From Bacillota bacterium (GTDB lineage Bacteria; Bacillota; Dehalobacteriia; UBA4068): a DNA stretch of 41,652 nt. The notes under the pieces are model-generated. The model saw nothing but the letters and a program-made list of their open reading frames with translations, was not told where the DNA came from and searched no databases. The stretch lies in NCBI GenBank assembly GCA_030527285.1, contig JAUNBC010000013.1, positions 1 through 41,652 on the forward strand, read 5' to 3'. This document shows positions 1-41,652 of the stretch, piece after piece. Positions within the stretch are counted from its first letter, which is position 1. Each line of letters opens with the position of its first letter. The position numbers were made by a program, and so were the translations under genes.

Positions 1-483
1 GAGGCGGAAACGGCAGCCCCGGTTGAGGCGGCAGCGGCAGCGCCCGCCGGCGCGGCGCTGCATATTTACGGCGACGGCGTAACGGAGGAACGCTGGTTCA
101 CCATGGCGGAGCTGCAAGCCTTGAGCGGCGGCTACGTGGAGGCGGAATACTATTATCGCGGCAAAGACCCATCTCGCGGCCATAGCCTGTGTCAAGGTTT
201 GAGCGTGGCTTATCTGCTGGATCAGATAGAGCTAAAAGAGGGCGCGGCCAAGGTCGCCTTCCGCGCCGCTGACGGCTATGCCATGAGCTATACGATGAGC
301 AATGTGCGCAAATCCTATGTTGACGAGACCGACCTCTCCAAGCAGCTGTACATGATCCTGGCCTGGATGACGGACGGCGAAATCCGGGACGATCTGACTC
401 TGGTGATGGGTCAAAACATCGCGGGCGAGTATAACCGTACCTTTTGGGTAAAGGACGTTATCGCGCTCGAGGTCAGCCTGTAA
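1..483 (+). CDS. Molybdopterin-oxidoreductase-like domain protein, C-terminal part
   Basis: The reading frame is open from the first base, so the gene begins left of the window and only its last 160 residues are seen. After an Ala/Pro/Glu-rich linker (about residues 1-20) comes a domain with the same order of motifs as the two proteins at 2151-4341. These are a strand starting LHIYGDG, a FTMAELQAL segment, a turn with RAADGYAMSY, and a closing block DDLTLVMGQNIAGEY followed by WVKDV. This layout is that of the sulfite-oxidase-type molybdopterin-binding fold (Oxidored_molyb). The Cys that ligates Mo in true sulfite oxidases is not present in the visible part, so enzymatic activity is doubtful. 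The linker suggests an extracytoplasmic domain. The stop overlaps the start of the next gene (TAATG), which implies translational coupling. Confidence 0.7.
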   Translation, partial: EAETAAPVEAAAAAPAGAALHIYGDGVTEERWFTMAELQALSGGYVEAEYYYRGKDPSRGHSLCQGLSVAYLLDQIELKEGAAKVAFRAADGYAMSYTMSNVRKSYVDETDLSKQLYMILAWMTDGEIRDDLTLVMGQNIAGEYNRTFWVKDVIALEVSL

Positions 484-1043
484 TGAAAGCGCTGCGGCGC
501 TTCGCCGTCAAAGACCTGCTGCTTATCGCGGCCATGGCCGCCTTGGGCATAGCGATCAAGCCCGTCGTGGTGCCCTTGGCGCATCTGGTCAGCACGCCCT
601 TGCTGATACCCGGCGGCGCGCTGGCGGGCGGCTTGTATATGATGTGGCTGGTGATGGCAGCCGGTTTGACCGGCAAGCGGGGCGCGGCGACGCTGGCCGC
701 CGTCGTGCAGGCCATCTTAGTGCTGATAACCGGCGTTGTCGGCTCTCACGGCGTGATGAGCCTGCTCAGCTATAGCCTGCCCGGTCTGGCTATCGACGGG
801 ACGCTGCTGCTGCTCCGTCATCGCTGCTGCTGCCGCCCCTGCTGCTTTGCGGCCGGTATAGCCGCCAATCTTACCGGCACGGTCATCACAAATCTCATCT
901 TCTTCCGCCTGCCCTTGATCCCGCTGCTGTTGTCTCTGGCTGTGGCCGCCCTCTCCGGAGGGCTGGGCGGGCTGTTGAGCTGGCAGCTGTTAAAGGGGCT
1001 GCGCCGCTATGGCGTGCTCGGGGAAACGCCGCGGCTTTCTTAG
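483..1043 (+). CDS. ECF-type transporter S component-like membrane protein
   Basis: A 186-residue, very hydrophobic protein with about five to six predicted membrane helices. A short basic N-terminus (MKALRRFAVKDLLL) leads directly into the first helix. Small-residue-rich helices and the PGGALAGGLYMMWLV segment resemble substrate-specific S components of energy-coupling-factor vitamin/metal importers, and the length fits that class (170-200). The substrate is unknown; YkoE-like proteins are one possibility. The ATG at 483 overlaps the stop of the upstream gene; a longer frame exists but lacks support. No A, A' or T component is in this window, so it would share a housekeeping ECF module. Oddity: around residues 115-125 there is a run of five Cys (CCCRPCC) encoded by a CTG/TGC-rich tract, which may be real or reflect a local frame error. 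Confidence 0.6.
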   Translation: MKALRRFAVKDLLLIAAMAALGIAIKPVVVPLAHLVSTPLLIPGGALAGGLYMMWLVMAAGLTGKRGAATLAAVVQAILVLITGVVGSHGVMSLLSYSLPGLAIDGTLLLLRHRCCCRPCCFAAGIAANLTGTVITNLIFFRLPLIPLLLSLAVAALSGGLGGLLSWQLLKGLRRYGVLGETPRLS

Positions 1044-1122
1044 GCGGCGGCGCGTCCATAAACCGCGCCGGGGAATTTGCGCCTTTACGGACAAACCGGC
1101 AAGGTGATATAACGGAGATCAT

Positions 1123-2109
1123 ATGATGAAAAAATATCTGCTTCTCCCGCTGCTGGCGGTTTTGCCGCTGCTCGGCGCCTGCGGGCAAACAGCAGAATTC
1201 GCCGTGATCGACGGCGCGGCCGCGACGGACGGCGTTATCACAGTAGAGCAACGGGAGCTGGCTCTGAGCGCGGTTTATCCCGAGATAAAGACGGCGGATA
1301 TCTATACCGCGGACGGCCGGATCATTGACGCGCAAGCCGCCGAGGTGACGCTGAGCCGCGACGGTTGTTTAAGCGTGGGCGACGACAGCTATGACGCTGT
1401 CATTGGCCTGCTGCTGGACCCGCCGCCGGCCGCAAACACAGACGTATACGCTATGGCGAGGGAAAGGCTGCAAGCAGGGGAGCAGGTACTGATACTGTAT
1501 CTTGACGGCCTGGGCTGGGATACCTGGATATATGGGCTGGAGCAGGGGCTGACCCCTCATTTAGCCGCGCTGAACGCCCAACAGGCCGCCGCCTGCTGGC
1601 CCAGCATCACCCCGGTCAATTACGCTGCCATGGTCAGCGGGCAAACGCCCGCCGCCAGCGGGGTAAAGCAGCGGGGCGACCGGCAGCTCAACGCGCCCAC
1701 CCTCTTTGAGCATGCTGCGGAACAGGGACTCAGCGCCGCGGTCATCGAAGGCGCGGCGCAAATACTCGAGCTCGGCGTGACGCAGGAGCTGAACCCGGAC
1801 GATGACGGCGACGGCGATACCGACGACGAAGTGCTCGCCGCCGCCCTGGCCGCCATGGCTGAGCGGGAGTATGACCTGCTGTTCGTCCATTTCCACGGTA
1901 TCGACGACGTGGAGCATCAATACGGTCCCCATAGCGATCAGGCCTACGCCAAGCTGGCGGCCACCGACGCGATGGCCGGGCAATTGCTGGCGGCCTGGCC
2001 GGGCGCGGTGATCGTCTGCTCTGACCACGGCCAGCATCCGACCGAGGACGGCGGCGGGCACGGCGATTTTCGCGCCTCGGATATACTGGTACCGCTGCTG
2101 AACGATTAG
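1123..2109 (+). CDS. Lipoprotein phosphodiesterase/nucleotide pyrophosphatase (alkaline phosphatase superfamily)
   Basis: 328 residues with a lipoprotein signal (lipobox LGAC, Cys at about residue 20), so anchored outside the cytoplasmic membrane. The remainder matches the type I phosphodiesterase/NPP branch of the alkaline phosphatase superfamily. Metal-binding LYLDGLGWD sits near residue 127. The nucleophile region WPSITPVNYAAMVSG, with Thr as the likely attacking residue, is near 160. HFHGIDDVEHQYG is near 258, SDHGQ near 300 and GGHGD near 312. All expected metal ligands (Asp, Thr, Asp, His, Asp-His, His) are in place, so it is probably active on a phosphodiester or phosphate monoester. 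Start codons at 1123 and 1126 are adjacent; a GGAG lies about 8 bases upstream. It lies between genes for molybdopterin-fold proteins and an S component, which suggests removal of a phosphate or nucleotide group before uptake of a cofactor (inference). Confidence 0.8.
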   Translation: MMKKYLLLPLLAVLPLLGACGQTAEFAVIDGAAATDGVITVEQRELALSAVYPEIKTADIYTADGRIIDAQAAEVTLSRDGCLSVGDDSYDAVIGLLLDPPPAANTDVYAMARERLQAGEQVLILYLDGLGWDTWIYGLEQGLTPHLAALNAQQAAACWPSITPVNYAAMVSGQTPAASGVKQRGDRQLNAPTLFEHAAEQGLSAAVIEGAAQILELGVTQELNPDDDGDGDTDDEVLAAALAAMAEREYDLLFVHFHGIDDVEHQYGPHSDQAYAKLAATDAMAGQLLAAWPGAVIVCSDHGQHPTEDGGGHGDFRASDILVPLLND

Positions 2110-2150
2110 GCGCAAGGCGCCTTTCCATCTATAAAAGGGAGGTCTTAGCT

Positions 2151-3818
2151 GTGAAAAATATCGGCCGTTGCTCCGTTTTGCTGACCCTGCTGCTGCTGTT
2201 GGCGCTGGTTTTCATCGTCCCGCCCGCTGCGGCCGCCCCGCCGGATGAGGCGGCGGCTCACTCCTATTACGTACAGGCCGGCGAGACGGCGCCGTCTCCA
2301 TACGGTCAGGCGAATTATCTTTACGATACGCTGACCATCACCGGCGAAGGCATGGCCGGGCAGGTCGTATACACGGTGCTGGAGCTGGAAGCGCTGGCCG
2401 CGGACGCTGCTTTGAATTTGGGCTGGCAGGACGTTTACAGCCTGCTCAGCCGCGGCAACGTGTTCACGGAGCCCCTCTTCAGCGGCGTGCGCGCCTATGA
2501 ACTGCTGCAATACGCCGGACTGAAGGCGGATCTTCCCGACGGTACGGCGGTGAAATTCATCTCCAAGGACGGCTACGCCACCAGCCTGACCCTCGGCCAG
2601 CTGCGGCAGGGCTATAATCGTTACGCGGGCAAGGAGGCGGACGCGGCTCTTATCACGCCCAATCAGCCGGTATTGATCGCCTATGGCGTAAACGGCCTGC
2701 CGCTGGTCGGCCCTACCGGCAGCCAGGCCGTCTATACTAAATTCACCGCCGCCGACGGCTATGACGAAGCTCGCGATAATAGCGGCGGGCCTCTGCGTCT
2801 GGTGATCGGCCAGCGGCTGGCCGGCGAATATAACGCTCCCAGCTGCGCCAAGTGGCTGGCCGCCATCGTGGTGGGCGATGCGGGGGATTATGTTTATAGC
2901 CGCGACAGCGACAGCTCCTATCTCAGCGACAGCGTGCCGCAGGGCGGGGACTGGACGCATAGCGGCGACTACGCCGCCTATGCCGCTCATACCCTGACCA
3001 TCTCCGGCAGCGAGGCCAAAAGCGCCGTCCTGACCCTGAGCGAGCTGGAAGCCGCGACTGAGCTGATAGTCAGGGACTATTTCGCCGCCTCGGCCGGCCG
3101 CAATATTTATGAAGGCTTGAAGCTGAACGAACTGATCAAGCTTTATCTGGCCGAGGGCGTGGAAGCCCCCGGCGCGGTGACCGTGATCTCCGGCGACGGC
3201 TATGCCGCCGCGCTGGACTTGCACGATCTGGCAAACGGCGTGGTCAGCGGTTATCAGCCGGGGCTGACCCGCCCGCTGCTGCTGGCCTATGCCATAGACG
3301 GCGCGCCGCTGGTGGAAACAGCCCAAGACCCGCTCTATAACGGCGGCAACGCCTACGGCCCTCTGCGCTTGGTGGTGGAGAACACCATCTCTAAATGGGT
3401 GAAGGACGTGGAGCTGATCCTGATTGGCGAGCCGGTGTTCACCGACCTGAGCGGGGAATACGCGGCCGTTGCCCCGGCGGTGTACCGGCTGTACGCCCGC
3501 GGCGCGGTGCACGGCCGCGGCGACGGCGGCTTCTATCCGCAAGATGCGGCGCGCGTTGGCGAGGCTGTGAAGATGCTGCTGTTGGCTCAGGGTCAGGAGC
3601 CGCCTCAGAGCACGGCCGGTGAAAACTGGGCTGAAGCCTATCTGCGTCTGGCCGCGCAGCAGGGTCTGCCGGTCGCGGAGCAGGCCGTTGCCGGCGCATA
3701 TATCAGCCGCGAGGAGCTGAACGCCTTGCTGGCCGCTATCGGTACGGAATTGCGGCTTCCGGCCGGCGGCGCGACGGTCAGTCGCGCCGAGCTGGCGGCC
3801 TTGCTCAGCCGGCTCTAA
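2151..3818 (+). CDS. Secreted protein with two molybdopterin-oxidoreductase-like domains and a C-terminal SLH-like segment
   Basis: GTG start preceded by AAAGGGAGG (2134-2142). 555 residues: Sec signal peptide (residues 1-28, ending AAA), then two copies of a sulfite-oxidase-like fold. Copy 1 (about 50-245) runs from LTITGEGMAGQ through FISKDGYATSL to SGGPLRLVIGQRLAGEY. Copy 2 (about 275-430) runs from HTLTISGSEAK through VISGDGYAAAL to YGPLRLVVEN. An SLH-like C-terminus starts near 438 (FTDLSGEY, then AVYRLYARGAVHGRGDGGFYPQ), which would tether it to the cell wall or outer layer. Neither copy has a Cys where Mo-ligating Cys occurs in sulfite oxidases; the equivalent segments read LLSRGN and ASAGRN. 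The domains may therefore bind something other than active Mo cofactor. It is followed 10 bases later by a third relative. Confidence 0.75.
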   Translation: MKNIGRCSVLLTLLLLLALVFIVPPAAAAPPDEAAAHSYYVQAGETAPSPYGQANYLYDTLTITGEGMAGQVVYTVLELEALAADAALNLGWQDVYSLLSRGNVFTEPLFSGVRAYELLQYAGLKADLPDGTAVKFISKDGYATSLTLGQLRQGYNRYAGKEADAALITPNQPVLIAYGVNGLPLVGPTGSQAVYTKFTAADGYDEARDNSGGPLRLVIGQRLAGEYNAPSCAKWLAAIVVGDAGDYVYSRDSDSSYLSDSVPQGGDWTHSGDYAAYAAHTLTISGSEAKSAVLTLSELEAATELIVRDYFAASAGRNIYEGLKLNELIKLYLAEGVEAPGAVTVISGDGYAAALDLHDLANGVVSGYQPGLTRPLLLAYAIDGAPLVETAQDPLYNGGNAYGPLRLVVENTISKWVKDVELILIGEPVFTDLSGEYAAVAPAVYRLYARGAVHGRGDGGFYPQDAARVGEAVKMLLLAQGQEPPQSTAGENWAEAYLRLAAQQGLPVAEQAVAGAYISREELNALLAAIGTELRLPAGGATVSRAELAALLSRL

Positions 3819-3828
3819 AGGAGAGCTT

Positions 3829-4341
3829 ATGGCAAAGAAAAATCGCCTTATCATCGCCGTCCTGCTGCTGCTGATTATCGCGGTGGCGATATTAGCCCTG
3901 CTCAATCGACCCGAGGGTCAACTGATCTCCGGCCAACTGGATATCATGCAGGACGGGGAATTATTGACCAGCTACAGCGTGGCCGAGCTGCAAAGCCTGC
4001 CGGCCAGCCAATTTGAGAAGGATATACTATCCGCCAACTTCGCTGATGAAAGCGGCCTGTGGAGCGGCGTGGCTCTCGCCACGCTGCTGGACGACGCCGC
4101 CCCCGGCTGGCAAGACAGCGGTTGCAGTATGATCGCCGCCCGCGCCGAGGACGGCTATGTCATCGCCTTTGATATCAGCGAAGCGCTGGCGGACGGCAAT
4201 ATCTATATCTGCTGGCTATTGAACGGCGAGCCTCTGGGAACCATGGACGACGGCGGCAGCGGGCCGCTGCGCGTCATCGTGCGCGAGGACGAATTCGGCA
4301 CCCGCTGCGCGCGCTGGCTGTGCCGGCTGGAGCTGATCTGA
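3829..4341 (+). CDS. Membrane-anchored single molybdopterin-oxidoreductase-like domain protein
   Basis: 170 residues. AAAGGAG lies just upstream of the ATG. An N-terminal signal anchor (about residues 6-25) is followed by one copy of the same domain as in the upstream genes: LDIMQDGEL, YSVAELQSLP, GLWSGVALATLLDDAAPGW, RAEDGYVIAFDI and GSGPLRVIVREDEFGTRCARW. At about 140 residues the domain is a minimal version of the fold. The Cys residues near the C-terminus (RCARWLC) are not at the Mo-ligand position. It is the last gene of the operon entering from the left edge, 10 bases after the two-domain SLH protein, and probably works at the membrane surface with it. Function unknown. Confidence 0.65.
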   Translation: MAKKNRLIIAVLLLLIIAVAILALLNRPEGQLISGQLDIMQDGELLTSYSVAELQSLPASQFEKDILSANFADESGLWSGVALATLLDDAAPGWQDSGCSMIAARAEDGYVIAFDISEALADGNIYICWLLNGEPLGTMDDGGSGPLRVIVREDEFGTRCARWLCRLELI

Positions 4342-4399
4342 CGGCGGCGGTGGCTGCCGTCCTGCTGCGTCGGGCGAGAGCAGGCTGTAATAGCCGCGC

Positions 4400-4464
4400 T
4401 CCCTTATCAGCAGCCCCAGGGCTTGGGCGCGAAGCCCGACGGCGGCTGCCATAAACCCCTGCTA
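4400..4464 (-). repeat. Dispersed intergenic repeat, copy A
   Basis: A stretch of about 60 bases just downstream of the gene ending at 4341 is clearly similar to one at 22789-22850. Both contain TTATCAGCA, then CCC.AGG, CTTGGGC, CCCGAC and CGGC, and end in AAACCC. By eye roughly three quarters of positions agree. On the minus strand copy A reads as an open peptide (GFMAAAVGLRAQALGLLIRE). Copy B gives GFAAGVGI*AQDLGLLIKE with a stop inside. Both start two codons after a stop, so a working gene is unlikely. The TTGGGC/GCCCGA arms could form a short hairpin. Confidence 0.55.
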
Positions 4465-4476
4465 AGGCGCGCTGCC
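4462..4476 (+). repeat. 15-bp direct repeat, left copy
   Basis: CTAAGGCGCGCTGCC occurs here and again, identically, at 4694-4708. The pair encloses a terminator and a palindromic element. CCCCTG before this copy and CAGGGG after the other form an outer inverted repeat. Confidence 0.7.
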
Positions 4477-4524
4477 AAGGCGGTGCAACTTAGGGAGGCG
4501 GCGGTTTTCCGCACCTAAATCAAA

Positions 4525-4550
4525 AAGCCCTGCGCAAACAGGGCTTCTTC
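4525..4550 (+). terminator. Rho-independent terminator of the left-edge operon
   Basis: Stem AAGCCCTG (4525-4532) pairs with CAGGGCTT (4539-4546) around the loop CGCAAA, followed by a pyrimidine/T-rich CTTCTT. It lies about 185 bases after the last gene of the left operon. Confidence 0.75.
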
Positions 4551-4572
4551 TTATGCGGAAAACTACGAAGTA

Positions 4573-4683
4573 TTTCTGCGGCGAGAAATTTCGGCGCAGG
4601 GCAAGGCGCAAAGCGCAGCAATAGACGGAGCCTATTGCGAGCATTTGCAACGCCACACTGCGCCGAAAGAGCCGACGCAGAAA
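4573..4683. repeat. Palindromic intergenic element with nested inverted repeats
   Basis: A 111-base element built as nested inverted repeats. TTTCTGCG (4573-4580) pairs with CGCAGAAA (4676-4683). TTTCGGCGCAG (4589-4599) pairs with CTGCGCCGAAA (4658-4668). An inner hairpin GCAATAG/CTATTGC lies at 4618-4638. No coding potential is visible. The layout resembles REP/MITE-like elements of Firmicute genomes. Only one copy is in the window. It lies inside a pair of 15-bp direct repeats (4462-4476, 4694-4708). Confidence 0.65.
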
Positions 4684-4691
4684 CGGCGTAT

Positions 4692-4731
4692 CCCTAAGGC
4701 GCGCTGCCTAACAGGGGTTTTTGTTTGCCTT
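4692..4731 (+). terminator. Second terminator-like hairpin, overlapping the right direct repeat
   Basis: CCCT (4692-4695) and GGC pair with GCC and AGGG (4713-4716), giving an interrupted stem that contains the 15-bp direct repeat (4694-4708). It is followed by GTTTTTG and a run of T. It may back up the terminator at 4525. Confidence 0.5.
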
Positions 4732-4791
4732 TTTTGCTCTCGGGCGCTGCTTTTGGCCAAAACGCTGCTACGCCGCCGCTGAATTTGGCTA

Positions 4792-4820
4792 TTGCATTTT
4801 ATATGCGTATCTGGTATAAT
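4792..4820 (+). promoter_or_regulatory. Sigma-A promoter of the liv operon
   Basis: -35 TTGCAT (4792-4797), spacer of 17 bases, -10 TATAAT (4815-4820). It lies downstream of the terminators and is the only strong promoter before livG, giving a leader of about 285 bases. Confidence 0.75.
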
Positions 4821-5112
4821 TTTCGTATCGCGTGCGTAAGGAGATTAGCGTCTGCGACAATAAAACCGATCGCCATCCTGCTGTTTGTTGATGAATAACC
4901 TGCTTTAGCCGGTGTTTAACAGATATTGCGGGATATTTTATGTCTGCAAGGGTTTAGCTTGGCAGATAAATATATTGCATATATATAGATTATTTCTTAT
5001 ACGTATTACACCGCGTTTGGTTTATGCCTGGCCTTTTATTATCTGCGTTATCTGCGAAATAAGCTTCTATATTGTAAATAACGGTATTAATCTCCCGGAA
5101 GGAGTTGTGCAT
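4821..5112 (+). other. Long AT-rich leader upstream of livG
   Basis: About 290 bases between the promoter and the livG start, much richer in A+T than the genes around it. An AAGGAG at about 4838-4843 is not followed by a credible start. The livG frame remains open upstream to a GTG at 4912 and would add 67 hydrophobic residues, but AAGGAG at 5099-5104 fixes the start at 5113. No T-box or other riboswitch motif was recognised. Confidence 0.4.
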
Positions 5113-5889
5113 ATGGCGTTATTAGAAACTACCGGCGTGTCAATCAATTTCGGCGGCCTCTGGGCGGTCAAGAACGTTGATTTCTCGATCGAGCCGCGGC
5201 AGATCATTGGCCTGATCGGACCCAACGGTTCCGGCAAGACCACCTTCCTCAATATCATCAGCGGCATTTATACCGCTACCGAGGGACAGGTGATGATGAA
5301 GGGCGAGACTATTACCGGCCTCAAGCCTTATCAGATATTCAAAAAGGGTATGAGCCGCACCTATCAGTCCAGCCGCCTGTGCTGGGATCTATCCGTGGCG
5401 GATAATATTCTTATCGGCTTATATACCAAGCAGAAATACAGTTTTGCCGATACCATTTTCCGTCCCAAAAAGACCGACGGCGAGATCTATGACGGTTTGC
5501 AGCAATGTATGGATATGCTCAGCTATTTTAACCCCGAGCTGGTGGATCGCCGCTATGAGTTGGTCAAGAACATACCGCATATCGACCGCCGCCGCATCGA
5601 GATCAGCCGCGCGCTGGTTTCTCATCCGAGCATAGTGCTGCTGGACGAGCCGACCGCCGGCCTGAACGATGATGAAACGATGGAGATGATGGATGATATA
5701 CGCAAGATCAAGGAGAAAATACAGGATATCTGCATCATCATCATCGAGCATGATATGAAGGTCATGGCCGAGGTGCCGGAGCATATCGTCGTGTTCAATG
5801 CCGGACAAAAGATCGCCGAGGGCGTATATAAGGATATCGTCAGCGATCCCGCTGTGATCAACGCATATTTAGGGGGTGCCGCCGTATGA
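5113..5889 (+). CDS. livG: Branched-chain amino acid/amide-type ABC transporter ATPase LivG
   Basis: 258 residues, the usual length for LivG. AAGGAG lies 8 bases before the ATG. The Walker A motif GPNGSGKTT is at residues 36-44, Walker B IVLLDEP near 175-180, then TAGLN, and the switch His in IIEHDMKVM. The C-terminus DPAVINAYLGG is typical of LivG. Oddity: the ABC signature, normally LSYGQQRRLEI, reads IPHIDRRRIEI here, so both the Ser and the Gly that contact ATP in the partner subunit are replaced. LivF keeps a perfect LSGGE, so the pair may work asymmetrically with one degenerate site. It is the first gene of a livGFKHM operon, and its stop overlaps the livF start (ATGA). The actual substrate (Leu/Ile/Val, amide or other) is not readable. 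Confidence 0.9.
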   Translation: MALLETTGVSINFGGLWAVKNVDFSIEPRQIIGLIGPNGSGKTTFLNIISGIYTATEGQVMMKGETITGLKPYQIFKKGMSRTYQSSRLCWDLSVADNILIGLYTKQKYSFADTIFRPKKTDGEIYDGLQQCMDMLSYFNPELVDRRYELVKNIPHIDRRRIEISRALVSHPSIVLLDEPTAGLNDDETMEMMDDIRKIKEKIQDICIIIIEHDMKVMAEVPEHIVVFNAGQKIAEGVYKDIVSDPAVINAYLGGAAV

Positions 5890-6593
5890 CGAAAATGCTG
5901 GAGATCAACAAGCTGTATACCAGCTATGGGCGTATCCCGATGCTGATGGATATCAGCATGGATATTGACGAGGGCGAGGTATGCTGCGTTTTGGGCGCTA
6001 ATGGCGCGGGCAAGACCACGCTGGTGAAGGCGATACTGAATATGGTCAAGGCCGATTCCGGCGGGATGAAATTAGCCGGCGAGCCGATCGACGACTGGCC
6101 GACGCATAAGCGTATCGAGCAGGGTATATCCCTGTCGGCGGCAGCCGTGGGCACCTTCCAGAAGATGAGCGTGGAAACTAATCTCAAAATGGGCGCTTTC
6201 TTCATTGATGACGCCAAGCTGTTGTCCGAGCGGCTGGAAGAGATATACCGTTCTTTTCCGGTATTGCGCGAGCGCCTGCAGCAAAAGGCCGGGACCCTGT
6301 CCGGCGGCGAGCGCACGATGCTGGCCATCGCCCGCTCGGTCATCAATAAGCCGCGGCTGCTGATCCTGGACGAGCCCTCGCTCGGCCTGGCGCCGATCAT
6401 GGTCGAGGAAGTGTTCGAGATCATCAAGCGCCTGCGTGACGAGAAGATGACGATATTGCTGGTCGAGCAGAACGCTGCCAAGGCTCTGAACGTGGCCACG
6501 CGCGGCTATGTGATACAAAAGGGCGCTATCGTCTTTAGCGGCGACGCCGAGCAGCTGCGCGGCTCGGAATTTGTGGAAAATCCGGTGATGTAG
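5886..6593 (+). CDS. livF: Branched-chain amino acid/amide-type ABC transporter ATPase LivF
   Basis: 235 residues, normal for LivF. Walker A GANGAGKTT is near residue 37, signature LSGGERTMLAIARS near 138, Walker B LLILDEPSLGLAP near 158, and the switch His is replaced by Gln in LLVEQNAAKAL, as is usual in LivF. It starts inside the livG stop (ATGA overlap), so the two ATPases are translationally coupled and form the nucleotide-binding dimer of the importer. About 200 bases containing a strong hairpin follow before the binding-protein gene. Confidence 0.92.
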   Translation: MTKMLEINKLYTSYGRIPMLMDISMDIDEGEVCCVLGANGAGKTTLVKAILNMVKADSGGMKLAGEPIDDWPTHKRIEQGISLSAAAVGTFQKMSVETNLKMGAFFIDDAKLLSERLEEIYRSFPVLRERLQQKAGTLSGGERTMLAIARSVINKPRLLILDEPSLGLAPIMVEEVFEIIKRLRDEKMTILLVEQNAAKALNVATRGYVIQKGAIVFSGDAEQLRGSEFVENPVM

Positions 6594-6707
6594 CGCCGCC
6601 GGCGCGCCCGCGAATGGCGCCTAAGCCAAATCTCATACGGCAGCCAGCGGGCTTTCCGAACGCGCCGCCGGGATTTTGGGTAACTTGGCGCGAATCTTAG
6701 GGTATTG

Positions 6708-6733
6708 ATCGCCGCGTCAGCCGGCGCGGCGAT
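6708..6733 (+). other. Intercistronic hairpin before livK
   Basis: ATCGCCGCG (6708-6716) pairs perfectly with CGCGGCGAT (6725-6733) around an 8-base loop. No T-run follows, so it is more likely an mRNA stabiliser or processing site than a terminator. It would allow livK to accumulate more transcript than the ATPase genes. Confidence 0.5.
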
Positions 6734-6797
6734 TGATATAGCAGTATGGCAAGAGATCAAGAGCATTAAGAAAGAGAATTAAGGAGGTATGTGGAAA

Positions 6798-8003
6798 ATG
6801 AAAAAATCTTTATTGTTTTTGCTGGTCGTGATCAGCGCGTTGGCGTTAGTATTTGCCGGCTGCGCAGCTCCCGCTGAGGAAGAGGCTGAGGGCGATACTC
6901 CGGCCGTAGACGTCGTGAAAATCGGCTTTTTTGCTCCGATCACCGGCTCTAACGCTGCCGAAGGCACCGCCGCGCGCAACGCTTTCCAAATGGCGATCGA
7001 CAATGTCAATGAGTCGGGCGAGCTGCCCTATCAGATCGAGCTGATCATCGTTGACGATCAGAGCACCGAGTCTGTGGCCGTAGCCGGCGCTAATCAGATC
7101 GTGGCCGACGAGTTGGTAGTCGCGGCCTCCGGTTTCTGGAATTCCGGCCCCGCCGCCGCCGCTTCCGAAGTGTTCAAGGAAGCCGAGATCCCGCTTTTGA
7201 TCTGGGGAGCGATCCGCGAATCCCTGACTTCGGCCGAGAACTATCCTTATATCACCCGTTCCGCGCCTACCGACAAACAGGAGAACGAACCGCTGGCGGA
7301 AGCGGTACTGGATGAAATGGGCTATCAGGATTGGTTCATCGTATCCGACGCCAGCTCCTATGGCCAGGGCAATCTTGAGGCCTTCACCGCCGAATTGAGC
7401 GCGCGCGGTATCACCGCTCTCGGTTCTGAGGTAGTGCTGGAAGACCAGACCGATTTCTCCGCCGTGGTGGCAAAGATCAGGGAATCCGGCGCCAAGGCCG
7501 TATATTGCGGCTCCACCGTTAATATCGGCTCCCTGCTCAAAGAGCAGCTCTACTCTGCCGGCGTTACCGATATACTGTTCTGCGGTATTTCCGGCATGAA
7601 GACCGAAGACTTCTTCAAGATCTCCGCTGACGCCGCGGAAGGCGCTTTGATCGTCAGCCCCGGCATTATTCTCGAGGATAGCGTGGAAGGCCAGGCTTTC
7701 ATCGACGAATATACGGCGGAAGGCTTTGCCGAACCGATCGGCGCCTATACCCCCTATGCTTATGAAGCGGCCCTGATCCTGATCAACGCGCTGCGCAGCT
7801 GCGGCGATGCTCCGACGGCCGCCGCGATGGTCGATGCGATCCTCGCCAGCGAGACCACCGGCATCATGGGCACCACCACCTTCAATGAGATCGGCCAGAC
7901 CACCAATGTCGCCGCTTATCTGAACGTGGCGCAGGACGGCGCCTGGGTCCCCTATGAGGATTCCGAGTACGCCGACGGCACGCGCGCTTTTGGCGGCCAA
8001 TAG
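6798..8003 (+). CDS. livK: ABC transporter substrate-binding lipoprotein LivK
   Basis: 401 residues. AAGGAGGT ends directly at an upstream ATG (6789), so the ATG at 6798, nine bases further, is the better start. The lipoprotein signal ends FAGC (Cys at about residue 21), followed by an acidic linker. The mature part is a type I periplasmic-binding fold of the Leu/amide family: VKIGFFAPITGSNAAEG, AFQMAIDNVN, IVDDQST, then ASGFWNSGPAAAASEVF for ligand contacts. The lobe 2 segments FIVSDASSYGQGNLEAF and YAYEAALILINAL follow. It captures the substrate outside the cell for LivHM. A strong terminator-like stem follows the gene, consistent with binding protein being made in excess. Confidence 0.9.
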   Translation: MKKSLLFLLVVISALALVFAGCAAPAEEEAEGDTPAVDVVKIGFFAPITGSNAAEGTAARNAFQMAIDNVNESGELPYQIELIIVDDQSTESVAVAGANQIVADELVVAASGFWNSGPAAAASEVFKEAEIPLLIWGAIRESLTSAENYPYITRSAPTDKQENEPLAEAVLDEMGYQDWFIVSDASSYGQGNLEAFTAELSARGITALGSEVVLEDQTDFSAVVAKIRESGAKAVYCGSTVNIGSLLKEQLYSAGVTDILFCGISGMKTEDFFKISADAAEGALIVSPGIILEDSVEGQAFIDEYTAEGFAEPIGAYTPYAYEAALILINALRSCGDAPTAAAMVDAILASETTGIMGTTTFNEIGQTTNVAAYLNVAQDGAWVPYEDSEYADGTRAFGGQ

Positions 8004-8033
8004 TCTATGTGATCCAGCTCGCAACGAGCGAAC

Positions 8034-8075
8034 ACGGGGCGCGGTATAGCGCCGCGCCCCGTATGTTTTGTTTTT
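8034..8075 (+). terminator. Terminator-like stem between livK and livH
   Basis: ACGGGGCGCGG (8034-8044) pairs perfectly over 11 bases with CCGCGCCCCGT (8052-8062), followed by ATGTTTTGTTTTT. Because livH and livM follow on the same strand, partial termination here would lower permease relative to binding protein. Confidence 0.75.
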
Positions 8076-8110
8076 CGCCCATCCTTTACGGAAGGAGTTG
8101 GCTTTAGTTT

Positions 8111-9073
8111 ATGAGCTTATTTTTAGACCTAATAGTCAGCGCCATTTTGCTTGGCTGTACTTATACCCTGGTGGCGGTGGGATTTTCCCTGTTCTTTGGC
8201 GTGATGGACGTGGTGGTGTTCTGCTGCGGCGATATCGCTATTTTCGGCACCTTTGTCATATTAGGCACTTATACTATCATGCAGGGTACCGGTATGATCG
8301 GCAGCTGGCCCCTGATCTTCATCATACTCGCGCTGCTGATCATCGGCGCGGCCTGCTGCGCGGCGCTGGGTTTATTTGCGCATCGGGTGTCGATCAAGCC
8401 TTTTGAGAAATCCTCGGCTTTGATGCCGCTGCTGTCAACGATTGCCTTGGGTACGGTGATCAAAGAAGTGATCGGCCTGTTCTTCATGCCGGTCACCAAC
8501 GGTTTATCCGGCGTGTTTGCCGGCGAGAACGCGGTGACGGTGGTCAGCGGACGCAATCCGCAGGGCTTTCCGCAGCTGCTTTCGATAAACGGCAATACCG
8601 ACGTGCGCAATATCATCATCATTGCGGTGACGGTCGGCATATTGCTCGCCTTGTTTATTTTCCTCAATAAGACCAAAACTGGCCTCTCGATGCAGGCTAT
8701 TTCTCAAAATAAAGAGCTGGCGACGATGACCGGCATCAATGTTTCGCGTTCTGTCGTTTCCACCTTTGTCATCGGCGGTATCATCTTAGCCATCGGCGGC
8801 TTTTTGCTCGGCAATTATCAGACGGTGATGAGCTTTGATAACGGCGCGATGTTCGGCGTCAAGGGCTTCTCGGCGGCGGTGGTCGGCGGTTTGCGCAATA
8901 CCTGGGGCGCGATCATCGGCGGTATGCTGCTGGCTTTTGTCGAGACCTTTATCGCCGGCTATATCAGTAATGGCGCCGCCTATGCCAGTATCGTCGCCTT
9001 CGTCGTCGTCGTGGGATTCATCATCTTCAAGCCGGAGGGCGTTATCGGCGAGAAGACGGTGGAGAAAGTATGA
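8111..9073 (+). CDS. livH: Branched-chain amino acid/amide-type ABC transporter permease LivH
   Basis: 320 residues with about eight membrane helices. Typical LivH features are the N-terminal GCTYTLVAVGFSLFFGVMDVV, a coupling segment with GLSMQAISQNKELATMTGINV contacting the ATPases, and VKGFSAAVVGGLRNTWGAIIGG, followed by the end FKPEGVIGEK. AAGGAG at 8092-8097 precedes the ATG by about 13 bases, a little far. The stop overlaps the livM start. Confidence 0.9.
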   Translation: MSLFLDLIVSAILLGCTYTLVAVGFSLFFGVMDVVVFCCGDIAIFGTFVILGTYTIMQGTGMIGSWPLIFIILALLIIGAACCAALGLFAHRVSIKPFEKSSALMPLLSTIALGTVIKEVIGLFFMPVTNGLSGVFAGENAVTVVSGRNPQGFPQLLSINGNTDVRNIIIIAVTVGILLALFIFLNKTKTGLSMQAISQNKELATMTGINVSRSVVSTFVIGGIILAIGGFLLGNYQTVMSFDNGAMFGVKGFSAAVVGGLRNTWGAIIGGMLLAFVETFIAGYISNGAAYASIVAFVVVVGFIIFKPEGVIGEKTVEKV

Positions 9074-10299
9074 GCGGGGGGGCGAATAAGATGGCAAAGG
9101 AAAAAAAGCTCCCGCTGGAAAATCTGCTGGTAATCGCTGCGAATATCATCATGTTCGCTATCGTTTATTTCATGCTCAGCGCCAGCGAAATGGTCAGCCT
9201 GATCATTATCGCGGCGGTGATCGTCGGCCTGCTGCTGGCGGATAAGCAGGGCTATATCAACTGGCTGTTCGCATTATTCATCCGTCATAAGAAGGTCGCC
9301 TTCATCTCGGCGATGCTCTGCATCATCGCGCTGCCGCTGCTATTAGCCACAGAGCGCTATATCGCGCATATCGCCTGCATGGCGGTGATATACGCTATGG
9401 TCTGCCTCGGCTTGAACTTTCAGATGGGCTCCACCGACATGGTCAATTTCGCGCCGGCGGCCTTTATGGGTATCGGCGCTTATACGATGGCGGTTTTCAC
9501 CGTCAATATGGGCGTATCGCCATGGCTGGGCTTTTTATCGGCTATCGTGTTCAGCTGCATTGCCGGCATCCTGATCGGCCTGCCGACGCTGCGTACCAAG
9601 GGCTATTATCTGTCGCTGGTGACGATGGCCTTGCAGCTGGCCTTTACCCAGCTGATCAAGAATATCCCCTATTTGGGCGGACCCAACGGCATCTCCGGCG
9701 TAAAATCACTGAATATCGGGGAGTTCTTCTTCTACAAGAGCTATACGGTATTCGGGGTCAAGCTGGCTCCGCAAATACCGCTGCTGTTCCTGTGCCTGTT
9801 CATACTGGTGCTCATGGTCTATATCGCGATGCGCGTTTACGTCAGCCGCTGGGGGCTGTCGCTGAACAATATCGCGCAGGACGAGGTGGCGGCCGATTGC
9901 CTGGGCGTCAACTGCAACAGGCAAAAGCTGTTTGCCTTCGTTATCGGCTCCATTTTCTGCGGCATTGGCGGCGCGCTGTACGGCGGTCTGGCTTCCTTTG
10001 TCGGCCCCACAGATTTTACCTTCGCCCGCTCGCTGATCTTCATCTGCATGGTGATACTGGGCGGTATGGATAATCCCATCGGCACGGTGGTCGGCGCGCT
10101 GCTGCTGACCGTGATCATGGAGAAGGTGCGCTCTTTCGCCGATTACGGGCAGATCATCTATGCGGTGATATTAGTGACGGTGCTGATCGTGCGTCCCGCC
10201 GGTCTGGTGCCCAAGCGCGTGCGCGATTATTGCTCGCTGTTCAAGGGCAAGCTGCAGCGCAGCGGTAAAAAGAACGAAGCGGCGGCCAAGACAGAGTAA
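9070..10299 (+). CDS. livM: Branched-chain amino acid/amide-type ABC transporter permease LivM
   Basis: 409 residues, about ten membrane helices. Two N-terminal helices precede the conserved LivM core: VCLGLNFQMGSTDMVNFAPAAFMGIGAYT, with the coupling segment SLNNIAQDEVAADCLGVNCNRQKL (cited in part; motif at about residues 255-280). The end RPAGLVPKRVRD is followed by a basic tail. The start overlaps the livH stop; a second in-frame ATG at 9091 is also possible. It forms the heterodimeric channel with LivH. A strong terminator follows, so it ends the operon. Confidence 0.88.
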   Translation: MSGGANKMAKEKKLPLENLLVIAANIIMFAIVYFMLSASEMVSLIIIAAVIVGLLLADKQGYINWLFALFIRHKKVAFISAMLCIIALPLLLATERYIAHIACMAVIYAMVCLGLNFQMGSTDMVNFAPAAFMGIGAYTMAVFTVNMGVSPWLGFLSAIVFSCIAGILIGLPTLRTKGYYLSLVTMALQLAFTQLIKNIPYLGGPNGISGVKSLNIGEFFFYKSYTVFGVKLAPQIPLLFLCLFILVLMVYIAMRVYVSRWGLSLNNIAQDEVAADCLGVNCNRQKLFAFVIGSIFCGIGGALYGGLASFVGPTDFTFARSLIFICMVILGGMDNPIGTVVGALLLTVIMEKVRSFADYGQIIYAVILVTVLIVRPAGLVPKRVRDYCSLFKGKLQRSGKKNEAAAKTE

Positions 10300-10323
10300 T
10301 AAGCCGTACGCCTCCGCAAGAAT

Positions 10324-10377
10324 AAACCGCAAGCCCTATAAAGGCGCGCCGCCTTTATAGAGCTTGCGGTTTTTTTG
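10324..10377 (+). terminator. Terminator of the liv operon
   Basis: A 23-base left arm (10324-10346) starting AAACCGCAAGC pairs, with a small internal mismatch, with the right arm ending GCTTGCGGTTT (10350-10372), followed by a T run. A very strong rho-independent terminator 25 bases after livM. Confidence 0.92.
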
Positions 10378-10556
10378 CGCGCGTTTTGGGGCGTTCGCCT
10401 TCAGGCGGCGGGCGCTGCTATCCGCCCGGCTCCGAAAACAAGTAAGCGGCGGTTCTATTGCCGGGTCGGCGGTGTTGGCGGGGCTTACGGCGGGGTAAGC
10501 CCTCATATGTCTTAAAACATGAGACTGCAAAATTGTTATATAAATATCATTTATGC
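10378..10556. other. Gene-free stretch between liv terminator and next promoter
   Basis: GC-rich spacer without a credible gene. It contains one clean hairpin, GGGCTTAC (10481-10488) pairing with GTAAGCCC (10495-10502), without a T run. After 10503 composition switches abruptly to AT-rich sequence leading into the promoter at 10557. Confidence 0.45.
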
Positions 10557-10586
10557 TTGACATATATGCAAAAAATGCTTTATACT
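10557..10586 (+). promoter_or_regulatory. Sigma-A promoter of the FecCD/MoxR operon
   Basis: -35 TTGACA (10557-10562), 18-base spacer, -10 TATACT (10581-10586), in AT-rich DNA. TATACTT and AAGTATA (10608-10614) form an inverted pair around the likely transcription start, a possible operator. Confidence 0.75.
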
Positions 10587-10668
10587 TTATCAAGAATAGA
10601 TTATAATAAGTATATACTGTCTAAAGAATATAGTACGCCTCTTAATTAACGGCAGATAGAATTCTAAC

Positions 10669-10713
10669 AGGCTTTTGCTGACGAGCTTCCGAACCAATAC
10701 GCCGCAAAAGCCT
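10669..10713 (+). promoter_or_regulatory. Leader hairpin just upstream of the first permease gene
   Basis: AGGCTTTTGC (10669-10678) pairs perfectly with GCAAAAGCCT (10704-10713) around a 25-base loop. The hairpin ends 20 bases before the start codon. It has no T run. It could control initiation or bind a regulator; no known riboswitch core was recognised. Confidence 0.45.
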
Positions 10714-10733
10714 ACGCTAAGAGATGATCATTG

Positions 10734-11912
10734 ATGCCTGACCAACAAACGGAACAAAAAACAGAGCGCATTCGGTTACTCCCTTCACCCGAGCAGCAGA
10801 AATCGGGCATGGCGGAGCGGCAAGCCACGACGCGGCCGTCTTTGGCCGCCGTTTTATGTTTGACGCTTTTCTTTCTTTTTGTCTGCTCTTTGATATTCGT
10901 CATTCCTTATCAACGATGGTCGATGAATCCGGCCTATTTTTTTGAAGCTATCGGCAATCGCTTTGAGCAGCTGTATTTATTTATCACCGGCCAGTCCGGC
11001 GACTTTGCCGTTACAGTATACCAATATATAGCCGTGATGCTGGCCGGCAGCGCTCTGGCTTGCTGCGGCGCTGTTTTTCAAGGCGGCTTCCGCAACGTGC
11101 TGGCCGGCCCCTCTACCATGGGCGTGATGTCCGGCGGAACGCTGGGGCTGATGATATATTTGCTATTTTACTCTCCGTCCGCAACGTCTACCACCCTGCA
11201 AGCGTGGGCGCAGCGCGGATTTTTTGAGATCTTTGCCCAGCAGCTGATCACGCTGGCCGGCTGCATAGCCGGCGTAGGCTTGGTGCTGGCGGTAGCTACC
11301 GCTGCCGGACGAGGGCGGCTTTCCGCTACGGCCATGATATTATCCGGCACGGTTTTTTCCACGCTGACCGGCAACGCGGCGCAGCTGCTGCAATACTATT
11401 TGATCCTCACCGACCCCACCGACCCGCGCATCGACGCTATACGTAATCTGGTCATGGGCAGCTTTGTCAATATCACCTCCTGGCGGCACATATTGATGAT
11501 GGCTATACCGATACTGCTGTGTCTGGCGATCATGCTGCGTCTGCGCTACCGCATGGAGCTGTTCTCCCTCAATGATGATGAAGCGCTGGCCTCCGGCGTC
11601 AATGTGCGCCGGTTGCGCTATGCCATTGTGGCCGCGGGCAGCGTGCTGACTGCTGTGGTGATCGCTTTCTGCGGGCATATCGGTTTTTTAGGCTTTATGA
11701 TACCGCTGATCGGCCGCCGTATCTGCGGGCCGCAAATGGCCAAGCTGCTGCCGGCCTCCATTTTACTGGGAGCGATCGTGCTGGTCGTGGTCTATGACGC
11801 AGCCTATATCGCCGGCCTGCAGGATTACATAAACGTCTTTACCAGCGCGATCGGCGGCTTTACGCTTCTGCTGGCCTTGTTGCGGAAGGGAGGCGCGCGC
11901 CGTGCAGCTTAG
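10734..11912 (+). CDS. FecCD-family ABC transporter permease (subunit 1)
   Basis: 392 residues. After a 45-residue hydrophilic N-terminus there are about nine to ten helices of the BtuC/FecCD type. Family marks are the helix LAGSALACCGAVFQGGFRNVLAGPSTMGVMSGG (residues about 104-136), the coupling region LASGVNVRRLRY, and HIGFLGFMIPLIGRRICG. The substrate class of this family is siderophores, haem, corrinoids and other metal chelates. The start is taken at ATG 10734, with a TTG directly before it as an alternative. The ribosome site is weak. It overlaps the second permease by 11 bases. The long N-terminal tail is unusual for FecCD proteins. Confidence 0.85.
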   Translation: MPDQQTEQKTERIRLLPSPEQQKSGMAERQATTRPSLAAVLCLTLFFLFVCSLIFVIPYQRWSMNPAYFFEAIGNRFEQLYLFITGQSGDFAVTVYQYIAVMLAGSALACCGAVFQGGFRNVLAGPSTMGVMSGGTLGLMIYLLFYSPSATSTTLQAWAQRGFFEIFAQQLITLAGCIAGVGLVLAVATAAGRGRLSATAMILSGTVFSTLTGNAAQLLQYYLILTDPTDPRIDAIRNLVMGSFVNITSWRHILMMAIPILLCLAIMLRLRYRMELFSLNDDEALASGVNVRRLRYAIVAAGSVLTAVVIAFCGHIGFLGFMIPLIGRRICGPQMAKLLPASILLGAIVLVVVYDAAYIAGLQDYINVFTSAIGGFTLLLALLRKGGARRAA

Positions 11913-13056
11913 CAAGGAGCAGCTTCGTTTCAGCTGGCAGCAGGACAAGCGCAGACAGCGAAAACGCCTGCTGCGGATGATCGCTCTTACCGTAGCGGTA
12001 TTCGTTTTATGCCTGTGCTTTCGCTATAACGCCTATTATTTCAGCGATAAATTTGTGCCGGTAGAGTATTTTCGCAGCTATGTTTTAGCGGCGCGGCTGC
12101 TGCTTTCCCGCTTGCTGGATACGGCGTTGTGGCATCAGCGGGAGGAGCTGATCGCCGCGCTGGACGGCGTGATCTATGCCGGAGCCTTGGCGCAGCTGCG
12201 GAATATGCTGGTGGCCTTCGTTTCCGGCGCGGCTTTAGCGACGGCCGGCGCGATCTTTCAGACCGCCTATCGTAACCCCATGGCTTCGCCAAATCTGATC
12301 GGCGCCTCCGCCGGCGTGGGTCTGGGGAACGTGGTGGTGGTGATGGTTTGCTCTACTGCGGCGTTGGAAAACGTCTATCTGCGCTATGAATACTGCTATG
12401 CGTTCACCGTTATCTGCGTTGGCCTGGTATTGCTTTTAGGACGACTGGCGGGGAGCAGAGATAGTAACTATTCAATTTTAGAAATGGTCATGGCCGGCTC
12501 CATCGTTTCGCAGGTGATTCGCGTTTTCACCATGTATTTTATGTATAACCTGCCGGATGAGGAATTAGTGCTGTACGAGGAGATCAGCTTCGGCGTATAT
12601 AACTCCACGGATAAGTACAGCATGATCGTCTTTTTTTCTATTATGGCCATGTCGCTGTTGCCGGTCATGCTGATGCGTTATCGCCTGAACGCATTGGGCA
12701 TGACGCGACTGGAGACCGCTGCTCTTGGCCTGGATACACGCCGTTTGCGGACGATAGCGCAGATCTGCGGCGTACTGATGTCAGCCTGCGCTATGATACA
12801 TTGCGGGGAGCGTATCGGTATGGTCTCCCTGGTCATTCCCTATATCATCCGCCAAAGGCTGGGGCTTGATTTTCGTTATCTGGCGTTATACAGCGCGCTG
12901 GCCGGAGGTGTTTTGCTGCTGCTGTGCCGGCTGATCACCAGTTTTGTGATGATCGCCGACGCTCCGTTGCCTATCTCCTTTGCCATCGAGCTGCTGTTGA
13001 CCCCGTTATTCATGTTTATCCTCGCCACATACAGGAGGAATTCCGATGCGGATTGA
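11902..13056 (+). CDS. FecCD-family ABC transporter permease (subunit 2)
   Basis: 384 residues. GTG start with AAGGGAGG at 11885-11892, nine bases upstream and inside the preceding gene. A basic N-terminus is followed by about nine helices. Family motifs are VSGAALATAGAIFQTAYRNPMASPNLIGASAGVGLGN (about residues 108-144), AALGLDTRRLR for ATPase coupling, and IGMVSLVIPYIIR near the end. It should form a heterodimeric channel with subunit 1. It is diverged from subunit 1, so it is not a recent duplication. It overlaps the ATPase gene by 11 bases. Confidence 0.85.
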   Translation: MQLSKEQLRFSWQQDKRRQRKRLLRMIALTVAVFVLCLCFRYNAYYFSDKFVPVEYFRSYVLAARLLLSRLLDTALWHQREELIAALDGVIYAGALAQLRNMLVAFVSGAALATAGAIFQTAYRNPMASPNLIGASAGVGLGNVVVVMVCSTAALENVYLRYEYCYAFTVICVGLVLLLGRLAGSRDSNYSILEMVMAGSIVSQVIRVFTMYFMYNLPDEELVLYEEISFGVYNSTDKYSMIVFFSIMAMSLLPVMLMRYRLNALGMTRLETAALGLDTRRLRTIAQICGVLMSACAMIHCGERIGMVSLVIPYIIRQRLGLDFRYLALYSALAGGVLLLLCRLITSFVMIADAPLPISFAIELLLTPLFMFILATYRRNSDAD

Positions 13057-13867
13057 GCTGAATAATCTCAGCTGCGGCTACGACCGCCAAAAACCGATCG
13101 TTTTCGGCGTAGATATGACGCTTAACAGCGGCGACGTTTGCTGTATGCTTGGCCCCAACGGCGTTGGTAAAACCACGCTGTTCAAAACTGTTATCAATCT
13201 GCTGCCTCCCTTGAGCGGACAGGTGAGCATCGACGGCCAGAACATCCGCCGCTGGAATCCGCAGCAGGTCTCGCGCTACCTGGCTTATGTGGCGCAGGCG
13301 CACGCGCCGGTCTTTCCCTATCTGGTCAAAGAGGTGGCGATGATGGGGCGGCTGGGGCAGATCAACAGCCTGCGGCAGCCCAGCCGCGACGATCACGATA
13401 TCGTAGAGCAGGCTTTGGAGGACGTCGGGCTGCGGCACTTGCGGGATGCGCCTTATTCGCAGATATCAGGCGGCGAGCGGCAGCTGCTGATGATCGCGCG
13501 AGCTCTTTGCCAGCAACCGCAGCTGCTAATGCTGGACGAGCCGACGGCTAATCTGGATTACGGCAATATGCTGTTGGTCATGAAGACCTTGCGGCGCCTG
13601 GCAGACAAGGGTATGTGTATCATTTTTACTACCCATATGCCGGATCAGGCTTTTATGTGCGAGGCAAAAACGATCATGCTGCGGCGGGGGCAGGCGGCGC
13701 TCTTTGGCAACGCCGCTCAAGTCATCACCAGCCGCAATCTTTACGAAGCTTATCAGGCGGAAATCCAAATATTAGAGATCATCAGCGCGGACGGCATCCC
13801 ACTCAAAGTCATTGTGCCGCGGCTGCGCGAGGAACGGAGAGAAAACAATAGTGGAAAAGATATTTGA
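13046..13867 (+). CDS. FecE/BtuD-type ABC transporter ATPase
   Basis: 273 residues, usual for the family. AGGAGG is 8 bases upstream of the ATG. Walker A GPNGVGKTT is at residues 36-44, Q-loop VAQAHAP near 90, signature ISGGERQLLMIARAL near 135, Walker B LLMLDEPTANLD near 155, and switch TTHMPDQAF near 190. All active residues are intact. It powers the two FecCD permeases directly upstream. Its stop overlaps the start of the MoxR gene, so the importer and the MoxR/DUF58 module are translationally linked. Confidence 0.92.
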   Translation: MRIELNNLSCGYDRQKPIVFGVDMTLNSGDVCCMLGPNGVGKTTLFKTVINLLPPLSGQVSIDGQNIRRWNPQQVSRYLAYVAQAHAPVFPYLVKEVAMMGRLGQINSLRQPSRDDHDIVEQALEDVGLRHLRDAPYSQISGGERQLLMIARALCQQPQLLMLDEPTANLDYGNMLLVMKTLRRLADKGMCIIFTTHMPDQAFMCEAKTIMLRRGQAALFGNAAQVITSRNLYEAYQAEIQILEIISADGIPLKVIVPRLREERRENNSGKDI

Positions 13868-14852
13868 GCTTGAGCGAACTGACCTTGATTACGCAGCGCT
13901 GACGGCCGAGGAAGCCGCATGGGCCGGCGAGGCGGTCGCGGGCATTACCGGCAATATCAATACCGTCATCAAGGGCAAGCACAGCCAAGTGGAGCTGATC
14001 GTCATGTGTCTGCTGGCCGAGGGTCATGTTTTGATCGAGGACATTCCCGGCGTCGGCAAAACCAGCCTGGTATCGGCTTTGGCAAAAACGGTAGATTGCG
14101 AATATAAGCGTATCCAGTTTACGCCGGACGTTATGCCCTCCGATGTGACAGGCTTTTCCGTATACAATCAAAAAACCGGTGAATTTGAGTTTCGTCCCGG
14201 CGCCGCCATGAGCAATATCGTTTTGGCGGATGAGATCAACCGCGCCTCCGCTAAGACCCAATCCGCCATGCTGGAGATCATGGAGGAGCGTCAGGTCACG
14301 GCGGACGGGCATACATACAAGATGGAGCGGCCCTTTATGGTACTGGCCACGCAAAATCCCATAGATTCTCTGGGCACCTACAAATTGCCGGAAGCGCAGA
14401 TCGACCGTTTCATGATCAAGCTGTCGCTGGGTTATCCGGAATTTGAGGATGAGCTGCAAGTGGTGCTGTCCGGCAAGAAAGCCAAAGCCGAAATCGGGCG
14501 GGCTGTGAACGTCCGGCAAATCAACACGCTGATCGACCTGTGCGGTCGGGTATACGTAGACCGGCAGGTGGCCGCTTACATTGTGCAAATCGTCGAGGCT
14601 ACCCGCAGCCATGCCGAGATCAAGCTGGGCGCATCGCCGCGCGGCAGCATCGCCCTGTATGGGCTGGCTCGCGCCTACGCCCTCTCGCGGGGGAGGAATT
14701 ATGTGCTGCCGGACGACGTTAAGCTGCTGGCTCCTTATGTTTTGGCGCATCGGCTGATCCTGACTCACAGCGCGCAAACCGAAAAGCGGCAGCCACAGGC
14801 TATAATCAAAGATATTATCAGTCAGGTGGTCGTGCCCACAGGTCAGGTTTAA
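13851..14852 (+). CDS. MoxR-family AAA+ ATPase
   Basis: 333 residues from a GTG start at 13851, with GGAGAG ten bases upstream, overlapping the ATPase gene by 17 bases. Walker A GVGKTS is near residues 66-71, Walker B LADEINRAS near 124-132, sensor ATQNPID near 165, and the arginine-finger region EAQIDRFM near 185. These are standard MoxR features and the length is normal. MoxR proteins act as chaperone-like ATPases, often with a partner carrying a DUF58 or VWA domain, to insert metals or mature complexes. The DUF58 gene follows 4 bases later. Physical coupling to a FecCD importer suggests that it acts on the same substrate or on a protein that uses it (inference). Confidence 0.92.
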   Translation: MEKIFELERTDLDYAALTAEEAAWAGEAVAGITGNINTVIKGKHSQVELIVMCLLAEGHVLIEDIPGVGKTSLVSALAKTVDCEYKRIQFTPDVMPSDVTGFSVYNQKTGEFEFRPGAAMSNIVLADEINRASAKTQSAMLEIMEERQVTADGHTYKMERPFMVLATQNPIDSLGTYKLPEAQIDRFMIKLSLGYPEFEDELQVVLSGKKAKAEIGRAVNVRQINTLIDLCGRVYVDRQVAAYIVQIVEATRSHAEIKLGASPRGSIALYGLARAYALSRGRNYVLPDDVKLLAPYVLAHRLILTHSAQTEKRQPQAIIKDIISQVVVPTGQV

Positions 14853-14856
14853 GATA

Positions 14857-16122
14857 ATGGACGCGCGCAAACAGAGAACAATATATTTTCCCATAGTTAT
14901 CCCCTGCTGCATCGCGGCGCTGATGGTGACCGCGCTGCCTGCCGTGTTCATGAACGGCGTCAGCGGTTATGTACCGGCGTTATTCCTGACCATGCTGCTG
15001 CTGCTTTCCTTTGTCAGCCTGCTGCTGCTGCGGCGGGCGATCACGGTAGAGGCGGATCATGCGGACGTGTACTGCGTTCGCGGCGAAAGCGTGGAGATCG
15101 GCCTGCGGCTGCATAACCGGTCACGGTTTTTTTGTCCCAAAGCCGCGGCGTTTGTGACTATTTCTGATCTGTTTGGCGGGAACGATGCGCTGCGGCAGGT
15201 ACGCTTTACCGTTTCTGGGCGGGGTGAGGTTAAATTCCGCTTTGAATTAGAAATGCCGCATCTGGGCTGTTACCGCGTGGGCGTCGAGCGCATTGAGCTA
15301 TACGATGCTTTTGGCGTGTTCCGGCTGAGCCTGCCGGCTTTTGGCTGCTGCACCGCAACAGTTACCCCGCGCATCCGCCCCATCCTGGAGCTGACTGCCG
15401 TCGATAACGCAACGGTGGAGGCTGCCAGCGAGACCAGGCTTTCCGTTGTCGGCGGCACGGATTATACCGGCGTGCGGCCCTACGCGCTGGGCGACCCGAT
15501 GAAGCAGATACATTGGAAGCTCTCCGCCCACTCCCATGAATATGTGACAAAGATACAAGAGAGCAACCGGCAACAGGAATACGTTGTGATACTGGACTTT
15601 GCCGCCGCTGCCGACCTAAATCCGCAGCAGCTGATGGAGCTGAACGATTGCCTGATCGAAACCGCCCTCTCGCTGGTCGAGGAGATATACCTGCGTGGCG
15701 AGAGCTATACGCTGCTGTATATGGATCGCGGAGGGCAGCTTTGCCGCGCCGTACCGGCGGGAACGGATAGCTATGCCGAGCTGATGTCCTCCTTTGCCAT
15801 GATCGCTCCGCAATCCGCGATCGACGGAGCGCAGCTGCTGCAGCAGGAAGCGGCCATGCAAAATCGCGCCGGAACGGTGCTGGCCGTCACCTGCAAAGCC
15901 TCCGCAGAACTAACGCAGCAGTTAGTGAGTATTAAAAATCAACGCCGTACCGCCGAGCTGTATTTCGTCATACCGGCGGATTGGAGTCGCCGGCAGAGAG
16001 AAACTGCGGCGCTGCCGCTCTTACCGCTGAGCGATGCGGACGTATCTTACTATTTTGTTTCAACGGCGGAAAACCGCGTGGGCTTAAACGATGTGGGGAA
16101 TGGGCATGGCCGGTTATCTTAA
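14857..16122 (+). CDS. DUF58 domain protein, membrane-anchored MoxR partner
   Basis: 421 residues. Two N-terminal helices (about residues 15-65, ending in LLLLSFVSLLLLRR) precede a beta-rich region and then the DUF58 core with RPYALGDPMKQIHWKLSA (about 206-223), followed by a vWA-like fold. Length and layout are typical. It starts 4 bases after the moxR stop, and MoxR-DUF58 pairs are one of the most common gene couples in bacteria. The core would face the cytoplasm to meet MoxR. The 3' end overlaps the next gene by about 32 bases if that gene starts at 16091. Confidence 0.9.
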   Translation: MDARKQRTIYFPIVIPCCIAALMVTALPAVFMNGVSGYVPALFLTMLLLLSFVSLLLLRRAITVEADHADVYCVRGESVEIGLRLHNRSRFFCPKAAAFVTISDLFGGNDALRQVRFTVSGRGEVKFRFELEMPHLGCYRVGVERIELYDAFGVFRLSLPAFGCCTATVTPRIRPILELTAVDNATVEAASETRLSVVGGTDYTGVRPYALGDPMKQIHWKLSAHSHEYVTKIQESNRQQEYVVILDFAAAADLNPQQLMELNDCLIETALSLVEEIYLRGESYTLLYMDRGGQLCRAVPAGTDSYAELMSSFAMIAPQSAIDGAQLLQQEAAMQNRAGTVLAVTCKASAELTQQLVSIKNQRRTAELYFVIPADWSRRQRETAALPLLPLSDADVSYYFVSTAENRVGLNDVGNGHGRLS

Positions 16123-17419
16123 AAAACATGGCGCAGAGACGGCGCTTTATACCGTTATGACCTGGTGCATGACGCTGACCTTATGCTCGGGATGTGTCCT
16201 GGAGGATCAGTTTTCCTCCCGAGCGGGGGTTACGTTGGGCTTTTCCCTGCTGCTCCAGCTTGTTGTGGCGCTGCTTACCGCCGGCAGGCGGCGGCGGCAG
16301 GTCAGCGCAGTCATGGCCTTATTGCTGCTGATCGCCTGCGTCGTCTTTTTTCGCATCCGCGAGCCGCTTATCAGCGATACGGACAACAGCCTGCTGCTGT
16401 ACTTTATTTTTCTGACCGCCGCTGGTCTGATCGTGTTTATGCTGGGGCAAAGCCGCCCCGGAGCCTGTATTCTGTTTTTGTCGGGCAATCTGATCTGCGC
16501 GGGCGCACAGTTTTTACAGTATCCGGCGCCGCTGTGGACGCAGCTGTTGTTTGACGCTGCCGCCCTGCTCCTGTTTTTGCTGCGCGTCTATCTTCATTCC
16601 GTGGCTCGTGCCGACGTTCCCGGAGGCGATATACCGCGCTATTTGCGGCAGACGCTGACGCTGTGCCTTATCGCAGCCGTTGCCGCCTGCGGTATCTACT
16701 ATGGCGCGGTGCGTCCTTTGTCGCCGCCGACCATGGAGCTGAAGCTGATCACTATCTTGCGCTCTATGGAGCTGCTGCAGGTGATGGGCGTAGCCAGCAC
16801 CCAGATCGTGTTCGATCCTGCGCTGGCCTCTGCGGAGCAGCCGCAGCAGCAGGATACGGCAGGTCTGGCCGGTGATGAGCGTTCCGAGACCTTGCTCGGC
16901 CAAAACCAACAGTCCGAGCGGTTAAACGGAGCCGGACAGCAGATACAGCAGCTGACTTCAAGGCTACAGGAACAATGGTCAGCCATCCGCTATGATGAGG
17001 AGAGGCGCTTTCCCTTGTGGCTGCTATTCTTGCCGCTGCTGCTCACGGCGGCTTGCCTGCTGCGAATATGGCGAAAAAAGCGCTGGCATGACTGGCTGCA
17101 AACCCTGCCGCGGGAAACAGCGGTGGTCAACTATTATCGGTTTTTCCTGCGCGATATTGCCCGCGCCGGCCTGCCCAAGCCGCCGGCCGTTTCCCTGCTG
17201 GAATACGTTACGCTCTATGACGACCGGCTGCGCCCCTTCGCTCCTGATGACGGCAGCTTCAGCCGAATGACCGCTATCTGCCAAAAGGTGATCTACGGCC
17301 GGCAGCCGGTCAGCGAGGATGAGTACGCCTGCTTTGAACGGTTTTATGCCGGATTCTATCGCGCGCTCCGCCGCGAGCTGGGCACGCTCAAATACTATCT
17401 GAGTCTGTTTCGCTATTAG
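16091..17419 (+). CDS. Multi-spanning membrane protein with DUF4129-like C-terminus, no transglutaminase core
   Basis: 442 residues if started at 16091. In-frame ATGs at 16100 and 16106 are alternatives, the last having GGGGA six bases before it. The first 210 residues contain about six helices. An extracytoplasmic stretch (about 215-300) is rich in Gln/Glu. A further helix near 305-325 (LWLLFLPLLLTAACLL) leads to a 110-residue cytoplasmic tail. There NYYRFFLRDIARAGLPKPPAVSLLEYV resembles the DUF4129 tail of TgpA-like proteins (motif at about 352-378). In many MoxR-DUF58 operons the third gene encodes such a protein with a transglutaminase-like Cys-His-Asp core. That core is missing here. It may be a scaffold for the MoxR/DUF58 pair. 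Confidence 0.6.
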   Translation: MWGMGMAGYLKKHGAETALYTVMTWCMTLTLCSGCVLEDQFSSRAGVTLGFSLLLQLVVALLTAGRRRRQVSAVMALLLLIACVVFFRIREPLISDTDNSLLLYFIFLTAAGLIVFMLGQSRPGACILFLSGNLICAGAQFLQYPAPLWTQLLFDAAALLLFLLRVYLHSVARADVPGGDIPRYLRQTLTLCLIAAVAACGIYYGAVRPLSPPTMELKLITILRSMELLQVMGVASTQIVFDPALASAEQPQQQDTAGLAGDERSETLLGQNQQSERLNGAGQQIQQLTSRLQEQWSAIRYDEERRFPLWLLFLPLLLTAACLLRIWRKKRWHDWLQTLPRETAVVNYYRFFLRDIARAGLPKPPAVSLLEYVTLYDDRLRPFAPDDGSFSRMTAICQKVIYGRQPVSEDEYACFERFYAGFYRALRRELGTLKYYLSLFRY

Positions 17420-17488
17420 TCTCAGGCGGCAGCTCACTTGCGTCAACAGCCGTAAGGCTTTGATAATAAACTAAAAGGAGAATAAAAC

Positions 17489-19357
17489 ATGAACACCAGC
17501 AAAAAGCTACTCGTAGTATTATTGGCGCTTGCGATGCTGCTGTCCTGCGCCGCCGTGACGGCGGCGGACGATATCAGCGCCAGTCAGGAGGCAACGCAGG
17601 TTTATACCTACGAAGCTCCGACCAGCCCCATGGTGGTGGACGATAATATTATCACCGCCACCGCTCACCGCGCGGCCAGCCCCTCTCTGGGAATGATGGG
17701 CGTTAACGCCGTATCCGGCTTTGGTATGATCAACGGCTCCGCGCCGTCGAATTATGCCGAGGCTATCCAGAAATCCGCCCTGGGCGTGTGGGGCAGCTCC
17801 ATCAACAGCAACCCCGACCCCTATTACTGGAACTATTTCTATAACTTCTACGCCGCAGAGAACAATCTGGCCATCGCTGAAGACGCGCTGTTAAATTCAG
17901 CCGTGGCTGCCAGCCCCATGCAGGCTGATAAAAATCTGGTGGCGGAATACGGCAACATCTCCGTCTCATTAGTGACCCGCCCGGATATCGTCGTTGGCTG
18001 CTCCACCGGTAACGGTACTGATACCGACGGCTATAACGATCAGCTGGCTACCATCAATTCTTTTGCCAAAGATTCCCCTTATTATCAGGAAGGCGATGAA
18101 AACTATGCCCCGAAGCTGGTCAGCTATCAGACCACCTACATCAAGCAGATGATCGAGTCCATGCACCGTCTGGCCGACGCTATCACCGAGGTCAAGAATG
18201 AGACCGGCAAGACCACCCGCTATGAGGATCCGCAGCAGATCGCCGATGATTACGAGAATTACGTTTACGGCATCGTCAGCTACGTGCATCAGCAGTTAAA
18301 CGCCAAGGGCCTGGATATGAAAACCGTGGCCGTGGTCACGGCTGTTAACGAAGACGGCACTTATACTCTGGCCGATTCCGTTTCTCGCAGCGCTACTTCG
18401 CTGGTACGCGCCTATGAATACACCATGTGCGTCAGCAAATCGTTGGTAGACGAGATCGACAGCACCACCGCCACGCTGGATCAGCTGTTGACCGCCGACG
18501 CCATCGTTACCATCAACAACAACAATATCACCCATACCCAAATGCTGGAATCCTTCGGCGACAAGGTCTATGATGGTATCCTCGTGGCCAGCTCTCCTGC
18601 CACGCTCTACGGCATGACCATGAACTCCGTAGAAAACGCCATGGGTTACGCCTATGTTATCGGCTCTATTTACAGCGACGTGATAGATATCGACCCGGTC
18701 GATCTCAGCGCCTATTTCTATCAGCATTTTCTGCATATCTCCGATTTGGACGCGATCGCCACCGTGGTCAAGACAAACTATGCCAGCGTTATCCTGCCTG
18801 ATGGCGTAAGCGCTACCTTGGCGGCGGATTACAGCGACGCTGCCGTTCAGTCCAAGATCGATAGCGGACTGGAGTATTTCGCGAACAATCCGGCTGAATT
18901 CAACGCTTCCGCCTATCTCCTTATCGGCATGATCGATAAAGTAGACCATACCTGCGTGGCCACCTCGCAGAATTTGACGGTAAACGGCCAAGCCGTATCT
19001 ACCGAGATATACAATATCGACGGCAACAATTATTTTAAGCTGCGCGACGTTGCGCATATGCTCAACAACACCGGCTCGCAATTCTCCGTTGCCTATGACG
19101 AAGCCGCGCGCAGCATCACCGTCAAGACCGGCGAGGCTTATGTTGCGGTCGGCGGCGAAATGGCGGCCGGTAGGGACGCTTCCTCGACGCTGGTTGAAAG
19201 CAGTCAATCGCTGATCATCAACGATACTGCGGCGTCGCTCACCGCCTTCAACATCGGCGGAAACAACTTCTTCAAGCTGCGTGATCTTGGCACGGCGTTG
19301 AACTTTGAGGTAGGCTATGACGCGGCGACCCGCACCATGCTGGTGACCAGCAAATAG
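17489..19357 (+). CDS. Secreted FecB-like domain protein with two C-terminal stalk (copper amine oxidase N-like) repeats
   Basis: 622 residues, AAAAGGAG upstream. The signal region ends either after TAA (signal peptidase I) or at LLSC (possible lipobox, Cys20). Residues about 40-485 are not plainly a known family. They contain a long helix PQQIADDYENYVYGIVSYVHQQL followed by a strand TVAVV, and end with AYFYQHFLHISDLDAI (helix at about 249-271). The same order occurs in the FecB-type protein at 19433 (AANAYIAWLDGIV..., then FYRQFFGLALTDAEL). This suggests a diverged class III binding protein. Residues about 490-622 hold two stalk repeats with YNIDGNNYFKLRDVAHML and FNIGGNNFFKLRDLGTAL, which usually tether or display domains at the cell surface. 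It likely delivers ligand to the FecCD importer or holds it at the wall. Confidence 0.6.
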   Translation: MNTSKKLLVVLLALAMLLSCAAVTAADDISASQEATQVYTYEAPTSPMVVDDNIITATAHRAASPSLGMMGVNAVSGFGMINGSAPSNYAEAIQKSALGVWGSSINSNPDPYYWNYFYNFYAAENNLAIAEDALLNSAVAASPMQADKNLVAEYGNISVSLVTRPDIVVGCSTGNGTDTDGYNDQLATINSFAKDSPYYQEGDENYAPKLVSYQTTYIKQMIESMHRLADAITEVKNETGKTTRYEDPQQIADDYENYVYGIVSYVHQQLNAKGLDMKTVAVVTAVNEDGTYTLADSVSRSATSLVRAYEYTMCVSKSLVDEIDSTTATLDQLLTADAIVTINNNNITHTQMLESFGDKVYDGILVASSPATLYGMTMNSVENAMGYAYVIGSIYSDVIDIDPVDLSAYFYQHFLHISDLDAIATVVKTNYASVILPDGVSATLAADYSDAAVQSKIDSGLEYFANNPAEFNASAYLLIGMIDKVDHTCVATSQNLTVNGQAVSTEIYNIDGNNYFKLRDVAHMLNNTGSQFSVAYDEAARSITVKTGEAYVAVGGEMAAGRDASSTLVESSQSLIINDTAASLTAFNIGGNNFFKLRDLGTALNFEVGYDAATRTMLVTSK

Positions 19358-19380
19358 CCTGTTTGCGAAAGCTTTTTGCG

Positions 19381-19408
19381 GGGGTCGTCGGGAAAGGCCG
19401 GCGGCCCC
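19381..19408 (+). other. Strong intercistronic hairpin after the stalk-domain gene
   Basis: GGGGTCGTCGG (19381-19391) pairs over 11 positions, two of them G-U, with CCGGCGGCCCC (19398-19408) around GAAAGG. No T run follows. It is probably an mRNA end-protection or processing element between two binding-protein genes. Confidence 0.5.
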
Positions 19409-19432
19409 TGCCTGACAGCGAGGTGAGCGGCA

Positions 19433-21088
19433 GTGAAAAAATACAAGCATCGGACGCGACTAATAGCCATAGTTCTATCAATGCTGCTGCTTTGCTCGCT
19501 GTTGAGCGGCTGTCGGGAAAGTCCCGTTTTGCGTCAGGTGATTTACGAAGCCTCCGCGCCGGAAGTGGATGAAAACGAAACTATGCTCGATTCGCAGGAA
19601 TCAGGGCTGGCGAACGAGGATTTCGACGAGCAAGAGGATGAAGACGCGGAAACTCCCCGTGACAGCGAGACCACTCAGGGGCTGACCGGAGAGGATAATT
19701 CGGCGGAGCAATCGATGGAGGAAGAGTACAGCGCCACCGGGGAAAACGACTGGCAGGCGGATAACGCTCCCACGTCCGCGCCGGAGCAAACAGCCGATGC
19801 GGAAGGCGGAGCGCAGCCGGCGGAGCAAGCGGCGGCAGATACGGCGGCGCCCGTGGCCGGCGGCAACAGCGCAAAGCAGATCGTGGACGCTGCCGGACGT
19901 ACCGTGGAGCTGCCGGAAAACGTGGGCTCGGCCGCGGCGGTGGGCTGGGCGGCGCAAGCCGTCAGTATGCTCAGCGGCGGCGGCTTGCTGGCGGCGGCGG
20001 ATGAGGAGTTTCTCTCCGCGTCTCTGGCCGCGTCTGCCTTTGACCTCAGCGCGGTCAGCAGTTCCTGGTCGGGCGACGGCAGCAGCTATATTTCCGACGA
20101 AGCTTTTGCCCAGCTATTGAGCAAAAAGCCCGGCGTATGCTTTGAGATCAGCGGTCAACGCACCTTCAGCGACGCTCAGGTGACGCAGCTAACGGCAGCC
20201 GGGATACCTTACGTCGTGCTGCCTTCGGTCACTTCTTTGGCTAATCTCAAGCAAGCGGTCAGTTTGATCGCGGCTGTTTTAGCGCAGGATACGCCGGACG
20301 ACCCGATAACCGCCGCCGCCAACGCCTATATCGCCTGGCTGGATGGGATCGTGCGGGAGGTAGCGGGCAAAACTGACGCGCAAGAGCTGACCAGTCTTTA
20401 TCTTGCCGATTGGGACGATAACGCCGCCTATACGCTCAACTACACCAAGGGCGCTATTGAAGCTCAGGGCAGCGGTATGGCCGTGGCCTGGTCGCCGCTA
20501 AAAAGCCAGATCGTTAGCGATTGCATGGCAGCGGCTAATGTGGTCAATGAGGCGACCCGCATTCGCAGCACGCATCGGGAATCCGAGGGGCTATACGTCT
20601 CACCGATGTTTCATCAGTTTGATCCTGCGGTTAGTGGAACGAAGGGCGTTTATTATTCCGGCTCCGGCGAATACGGCGCGGCCTTTGACCTGTTCGTTTC
20701 CCGCATGATCAGCAATACGGTCTATTATCAGCTGGGCAGCGAAGCCTTCCCGGCTCTGATCGTCGCGGATGAGAGCATCAAGGCGGCGGTGGAGGAAAAC
20801 TGGTTTTGGCAGTATCATCCGACGGATAATAACGGTTATATCACCATCAACGGCGAGAGCTTTTACTGCGGCGTGGTGGGCGATTACGAGATATACGTCA
20901 ATCCGCGCGGTATGTGCGATTGGACGGAGGGCAGTCTGGAATCGCCGCTGGAGGCGGTCTGGCTCGCCTATAAATTCCATAATGCTTATACGCTGGCGGA
21001 GGTAAAACAAATAGCCGCCGACTTTTACCGGCAGTTCTTCGGTCTTGCTCTGACTGACGCTGAGCTGCGGGAAATATTTGGCGAATAA
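19433..21088 (+). CDS. FecB-type ABC substrate-binding lipoprotein
   Basis: 551 residues from a GTG start. Lipoprotein signal with LLSGC (Cys27). Residues about 30-145 are a long acidic, Glu/Asp/Ala/Gln-rich linker of low complexity. The binding-protein part begins KQIVDAAGRTVELPENV (about 147-163), the usual start of the FecB/BtuF family (PF01497-like). YVVLPSVTSLANLKQAV and a long connecting helix (AYIAWLDGIVREV) follow. The end ADFYRQFFGLALTDAELREIF is a common closing helix in this family. It is longer than usual (300-350), mainly through the linker. Together with the two FecCD permeases and the ATPase 6 kb upstream it completes an importer; the substrate is undetermined. Confidence 0.8.
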   Translation: MKKYKHRTRLIAIVLSMLLLCSLLSGCRESPVLRQVIYEASAPEVDENETMLDSQESGLANEDFDEQEDEDAETPRDSETTQGLTGEDNSAEQSMEEEYSATGENDWQADNAPTSAPEQTADAEGGAQPAEQAAADTAAPVAGGNSAKQIVDAAGRTVELPENVGSAAAVGWAAQAVSMLSGGGLLAAADEEFLSASLAASAFDLSAVSSSWSGDGSSYISDEAFAQLLSKKPGVCFEISGQRTFSDAQVTQLTAAGIPYVVLPSVTSLANLKQAVSLIAAVLAQDTPDDPITAAANAYIAWLDGIVREVAGKTDAQELTSLYLADWDDNAAYTLNYTKGAIEAQGSGMAVAWSPLKSQIVSDCMAAANVVNEATRIRSTHRESEGLYVSPMFHQFDPAVSGTKGVYYSGSGEYGAAFDLFVSRMISNTVYYQLGSEAFPALIVADESIKAAVEENWFWQYHPTDNNGYITINGESFYCGVVGDYEIYVNPRGMCDWTEGSLESPLEAVWLAYKFHNAYTLAEVKQIAADFYRQFFGLALTDAELREIFGE

Positions 21089-21115
21089 GCAGCTATACAG
21101 AGAAACGGAGGAAAC

Positions 21116-22759
21116 ATGGAAACAATACGTATATTTTCCGCCGGCGTTGCGGGAAAGCTGGCCGAGGACGCGGCCAGACGGCTTGAGGCAAAGGATGATA
21201 GCTATAAATGCGAGGTAGTATGGGGCGGCTCTACCGCCGGCGTGCAGCGCCTGCTGTCCGGCGAGGATTTCGACGTGATGATCTTAGCTGATCACGCCAA
21301 TATTGACCAGATGATGATGCCGGACTATGCCGACGGCTATTTTATCTGGGGCGGCAACGAGATGGTCGTCATGGGGGAGGATATCACGGCGGAAAACTGG
21401 CAGGAGCGACTGTTAGATCCGACCAGCGAGCTGCGTCACGCCAACCCGTATAACGATCCCGGCGGCTATCGCGCCGTAATGGCCTTGCAGCTGGCTGATC
21501 GGGTAAGCATGGGGCTTAGCGAAAAGCTGCTGCGCCATCCGAATTATCATGGGCTGGAGCGGCGGCAGTACGAAAACGCCGCCCATCCTCCCTTTACCGC
21601 TGAGCCGGGGGTATATCGGATCGGCTACCGCAGTATGCCGGTGATGCAGGATAAGCCCTTTGCGCCTTTGCCGGCGGTGATGAATCTGTCTGTGCCGGAG
21701 CTGGAGGAGGTCTATAACACGGCTACTTTTCAGGTTGACGGCGGCGAAACGGTGCGGGGCTCGGTCATCCGGCATGCCATAGTCATCCCTAAAACAGCGC
21801 CAAACCCGTCCGGCGCGGCAGCCTTTGCCGAGGTCTTTCTGGCTAACCGCTTTATGCGCTTTGGTTTTACCCCGATCCAGAAAGCGGTAGGCAGCTGGAC
21901 GATCAAGCCGCCGAATATGTGGGATGAGGAAGCCTTTAGCTACAGTTTGATGACGTTACTGGAAGCCGAGGGCACGGAAAAGCAGCTGGATTGTCTGCCG
22001 CTCGCCCCCGACGACATAGTGCTGGATTGCGGCAGCGGGCCGGGACGGATCGGCGCATGTGCGGCGCGGCGGGTGAAAAAAGTTATCTGCTTGGATTCCT
22101 CCGAACAAATGTTGGCCGAATGCCGCAAAAATTGTGCGGCGGCGGGCGTGACCAACGTGGAATTTTTGCTGGCAGACTGGCAGAGCGAGGACGTGGAAAA
22201 GCTGCTGCCGCCGGTAGATGTTATCATACAGTCGCGCGGCGGCGGCGGTCCCAGCACTCTGGACAAGCTGCGGCGGGTCGCCCGGCGATTCGCGGCGACG
22301 ATCATGTGGTCGGAGGGCGCGGCCAATCTGCCGGAATCGAGGCAAAAGCTGTTTGTTGATTGCTATTCCAAAGAAGCGCAGGAAAAATATCCGGAGCTGC
22401 GTCCCTTCAAGCGGTCGGCCGGCGGGCCGCCCGGCGGAGGCGACGGCAGGCTATTTGGCGGCCTTGGCCCCGTGTCATTGGCCGATAAGCTGCCCATGGG
22501 CGGACCGCGGTTGCTGGCCGCCTTAGAAGAGGCGGGTATCGAATATCATGTCAGTACGGTTACGGAGGGCTGGAGCAAAAACTTTCCCAGCAAGCAGGCT
22601 GCCTATGACTGGCTTATCCGCATGGCTAAACGTCCGGAGCTGGTGGATATGGCCCAGTTCCAGCGTAACGTTGACAGCTTCCTGACGGAAACAGCGACTG
22701 GCTGGCGCTTCCACCTGCCCAGCTCCTCCGACGTGGTCTGGTTCCCGACCCGCCGATAA
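21116..22759 (+). CDS. Fusion of tungstate/molybdate-binding (WtpA/ModA-like) domain and class I SAM methyltransferase
   Basis: 547 residues, GGAGG 5-9 bases before the ATG, 27 bases after the FecB-type gene. Residues about 4-262 resemble extracellular molybdate/tungstate-binding proteins: IRIFSAGVAGKL, FDVMILADHANIDQMMMPDYADGYFIWGGNEMV, NPYNDPGGYRAVMALQLAD (at about 110-128), then RIGYRSMPV and AIVIPKTAPNPSGAAAFAEVFL. There is no signal peptide or lipobox, so this half seems cytoplasmic. Residues about 290-545 are a class I methyltransferase with motif I VLDCGSGPGRIG (302-313), acidic CLDSSEQML and the later LLADW. The single uninterrupted frame makes this a real fusion rather than two genes. 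Likely roles are sensing or delivering an oxyanion, or methylating a Mo/W-type cofactor or chelator. Function unknown. Confidence 0.75.
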   Translation: METIRIFSAGVAGKLAEDAARRLEAKDDSYKCEVVWGGSTAGVQRLLSGEDFDVMILADHANIDQMMMPDYADGYFIWGGNEMVVMGEDITAENWQERLLDPTSELRHANPYNDPGGYRAVMALQLADRVSMGLSEKLLRHPNYHGLERRQYENAAHPPFTAEPGVYRIGYRSMPVMQDKPFAPLPAVMNLSVPELEEVYNTATFQVDGGETVRGSVIRHAIVIPKTAPNPSGAAAFAEVFLANRFMRFGFTPIQKAVGSWTIKPPNMWDEEAFSYSLMTLLEAEGTEKQLDCLPLAPDDIVLDCGSGPGRIGACAARRVKKVICLDSSEQMLAECRKNCAAAGVTNVEFLLADWQSEDVEKLLPPVDVIIQSRGGGGPSTLDKLRRVARRFAATIMWSEGAANLPESRQKLFVDCYSKEAQEKYPELRPFKRSAGGPPGGGDGRLFGGLGPVSLADKLPMGGPRLLAALEEAGIEYHVSTVTEGWSKNFPSKQAAYDWLIRMAKRPELVDMAQFQRNVDSFLTETATGWRFHLPSSSDVVWFPTRR

Positions 22760-22774
22760 GCTGTCCGCCGGCGA

Positions 22775-22797
22775 TGATAAAGCGACTTCCTTTATCA
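22775..22797 (+). other. Hairpin after the fusion gene
   Basis: TGATAAAG (22775-22782) pairs perfectly with CTTTATCA (22790-22797) around a 7-base loop, 15 bases after the stop. No T run follows. It overlaps the start of repeat copy B and may close the operon weakly or protect its 3' end. Confidence 0.5.
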
Positions 22798-22850
22798 GCA
22801 ACCCGAGGTCTTGGGCTTAAATCCCGACTCCGGCCGCAAAACCCGCTTAT
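22789..22850 (-). repeat. Dispersed intergenic repeat, copy B
   Basis: Similar to 4400-4464 over about 60 bases in the same orientation relative to the upstream gene: both lie within about 125 bases after a stop codon. Shared blocks are TTATCAGCA, CTTGGGC, CCCGAC, CGGC and AAACCC. On the minus strand the peptide equivalent to copy A is interrupted by TAA, so a protein-coding role is unlikely for this copy. Confidence 0.55.
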
Positions 22851-22972
22851 CCGCAAACCCGAATGCAGGAAGATCTGCAAGCTATCTTGAATAAACAGCT
22901 AATAGCGGCAGCCGTCCGGCGACCCGCGGCGCAGGCTGCGGCCGCGAGCGAGCGAGTCACGGATCTTCGCTG

Positions 22973-23038
22973 CCCCGCGCCGCAAAGCGCGGACGGCGGC
23001 GCGGACGCTTCATTGCTGTTGCGCGGGGTTTTGTGTTG
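22973..23038 (+). promoter_or_regulatory. Possible attenuator-like leader of the SLH/PstS gene
   Basis: CCCCGCGC (22973-22980) can pair with GCGCGGGG (23021-23028), which is followed by TTTTGTGTT and then directly by the ribosome site. Alternatively GCGCCGC (22977-22983) pairs with GCGGCGC (22996-23002). The two pairings share bases and exclude each other, as in attenuators. The rest of 22851-22972 is GC-rich spacer with no recognised gene or riboswitch core. Confidence 0.35.
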
Positions 23039-23053
23039 AAAGGAGATCGCTTT

Positions 23054-24802
23054 ATGAAAAAACTATTGTGCATCCTCGCCTTATGTCTGAGCTGCTGGCT
23101 GGGCTTCGCTACCGCCGCGCTGGCGGACGCCGGCGGCGAGGAGTACGTCACCGTATCCTGGGCTTACACGGAGGACGTCAACCTGTTCACCTGGCGGGAG
23201 CAGTTAGCCTTGCAGGCGCGCTATGCCGACGATAAAACGCCGATACCGCTGAACGCCTATTACGACGGCTATATGTTCGCCACTATCCCGGCGGCCAACG
23301 CCGAGCGGCCTCTGGAAGCCTATATGGCGGAGGCGCTCGTCTTTATTGACGCGGACGAGCAGTATTATGAATTCTTCGTGCTGGAGGAGCTGTCCCGCAC
23401 CGGCATCATCCGCGGCAACGCCAATGGCGAAGCGCTCCCCTTTGATACCATATCCCGGGCGGAAGCGGTGACGCTGATCGTGCGTATGCTGGGTCTGGAT
23501 ACGCTGGAGGCCGCCGCGCCCAGCGGCTTTGCCGACGTGCCCGCCGGCGCTTGGTATGCGGAGACCGTGGCCATCGCCGAGGATAACGGCGTGATCAGCT
23601 CCGACGAGCTGTTCAATCCCCAGCGTCAGGTGAGCCGCGAGGAATTCACCACCATGCTGGCTCGCGCCATGGAGCGAACCGGCTTGCAGACGATGGAAAA
23701 ATGGGCCGGACAAACCGTAGCGGCGGAGGAAGTGAACGCCGCCTGCAATATCGTAGACGGGGCGGATATCTCCGACTGGGCGCGTGCCGCCTATATGCTG
23801 CAAGGCACTCGCGTCATCACCACCGGCTTGCAGACGCTGGAGCTGGCTGCGGATAAGGCTCCCATTAGCCAGTATTACGCCGTGCCCCAGCAGGCGGCCA
23901 CGCGCTATGAATGCGCGCTGGTGCTGCGGCGGGCGCTGGATGATATGCAGGTCTATCCCTCCCGGCTCGCGATACAATACGGCTTTGACCAGGCCATGCC
24001 CGTTATCGACGGTTCCACCTCCACCTATCCCTTTACCGAGGCGGTGTACGGCGCGCTGTTCAGCAACGGCTACCGCCATCCGGACAAGCCCGCCAGTCAC
24101 AGCAAGAGCCACGCCTCCTATGAGCGGCTGATCGCAGGCGAGGTGGATATGCTGTTCGCCTCCGTTTACCCGGCCAGCGATATTTTAGCTTTAGCGCAAG
24201 AAAAAGGCGTGGAGCTGGAACTGATCCCCATCGCCTATGACGCCATGGTCTTTTTCACCAATACCGAAAATCCCGCCTCCGGCCTGACCAGCCAGCAAAT
24301 CACCGACATCTATGTGGATAACGCTTATGACAACTGGCAGCAGCTCGGCGGCTCGGACGCGCAGCTGATCCCCTATGCCCGCAATCTGGACAGCGGCTCC
24401 CAGGCGCAGATGGAGCGGCACTTCCTGGGCGGCGAAACCATCAACGCCACCATTCAGCAGGAGACTACCTCTATCACCATGTCCAATATCCTTACCGACG
24501 TCATGGGCGCGTACTCCGCCGATCCTCCGGCCTATGCCCTGGGTTACAGCATCTACTATTACTATCATAACATGGATGTGTTTTACGACACCCTGAGCGA
24601 GCTGAAGCTGCTGGCCATCGACGGCGTGTACCCCACGGATAAGACCATTGCCGACGGCAGCTATCCTCTCGCCAACAACACCTATATCGTGCTGCGCGCC
24701 GACACGCCCGAGGATAGTCCCGCCAGGCAGATGGTCAAGTTCATGCTTTCCCCCGCCGGACAGTCCTGCGTGGAGCAAGCTGGCTACGGGCCGCTGCAGT
24801 AA
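23054..24802 (+). CDS. Secreted SLH-domain protein with PstS-like phosphate-binding domain
   Basis: 582 residues. AAAGGAG is eight bases before the ATG at 23054; a frame extension upstream is not supported. A signal peptide (1-25, ending ALA) comes first. Two SLH-type segments follow: one around residues 110-170 (LEELSRTGIIRGNANG, SRAEAVTLIVRML) and one around 170-220 (FADVPAGAWYAETVAIAEDNGVIS, then SREEFTTMLAR). From about 305 it is a type II periplasmic-binding fold of the PstS family: MPVIDGSTSTYPFTEAVY, SHASYERLIAGEVDML, DAMVFFTNTENPASGLTSQQITDIY, and a C-terminal KFMLSPAGQSCVEQAGYGPL (segments cited in part). A wall-attached phosphate- or oxyanion-binding protein is the best reading. No Pst permease or ATPase is nearby. 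Confidence 0.78.
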   Translation: MKKLLCILALCLSCWLGFATAALADAGGEEYVTVSWAYTEDVNLFTWREQLALQARYADDKTPIPLNAYYDGYMFATIPAANAERPLEAYMAEALVFIDADEQYYEFFVLEELSRTGIIRGNANGEALPFDTISRAEAVTLIVRMLGLDTLEAAAPSGFADVPAGAWYAETVAIAEDNGVISSDELFNPQRQVSREEFTTMLARAMERTGLQTMEKWAGQTVAAEEVNAACNIVDGADISDWARAAYMLQGTRVITTGLQTLELAADKAPISQYYAVPQQAATRYECALVLRRALDDMQVYPSRLAIQYGFDQAMPVIDGSTSTYPFTEAVYGALFSNGYRHPDKPASHSKSHASYERLIAGEVDMLFASVYPASDILALAQEKGVELELIPIAYDAMVFFTNTENPASGLTSQQITDIYVDNAYDNWQQLGGSDAQLIPYARNLDSGSQAQMERHFLGGETINATIQQETTSITMSNILTDVMGAYSADPPAYALGYSIYYYYHNMDVFYDTLSELKLLAIDGVYPTDKTIADGSYPLANNTYIVLRADTPEDSPARQMVKFMLSPAGQSCVEQAGYGPLQ

Positions 24803-24953
24803 GCGCCGCCAACGGCTTTCTTCCTGAAGCAGAGCAGTCCCCGGCAGCGGTCAAGTCTGAGGCAATAGACGCGACCCGCGCACCGGCGCGGCAGAGGCGG
24901 GCAGGCTCGCGGAGCCGCGGCCGGTAAACATATGGCGCTCTTATATAAAACAA

Positions 24954-24993
24954 ACGGCTCCGTCCCATCGCATGCGCTCGTGGACGGAGCCGT
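24954..24993. terminator. Bidirectional terminator between convergent genes
   Basis: ACGGCTCCGTCC (24954-24965) pairs perfectly with GGACGGAGCCGT (24982-24993). On the minus strand the hairpin is followed by TTTGTTTTATA, so it best ends the ligase/methyltransferase/radical SAM operon. It also lies 150 bases after the SLH/PstS gene. The remainder of 24803-25020 shows nothing else. Confidence 0.8.
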
Positions 24994-25020
24994 CGTATTA
25001 GCGGCTGCTGCTGGCCGCCG

Positions 25021-26265
25021 CTAATCCTCAGCGCCGCCCTCGCCGCCTCGACCGCGCAGGCTGCGCTTTATTGTACCGCGCGTCATAAAGCCCGTACCCG
25101 CCTCGACCGCAAACGGCAGATCGGGGTAGCTGCCGGCCAGCAGCCGCCGCGCCGTATCCAGGTCGCCGGCTACGCTCAGGCGCAGCGTATCGCCTTGCCA
25201 AACCGCCGCGTAATCGAGTATGCGGTCATCAGCCAGCAATATATCGTCCAGCGCATAGACGGACAGCGGCTGCCGCAGCTCGTCGATGCGTCCCGCTACC
25301 TGCAAGCGCGGCAATACGCTGCCGCAGCCGCAGGGCGCATCGAGCAGCCGTCCCCAATCGCCGCTGCGATAGCGCAATAGCGGCGTCGCCTGCCGCGTCA
25401 GCGTCGTGAGCACGATCTCGCCCCATTGTCCCGCCGCCAGCGTTTGCCCACCGTCCGGCTCGACGATCTCCGTATACAGCGCGTCATGGCGCAGATGCAT
25501 ACCGCCGGACAGTCCGTCCGCTGCGCCGTTCGCCGCCGCCGTCTGCATACGGCTGCCGTAAGGGCATTCCACCGCATAGCCAAGGCCGCTCTCGGTCAGG
25601 CCGTAATGCTCAAATACCGCGCAGCCCCATAGTCGGGAGATGGCCTGACGCAGCACCGCTCCCACCCTGTCGGCGGATAGCAGCACATTATGCGGCGGAT
25701 ATTGCGGCGCGGTCAGCGCCAGACGGCGTATTTGCGCCGGTATGCCGACGATGGTATGCGGCCTGAATTCGCCGAGACAGCGCGCCGCGTCCTGATAGTC
25801 CGCTATCGGCCCGAACAGCAGCGGCCGCGCGCCCAGCTGCTCCAAGCCCTGCGCCAACAGCCGCCCGACGCCGTCCTCGGCTGCGCCCGGCATACAGATC
25901 AGCACCCGCTGCCCTGCCGCGCACAGATAGCGCATACCGGCGGCGAAGAAATCTACGGTCTGCTTAATATCGCCGTCGCTGAAAGCCAGCCGTTTCCAGC
26001 GTCCGCCGGAGCCGGAGCTGCGCAGGCTGACCACGCGGCGCACCTGCGACGCGCGCAGGCACAGCAGCTCGCCGCCGCGTTCGAGCAGGTCGGCGGCGGT
26101 AGTGAAGGGCAGCTCCGCTATCTCGTCCAGCTCGCGCAAGCTTCGCCCGCGCAAGCCGGCGTAAAAACGGCTGCGCTCGGCCGCCCACTGCAGCTGACGG
26201 TTCAAGGCCGCCAACTGATATTCGCGTAATTGCCCGAGGCTCCACGTTTGGTCGAATACGCTCAT
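25021..26265 (-). CDS. PaaK-like AMP-dependent CoA ligase, DVU_1553-like
   Basis: 414 residues when started at the ATG at 26265, which overlaps the stop of the upstream methyltransferase gene (ATGA). A longer upstream frame would run through that gene and is not supported. It is an adenylate-forming enzyme of the phenylacetate-CoA ligase type. It has a phosphate-binding loop SSGSGGRWKRLAFS near residue 83, EHYGLTESGLGYAVEC near 228, a hinge region RYRSGDWGRLLDAPCGCGS near 318, and a C-terminal Lys in RGTIKRSL near 400. The Cys-containing segment CGCGSVLPRL is common in PaaK relatives. Genes of this kind travel with a methyltransferase and a radical SAM protein in Desulfovibrio (DVU_1553 to DVU_1556) and in other anaerobes, as here. 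The acyl substrate is unknown. Confidence 0.75.
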   Translation of the reverse strand: MSVFDQTWSLGQLREYQLAALNRQLQWAAERSRFYAGLRGRSLRELDEIAELPFTTAADLLERGGELLCLRASQVRRVVSLRSSGSGGRWKRLAFSDGDIKQTVDFFAAGMRYLCAAGQRVLICMPGAAEDGVGRLLAQGLEQLGARPLLFGPIADYQDAARCLGEFRPHTIVGIPAQIRRLALTAPQYPPHNVLLSADRVGAVLRQAISRLWGCAVFEHYGLTESGLGYAVECPYGSRMQTAAANGAADGLSGGMHLRHDALYTEIVEPDGGQTLAAGQWGEIVLTTLTRQATPLLRYRSGDWGRLLDAPCGCGSVLPRLQVAGRIDELRQPLSVYALDDILLADDRILDYAAVWQGDTLRLSVAGDLDTARRLLAGSYPDLPFAVEAGTGFMTRGTIKRSLRGRGGEGGAED

Positions 26266-26891
26266 TTTTGCAGCACCCATAGCCCATAACCGGCGCGCGC
26301 CTGCTTCAGCGCGGCGCGGCAGCTCTCGTCCAGACAGTCGCAAGCCGTACCGTCGAAGATCATCTGCCCGAGCAAGGCCTGCAGCGCGGCGGTATAGTCG
26401 GTGAACCGACGCTCGCTGAAGCCGCTCGCCGTAAAAAAGCCGCAAAGCGTCCGCGCCGCGTATATATGGCGCAGCAGGCGGTTATCGCGCAATTCCGCTT
26501 CCCCGGCGCGGCCGTACAGATCGCATAGCAGCAGCACGCCGCCCGCGCGCAGCACGCGCCAGGCCTCCTGCGCCGCCCGCTTGGGCTCGTCCAGCAGCGA
26601 GAATACGCATTGCAGCAGCAGCGCGTCAAAGCTGCCGTCGGCGAAGGGCAGCTGCTCCGCCCGACCTACGACAGCGTTACAGATAGCCGCGTATTCCGCG
26701 TCCGCCTCCACTCCGCTCAGCCGGTACTCGCTATGCGCGGCCAGCCAGCGCAGCGTCTCGCCGCGGCCGCAGCCCACGTCCAGCACGGCGGCCTGCGGCG
26801 GACAATAGGCGGCCAGCACGTGACCGATCTCCGCCGCTTCCAGCGGATTCAGCCGCCGCAGATCTTGTCCGTAATTGTGGTCAAAGCTCAT
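26262..26891 (-). CDS. Class I SAM-dependent methyltransferase, DVU_1556/TrsM-like
   Basis: 209 residues. The ATG follows the TAA of the radical SAM gene directly, and its ribosome site CGGAGGA lies in the end of that gene. Motif I VLDVGCGRGETLRWL is near residues 36-50, acidic GVEADAEYA near 59, motif DGSFDALLLQCVFSLL near 86, and a post-motif helix AWRVLRAGGVLLL near 109. All SAM-binding elements are intact. A C-terminal CDCLDESC sits near residue 183, and the protein closes with GYGLWVLQK. Position and C-terminal Cys cluster fit the methyltransferase of the Trs/DVU_1556 group. The family name is recalled, not searched. Confidence 0.75.
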   Translation of the reverse strand: MSFDHNYGQDLRRLNPLEAAEIGHVLAAYCPPQAAVLDVGCGRGETLRWLAAHSEYRLSGVEADAEYAAICNAVVGRAEQLPFADGSFDALLLQCVFSLLDEPKRAAQEAWRVLRAGGVLLLCDLYGRAGEAELRDNRLLRHIYAARTLCGFFTASGFSERRFTDYTAALQALLGQMIFDGTACDCLDESCRAALKQARAGYGLWVLQK

Positions 26892-28253
26892 TTATCCTCC
26901 GATGGGAGTCAGATAGCGGCAGCAAAAGGGTATCAGCCGCCCGTTATGGTACACGTGCAGCGAGCAGCGGCGCAATCGCTCGATATCCAGATTCATCGCG
27001 TCCTGAAAGGCCATAGCGGTGATGGTGAAGCCATGACTGCTGGCGCGCTGGGCAAAGCCCTCCAGGCTGGCGACGTCCAACTCCTGCTGCGCCGCCTGCG
27101 GCCCGCAGCAGCAGCCCTCCGGCTCCTTCCGCTGCCAATGCCGTCCCACGTATTCGCGGTTTTGCTCGGCTGTGCTCGGCGATTGCTGCGCATCGCTGCG
27201 CCGCGATAGCGGCAGCAGCGAGCCGTCGGGCAGCACCACGAATGAGGCGTGGCAGCCGCATAACGGATGATCGCAGCGCGAGGGCAGTATATGCTCCGCC
27301 GCCACGCCGGCCTGCTCGCTGATCGCCAGCAGCAGCTCGTCCAAGGTATAACGCTGGTCATCGGCGGGCTGCTCGGGATAGCGGCCAAAGTAGCTGACCG
27401 GCTGGAAATGCACGCCGCGCACCGCCGGCGACCTTGATACGGCGAGGCGGATGATCTCGCCGATCTGCTGGTCGTTGACCCCGCGCACCACCGTGGGCAC
27501 CAGGGTCACGCCGATATTGTATTTATCGCATAGCTCGATGGCGCGCAGCTTTTGTTTGAGCAGCGGCGCATGGCGTAAATACTCATATACGCCGTTGTCC
27601 ACGCCGTCGAATTGCATAAAGACGAACGACAGTCCCGCCTCCGCCAGCGCGCGCACATAGGCCTCGTCGGCGGCCAGACGCAGGCCGTTGCTGTTCAGCT
27701 GCACGTATTTGTAACCGCGCTGCTTGGCATAGGCCACCAATTGCGGCAGGTCGTCGCGCAGCGCCGGCTCGCCGCCGGATAGCTGCAACAACGGCTGGCC
27801 GGCCTTGGCCAGTATATCATCGACCGCCGCTTTCAGCTCATCTAAAGACGGCTCGGGCGTCGTGCCGTCGGCAAAGCAGAAGCGGCAATGCAGATCGCAG
27901 CGGCGCGTTACCTCCAGCAGCACGCAGCAGCTGCCCTGCTGATGCTCGGGGCAAATGCCGCAGTTATCGGGGCAGCCCAGATTTTCCGCCGCGCCGAGCT
28001 CCGGCAGGCAGCCGCGCCATTGTTCGATATCCGCCAGCTCCCGCCATACCACGGTGCGGAACGTACCATGCTCGGCGCAGGTCTTCTCCATATATATCAG
28101 GCCGCCTTCACGCTTGAGCACGGCCTCGACCTGCGTCAAACATACCGGACATACCGAGCGCGTATGCCGCGGCCGCTCCGTTGTGGCCGTGGCCGCCGGC
28201 GCTGCCGCCGCGCTGCGCTGCTGATTGCAGCAGCAATTATCCTGCTCGCCCAT
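26892..28253 (-). CDS. trsS: Radical SAM protein of the TrsS type
   Basis: 453 residues. AGGAGGG lies 4 bases before the ATG. After a Cys/Ala-rich N-terminus come CPVC (near residue 35) and CPDNCGICPEH (near 94), resembling metal-binding sites. The radical SAM cluster motif CDLHCRFC (C-x3-C-x2-C) is near 118, with LSGGEPALRDDLP downstream for SAM binding. The C-terminal half has further Cys groups: CDHPLCGCH near 320, CCCG near 380, and FCCRY at the end, suggesting auxiliary Fe-S clusters. This matches what I recall of TrsS, a radical SAM protein that is a selenoprotein in some species. Here all positions are Cys and there is no in-frame TGA. Promoter at 28342-28370. It heads an operon with the methyltransferase and ligase; the product is unknown. 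Confidence 0.72.
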   Translation of the reverse strand: MGEQDNCCCNQQRSAAAAPAATATTERPRHTRSVCPVCLTQVEAVLKREGGLIYMEKTCAEHGTFRTVVWRELADIEQWRGCLPELGAAENLGCPDNCGICPEHQQGSCCVLLEVTRRCDLHCRFCFADGTTPEPSLDELKAAVDDILAKAGQPLLQLSGGEPALRDDLPQLVAYAKQRGYKYVQLNSNGLRLAADEAYVRALAEAGLSFVFMQFDGVDNGVYEYLRHAPLLKQKLRAIELCDKYNIGVTLVPTVVRGVNDQQIGEIIRLAVSRSPAVRGVHFQPVSYFGRYPEQPADDQRYTLDELLLAISEQAGVAAEHILPSRCDHPLCGCHASFVVLPDGSLLPLSRRSDAQQSPSTAEQNREYVGRHWQRKEPEGCCCGPQAAQQELDVASLEGFAQRASSHGFTITAMAFQDAMNLDIERLRRCSLHVYHNGRLIPFCCRYLTPIGG

Positions 28254-28341
28254 TTGTCCCTCCTGATCAGCATAATTACCCGCTTAGCATAATTGCCCGC
28301 GGCGCGGCAAAAGCGCGGCGGCGGGCAGTTCCTCAATAAGG

Positions 28342-28370
28342 ATTATACCATAACGCTCTGTTTTTAGCAA
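28342..28370 (-). promoter_or_regulatory. Promoter of the radical SAM operon
   Basis: On the minus strand: -35 TTGCTA (28370-28365), 17-base spacer, -10 TATAAT (28347-28342). It diverges from the promoter at 28412-28440; the two -35 boxes are about 40 bases apart, leaving room for a shared operator. Confidence 0.75.
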
Positions 28371-28411
28371 GCGAGCGAAGGCCGGTCGCGGCCGCCGCTC
28401 GCCCCGCCGTC

Positions 28412-28440
28412 TTGACCGGCGCGGCGGCAAATGGTATAAT
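28412..28440 (+). promoter_or_regulatory. Promoter of the NifX-like gene
   Basis: -35 TTGACC (28412-28417), 17-base spacer, -10 TATAAT (28435-28440), giving a leader of about 25 bases to the start at 28471. Confidence 0.78.
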
Positions 28441-28470
28441 CTTCGTGATAATCTGCGAAAGAAGGGCTGG

Positions 28471-28893
28471 ATGATGCTGATAGCTGTTGCCGTAGACGAG
28501 CGTTCTCCCCATGCCGCAGTCAGCGAGCATTTAGCGGACGCCAAATGCCTGCTGATCGTCGATCCCGAGCAAAATCAGGTCACCGAGGTGCTGGAAGCGG
28601 CGGACGGCGGCGCGGATCTGCTTTTTGCAAAAGCCAGCGCCGAGCGCGATTGCGAGGCCATCATCTGCGGCGATATCGACAAAGCGGCCTTTGACCTGCT
28701 GGCCGATAATATGATAACCCGCTACTATGGCTGGGGCGCTACCGCCTCGCAGGCCGTGCGCATGATGCAGGAGCGCCGTTTGCAGCTGATACGCCAATCG
28801 CGCCAAGGCGACCATTGTCAGGGCGAGGAGCATTGGGCCGAGCTGCAGCGCAGCGCCGATACGCTGGCCGCCAAACAAAAACCGCAGCCATGA
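28471..28893 (+). CDS. NifX/NifB-type iron-molybdenum cofactor-binding domain protein
   Basis: 140 residues; start at 28471 or at the next ATG, 28474. The protein follows the Nitro_FeMo-Co (dinitrogenase cofactor-binding) pattern. It starts with IAVAVDERSPHAAVSEHLADAKCLLIVD, has an internal CEAIICGDIDKAAFDLL (acidic and Cys residues near 65), and a Gly-rich turn YYGWGATASQAVRMM near 85. The C-terminal tail is hydrophilic. Such small proteins carry or bind metal clusters; stand-alone copies are common in non-nitrogen-fixing anaerobes. No nif genes are nearby. It is transcribed divergently from the radical SAM/methyltransferase/ligase operon, which suggests a shared metal- or selenium-related process (inference). 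Confidence 0.75.
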   Translation: MMLIAVAVDERSPHAAVSEHLADAKCLLIVDPEQNQVTEVLEAADGGADLLFAKASAERDCEAIICGDIDKAAFDLLADNMITRYYGWGATASQAVRMMQERRLQLIRQSRQGDHCQGEEHWAELQRSADTLAAKQKPQP

Positions 28894-28941
28894 GCACATT
28901 ACTTACCACAGTATAAGCAAAAGCCGCTTTTTACGCATAAG

Positions 28942-28972
28942 AAAAGCCCTGTGCAGATGGCACAGGGCTTTT
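28942..28972. terminator. Bidirectional terminator between convergent genes
   Basis: AAAAGCCCTGTGC (28942-28954) pairs perfectly with GCACAGGGCTTTT (28960-28972) around five bases. The A and T runs let it work on both strands, for the NifX-like gene and the large minus-strand gene ending at 28995. Confidence 0.9.
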
Positions 28973-28994
28973 GCTTATATTGCGTTCTTACGGC

Positions 28995-31900
28995 TTACTT
29001 GCCCGGTACGTAATTGGTATCGGAGTCGATGTAAATAGTCGAACCGCTGTAGCTGACGCCAAAGTCGAGCAGCGCCGCCATATCGCGCAGCAGCACGAAG
29101 TTGGAGCCGTCGATATTATAGGCGATCGGGGCTACGCGCACATAGTCCAGATATATCGGCTGCGTGGACAGCACCGTTCTCTTGGCGCTGCCGAGTATGC
29201 CCAGCTCGTCGCCGCGCCGTGTGTAGACGGCGTTGCTGGTGATATATACGGAGTTGCTGGAGGTGTTATAGCTGACGCTGATCGGGCAGCCGCTGTTTTC
29301 CAGCAGCGCCGCCAGATCGCGCAGCATCACGAAGTTGTTGCCGTTGATGTTGTAGGCGGACAGGGTCCTGGCGCTGCCGTCGATATTCAGCGCCTGGCTG
29401 GATACCACCGTTCTCAGCGTCGAGGGCTGGCGGTACACCGACAGATAATAGGTATTGCTGCTGCCGCCAGACGAGGTCACGGTGACGGCAAAGCTGTTCA
29501 CGCCCTCGGCCAGACTGTAAGTATTGGCCTCGCCGCTGCTGATGACCTTGCTGCTGGCAACAGTAGTGGAGTTTTGCATCACCGTCAGGCGCATCGTGCT
29601 GCCGCTGTCATTGGGCGTGGCGTAGAAGGCCAGAGAGCTGACGCCGTTGGCCACGGTGGCCACGTAATTGTACAGGTCGGCGCTGAAGGTCGGGCTCATC
29701 GACACATAGGCGTTGCCGCTCAACAGATACATGGACTTGAGCTGGCTGGCGCTGGTGCCGCGGGTGATGGTCAGCTTGTAGCTGGTGTAATCGCTGCAAT
29801 TCTCGGCGTAGCAGTAGACGTCGATCACGTTCTCGCCTTCCTCCAGCGCGATGCTGACATAACCGCTGGCCGGATCCACATATTTGCCGCCCACCACGAC
29901 GATGGCGTCGTTGTCAGCAGCCTCGGCATAGACGCGCACGCTGCTTACCGATTCGCTGACCTTGGCGGTATAGCTTGAAACCGAGGTGGCGAAGCTCGTG
30001 TTCATATCGACCTTGCTCGAATTGGAGCTGCCGGTCTGGATATACAGCTTGCTCAGCGTGTCGTTGCTGCTGCCGTTGGAAGGCGCGTGGAAAGCGCGCA
30101 CCGTATAAGTCTCATTGGTAGCGCCGTCAATGTCGATATAATAAGCCTGATTGCTGCCGGCGCTGATGGAAGTCAGGCTTTGCCAGTCGCCGCTGGTCAC
30201 GGTGGACATGGCGTTGCTGTTGCTGCCCACCTGCACCGTATCGCCGCTGACAGATACCGTCGGCTTGACATACACCGTGGCGCTGCCGTTTTGATAGGGG
30301 ATCAGCACCACATAATTAAAGATGCTGGAGGAGAAGGACGGAGCCATGCTATAAACGCCGGTATTGGAGGCCGTTTTGGAGAACAGCAGCGAGGACAGCG
30401 TGCCGGAAGCCGAGCCGGCGCTGATGGTCAGCGTATAGGTCTGATTATAGCTGCTGCTGGTCTGATTGTTGTATCTGACTACTATTGAGAGCGTCACGCT
30501 CTTGCCCTTGGTCAGCGTCACCTGATAGACCTTGCCGGCAGTATAGGCCGAAACCGTGCCGGTGCCGGAGGAGCGGCTGACGCTGTAAATGGCGGATCTG
30601 TCGTTATCCGCCGCCAGATGCAAGTATACGGTCGTGGTCCCGTCGTCGACATTGCAGCTGTAGGTAGCGGAGTTGGCGCTGAGAGCCGGCGAAAGCGTGT
30701 AAATGTAGCGGCTGCCGCTGGATTGGGTGGGCGAATTGGATACCGCCAAGGTCTGCAGCTGGCAGTAAGAGTTGACCACCTCGGTCGGGGAGAGCTTGTA
30801 ATAATAGGTGTTGCCGCCGTAGGTGATATTGATGGTTCTGTTGCTGCTGACGGCATTGCTGACCAGATAGACGCGGTAGCCGTTGCCGCTGGCGGTAGGA
30901 GTGCCGGATACCGCGGTGCCGCTGATGCTGAAGGTATTGGCCGAGGAGCCGTTATCGCCGTAGATGGGCAGCAAGTACAGCACGCCCTGGCTGCTCGGCA
31001 CGTACACCGTCATCGGCGAGCTGCTGGTGGAGCTGGTAGTCCAGGTGCTGGTAGTCAGCTCGGTCGAGGAGCCGTAGCCGCTGCCGGTATAGAAGCCGAC
31101 GCCGGTCAGCGTGTAGTAATCCGCGGCGCGGGTCAGGGTCAGTTGATAATGCTTGTCCGCGCCGCTTTCGGCGGTGACGGTAATTGTCGCCGTCACTGTA
31201 TCGCCGGTTATGTTCGTCAGCGTAAAGGTAGCCTTGCCTGAGCTGTTCGTTATGCTGGTAGAGGCGGCGCCTGTAGGAGTAGATATGGCGGCGGTGGCAT
31301 TTGCGTCGTCCAGCGTCAGCTCAACTTCTACCTTACCGTCATTTCCCGTACCATTCTTAGTCGCATAGGGGAAAGTGCCGGTCAATGTAGTAGCGCTGGC
31401 GGCGACGGTAAAGCTTTTAGTGCTGTTGGTAACGCTGATTAACTGCGTGGAGAAGGATTTGATAGTATTGACGGTCGAGGCGGCTGCGCGGGTCAGGGTT
31501 ACGGATATTGAGCGCGTAGCACCGCTTTCCGACGTCACTAAAAAGGTCAACGTCGCCGGAGAAGAAGAAAATGTGTAATTACCAGAATATGTATTGCTGG
31601 ACTTACTTAAGGTCATGTTACTACTGGTTATGTTCGCATGATCGCCGCTGGTAATGATCTCGAACGGTACCGAGTTAATGCTGAACGGAATACTGACGCT
31701 ATAAGCGTTTGCACCTTCCGTATTGCTGAAACCGCTGAGCGCAACGCCGTTGACCTTGAACGAAGCAATGTTCGTCGTGGTTTCTATAGCCCTGATCGTA
31801 AAGGTTTCCGTAAACGTCTCGCTGACCTCGCTGACTGTGGGTACGGGCTCTACCGTCCAGTCTTCTGAATAGGTAAAAGTACGGGTAGTGGTGGTCAATT

Positions 31901-32279
31901 TATATTTGGTGGTGATCGTAATACCCGCCGCCGTCATGGTGACATTAGTTTTACTGCCATTCAATAAGCTTGTATCGCCCGACAGATTTATATAGTTATC
32001 ACCAGTATCCTCAACAGCTTGCAAGGTATAATCTATGCTTTCCGCCGTGCCCGCGGTACCAATTTCTGGTGCAGTAGCATCAACATTTTCCGGCGCATTC
32101 ACAGTGCAGGTGATCGACAAGCCTGTGGCGTCAGCCGGAGCCTTGGCCGAGTTGTCGCCGGTTGACTCGAGGCCAGTACCTCTGGCGTCCCATACAACAG
32201 TAGCGTCTGCCAGCGCGCTGGCGGAAAAAGCAAATATCAGACATAAGCTGGCGATCAATACAAAGAGTAAGCGTTTCAT
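28995..32279 (-). CDS. Large secreted protein with cadherin-like beta-sandwich repeats and two C-terminal stalk repeats
   Basis: 1094 residues. AAGGGGG precedes the ATG at 32279; an extension to 32390 is unsupported because the -10 box of the promoter lies there. A signal peptide (1-24, ending ALA) comes first. The middle is a series of Ser/Thr-rich beta domains of about 90-110 residues with recurring SYTAKV, YNYVATV or FNYVVLIP strands and closing YTLTISAG, YKLTITRG or YYLSVYRQP strands. This is the cadherin-like beta-sandwich (PF12733) pattern, about seven copies by eye. The last 135 residues hold two stalk repeats with YNINGNNFVMLRDLAALL and YNIDGSNFVLLRDMAALL, close to those of the protein at 17489-19357. 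The composition (Ser, Thr, Asn, Tyr) is typical of surface adhesins or wall scaffolds. It stands alone between two terminators. Confidence 0.75.
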   Translation of the reverse strand: MKRLLFVLIASLCLIFAFSASALADATVVWDARGTGLESTGDNSAKAPADATGLSITCTVNAPENVDATAPEIGTAGTAESIDYTLQAVEDTGDNYINLSGDTSLLNGSKTNVTMTAAGITITTKYKLTTTTRTFTYSEDWTVEPVPTVSEVSETFTETFTIRAIETTTNIASFKVNGVALSGFSNTEGANAYSVSIPFSINSVPFEIITSGDHANITSSNMTLSKSSNTYSGNYTFSSSPATLTFLVTSESGATRSISVTLTRAAASTVNTIKSFSTQLISVTNSTKSFTVAASATTLTGTFPYATKNGTGNDGKVEVELTLDDANATAAISTPTGAASTSITNSSGKATFTLTNITGDTVTATITVTAESGADKHYQLTLTRAADYYTLTGVGFYTGSGYGSSTELTTSTWTTSSTSSSPMTVYVPSSQGVLYLLPIYGDNGSSANTFSISGTAVSGTPTASGNGYRVYLVSNAVSSNRTINITYGGNTYYYKLSPTEVVNSYCQLQTLAVSNSPTQSSGSRYIYTLSPALSANSATYSCNVDDGTTTVYLHLAADNDRSAIYSVSRSSGTGTVSAYTAGKVYQVTLTKGKSVTLSIVVRYNNQTSSSYNQTYTLTISAGSASGTLSSLLFSKTASNTGVYSMAPSFSSSIFNYVVLIPYQNGSATVYVKPTVSVSGDTVQVGSNSNAMSTVTSGDWQSLTSISAGSNQAYYIDIDGATNETYTVRAFHAPSNGSSNDTLSKLYIQTGSSNSSKVDMNTSFATSVSSYTAKVSESVSSVRVYAEAADNDAIVVVGGKYVDPASGYVSIALEEGENVIDVYCYAENCSDYTSYKLTITRGTSASQLKSMYLLSGNAYVSMSPTFSADLYNYVATVANGVSSLAFYATPNDSGSTMRLTVMQNSTTVASSKVISSGEANTYSLAEGVNSFAVTVTSSGGSSNTYYLSVYRQPSTLRTVVSSQALNIDGSARTLSAYNINGNNFVMLRDLAALLENSGCPISVSYNTSSNSVYITSNAVYTRRGDELGILGSAKRTVLSTQPIYLDYVRVAPIAYNIDGSNFVLLRDMAALLDFGVSYSGSTIYIDSDTNYVPGK

Positions 32280-32388
32280 CAAAATCCCCCTTTTATTATC
32301 AGCTGTTTTCGCTGTTCTTGGCTGCTGTGCGGCGGATAGCGCTTGCGGTTTCCCTCCTTGCCCTGCCATCCGTATTGCATATAGACTC

Positions 32389-32417
32389 ATTATACCCTAT
32401 TTATGTTCCTCTTTCAA
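32389..32417 (-). promoter_or_regulatory. Promoter of the large surface-protein gene
   Basis: On the minus strand: -35 TTGAAA (32417-32412), 17-base spacer, -10 TATAAT (32394-32389), about 110 bases upstream of the start at 32279. No other signal was seen in the leader. Confidence 0.78.
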
Positions 32418-32458
32418 TGCAAATTTTCAGCTTCCACAGCCTCGCGCCCCGCGCAAGA

Positions 32459-32494
32459 AAATACGGCATCGCGCTCAGGCGCCATGCCGTATTT
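32459..32494 (-). terminator. Terminator of the BMP lipoprotein gene
   Basis: AAATACGGCAT and ATGCCGTATTT (32459-32469 and 32484-32494) form an 11-base stem. On the minus strand it is followed by TTCTTG and lies 40 bases after the stop of the gene ending at 32534. Confidence 0.8.
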
Positions 32495-32533
32495 CTATGC
32501 CGTTATGTACCGCGTTATGCGGCTGGCGTCAGT

Positions 32534-33736
32534 TTACTGAATGACGTTGACCCCATCCACAAAGAAGAAGAAAGCCGGAGCGGAGGCGTATTCCGATTCA
32601 TGGAAATAGCCGTCGGAAATGTATTCCACGCCGTAGAAGCCGTCAAGATCGGCGGTGGATTCGACGACCGCGCCGTCAACGGTCCAGGTGTCGGTGGCGA
32701 ATACATGCAGGGTGCCGGCTTCGATCCCGGCGCGGGCAGCGTCCACGGCGGCTCTGATCTCAGCGCCGTTGGGCAGGGAATCGATCAGCGCGTCGTTATA
32801 GACGATATCGACCATGCCCTCGGCCATCGAGCCGGAGTAGTCGCTGATCGCCTCGCCGTTCAGCACGGCGGCGATGAAATGCTCATAAGCGGGCGCCCAA
32901 TTCCACACCGCGGAGCAGAGGTTGGCGGCCGGAGCGGCAACGCTCATATCGGTGTTGTAGCCCACGGCGTATTTACCGGCGGCTTCGGCGGTGGTCTGAG
33001 TGGCAGCGGAGTCGGCATGCTGGCCGAGAACGTCCGCGCCGCCGTCGATCAGCGCTTGCGCGGCTTGCGATTCGAGCGTTACGTCATACCAGGTGTTGGT
33101 GAACATGATGTCCATGGTGACGTCGGGGTTGACCGATTTGGCGCCGAGGTAGAAGGCGGTCAGGCCGCTGACGCATTCGGCGAATTGCTGGGCGGTAACA
33201 TAGCCGAGCTTATTGGTGGCGGTGGTCATACCGGCGACGATACCGGTCAGATAGCGGGCTTCATAGATATTGCCGAAATAGTTGGCGACGTTATCCAGAC
33301 CCGAGGAAGCGGCCTGATAGCCGGTGGCATGGCAGAACACCACGTCCGGATACTCGGCGGCGACTTCCAGCAGGAAGTCCTCATGGCCAAAGCTATCGGC
33401 AAAGATGATGTTGCAGCCGGCTTCTACCAGCTCGCGCAGCGCGGTGTCGCAGCTGTCGTCCTCGCTGATATTGTACTTGCCGATGACGTTCTCAGCCGGG
33501 ATGCCCAGCGCTTCGCAGGCGGCGGTAACGCCGTTGATATGCGCGGTGGAGTAGCCCTGCTCGGCCTCGTCGTTGATGTGGATATGGCCGACCTTGATCG
33601 TCTCGGCGGTCAGACCCTCGGCGGCTTCCTCGCCGCCCTCTACCGGCGTTTCCTCTACCGGTGCTTCTTCAGCGGCGCAGGCGGCAAAGGCGAATACCAG
33701 AGCCAGCGCTAATAAAACGACTAAAAGCTTTTTCAT
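32534..33736 (-). CDS. BMP-family (PnrA-like) substrate-binding lipoprotein
   Basis: 400 residues with AGGAGAG upstream. The lipoprotein signal ends FAAC (Cys20), followed by an acidic Glu/Pro linker. The mature part starts IKVGHIHINDEAEQGYSTAHINGV (about 45-68) and includes NIIFADSFGHEDFLLEVA, FCHATGYQAASSGLDNVANYFGNIYEARYLTG and VLGQHADSAATQTTAEAAGKYAVGYNTDM (segments cited in part). These are typical of Bmp/Med/PnrA nucleoside-binding proteins. It most likely serves the nucleoside-type ABC importer encoded at 37649-41335, which has an ATPase and two permeases but no binding protein of its own. It is monocistronic with its own promoter and terminator, allowing high expression. Confidence 0.88.
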   Translation of the reverse strand: MKKLLVVLLALALVFAFAACAAEEAPVEETPVEGGEEAAEGLTAETIKVGHIHINDEAEQGYSTAHINGVTAACEALGIPAENVIGKYNISEDDSCDTALRELVEAGCNIIFADSFGHEDFLLEVAAEYPDVVFCHATGYQAASSGLDNVANYFGNIYEARYLTGIVAGMTTATNKLGYVTAQQFAECVSGLTAFYLGAKSVNPDVTMDIMFTNTWYDVTLESQAAQALIDGGADVLGQHADSAATQTTAEAAGKYAVGYNTDMSVAAPAANLCSAVWNWAPAYEHFIAAVLNGEAISDYSGSMAEGMVDIVYNDALIDSLPNGAEIRAAVDAARAGIEAGTLHVFATDTWTVDGAVVESTADLDGFYGVEYISDGYFHESEYASAPAFFFFVDGVNVIQ

Positions 33737-33860
33737 GTAATTATCTCTCCTCTTCTTAAAAAATTGTGCTTTTCTATCAAAGCAGGTCTGACGCCCATTT
33801 TGATGAGAAAAGCGGCCATCAACAAGCCCATTTATTTTTTGCGGCCTGTTTTACTTAATC

Positions 33861-33889
33861 ATTATAGCCTATCCGGCGGCTTTTGTAAA
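33861..33889 (-). promoter_or_regulatory. Promoter of the BMP lipoprotein gene
   Basis: On the minus strand: -35 TTTACA (33889-33884), 17-base spacer, -10 TATAAT (33866-33861), about 125 bases upstream of the start. The leader is AT-rich; no riboswitch core was recognised. Confidence 0.75.
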
Positions 33890-33936
33890 GCGTTATCCCG
33901 ACTATTTCTTGCCTCTCTCCGCACCGTGTCCCATGC

Positions 33937-33965
33937 TTGTCAGAAGCGCGGCGATACTATATAAT
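33937..33965 (+). promoter_or_regulatory. Promoter of the PNPOx-like gene
   Basis: -35 TTGTCA (33937-33942), 17-base spacer, -10 TATAAT (33960-33965). The -10 context (CGGCGATACTATATAATAA) is nearly the same as that of the next promoter at 34514-34542. Confidence 0.75.
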
Positions 33966-34019
33966 AATAAAAGCCGCGCCCGCCGCCGCCTCTTATCATC
34001 GGCCTGTCAGGAGGAGCAT

Positions 34020-34505
34020 ATGCGCAGAAAAGACCGCGAGATCACCGACCAGAGGGAGATACGGCGCATCATCGACGCCGCCATCGTCTGCCGTCTGGCC
34101 TTGAACACCGATGAAGCGCCCTATATCGTGCCGCTCAATTTCGGCGTGCTCTGGGACGGCGAATCGCCGCTGTTCTACTTCCATTCCGCGCGGCGGGGCT
34201 ATAAATTCGCGCTGCTCGAACTCGACGACCGCGCCGCGCTGGAGATAGACTCCTACGGCGAGGTCGCGCAGGAGGGCCGCTACTGCCAATACGGCCTGCC
34301 CTACCGCAGCGTCATCGCCACCGGCCGCATCGAGATCGTCACCGACGCGGAGGAGAAAACGCGGGGCTTGCGGGCGATCGTCGGCCACAGCTGCCGCGAC
34401 GGGCAGTTGGTAGCGCCCGACTTCCGCTTCAGCGAGGCCGAGCTGGACGGCGTATGCGTGTACAAGCTGATGGTCAGGCAGCTCAGCGCCAAAGGCAGCG
34501 GCTGA
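34020..34505 (+). CDS. Pyridoxamine 5'-phosphate oxidase-like flavin-binding protein
   Basis: 161 residues from ATG 34020, with AGGAGGA five bases upstream. It starts MRRKDREITDQREIRRIIDAA and continues with CRLALNTDEAPYIVPLNFGV, LFYFHSARRGYKFALLELD and SVIATGRIEIVTDAEEKTRGL (segments cited in part). This is the pattern of the NimA-like branch of the PNPOx split-barrel family, small FMN- or haem-binding proteins. The residue in the NimA haem/nitroimidazole position cannot be judged by eye. It has its own promoter. The following gene encodes another flavoprotein, so this may be part of a small redox-protection group with the FprA gene. Confidence 0.82.
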   Translation: MRRKDREITDQREIRRIIDAAIVCRLALNTDEAPYIVPLNFGVLWDGESPLFYFHSARRGYKFALLELDDRAALEIDSYGEVAQEGRYCQYGLPYRSVIATGRIEIVTDAEEKTRGLRAIVGHSCRDGQLVAPDFRFSEAELDGVCVYKLMVRQLSAKGSG

Positions 34506-34513
34506 GCGGCGAT

Positions 34514-34542
34514 TTGCATTTTTAGCGGCGGTACTATATAAT
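34514..34542 (+). promoter_or_regulatory. Promoter of the FAD-dependent dehydrogenase gene
   Basis: -35 TTGCAT (34514-34519), 17-base spacer, -10 TATAAT (34537-34542). It lies 9 bases after the upstream stop. Its position makes the ATG at 34558 too close to the transcription start and supports 34630. Confidence 0.72.
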
Positions 34543-34629
34543 AACAGCGTTGCGGCCATGCGCCGCCCGCCGGGCAAAAGGGTACGGCGGCGCTTCCTCT
34601 GTATCGACGACAACGTCAGAAAGCCAACC

Positions 34630-36012
34630 ATGAAAAAATACGATATCATCATCGTCGGCGCGGGCGCGGCCGGAGTTTTCGCCGCCTATGAGCTGACCCG
34701 CATCAAGAACAACGCCAGCGTGCTGATGATAGACAAAGGCCGTCCGCTGGCCGAGCGCATCTGCCCGATCAAGAGCGGCAAGACCGCCGCCTGCATCCGC
34801 TGCGAGCCCTGCCACATCATGAACGGCTATGGCGGCGCGGGCACGCTTTCCGACGGTAAATACAATATCACTACCCAATTCGGCGGCGATCTGCACAGCT
34901 ACGTCGGCGAGCAGCGGGCGCTGGAGCTGATGGAATACGTCGATTCGGTGCTGTGCCAGCTCGGCGGCGCGGAGGCCAAGCTCTATTCCACCGGCGATTC
35001 CGACCTGCGCTATCAGGCGCTGCGGCATAATCTCTATCTGCTGGACGCCAAGGTGCGCCATCTCGGCACCGACCGCAACGCCGAGATATTGCAGCATATC
35101 TACGACTACTCGCGGGAGCGCGTCGATATCGAGTTCTCCACCGAGGCCGAGGATATCGAAATACTGCCCGCCGGCGGCTTTCGCGTGCTGACGACGCGCG
35201 GCGGTGAGTATCAATGCCGCGATCTGCTGTTGGCCTGCGGACGCAGCGGCAGCCGCTGGATCTCCGAGATCTGCGGCAAATTCGGCATCGGCCTCAAGAG
35301 CAACCGCGTCGATATCGGCCTGCGCGTGGAGCTGCCGGCGGAGATATTCCGCCATATCACCGACGCGGTCTATGAGAGCAAGCTCGTCTATAAGACCGAC
35401 AAATACAATGATCTGGTGCGCACCTTCTGCATGAATCCCTATGGCGAGGTGGTGTCGGAAAACACCAACGGCATCGTCACCGTCAACGGCCATTCCTACG
35501 CCGACCCCTCGCTGCATACCGAAAACACCAATTTCGCGCTGCTGGTGTCCAATCGCTTTACCGAGCCCTTCACCAATTCCAACGGCTACGGCGAGCATAT
35601 CGCGCGGCTGTCGAATATGCTGGGCGGCGGCGTGCTGCTGCAGCGCTTCGGCGATCTGGTCAAGGGACGGCGCAGCTCGGAGCGGCGCATGGAAAAATGC
35701 TTCACCCGCCCCACGCTCAACGCCACTCCCGGCGACCTGTCGCTGGTAATGCCCAAGCGTCAGTTGGACAGCATTATCGAGATGATATACGCGCTGGACA
35801 AGATCGCCCCCGGCACCGCCAATGAGGATACGCTGCTCTATGGCGTGGAGGTCAAATTCTACAATTCGCGCGTTGACGTAGACAGCGACCTGATGACTGC
35901 CGTGCCCGACCTCTACTCGCTGGGCGACGGCGCCGGCGTTACCCATTCGCTGTCGCAGGCCAGCGCCTCCGGCGTACACGTAGCGCGTAAATTAGCGGCT
36001 AAATACCAATGA
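34630..36012 (+). CDS. FAD-dependent dehydrogenase (COG2509-like NAD(P)/FAD protein)
   Basis: 460 residues. The start at ATG 34630 puts the dinucleotide-binding motif IIVGAGAAGVFAAYEL at residues 6-21, as is usual; the ribosome site is weak (AGAAAG). Further marks are a Cys-rich segment CPIKSGKTAACIRCEPCHIMNGYGGAG (about 43-69), with SDGKYNITTQFGG next to it. Also seen are LLLACGRSGSRW near 200 and a C-terminal FAD contact LYSLGDGAGVTHSLSQASASG near 430 (segments cited in part). This combination is typical of the uncharacterised FAD-dependent dehydrogenases common in anaerobes. The physiological electron donor and acceptor are unknown. It has its own promoter and lies just before the FprA gene. 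Confidence 0.82.
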   Translation: MKKYDIIIVGAGAAGVFAAYELTRIKNNASVLMIDKGRPLAERICPIKSGKTAACIRCEPCHIMNGYGGAGTLSDGKYNITTQFGGDLHSYVGEQRALELMEYVDSVLCQLGGAEAKLYSTGDSDLRYQALRHNLYLLDAKVRHLGTDRNAEILQHIYDYSRERVDIEFSTEAEDIEILPAGGFRVLTTRGGEYQCRDLLLACGRSGSRWISEICGKFGIGLKSNRVDIGLRVELPAEIFRHITDAVYESKLVYKTDKYNDLVRTFCMNPYGEVVSENTNGIVTVNGHSYADPSLHTENTNFALLVSNRFTEPFTNSNGYGEHIARLSNMLGGGVLLQRFGDLVKGRRSSERRMEKCFTRPTLNATPGDLSLVMPKRQLDSIIEMIYALDKIAPGTANEDTLLYGVEVKFYNSRVDVDSDLMTAVPDLYSLGDGAGVTHSLSQASASGVHVARKLAAKYQ

Positions 36013-36115
36013 CCGGCCGCCGCGGCAGCTTTCCGGCCGGGTCGAGCTTATTGATCCGCCTGGCGTTATGAACAGCAGGCAATGGCCAGCAATAAAAAAT
36101 GATCGGAGGACGACT

Positions 36116-37318
36116 ATGTATTGTGTAAAACAGATCACCGGCGATATGCTGTGGGTCGGCGCGGACGACCGGCGGCTGGCCTTTTTTGAAGGCGTTTACG
36201 CCGTACCGGACGGCGTATCCTACAACTCCTATCTGATCCTGGATGAGCAGACCGTATTATTCGATACCGTGGACAAGGCCGCCGAGGCGCAGTTTTTCGA
36301 GAATTTGCGCTATGGACTCGGCGGGCGGCCGCTCGATTATCTGGTGATATCGCATATGGAGCCGGATCATGCCGCCACCGTCGAGGGGCTGCTGCTGCGC
36401 CATCCGGAAACGCGCGTTGTCTGCAATGACAAGATCCGCGTGATGCTGGCGCGCTATTTCGCAACCGACTTCAGCGAGCGGCTGCTGATCGTCGCCGAGG
36501 GCGATACGCTGTGTACCGGCCGGCATAATTTCACCTTTGTCATGGCGCCGATGGTACATTGGCCGGAGGTAATGATGACCTATGACGCTGCCGACAAGAT
36601 ACTGTTTTCCGCCGACGCTTTCGGCTCCTTCGGCGCGTTGAACGGCCGTATTTTCGCTGATGAAGTCGATTTCATGCATGAATACATCGACGAGGCGCGC
36701 CGTTATTATACGAATATCGTCGGCAAATACGGGCCGCAGGTGCAGGCGGTGCTGAACAAGGCCGCCGCCCTCGATATCGCCTATATCTGTCCGCTGCACA
36801 GCTTTGTCTGGCGGCAGGGCTTTGGCGATTTTATCGCCAAATACGCCCAATGGAGCAGCTATACGCCGGAGCAGTCGGGCGTGATGATCGCCTATGCCTC
36901 GGTGTACGGTCATACGGAGAACGCCGCCAATATACTCGCCGCCAAGCTCAGCGACCGCGGCGTGAAAGTCAAAATGCATGATACCTCGGTGATACCGGCC
37001 TCGTATATCGTCGCCGACGCTTTCAAATACAGCCATCTCGTGTTTGCCGCCACCACCTACAACATGGGCGTATTCGTGACCATGGAAAACCTGCTCCACG
37101 ATATCGCCGCCCATGCCCTGCGCAACCGCAAGATCGCGCTGATAGAAAACGGCAGCTGGGCGCCGGTAGCGGGCAAGCTGATGCGGCAAATACTCGAGCC
37201 GCTCAAGGATATGACCTTCATCGGCGCGCCGCTGTTGGTGCCCTCGGCGCTCAAGCAGCCGCAGTTAGAGGAGCTGGAGGCGCTCGCCGACGCCCTCGCC
37301 GCCGACGTCCTGGCCTAA
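36116..37318 (+). CDS. fprA: A-type flavoprotein FprA (oxygen/NO reductase)
   Basis: 400 residues, CGGAGGA five bases before the ATG at 36116. The N-terminal metallo-beta-lactamase-like domain carries the diiron site: SHMEPDHAA (H-x-E-x-D-H) near residue 79, MVHWPEVMMTYD near 145, and SADAFGSFGAL near 163. PLHSFVWR supplies the last His near 225. From about 258 there is a flavodoxin domain, IAYASVYGHTENAANILAAKL, with ATTYNMGVF for FMN binding. Such proteins reduce oxygen or NO to protect anaerobes, taking electrons from rubredoxin or F420H2; no rubredoxin gene is adjacent. All metal ligands appear intact. A perfect palindromic terminator follows about 90 bases later. Confidence 0.92.
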   Translation: MYCVKQITGDMLWVGADDRRLAFFEGVYAVPDGVSYNSYLILDEQTVLFDTVDKAAEAQFFENLRYGLGGRPLDYLVISHMEPDHAATVEGLLLRHPETRVVCNDKIRVMLARYFATDFSERLLIVAEGDTLCTGRHNFTFVMAPMVHWPEVMMTYDAADKILFSADAFGSFGALNGRIFADEVDFMHEYIDEARRYYTNIVGKYGPQVQAVLNKAAALDIAYICPLHSFVWRQGFGDFIAKYAQWSSYTPEQSGVMIAYASVYGHTENAANILAAKLSDRGVKVKMHDTSVIPASYIVADAFKYSHLVFAATTYNMGVFVTMENLLHDIAAHALRNRKIALIENGSWAPVAGKLMRQILEPLKDMTFIGAPLLVPSALKQPQLEELEALADALAADVLA

Positions 37319-37407
37319 GGCTCCGGCATGGCCCGGCGACGCTCGCCGCTCCGCCATATCTCCGCGCCGCCGCAGCGGGCGACGCAGCAAGCCGTTTAAT
37401 ACTCTCG

Positions 37408-37437
37408 AAGGGGCGCGCATATGCGCGCCCTTTTTTA
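37408..37437 (+). terminator. Terminator after fprA
   Basis: A perfect 20-base palindrome, GGGCGCGCAT/ATGCGCGCCC (37411-37430), with flanking AAG and a TTTTTT run. A strong rho-independent terminator. Confidence 0.92.
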
Positions 37438-37648
37438 TCCTTGCGCCATTTTTCCGCTGCGATTTTCTCTATAATCCCTATAATACGATCAACCGCTGTT
37501 TTATTTGCATTTCCCGCCGCTTTCGTAAAGGAAATACCCAGCCCGATACAGAAATATTGTTGTTATGAAACGGCTCGCTGTGGCGGGTCGGGCGGACTTG
37601 CTTCTTTTCGCCGCTGAACAAAAATCAAAAGAAGGGGGTGCCTCGATT
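37438..37648 (+). promoter_or_regulatory. Leader region of the nucleoside-type ABC operon with tandem -10 boxes
   Basis: Two TATAAT boxes at 37470-37475 and 37479-37484; no convincing -35 lies 16-18 bases before either. The remaining 160 bases hold no recognised riboswitch. The frame of the ATPase gene is open back to ATG 37565, but the ribosome site GAAGGGGGTG (37630-37639) points to TTG 37649. Confidence 0.35.
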
Positions 37649-39211
37649 TTGAGTTCGCCTCAGGAACAGGTCGCTGTTCAAACTGTCAACGTCACCAAGA
37701 CCTTCGACAAGACCGTGGCCAACGACAAAATATCGCTGGACATTCGCCGCGGCGAGATCCTCGCCCTGCTCGGCGAGAACGGTTCCGGCAAAACGACGCT
37801 GGTCAATATGCTTTCCGGCATCTATTTTCCCGATTCCGGCGAGATCTACGTCAACGGCCGCCAGGTGACGATACGCAGTCCCAAGGACGCCTTTGCTCTG
37901 GGCATCGGCATGGTGCATCAGCATTTCAAGCTGGTGGACGTATTGAGCGCGGCGGAGAACATCGTGCTCGGCCTGCCCGGCGGGCTGACCATCGACCGCA
38001 AGAAGATCAACGCCGATATCCGTGAGATCAGCCGCAAGTACGGCTTTGACATCGACCCGGAGAAGAAGATCTACAATATGTCGGTATCGGAGAAGCAGAC
38101 GGTGGAGATCGTCAAGGTGCTGTATCGCGGCGCCGATATCCTGATACTCGACGAGCCGACGGCGGTGCTGACGCCGCAGGAAACGCGCAAGCTGTTCGAC
38201 ATCCTGCGCAAGATGAAGGCCGACAACAACGCTATCGTCATCATCACGCATAAGCTGCATGAGGTGCTGGAGGTTTCCGATCGCGTACATATACTGCGCA
38301 AGGGCGAGTTCATCGGCACGGTAGAGACCGCGCATACCAGCCGGCAGGAGCTGACCGAGAAAATGGTCGGCCGCGCCGTGGAGCTGAAGATCGACCGCCC
38401 CGAGACGGTCAAGAGCATCGAGAAGCTGCGCGTGGACAAGCTGACCTGCCTCAACAGCGACGGCATCACCGCGCTGGACGAGGTCAGCTTCTCCGTATTC
38501 GGCGGCGAGATATTAGGCGTGGCCGGTATCGCCGGCTCCGGGCAGAAGGAGCTGTGCGAAGCCTTGGCCGGACTGCATCCGATCAAAAGCGGCCACGTTT
38601 ATTCGCGCATCTTGGAGAACGGACAAATGATCGAGCAGGAATTATCCGGCAAAGCGCCGATGGAGATCATCAAGGCCGGCGTGCAGATGAGCTTTGTGCC
38701 CGAGGACAGGCTGGGCATGGGTCTGGTGGCCGCCATGGATATGACCGACAACGTGATGCTGCGCTCCTATTATAAAGGCGCAGGACCGTTCGTCGACCGC
38801 AAAACGCCGCGCCGCTTAGCGCATCAGCTGATCGACACGCTGGAGATCATCACCCCCGGCGTTTCGACTCCGGTGCGGCTGCTGTCGGGCGGCAATGTGC
38901 AGAAGGTGCTGCTGGGACGCGAGATCGCCTCCGACCCGGAGGTGCTGATCGTCGCCTACCCGGTGCGCGGGCTGGATATCAACAGCTCCTATACGATATA
39001 CGAAATGCTGAATAAGCAAAAACTGCGCGACGTGGCCGTGCTGTTCATCGGCGAGGACCTGGACGTGCTGCTGGAGATCTGCGACCGCATACTGGTGCTG
39101 TGCGGCGGCCGCGTTTCCGGCATCGTTGACGCACGCAGCGCGACCAAGGAGGAAATCGGCCTGATGATGACCAGTATCAGCGAGCGGAAGGAGGCCCGGG
39201 AGCATGAATAA
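37649..39211 (+). CDS. Nucleoside-type ABC transporter ATPase with two nucleotide-binding domains (NupO/YufO-like)
   Basis: 520 residues from a TTG start at 37649 (ATG 37565 is an alternative, adding 28 residues without a ribosome site). Domain 1 (residues about 5-235): Walker A GENGSGKTT, GMVHQHFKLVDVLSAAENIVLG, relaxed signature MSVSEKQTVEIVK, Walker B ILILDEPTAVLTP. Domain 2 (about 255-510): degenerate P-loop GIAGSGQKEL, FVPEDRLGMGL, signature LLSGGNVQKVLLGREI, and IVAYPVRGLDINS instead of a normal Walker B. This asymmetric layout is normal for the sugar/nucleoside class. The gene overlaps the first permease by 8 bases. The binding protein is probably the BMP lipoprotein encoded at 32534-33736. 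Confidence 0.9.
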   Translation: MSSPQEQVAVQTVNVTKTFDKTVANDKISLDIRRGEILALLGENGSGKTTLVNMLSGIYFPDSGEIYVNGRQVTIRSPKDAFALGIGMVHQHFKLVDVLSAAENIVLGLPGGLTIDRKKINADIREISRKYGFDIDPEKKIYNMSVSEKQTVEIVKVLYRGADILILDEPTAVLTPQETRKLFDILRKMKADNNAIVIITHKLHEVLEVSDRVHILRKGEFIGTVETAHTSRQELTEKMVGRAVELKIDRPETVKSIEKLRVDKLTCLNSDGITALDEVSFSVFGGEILGVAGIAGSGQKELCEALAGLHPIKSGHVYSRILENGQMIEQELSGKAPMEIIKAGVQMSFVPEDRLGMGLVAAMDMTDNVMLRSYYKGAGPFVDRKTPRRLAHQLIDTLEIITPGVSTPVRLLSGGNVQKVLLGREIASDPEVLIVAYPVRGLDINSSYTIYEMLNKQKLRDVAVLFIGEDLDVLLEICDRILVLCGGRVSGIVDARSATKEEIGLMMTSISERKEAREHE

Positions 39212-40331
39212 GGTCTTTGACCCCATCGTTGACAGGCAGCAGGCCAAGCTGGCCGCCGGTCATAAGGTACCGCTGCTGCGCATCGTGCGGCGGCCGACGA
39301 TCAGCCAAAGGAAGGCGTGGCTGATCCGCGGCGTGGCCTTCGTCAGCGCGCTGCTCACCGGCGCTTTGATGATCGCGCTGCTCGGACACAATCCCTTCGT
39401 CGTCTATGCGGATATGCTGGTCGGCGCGCTCGGCACTAAGACCTCGCTGATCGAGACGGTGAAGAACACTATACCCTTGCTGGTAGCAGCCCTGTCGGTG
39501 GCGCTGTCCTTCAAGATGCAATTCTGGAATATCGGCGCGGAGGGGCAGATCCTGGCCGGCGGTATCGCCGCCTCCTATTTTGCGCTGTTTTGGTTCGACG
39601 CCGTGCCCTCGTGGCTGCTGCTGTGTATAATGATGGTGGCGGCGGCGCTGGCGGGCGCGTTGTGGGGCGGCGTTCCCGCCTTCTTCAAAGCCAAATGGAA
39701 TACCAACGAAACGCTGTTCACGCTGATGCTCAACTATGTGGCGCTGGGTCTGGTCAAATATTTGCAGGCCGGCCCGTGGAAAAAGCCCGGCGGCTTCCCC
39801 AAGATCGCAATGTTCGATCAGGCGGCGCGCCTGCCCAAGCTGTTCGGCGTCCATATCGGCTGGATCATCGCCATCGCGGCGGTGATCTTCGTCGCCATCT
39901 ATTTGACCCGCTCCAAGCATGGCTATGAGACCACCGTGGTCGGGCAAAGCGCCAATACCGCCAAATACTCCGGCATGAGCGTGACGCGGGTGATCATCCG
40001 CACCATGGTCGTAGCCGGCGCTCTGGCCGGCCTGGTCGGTTTTATGCAGGTAGCGGGCGCGGACTATACGCTCAATGAAAGCACCGCCGGCGGCGTCGGT
40101 TTCACCGCCATCACCGTAGCGTGGCTGGCGCAGCTGCAACCGGTGGCGATGGTCGCGGTGGCGGCCTTCATTGCCATACTGCAAAAGGGCGCTAACCGTA
40201 TCCACACCACCTTCAATATACCGGCCACCGCCTCCGAGGTGCTGATCGGCATTATCCTTTTCTTCATGCTCGGCTGTGAATTCTTCATCAATTACCGGCT
40301 GATACTGCGCAAGAAAGGAGGTCAGGCCTGA
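39204..40331 (+). CDS. Nucleoside-type ABC transporter permease 1 (NupP/YufP-like)
   Basis: 375 residues, about nine helices. GGAAGGAGG lies ahead of the ATG at 39204. Features of the BPL_transp_2 permease family include an N-terminal cytoplasmic stretch with RRPTISQRKAWLIR and then MQFWNIGAEGQILAGGIAASY (about 104-124). KAKWNTNETLFTLMLNYVALGLVKYL and the coupling region GQSANTAKYSGMSVTRVI follow, with TAITVAWLAQLQPVAMV near the end (segments cited in part). It overlaps both neighbours and forms a heterodimeric channel with permease 2. Confidence 0.9.
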   Translation: MNKVFDPIVDRQQAKLAAGHKVPLLRIVRRPTISQRKAWLIRGVAFVSALLTGALMIALLGHNPFVVYADMLVGALGTKTSLIETVKNTIPLLVAALSVALSFKMQFWNIGAEGQILAGGIAASYFALFWFDAVPSWLLLCIMMVAAALAGALWGGVPAFFKAKWNTNETLFTLMLNYVALGLVKYLQAGPWKKPGGFPKIAMFDQAARLPKLFGVHIGWIIAIAAVIFVAIYLTRSKHGYETTVVGQSANTAKYSGMSVTRVIIRTMVVAGALAGLVGFMQVAGADYTLNESTAGGVGFTAITVAWLAQLQPVAMVAVAAFIAILQKGANRIHTTFNIPATASEVLIGIILFFMLGCEFFINYRLILRKKGGQA

Positions 40332-41335
40332 TGGATATTTTCGTTAACCTGATCAACGCCGCCGTACTGGCGGGCGCGCCGCTGTTATTCGGCACTATCG
40401 GCGAAATATTGACCGAGAAATCCGGCAACCTCAACTTAGGCGTAGAGGGCCTGATGTTCATGGGCGCGATCAGCGGCCTGGCCGGCGTTTACTTCGTCGA
40501 GGCGGCGGTGGGCGAGCTCAGCAGCGCGCTGATCGTGATGACGCTGGCCATCGTCTGCTCCTTCGTCTTCGGCTGCATCGGCTCGGCCATCTACGGCTTT
40601 CTGACGATCACGCTGCGCGCCAATCAGAACGTCACCGGCCTGACGCTGACCATTTTCGGCATCGGTTTCGCCAATTTCTTCGGCGCGGTATTCAGCTCGG
40701 CTAACGCCAGTAATTACATGGTCATCTCCTCCGCGGCCAAGCTGGCCTTTGCCAACGCGCCGATACTGCCGTTTCTTGCGCGCTGGGGCGAGAGCAGCCA
40801 GTTTTGGTTCTATGTCAACAAGCTGTTCTTCTCCTATAATTTCCTCGTCTATTTCGGCGTCATCCTTGCCGTATTGATGGCGCTGTTCTTCAACCGCAGC
40901 CGCATCGGCCTCAATCTGCGCGCCGTGGGCGAAAATCCCGCCACCGCCGACGCGGCCGGCATCGCCGTCAACCGCTACAAGTATCTGGCCACGATCATCG
41001 GCGGCGGCATCTGCGGCATCGGCGGCATGTATATCTCGATGGTGACGGCGCAGGGCGTATGGATATACAACTGCGTAGGCGGCCGCGGCTGGATCGCCGT
41101 GGCGCTGGTAATATTCGCCACCTGGTCGCCGGCGCGCGCCATTTTGGGCGGTATCATCTTCGGCGGGCTGACCATACTCCGCCTCTATGTGCCGATGGGC
41201 ATACCGATCGAGATCTACGATATCTTCCCCTATCTGGCGACGATATTGGTGCTGATCTTCACCAGCATCCGCCAGACGCGCGAGCACGCCATGCCCAAGC
41301 AATGCGGCTTCAATTACTTCCGCGAGGAACGCTAA
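40331..41335 (+). CDS. Nucleoside-type ABC transporter permease 2 (NupQ/YufQ-like)
   Basis: 334 residues, about eight helices. The ATG overlaps the upstream stop by one base (TGATG), with AAGGAGGTC 13 bases before it. Family motifs are TPLLFGTIGEILTEKSGNLNLGVEGLMFMGA near residue 20, ANQNVTGLTLTIFGIGFANF near 97, the coupling region NLRAVGENPATADAAGIAVNRYK near 195, and GRGWIAVALVIFATWSP near 250 (segments cited in part; the first begins A rather than T). The end RQTREHAMPKQCG is cytoplasmic. It is the last gene of the importer operon. Confidence 0.9.
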   Translation: MDIFVNLINAAVLAGAPLLFGTIGEILTEKSGNLNLGVEGLMFMGAISGLAGVYFVEAAVGELSSALIVMTLAIVCSFVFGCIGSAIYGFLTITLRANQNVTGLTLTIFGIGFANFFGAVFSSANASNYMVISSAAKLAFANAPILPFLARWGESSQFWFYVNKLFFSYNFLVYFGVILAVLMALFFNRSRIGLNLRAVGENPATADAAGIAVNRYKYLATIIGGGICGIGGMYISMVTAQGVWIYNCVGGRGWIAVALVIFATWSPARAILGGIIFGGLTILRLYVPMGIPIEIYDIFPYLATILVLIFTSIRQTREHAMPKQCGFNYFREER

Positions 41336-41598
41336 CGCCAGCGCGTCCATAAACTTCGCCATACGGCGTTGCGGACAACGGCCCGCTGCGGTCACGTACC
41401 TTTTTTGTACGCTCCCTTGCCGGTCATTGTCCGCGCCTTGTCTGGCTTGTTTCTGAACGCGCTGGGGACTTGTCTGGCTTGCGACCGAAGGGAGTGCATA
41501 CCTGAGGTTTTCCCATAGGGAAAAGCCAGGTAGGCCTTCTGAACGCGCTGGGGATTTGAAACTCACCCATCCATCCCGACAAAAAACCCGACCTCTGT
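41336..41598. other. Gene-free stretch with short direct repeats and a hairpin
   Basis: No credible gene; short minus-strand frames here lack ribosome sites. CTTGTCTGGCTTG occurs at 41437-41449 and 41469-41481. TTCTGAACGCGCTGGGGA occurs at 41451-41468 and 41537-41554. TTTTCCC and GGGAAAA form a small hairpin near 41508-41524. The first bases (41341-41354, GCGCGTCCATAAAC) repeat 14 bases found at 1050-1063. Repeats of this kind beside an IS end suggest a region of past insertions or rearrangement. Confidence 0.5.
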
Positions 41599-41652
41599 TG
41601 AAGTGACCCCAAAAAGTTAGACAATGAATTGAAGGAAAAACTGTTCAAGCAA
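41599..41652. mobile_element. Probable end of an IS3-family insertion sequence, continuing beyond the window
   Basis: TGAAGTGACCCCAAAAAG followed by TTAGACA matches, from memory, the terminal inverted repeat of IS3-family (IS150-like) elements. These often read TGACCCCAAAAAGTTAGACA at their ends. The next 30 bases lead toward the expected orfA start, but no transposase residues are inside the window. Only the left end is visible, so completeness cannot be judged. Confidence 0.55.

Follow-up and report, generated by a model that had tools for sequence, protein, structure and literature searches.

In WtpA, tungstate is bound by two carboxylates, Asp160 and Glu218, and the aspartate sets selectivity (PMC10221389). 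MolA is the molybdate/tungstate-binding protein of a FecCD-type importer, MolBC-A (PMC4031551), and archaeal MoeA1 carries a cytosolic binding domain of the molybdenum/tungsten type fused to an enzyme, for which metal capture and channelling have been proposed (PMC11733289). For an Escherichia coli cluster that includes a FecCD-type importer, the prrA-modD-yc73-fepC region, a role in iron uptake has been proposed (PMC1890555, PMC12928451). A literature search for a link between methyltransferases, FecCD importers and molybdate returned nothing directly relevant. Here we describe a gene that joins a WtpA/ModA-type binding domain to a class I S-adenosylmethionine (SAM)-dependent methyltransferase, at positions 21116–22759 (forward strand, stop codon included) of a 41,652-nt stretch, hereafter the window. 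It corresponds to one entire contig of a metagenome-assembled genome (1.63 Mb, 82% complete) that is related to, among others, Peptococcaceae bacterium UBA4068 and a Bacillota genome from goat rectum. We conclude that this gene is a real, well-formed fusion of two known kinds of part, and the identity of both halves is well supported.

The initial annotation had described an uninterrupted 547-residue frame made of two halves with approximate borders, a binding-protein fold in the first half, no signal peptide and FecCD genes nearby, all of which our analysis bore out. The 547 codons run without a stop or frameshift behind a Shine-Dalgarno sequence (GGAGG, 21107–21111, forward strand) located 4 nt 5′ of the ATG. 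Both halves exceed their curated Pfam cut-offs, with SBP_bac_11 at residues 4–141 (3.7e-11) and Methyltransf_25 at residues 302–371 (8.8e-11); these were the only kinds of Pfam match, and no MoeA domain was found in the fusion. Each half aligns end to end with stand-alone relatives, those of the first ending in VGNW(K) or VGNWLSQI and those of the second beginning with KPP..W-D, which places the domain border at residues 262/263, and the GC3 pattern is alike on both sides of it. The in-frame start codons near the junction are limited to residues 247, 268, 278 and 279, all lacking a Shine-Dalgarno sequence, and the methyltransferase homology (the KPP..W-D segment of L054, the closest relative of this half) begins upstream of M268, the only plausible internal ATG. 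The junction thus offers no usable start. Neither a split gene nor a frameshift is a likely source of the joined frame, and a consensus error at the junction is likewise unlikely in the one assembly of this species. The stop codon of the upstream gene lies in frame nine codons before the ATG, and the best 15-residue hydropathy within the first 45 residues is 0.79, with no hydrophobic stretch, compared to 2.5–3.2 in three secreted binding proteins of the window. This leaves no room for a signal peptide, and the fusion protein is, judging from the absence of export signals, cytosolic.

Several lines of evidence link the N-terminal domain (residues 1–262; 21116–21901, forward strand) to WtpA. The best-scoring NCBIfam models for this half are WtpA models (TIGR03730 and NF003196; 86–92 bits, far under the cut-offs of 243 and 355; 4e-26 for the half alone), with the fusion scoring 86–89 bits against TIGR03730 and thus missing its 243-bit cut-off. 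The nearest solved structures are archaeal WtpA/ModA proteins (3k6u, 9e-20 for the half alone), and a Foldseek search with an AlphaFold model placed archaeal WtpA/ModA structures in all of its first ten ranks; with a mean pLDDT of 51, this low-confidence model is too poor to show the pocket or how the two domains are arranged. The initial annotation had further read tungstate or molybdate binding from sequence motifs, and this was retained only in part. Asp114, within the NPYNDPGGYR motif (residues 110–119; 21443–21472, forward strand), aligns with the selectivity-setting aspartate of WtpA and is kept, but the ligand cannot be read from the motifs: the segment carrying Glu218 in WtpA is ~29 residues shorter in the fusion and has no counterpart there (both correspondences being by alignment, not structure), and the serine of the WtpA AGS motif is replaced by a valine. 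With one of two metal carboxylates and the N-terminal serine missing, tungstate binding by this domain is doubtful, i.e., possible but not to be assumed.

The fusion gene closes an operon whose genes all lie on the forward strand and are no more than 75 nt apart. This operon encodes two FecCD-family permeases (10731–11912 and 11902–13056; PF01032, 1.8e-51 and 2.3e-42, respectively), a FecE-type ABC ATPase (13046–13867), four other genes (13812–19357, gaps of −56 to 75 nt) and a FecB/MolA-type substrate-binding lipoprotein (19433–21088) located 27 nt upstream of the fusion. The lipoprotein alone had no Pfam match, yet a profile built from the binding proteins found beside stand-alone methyltransferases (see below) matches it at 58 bits, and it includes their conserved C-terminal segment. 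The four intervening genes encode a MoxR ATPase, a DUF58 protein, a DUF4129 protein and a protein with a weak match to a copper-amine-oxidase N-domain, and the first three (13812–17419), which lie within the importer operon, overlap the FecE gene or directly adjoin it. There is no regulator gene next to the fusion. The gene directly downstream (23033–24802, 273 nt 3′ of the fusion gene) encodes a PstS-like binding protein of the phosphate type that carries S-layer homology domains. On the opposite strand, ~2.3 kb from the fusion end, positions 25021–28253 hold part of a DVU_1551–1557 gene set, including a TrsS radical SAM protein (513 bits, cut-off 490), a DVU_1553-type AMP-dependent CoA ligase (346 bits, cut-off 300) and a DVU_1556-type methyltransferase (143 bits, just under the cut-off of 155).

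The same combination of importer and methyltransferase recurs elsewhere. While the class I methyltransferase assignment of the second half (residues 263–547; 21902–22756, forward strand; SAM-binding motif I, IVLDCGSGPGRIG, residues 301–313, 22016–22054) stands, this is not the generic enzyme first suggested: in our tree it falls within a FecCD-linked clade (support 97/100) as the sister of L054 (96/91), on a long branch. Members of this family are stand-alone genes of ~280 residues. Five loci (L055–L058 and L060) place them in an operon alongside a FecB-like lipoprotein, FecCD and FecE. One of the five (L060/L005) is from a genome of the window genome's own family, and further FecCD-linked loci were found in Paracoccus (L026/L144), Proteus (L145), E. 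coli (L191) and at L146/L147. The methyltransferase of Paracoccus ferrooxidans sits between a TonB siderophore receptor and FecCD, and in both Proteus mirabilis (L145, 4179–10729) and E. coli O157:H7 (L191, 5844–12273) the order is binding protein, FecCD, FecE, methyltransferase, ModD and TonB receptor, with the methyltransferase directly preceding modD (TIGR01334, 398 bits in Proteus). This arrangement corresponds to the prrA-modD-yc73-fepC region named above. A match to the cluster's permease DNA was obtained for 1937 of the 5426 complete E. coli genomes, a count of the permease and not of the whole cluster. No family methyltransferase was near ModD at any of 16 ModD loci from the phylum, so that the link to ModD rests on two enterobacterial lineages. 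Binding proteins beside these methyltransferases match MolA at 1.3e-41 (profile including the window lipoprotein); only two uncharacterised structures ranked higher, and iron and heme binders came below it. L054 is two genes away from a molybdopterin-dependent aldehyde oxidoreductase (1174 bits). A more distant methyltransferase branch (L149–L155) is found beside Opp/Dpp-type importers with SBP_bac_5 binding proteins, as checked separately at L150 and L154. Within the family alignment, the second half of the window methyltransferase is diverged: the SR of the family motif ASRS is kept, while the GYN..F motif is gone, its GYN..FN.LY.MGI region being replaced by a Gly-rich insertion. Although SAM motif I and the acidic residue of strand 2 are kept in the fusion, as is the DPGGYR of the binding domain, this divergence means that methyltransferase activity is not assured.

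Based on this family membership, the handling of an imported metal chelate is more likely than the methylation of a molybdenum or tungsten cofactor, one of the roles initially proposed. Our preferred reading, which we hold tentatively, is that the fusion is a cytosolic bifunctional enzyme belonging to an ABC importer of the FecCD type (type II, for metal chelates), with a molybdenum or tungsten chelate as the probable substrate. The chelate-handling part of this reading derives from the FecCD operons in which the family occurs elsewhere, the position of the window methyltransferase inside that clade, and the presence of the same operon parts around it. The imported substrate, the ligand of the N-terminal domain and the methyl acceptor are what we infer. 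The importer would carry molybdenum, tungsten or another metal into the cell as a complex, and there the WtpA-like domain would bind the oxyanion or anionic chelate. The methyltransferase could then methylate the organic ligand with SAM as donor, e.g., at a metal-binding oxygen, nitrogen or sulfur. This might weaken the ligand's hold or flag it as spent, and the metal would thereby remain in the cell, near the reaction site. One chain would thereby do the job of a stand-alone methyltransferase and a free cytosolic binding protein in other species. The archaeal MoeA1 fusions are a published precedent for pairing such a cytosolic domain with an enzyme. A narrower version, in which the protein would serve as a one-protein cytosolic unloading station where methylation of a molybdenum or tungsten chelator triggers release and the tethered WtpA-like domain catches the oxyanion, appears distinctly doubtful. 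If true, it would make the stand-alone methyltransferases of FecCD operons, including the modD-adjacent one of E. coli, a general chelate-processing class.

The choice of metal draws on evidence in both directions. Molybdenum or tungsten is favored by the kinship of the first half to WtpA, the position of ModD beside the methyltransferase, the MolA-like binding proteins, the molybdenum enzyme encoded near L054, and the richness of the window genome in molybdenum enzymes. This genome encodes seven MoCoBD_1 genes (on C38, C31, C39, C18 and C20) and one AFOR gene (C32), with no match to the molybdopterin oxidoreductase family PF00384. It is disfavored by the 16 phylum ModD loci lacking the methyltransferase, by the incomplete WtpA ligands, and by separate oxyanion importers in the same genome, namely a ModA-type gene beside its permease (C4) and a TupA-type importer with a TTTS motif (C29), given which the fusion would not be needed for plain oxyanion uptake. 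Also counting against the preferred reading are its basis in a single metagenome-assembled genome, the uncharacterised state of the methyltransferase family, and the iron-uptake role proposed for the E. coli cluster. That proposal leads to a possible, if somewhat unlikely, alternative in which the FecCD system and methyltransferase handle an iron siderophore, heme or corrinoid, and the WtpA-like domain has drifted towards an organic anion such as the chelator instead of molybdate or tungstate. The siderophore receptor adjoining the Paracoccus methyltransferase, the incomplete ligand residues of the window domain, and the corrinoid methyltransferases CpaM and CbiT among the weak NCBIfam matches of the fusion are all consistent with this alternative. 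Conversely, ModD next to the methyltransferase in E. coli and Proteus, the resemblance of the adjacent binding proteins to MolA, and the fact that the two halves of the fusion each point independently to molybdenum or tungsten argue against it.

To place the N-terminal domain among its relatives, we considered the proteins matched by a profile of this half (A1), which were found in 28 of 398 genomes sampled across the phylum. Complete sequences were available for 27 relatives, not counting the proteins of the window and of G007; 16 of these are secreted and 11, ~270 residues long, have no signal peptide. The re-use of a binding domain inside the cell, as first proposed, is thus upheld as to its cytosolic location but not as something exceptional or unique, and the cytosolic WtpA-like domain is instead a recurrent class. 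Secreted and signal-less WtpA-like proteins form two sides of a branch in the tree (80/92 and 99/95), and the window domain groups with proteins from G007 and G012 in a third group (100/100), to both of which it is 43% identical. This third-group domain stands alone in G007, while in G012 it is preceded by an uncharacterised ~175-residue domain also found as two tandem single-domain genes; at this locus (L061/L067, 7035–9467), the ~175-residue domain thus occurs in three tandem genes, the third being fused to the WtpA-like domain. By eye, this N-terminal domain of G012 had looked CRP-like (cNMP), but Pfam gave no support for that reading even at E-values up to 10.

The 11 genomic neighborhoods read around signal-less genes (L130–L140) revealed a PadR regulator gene immediately beside the signal-less gene in all but one, and a TauE, chromate or MOT1 permease nearby in most. 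These PadR-linked proteins could represent a cytosolic oxyanion-sensing set, and by extension the fusion may be an allosteric sensor enzyme, in which the WtpA-like domain would sense cytosolic molybdate, tungstate or a similar oxyanion and switch the methyltransferase so that chelate processing follows metal status. The near-constant association of these relatives with PadR, their frequent proximity to oxyanion permeases, and the fusion of the G012 domain to an uncharacterised domain and not to a transporter are in line with sensing. We nevertheless consider this explanation unlikely for the window protein, since its domain belongs to a clade apart from the PadR-linked one and the fusion is without an adjoining regulator, with no PadR gene in the FecCD-fusion region.

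Beyond the window genome, the fusion was not detected in any other of the genomes analysed from its order (35 in all) or class (43 in all, i.e., 42 others), nor among the 398 genomes sampled across the phylum. A scan of ~85,000 species genomes at the contig level with the binding-domain alignment (A1), which depends on short conserved peptides and thus reaches close relatives only, recovered only G007 and G012, and a scan of viral contigs with P0001, A1 and A2 turned up a single weak methyltransferase match and nothing related to the full-length protein. The survey of the fusion beside FecCD genes suggested by the initial annotation therefore had a split outcome: methyltransferases beside FecCD are common, but the fusion is so far unique to one genome, itself metagenome-assembled. 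An accidental joining of two adjacent genes, now partly degenerate and with no joint function, would fit this single occurrence, as well as the branch of the window binding domain (1.38, longer than the 0.76 and 0.87 of its relatives in the same tree) and the divergence of the C-terminal part of the methyltransferase, with its Gly-rich insertion. The intact frame and strong ribosome-binding site, the retained motifs of both halves, and their similar GC3 pattern make this scenario quite improbable.

A detoxification enzyme in which the binding domain hands arsenite, selenite or tellurite to the methyltransferase for methylation is very improbable: an arsenite methyltransferase is the best-scoring NCBIfam methyltransferase model, but its 36–37 bits are far below the cut-off of 263, and the operon partners are importers, not exporters. 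ArsM-type chemistry requires conserved cysteines, and it was rejected on both this score (37 bits) and the lack of an invariant cysteine in the family alignment.

Taken together, these results tie a molybdenum/tungsten-type binding domain to a widespread and uncharacterised family of importer-linked methyltransferases extending from Bacillota to E. coli. If this link is functional, molybdenum or tungsten may be what is handled by the cluster of binding protein, FecCD, FecE, methyltransferase, ModD and TonB receptor, although this cluster, whose permease DNA has matches in about one third of complete E. coli genomes, is usually described as an iron-uptake locus. A concrete, testable substrate class would then be offered for the methyltransferase and ModD. 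The comparison also highlights the cytosolic WtpA-like proteins encoded next to PadR regulators, a class that has been overlooked.

Each known system shares part of this arrangement. The fusion domain has the fold of WtpA, its GGS and DPxGYR motifs and the selectivity aspartate, yet differs in lacking a signal peptide and the Glu218 segment, in having valine for the AGS serine, in scoring under the WtpA cut-off, and in being joined to a methyltransferase with no adjoining WtpBC. PadR-linked signal-less WtpA-like proteins of Bacillota (L103, L105, L109 and others) are likewise cytosolic and share the DPxGYR aspartate, but belong to another clade, stand alone, and often have oxyanion permeases nearby instead of FecCD. 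MolBC-A of Haemophilus influenzae (HI1470–1472) is a FecCD-type importer of molybdate and tungstate whose MolA is resembled by the binding proteins adjacent to the methyltransferases. FecCD-linked methyltransferases, such as those of the E. coli region and Paracoccus pFER3, share clade and operon type with the window methyltransferase, but are stand-alone, whereas the latter lacks ~20 N-terminal residues, contains the Gly-rich insertion and forms one chain with a binding domain. Finally, in the archaeal MoeA1-PBP proteins, the binding domain is C-terminal and its partner is MoeA, whereas in the window fusion the binding domain is N-terminal and its partner is a methyltransferase.
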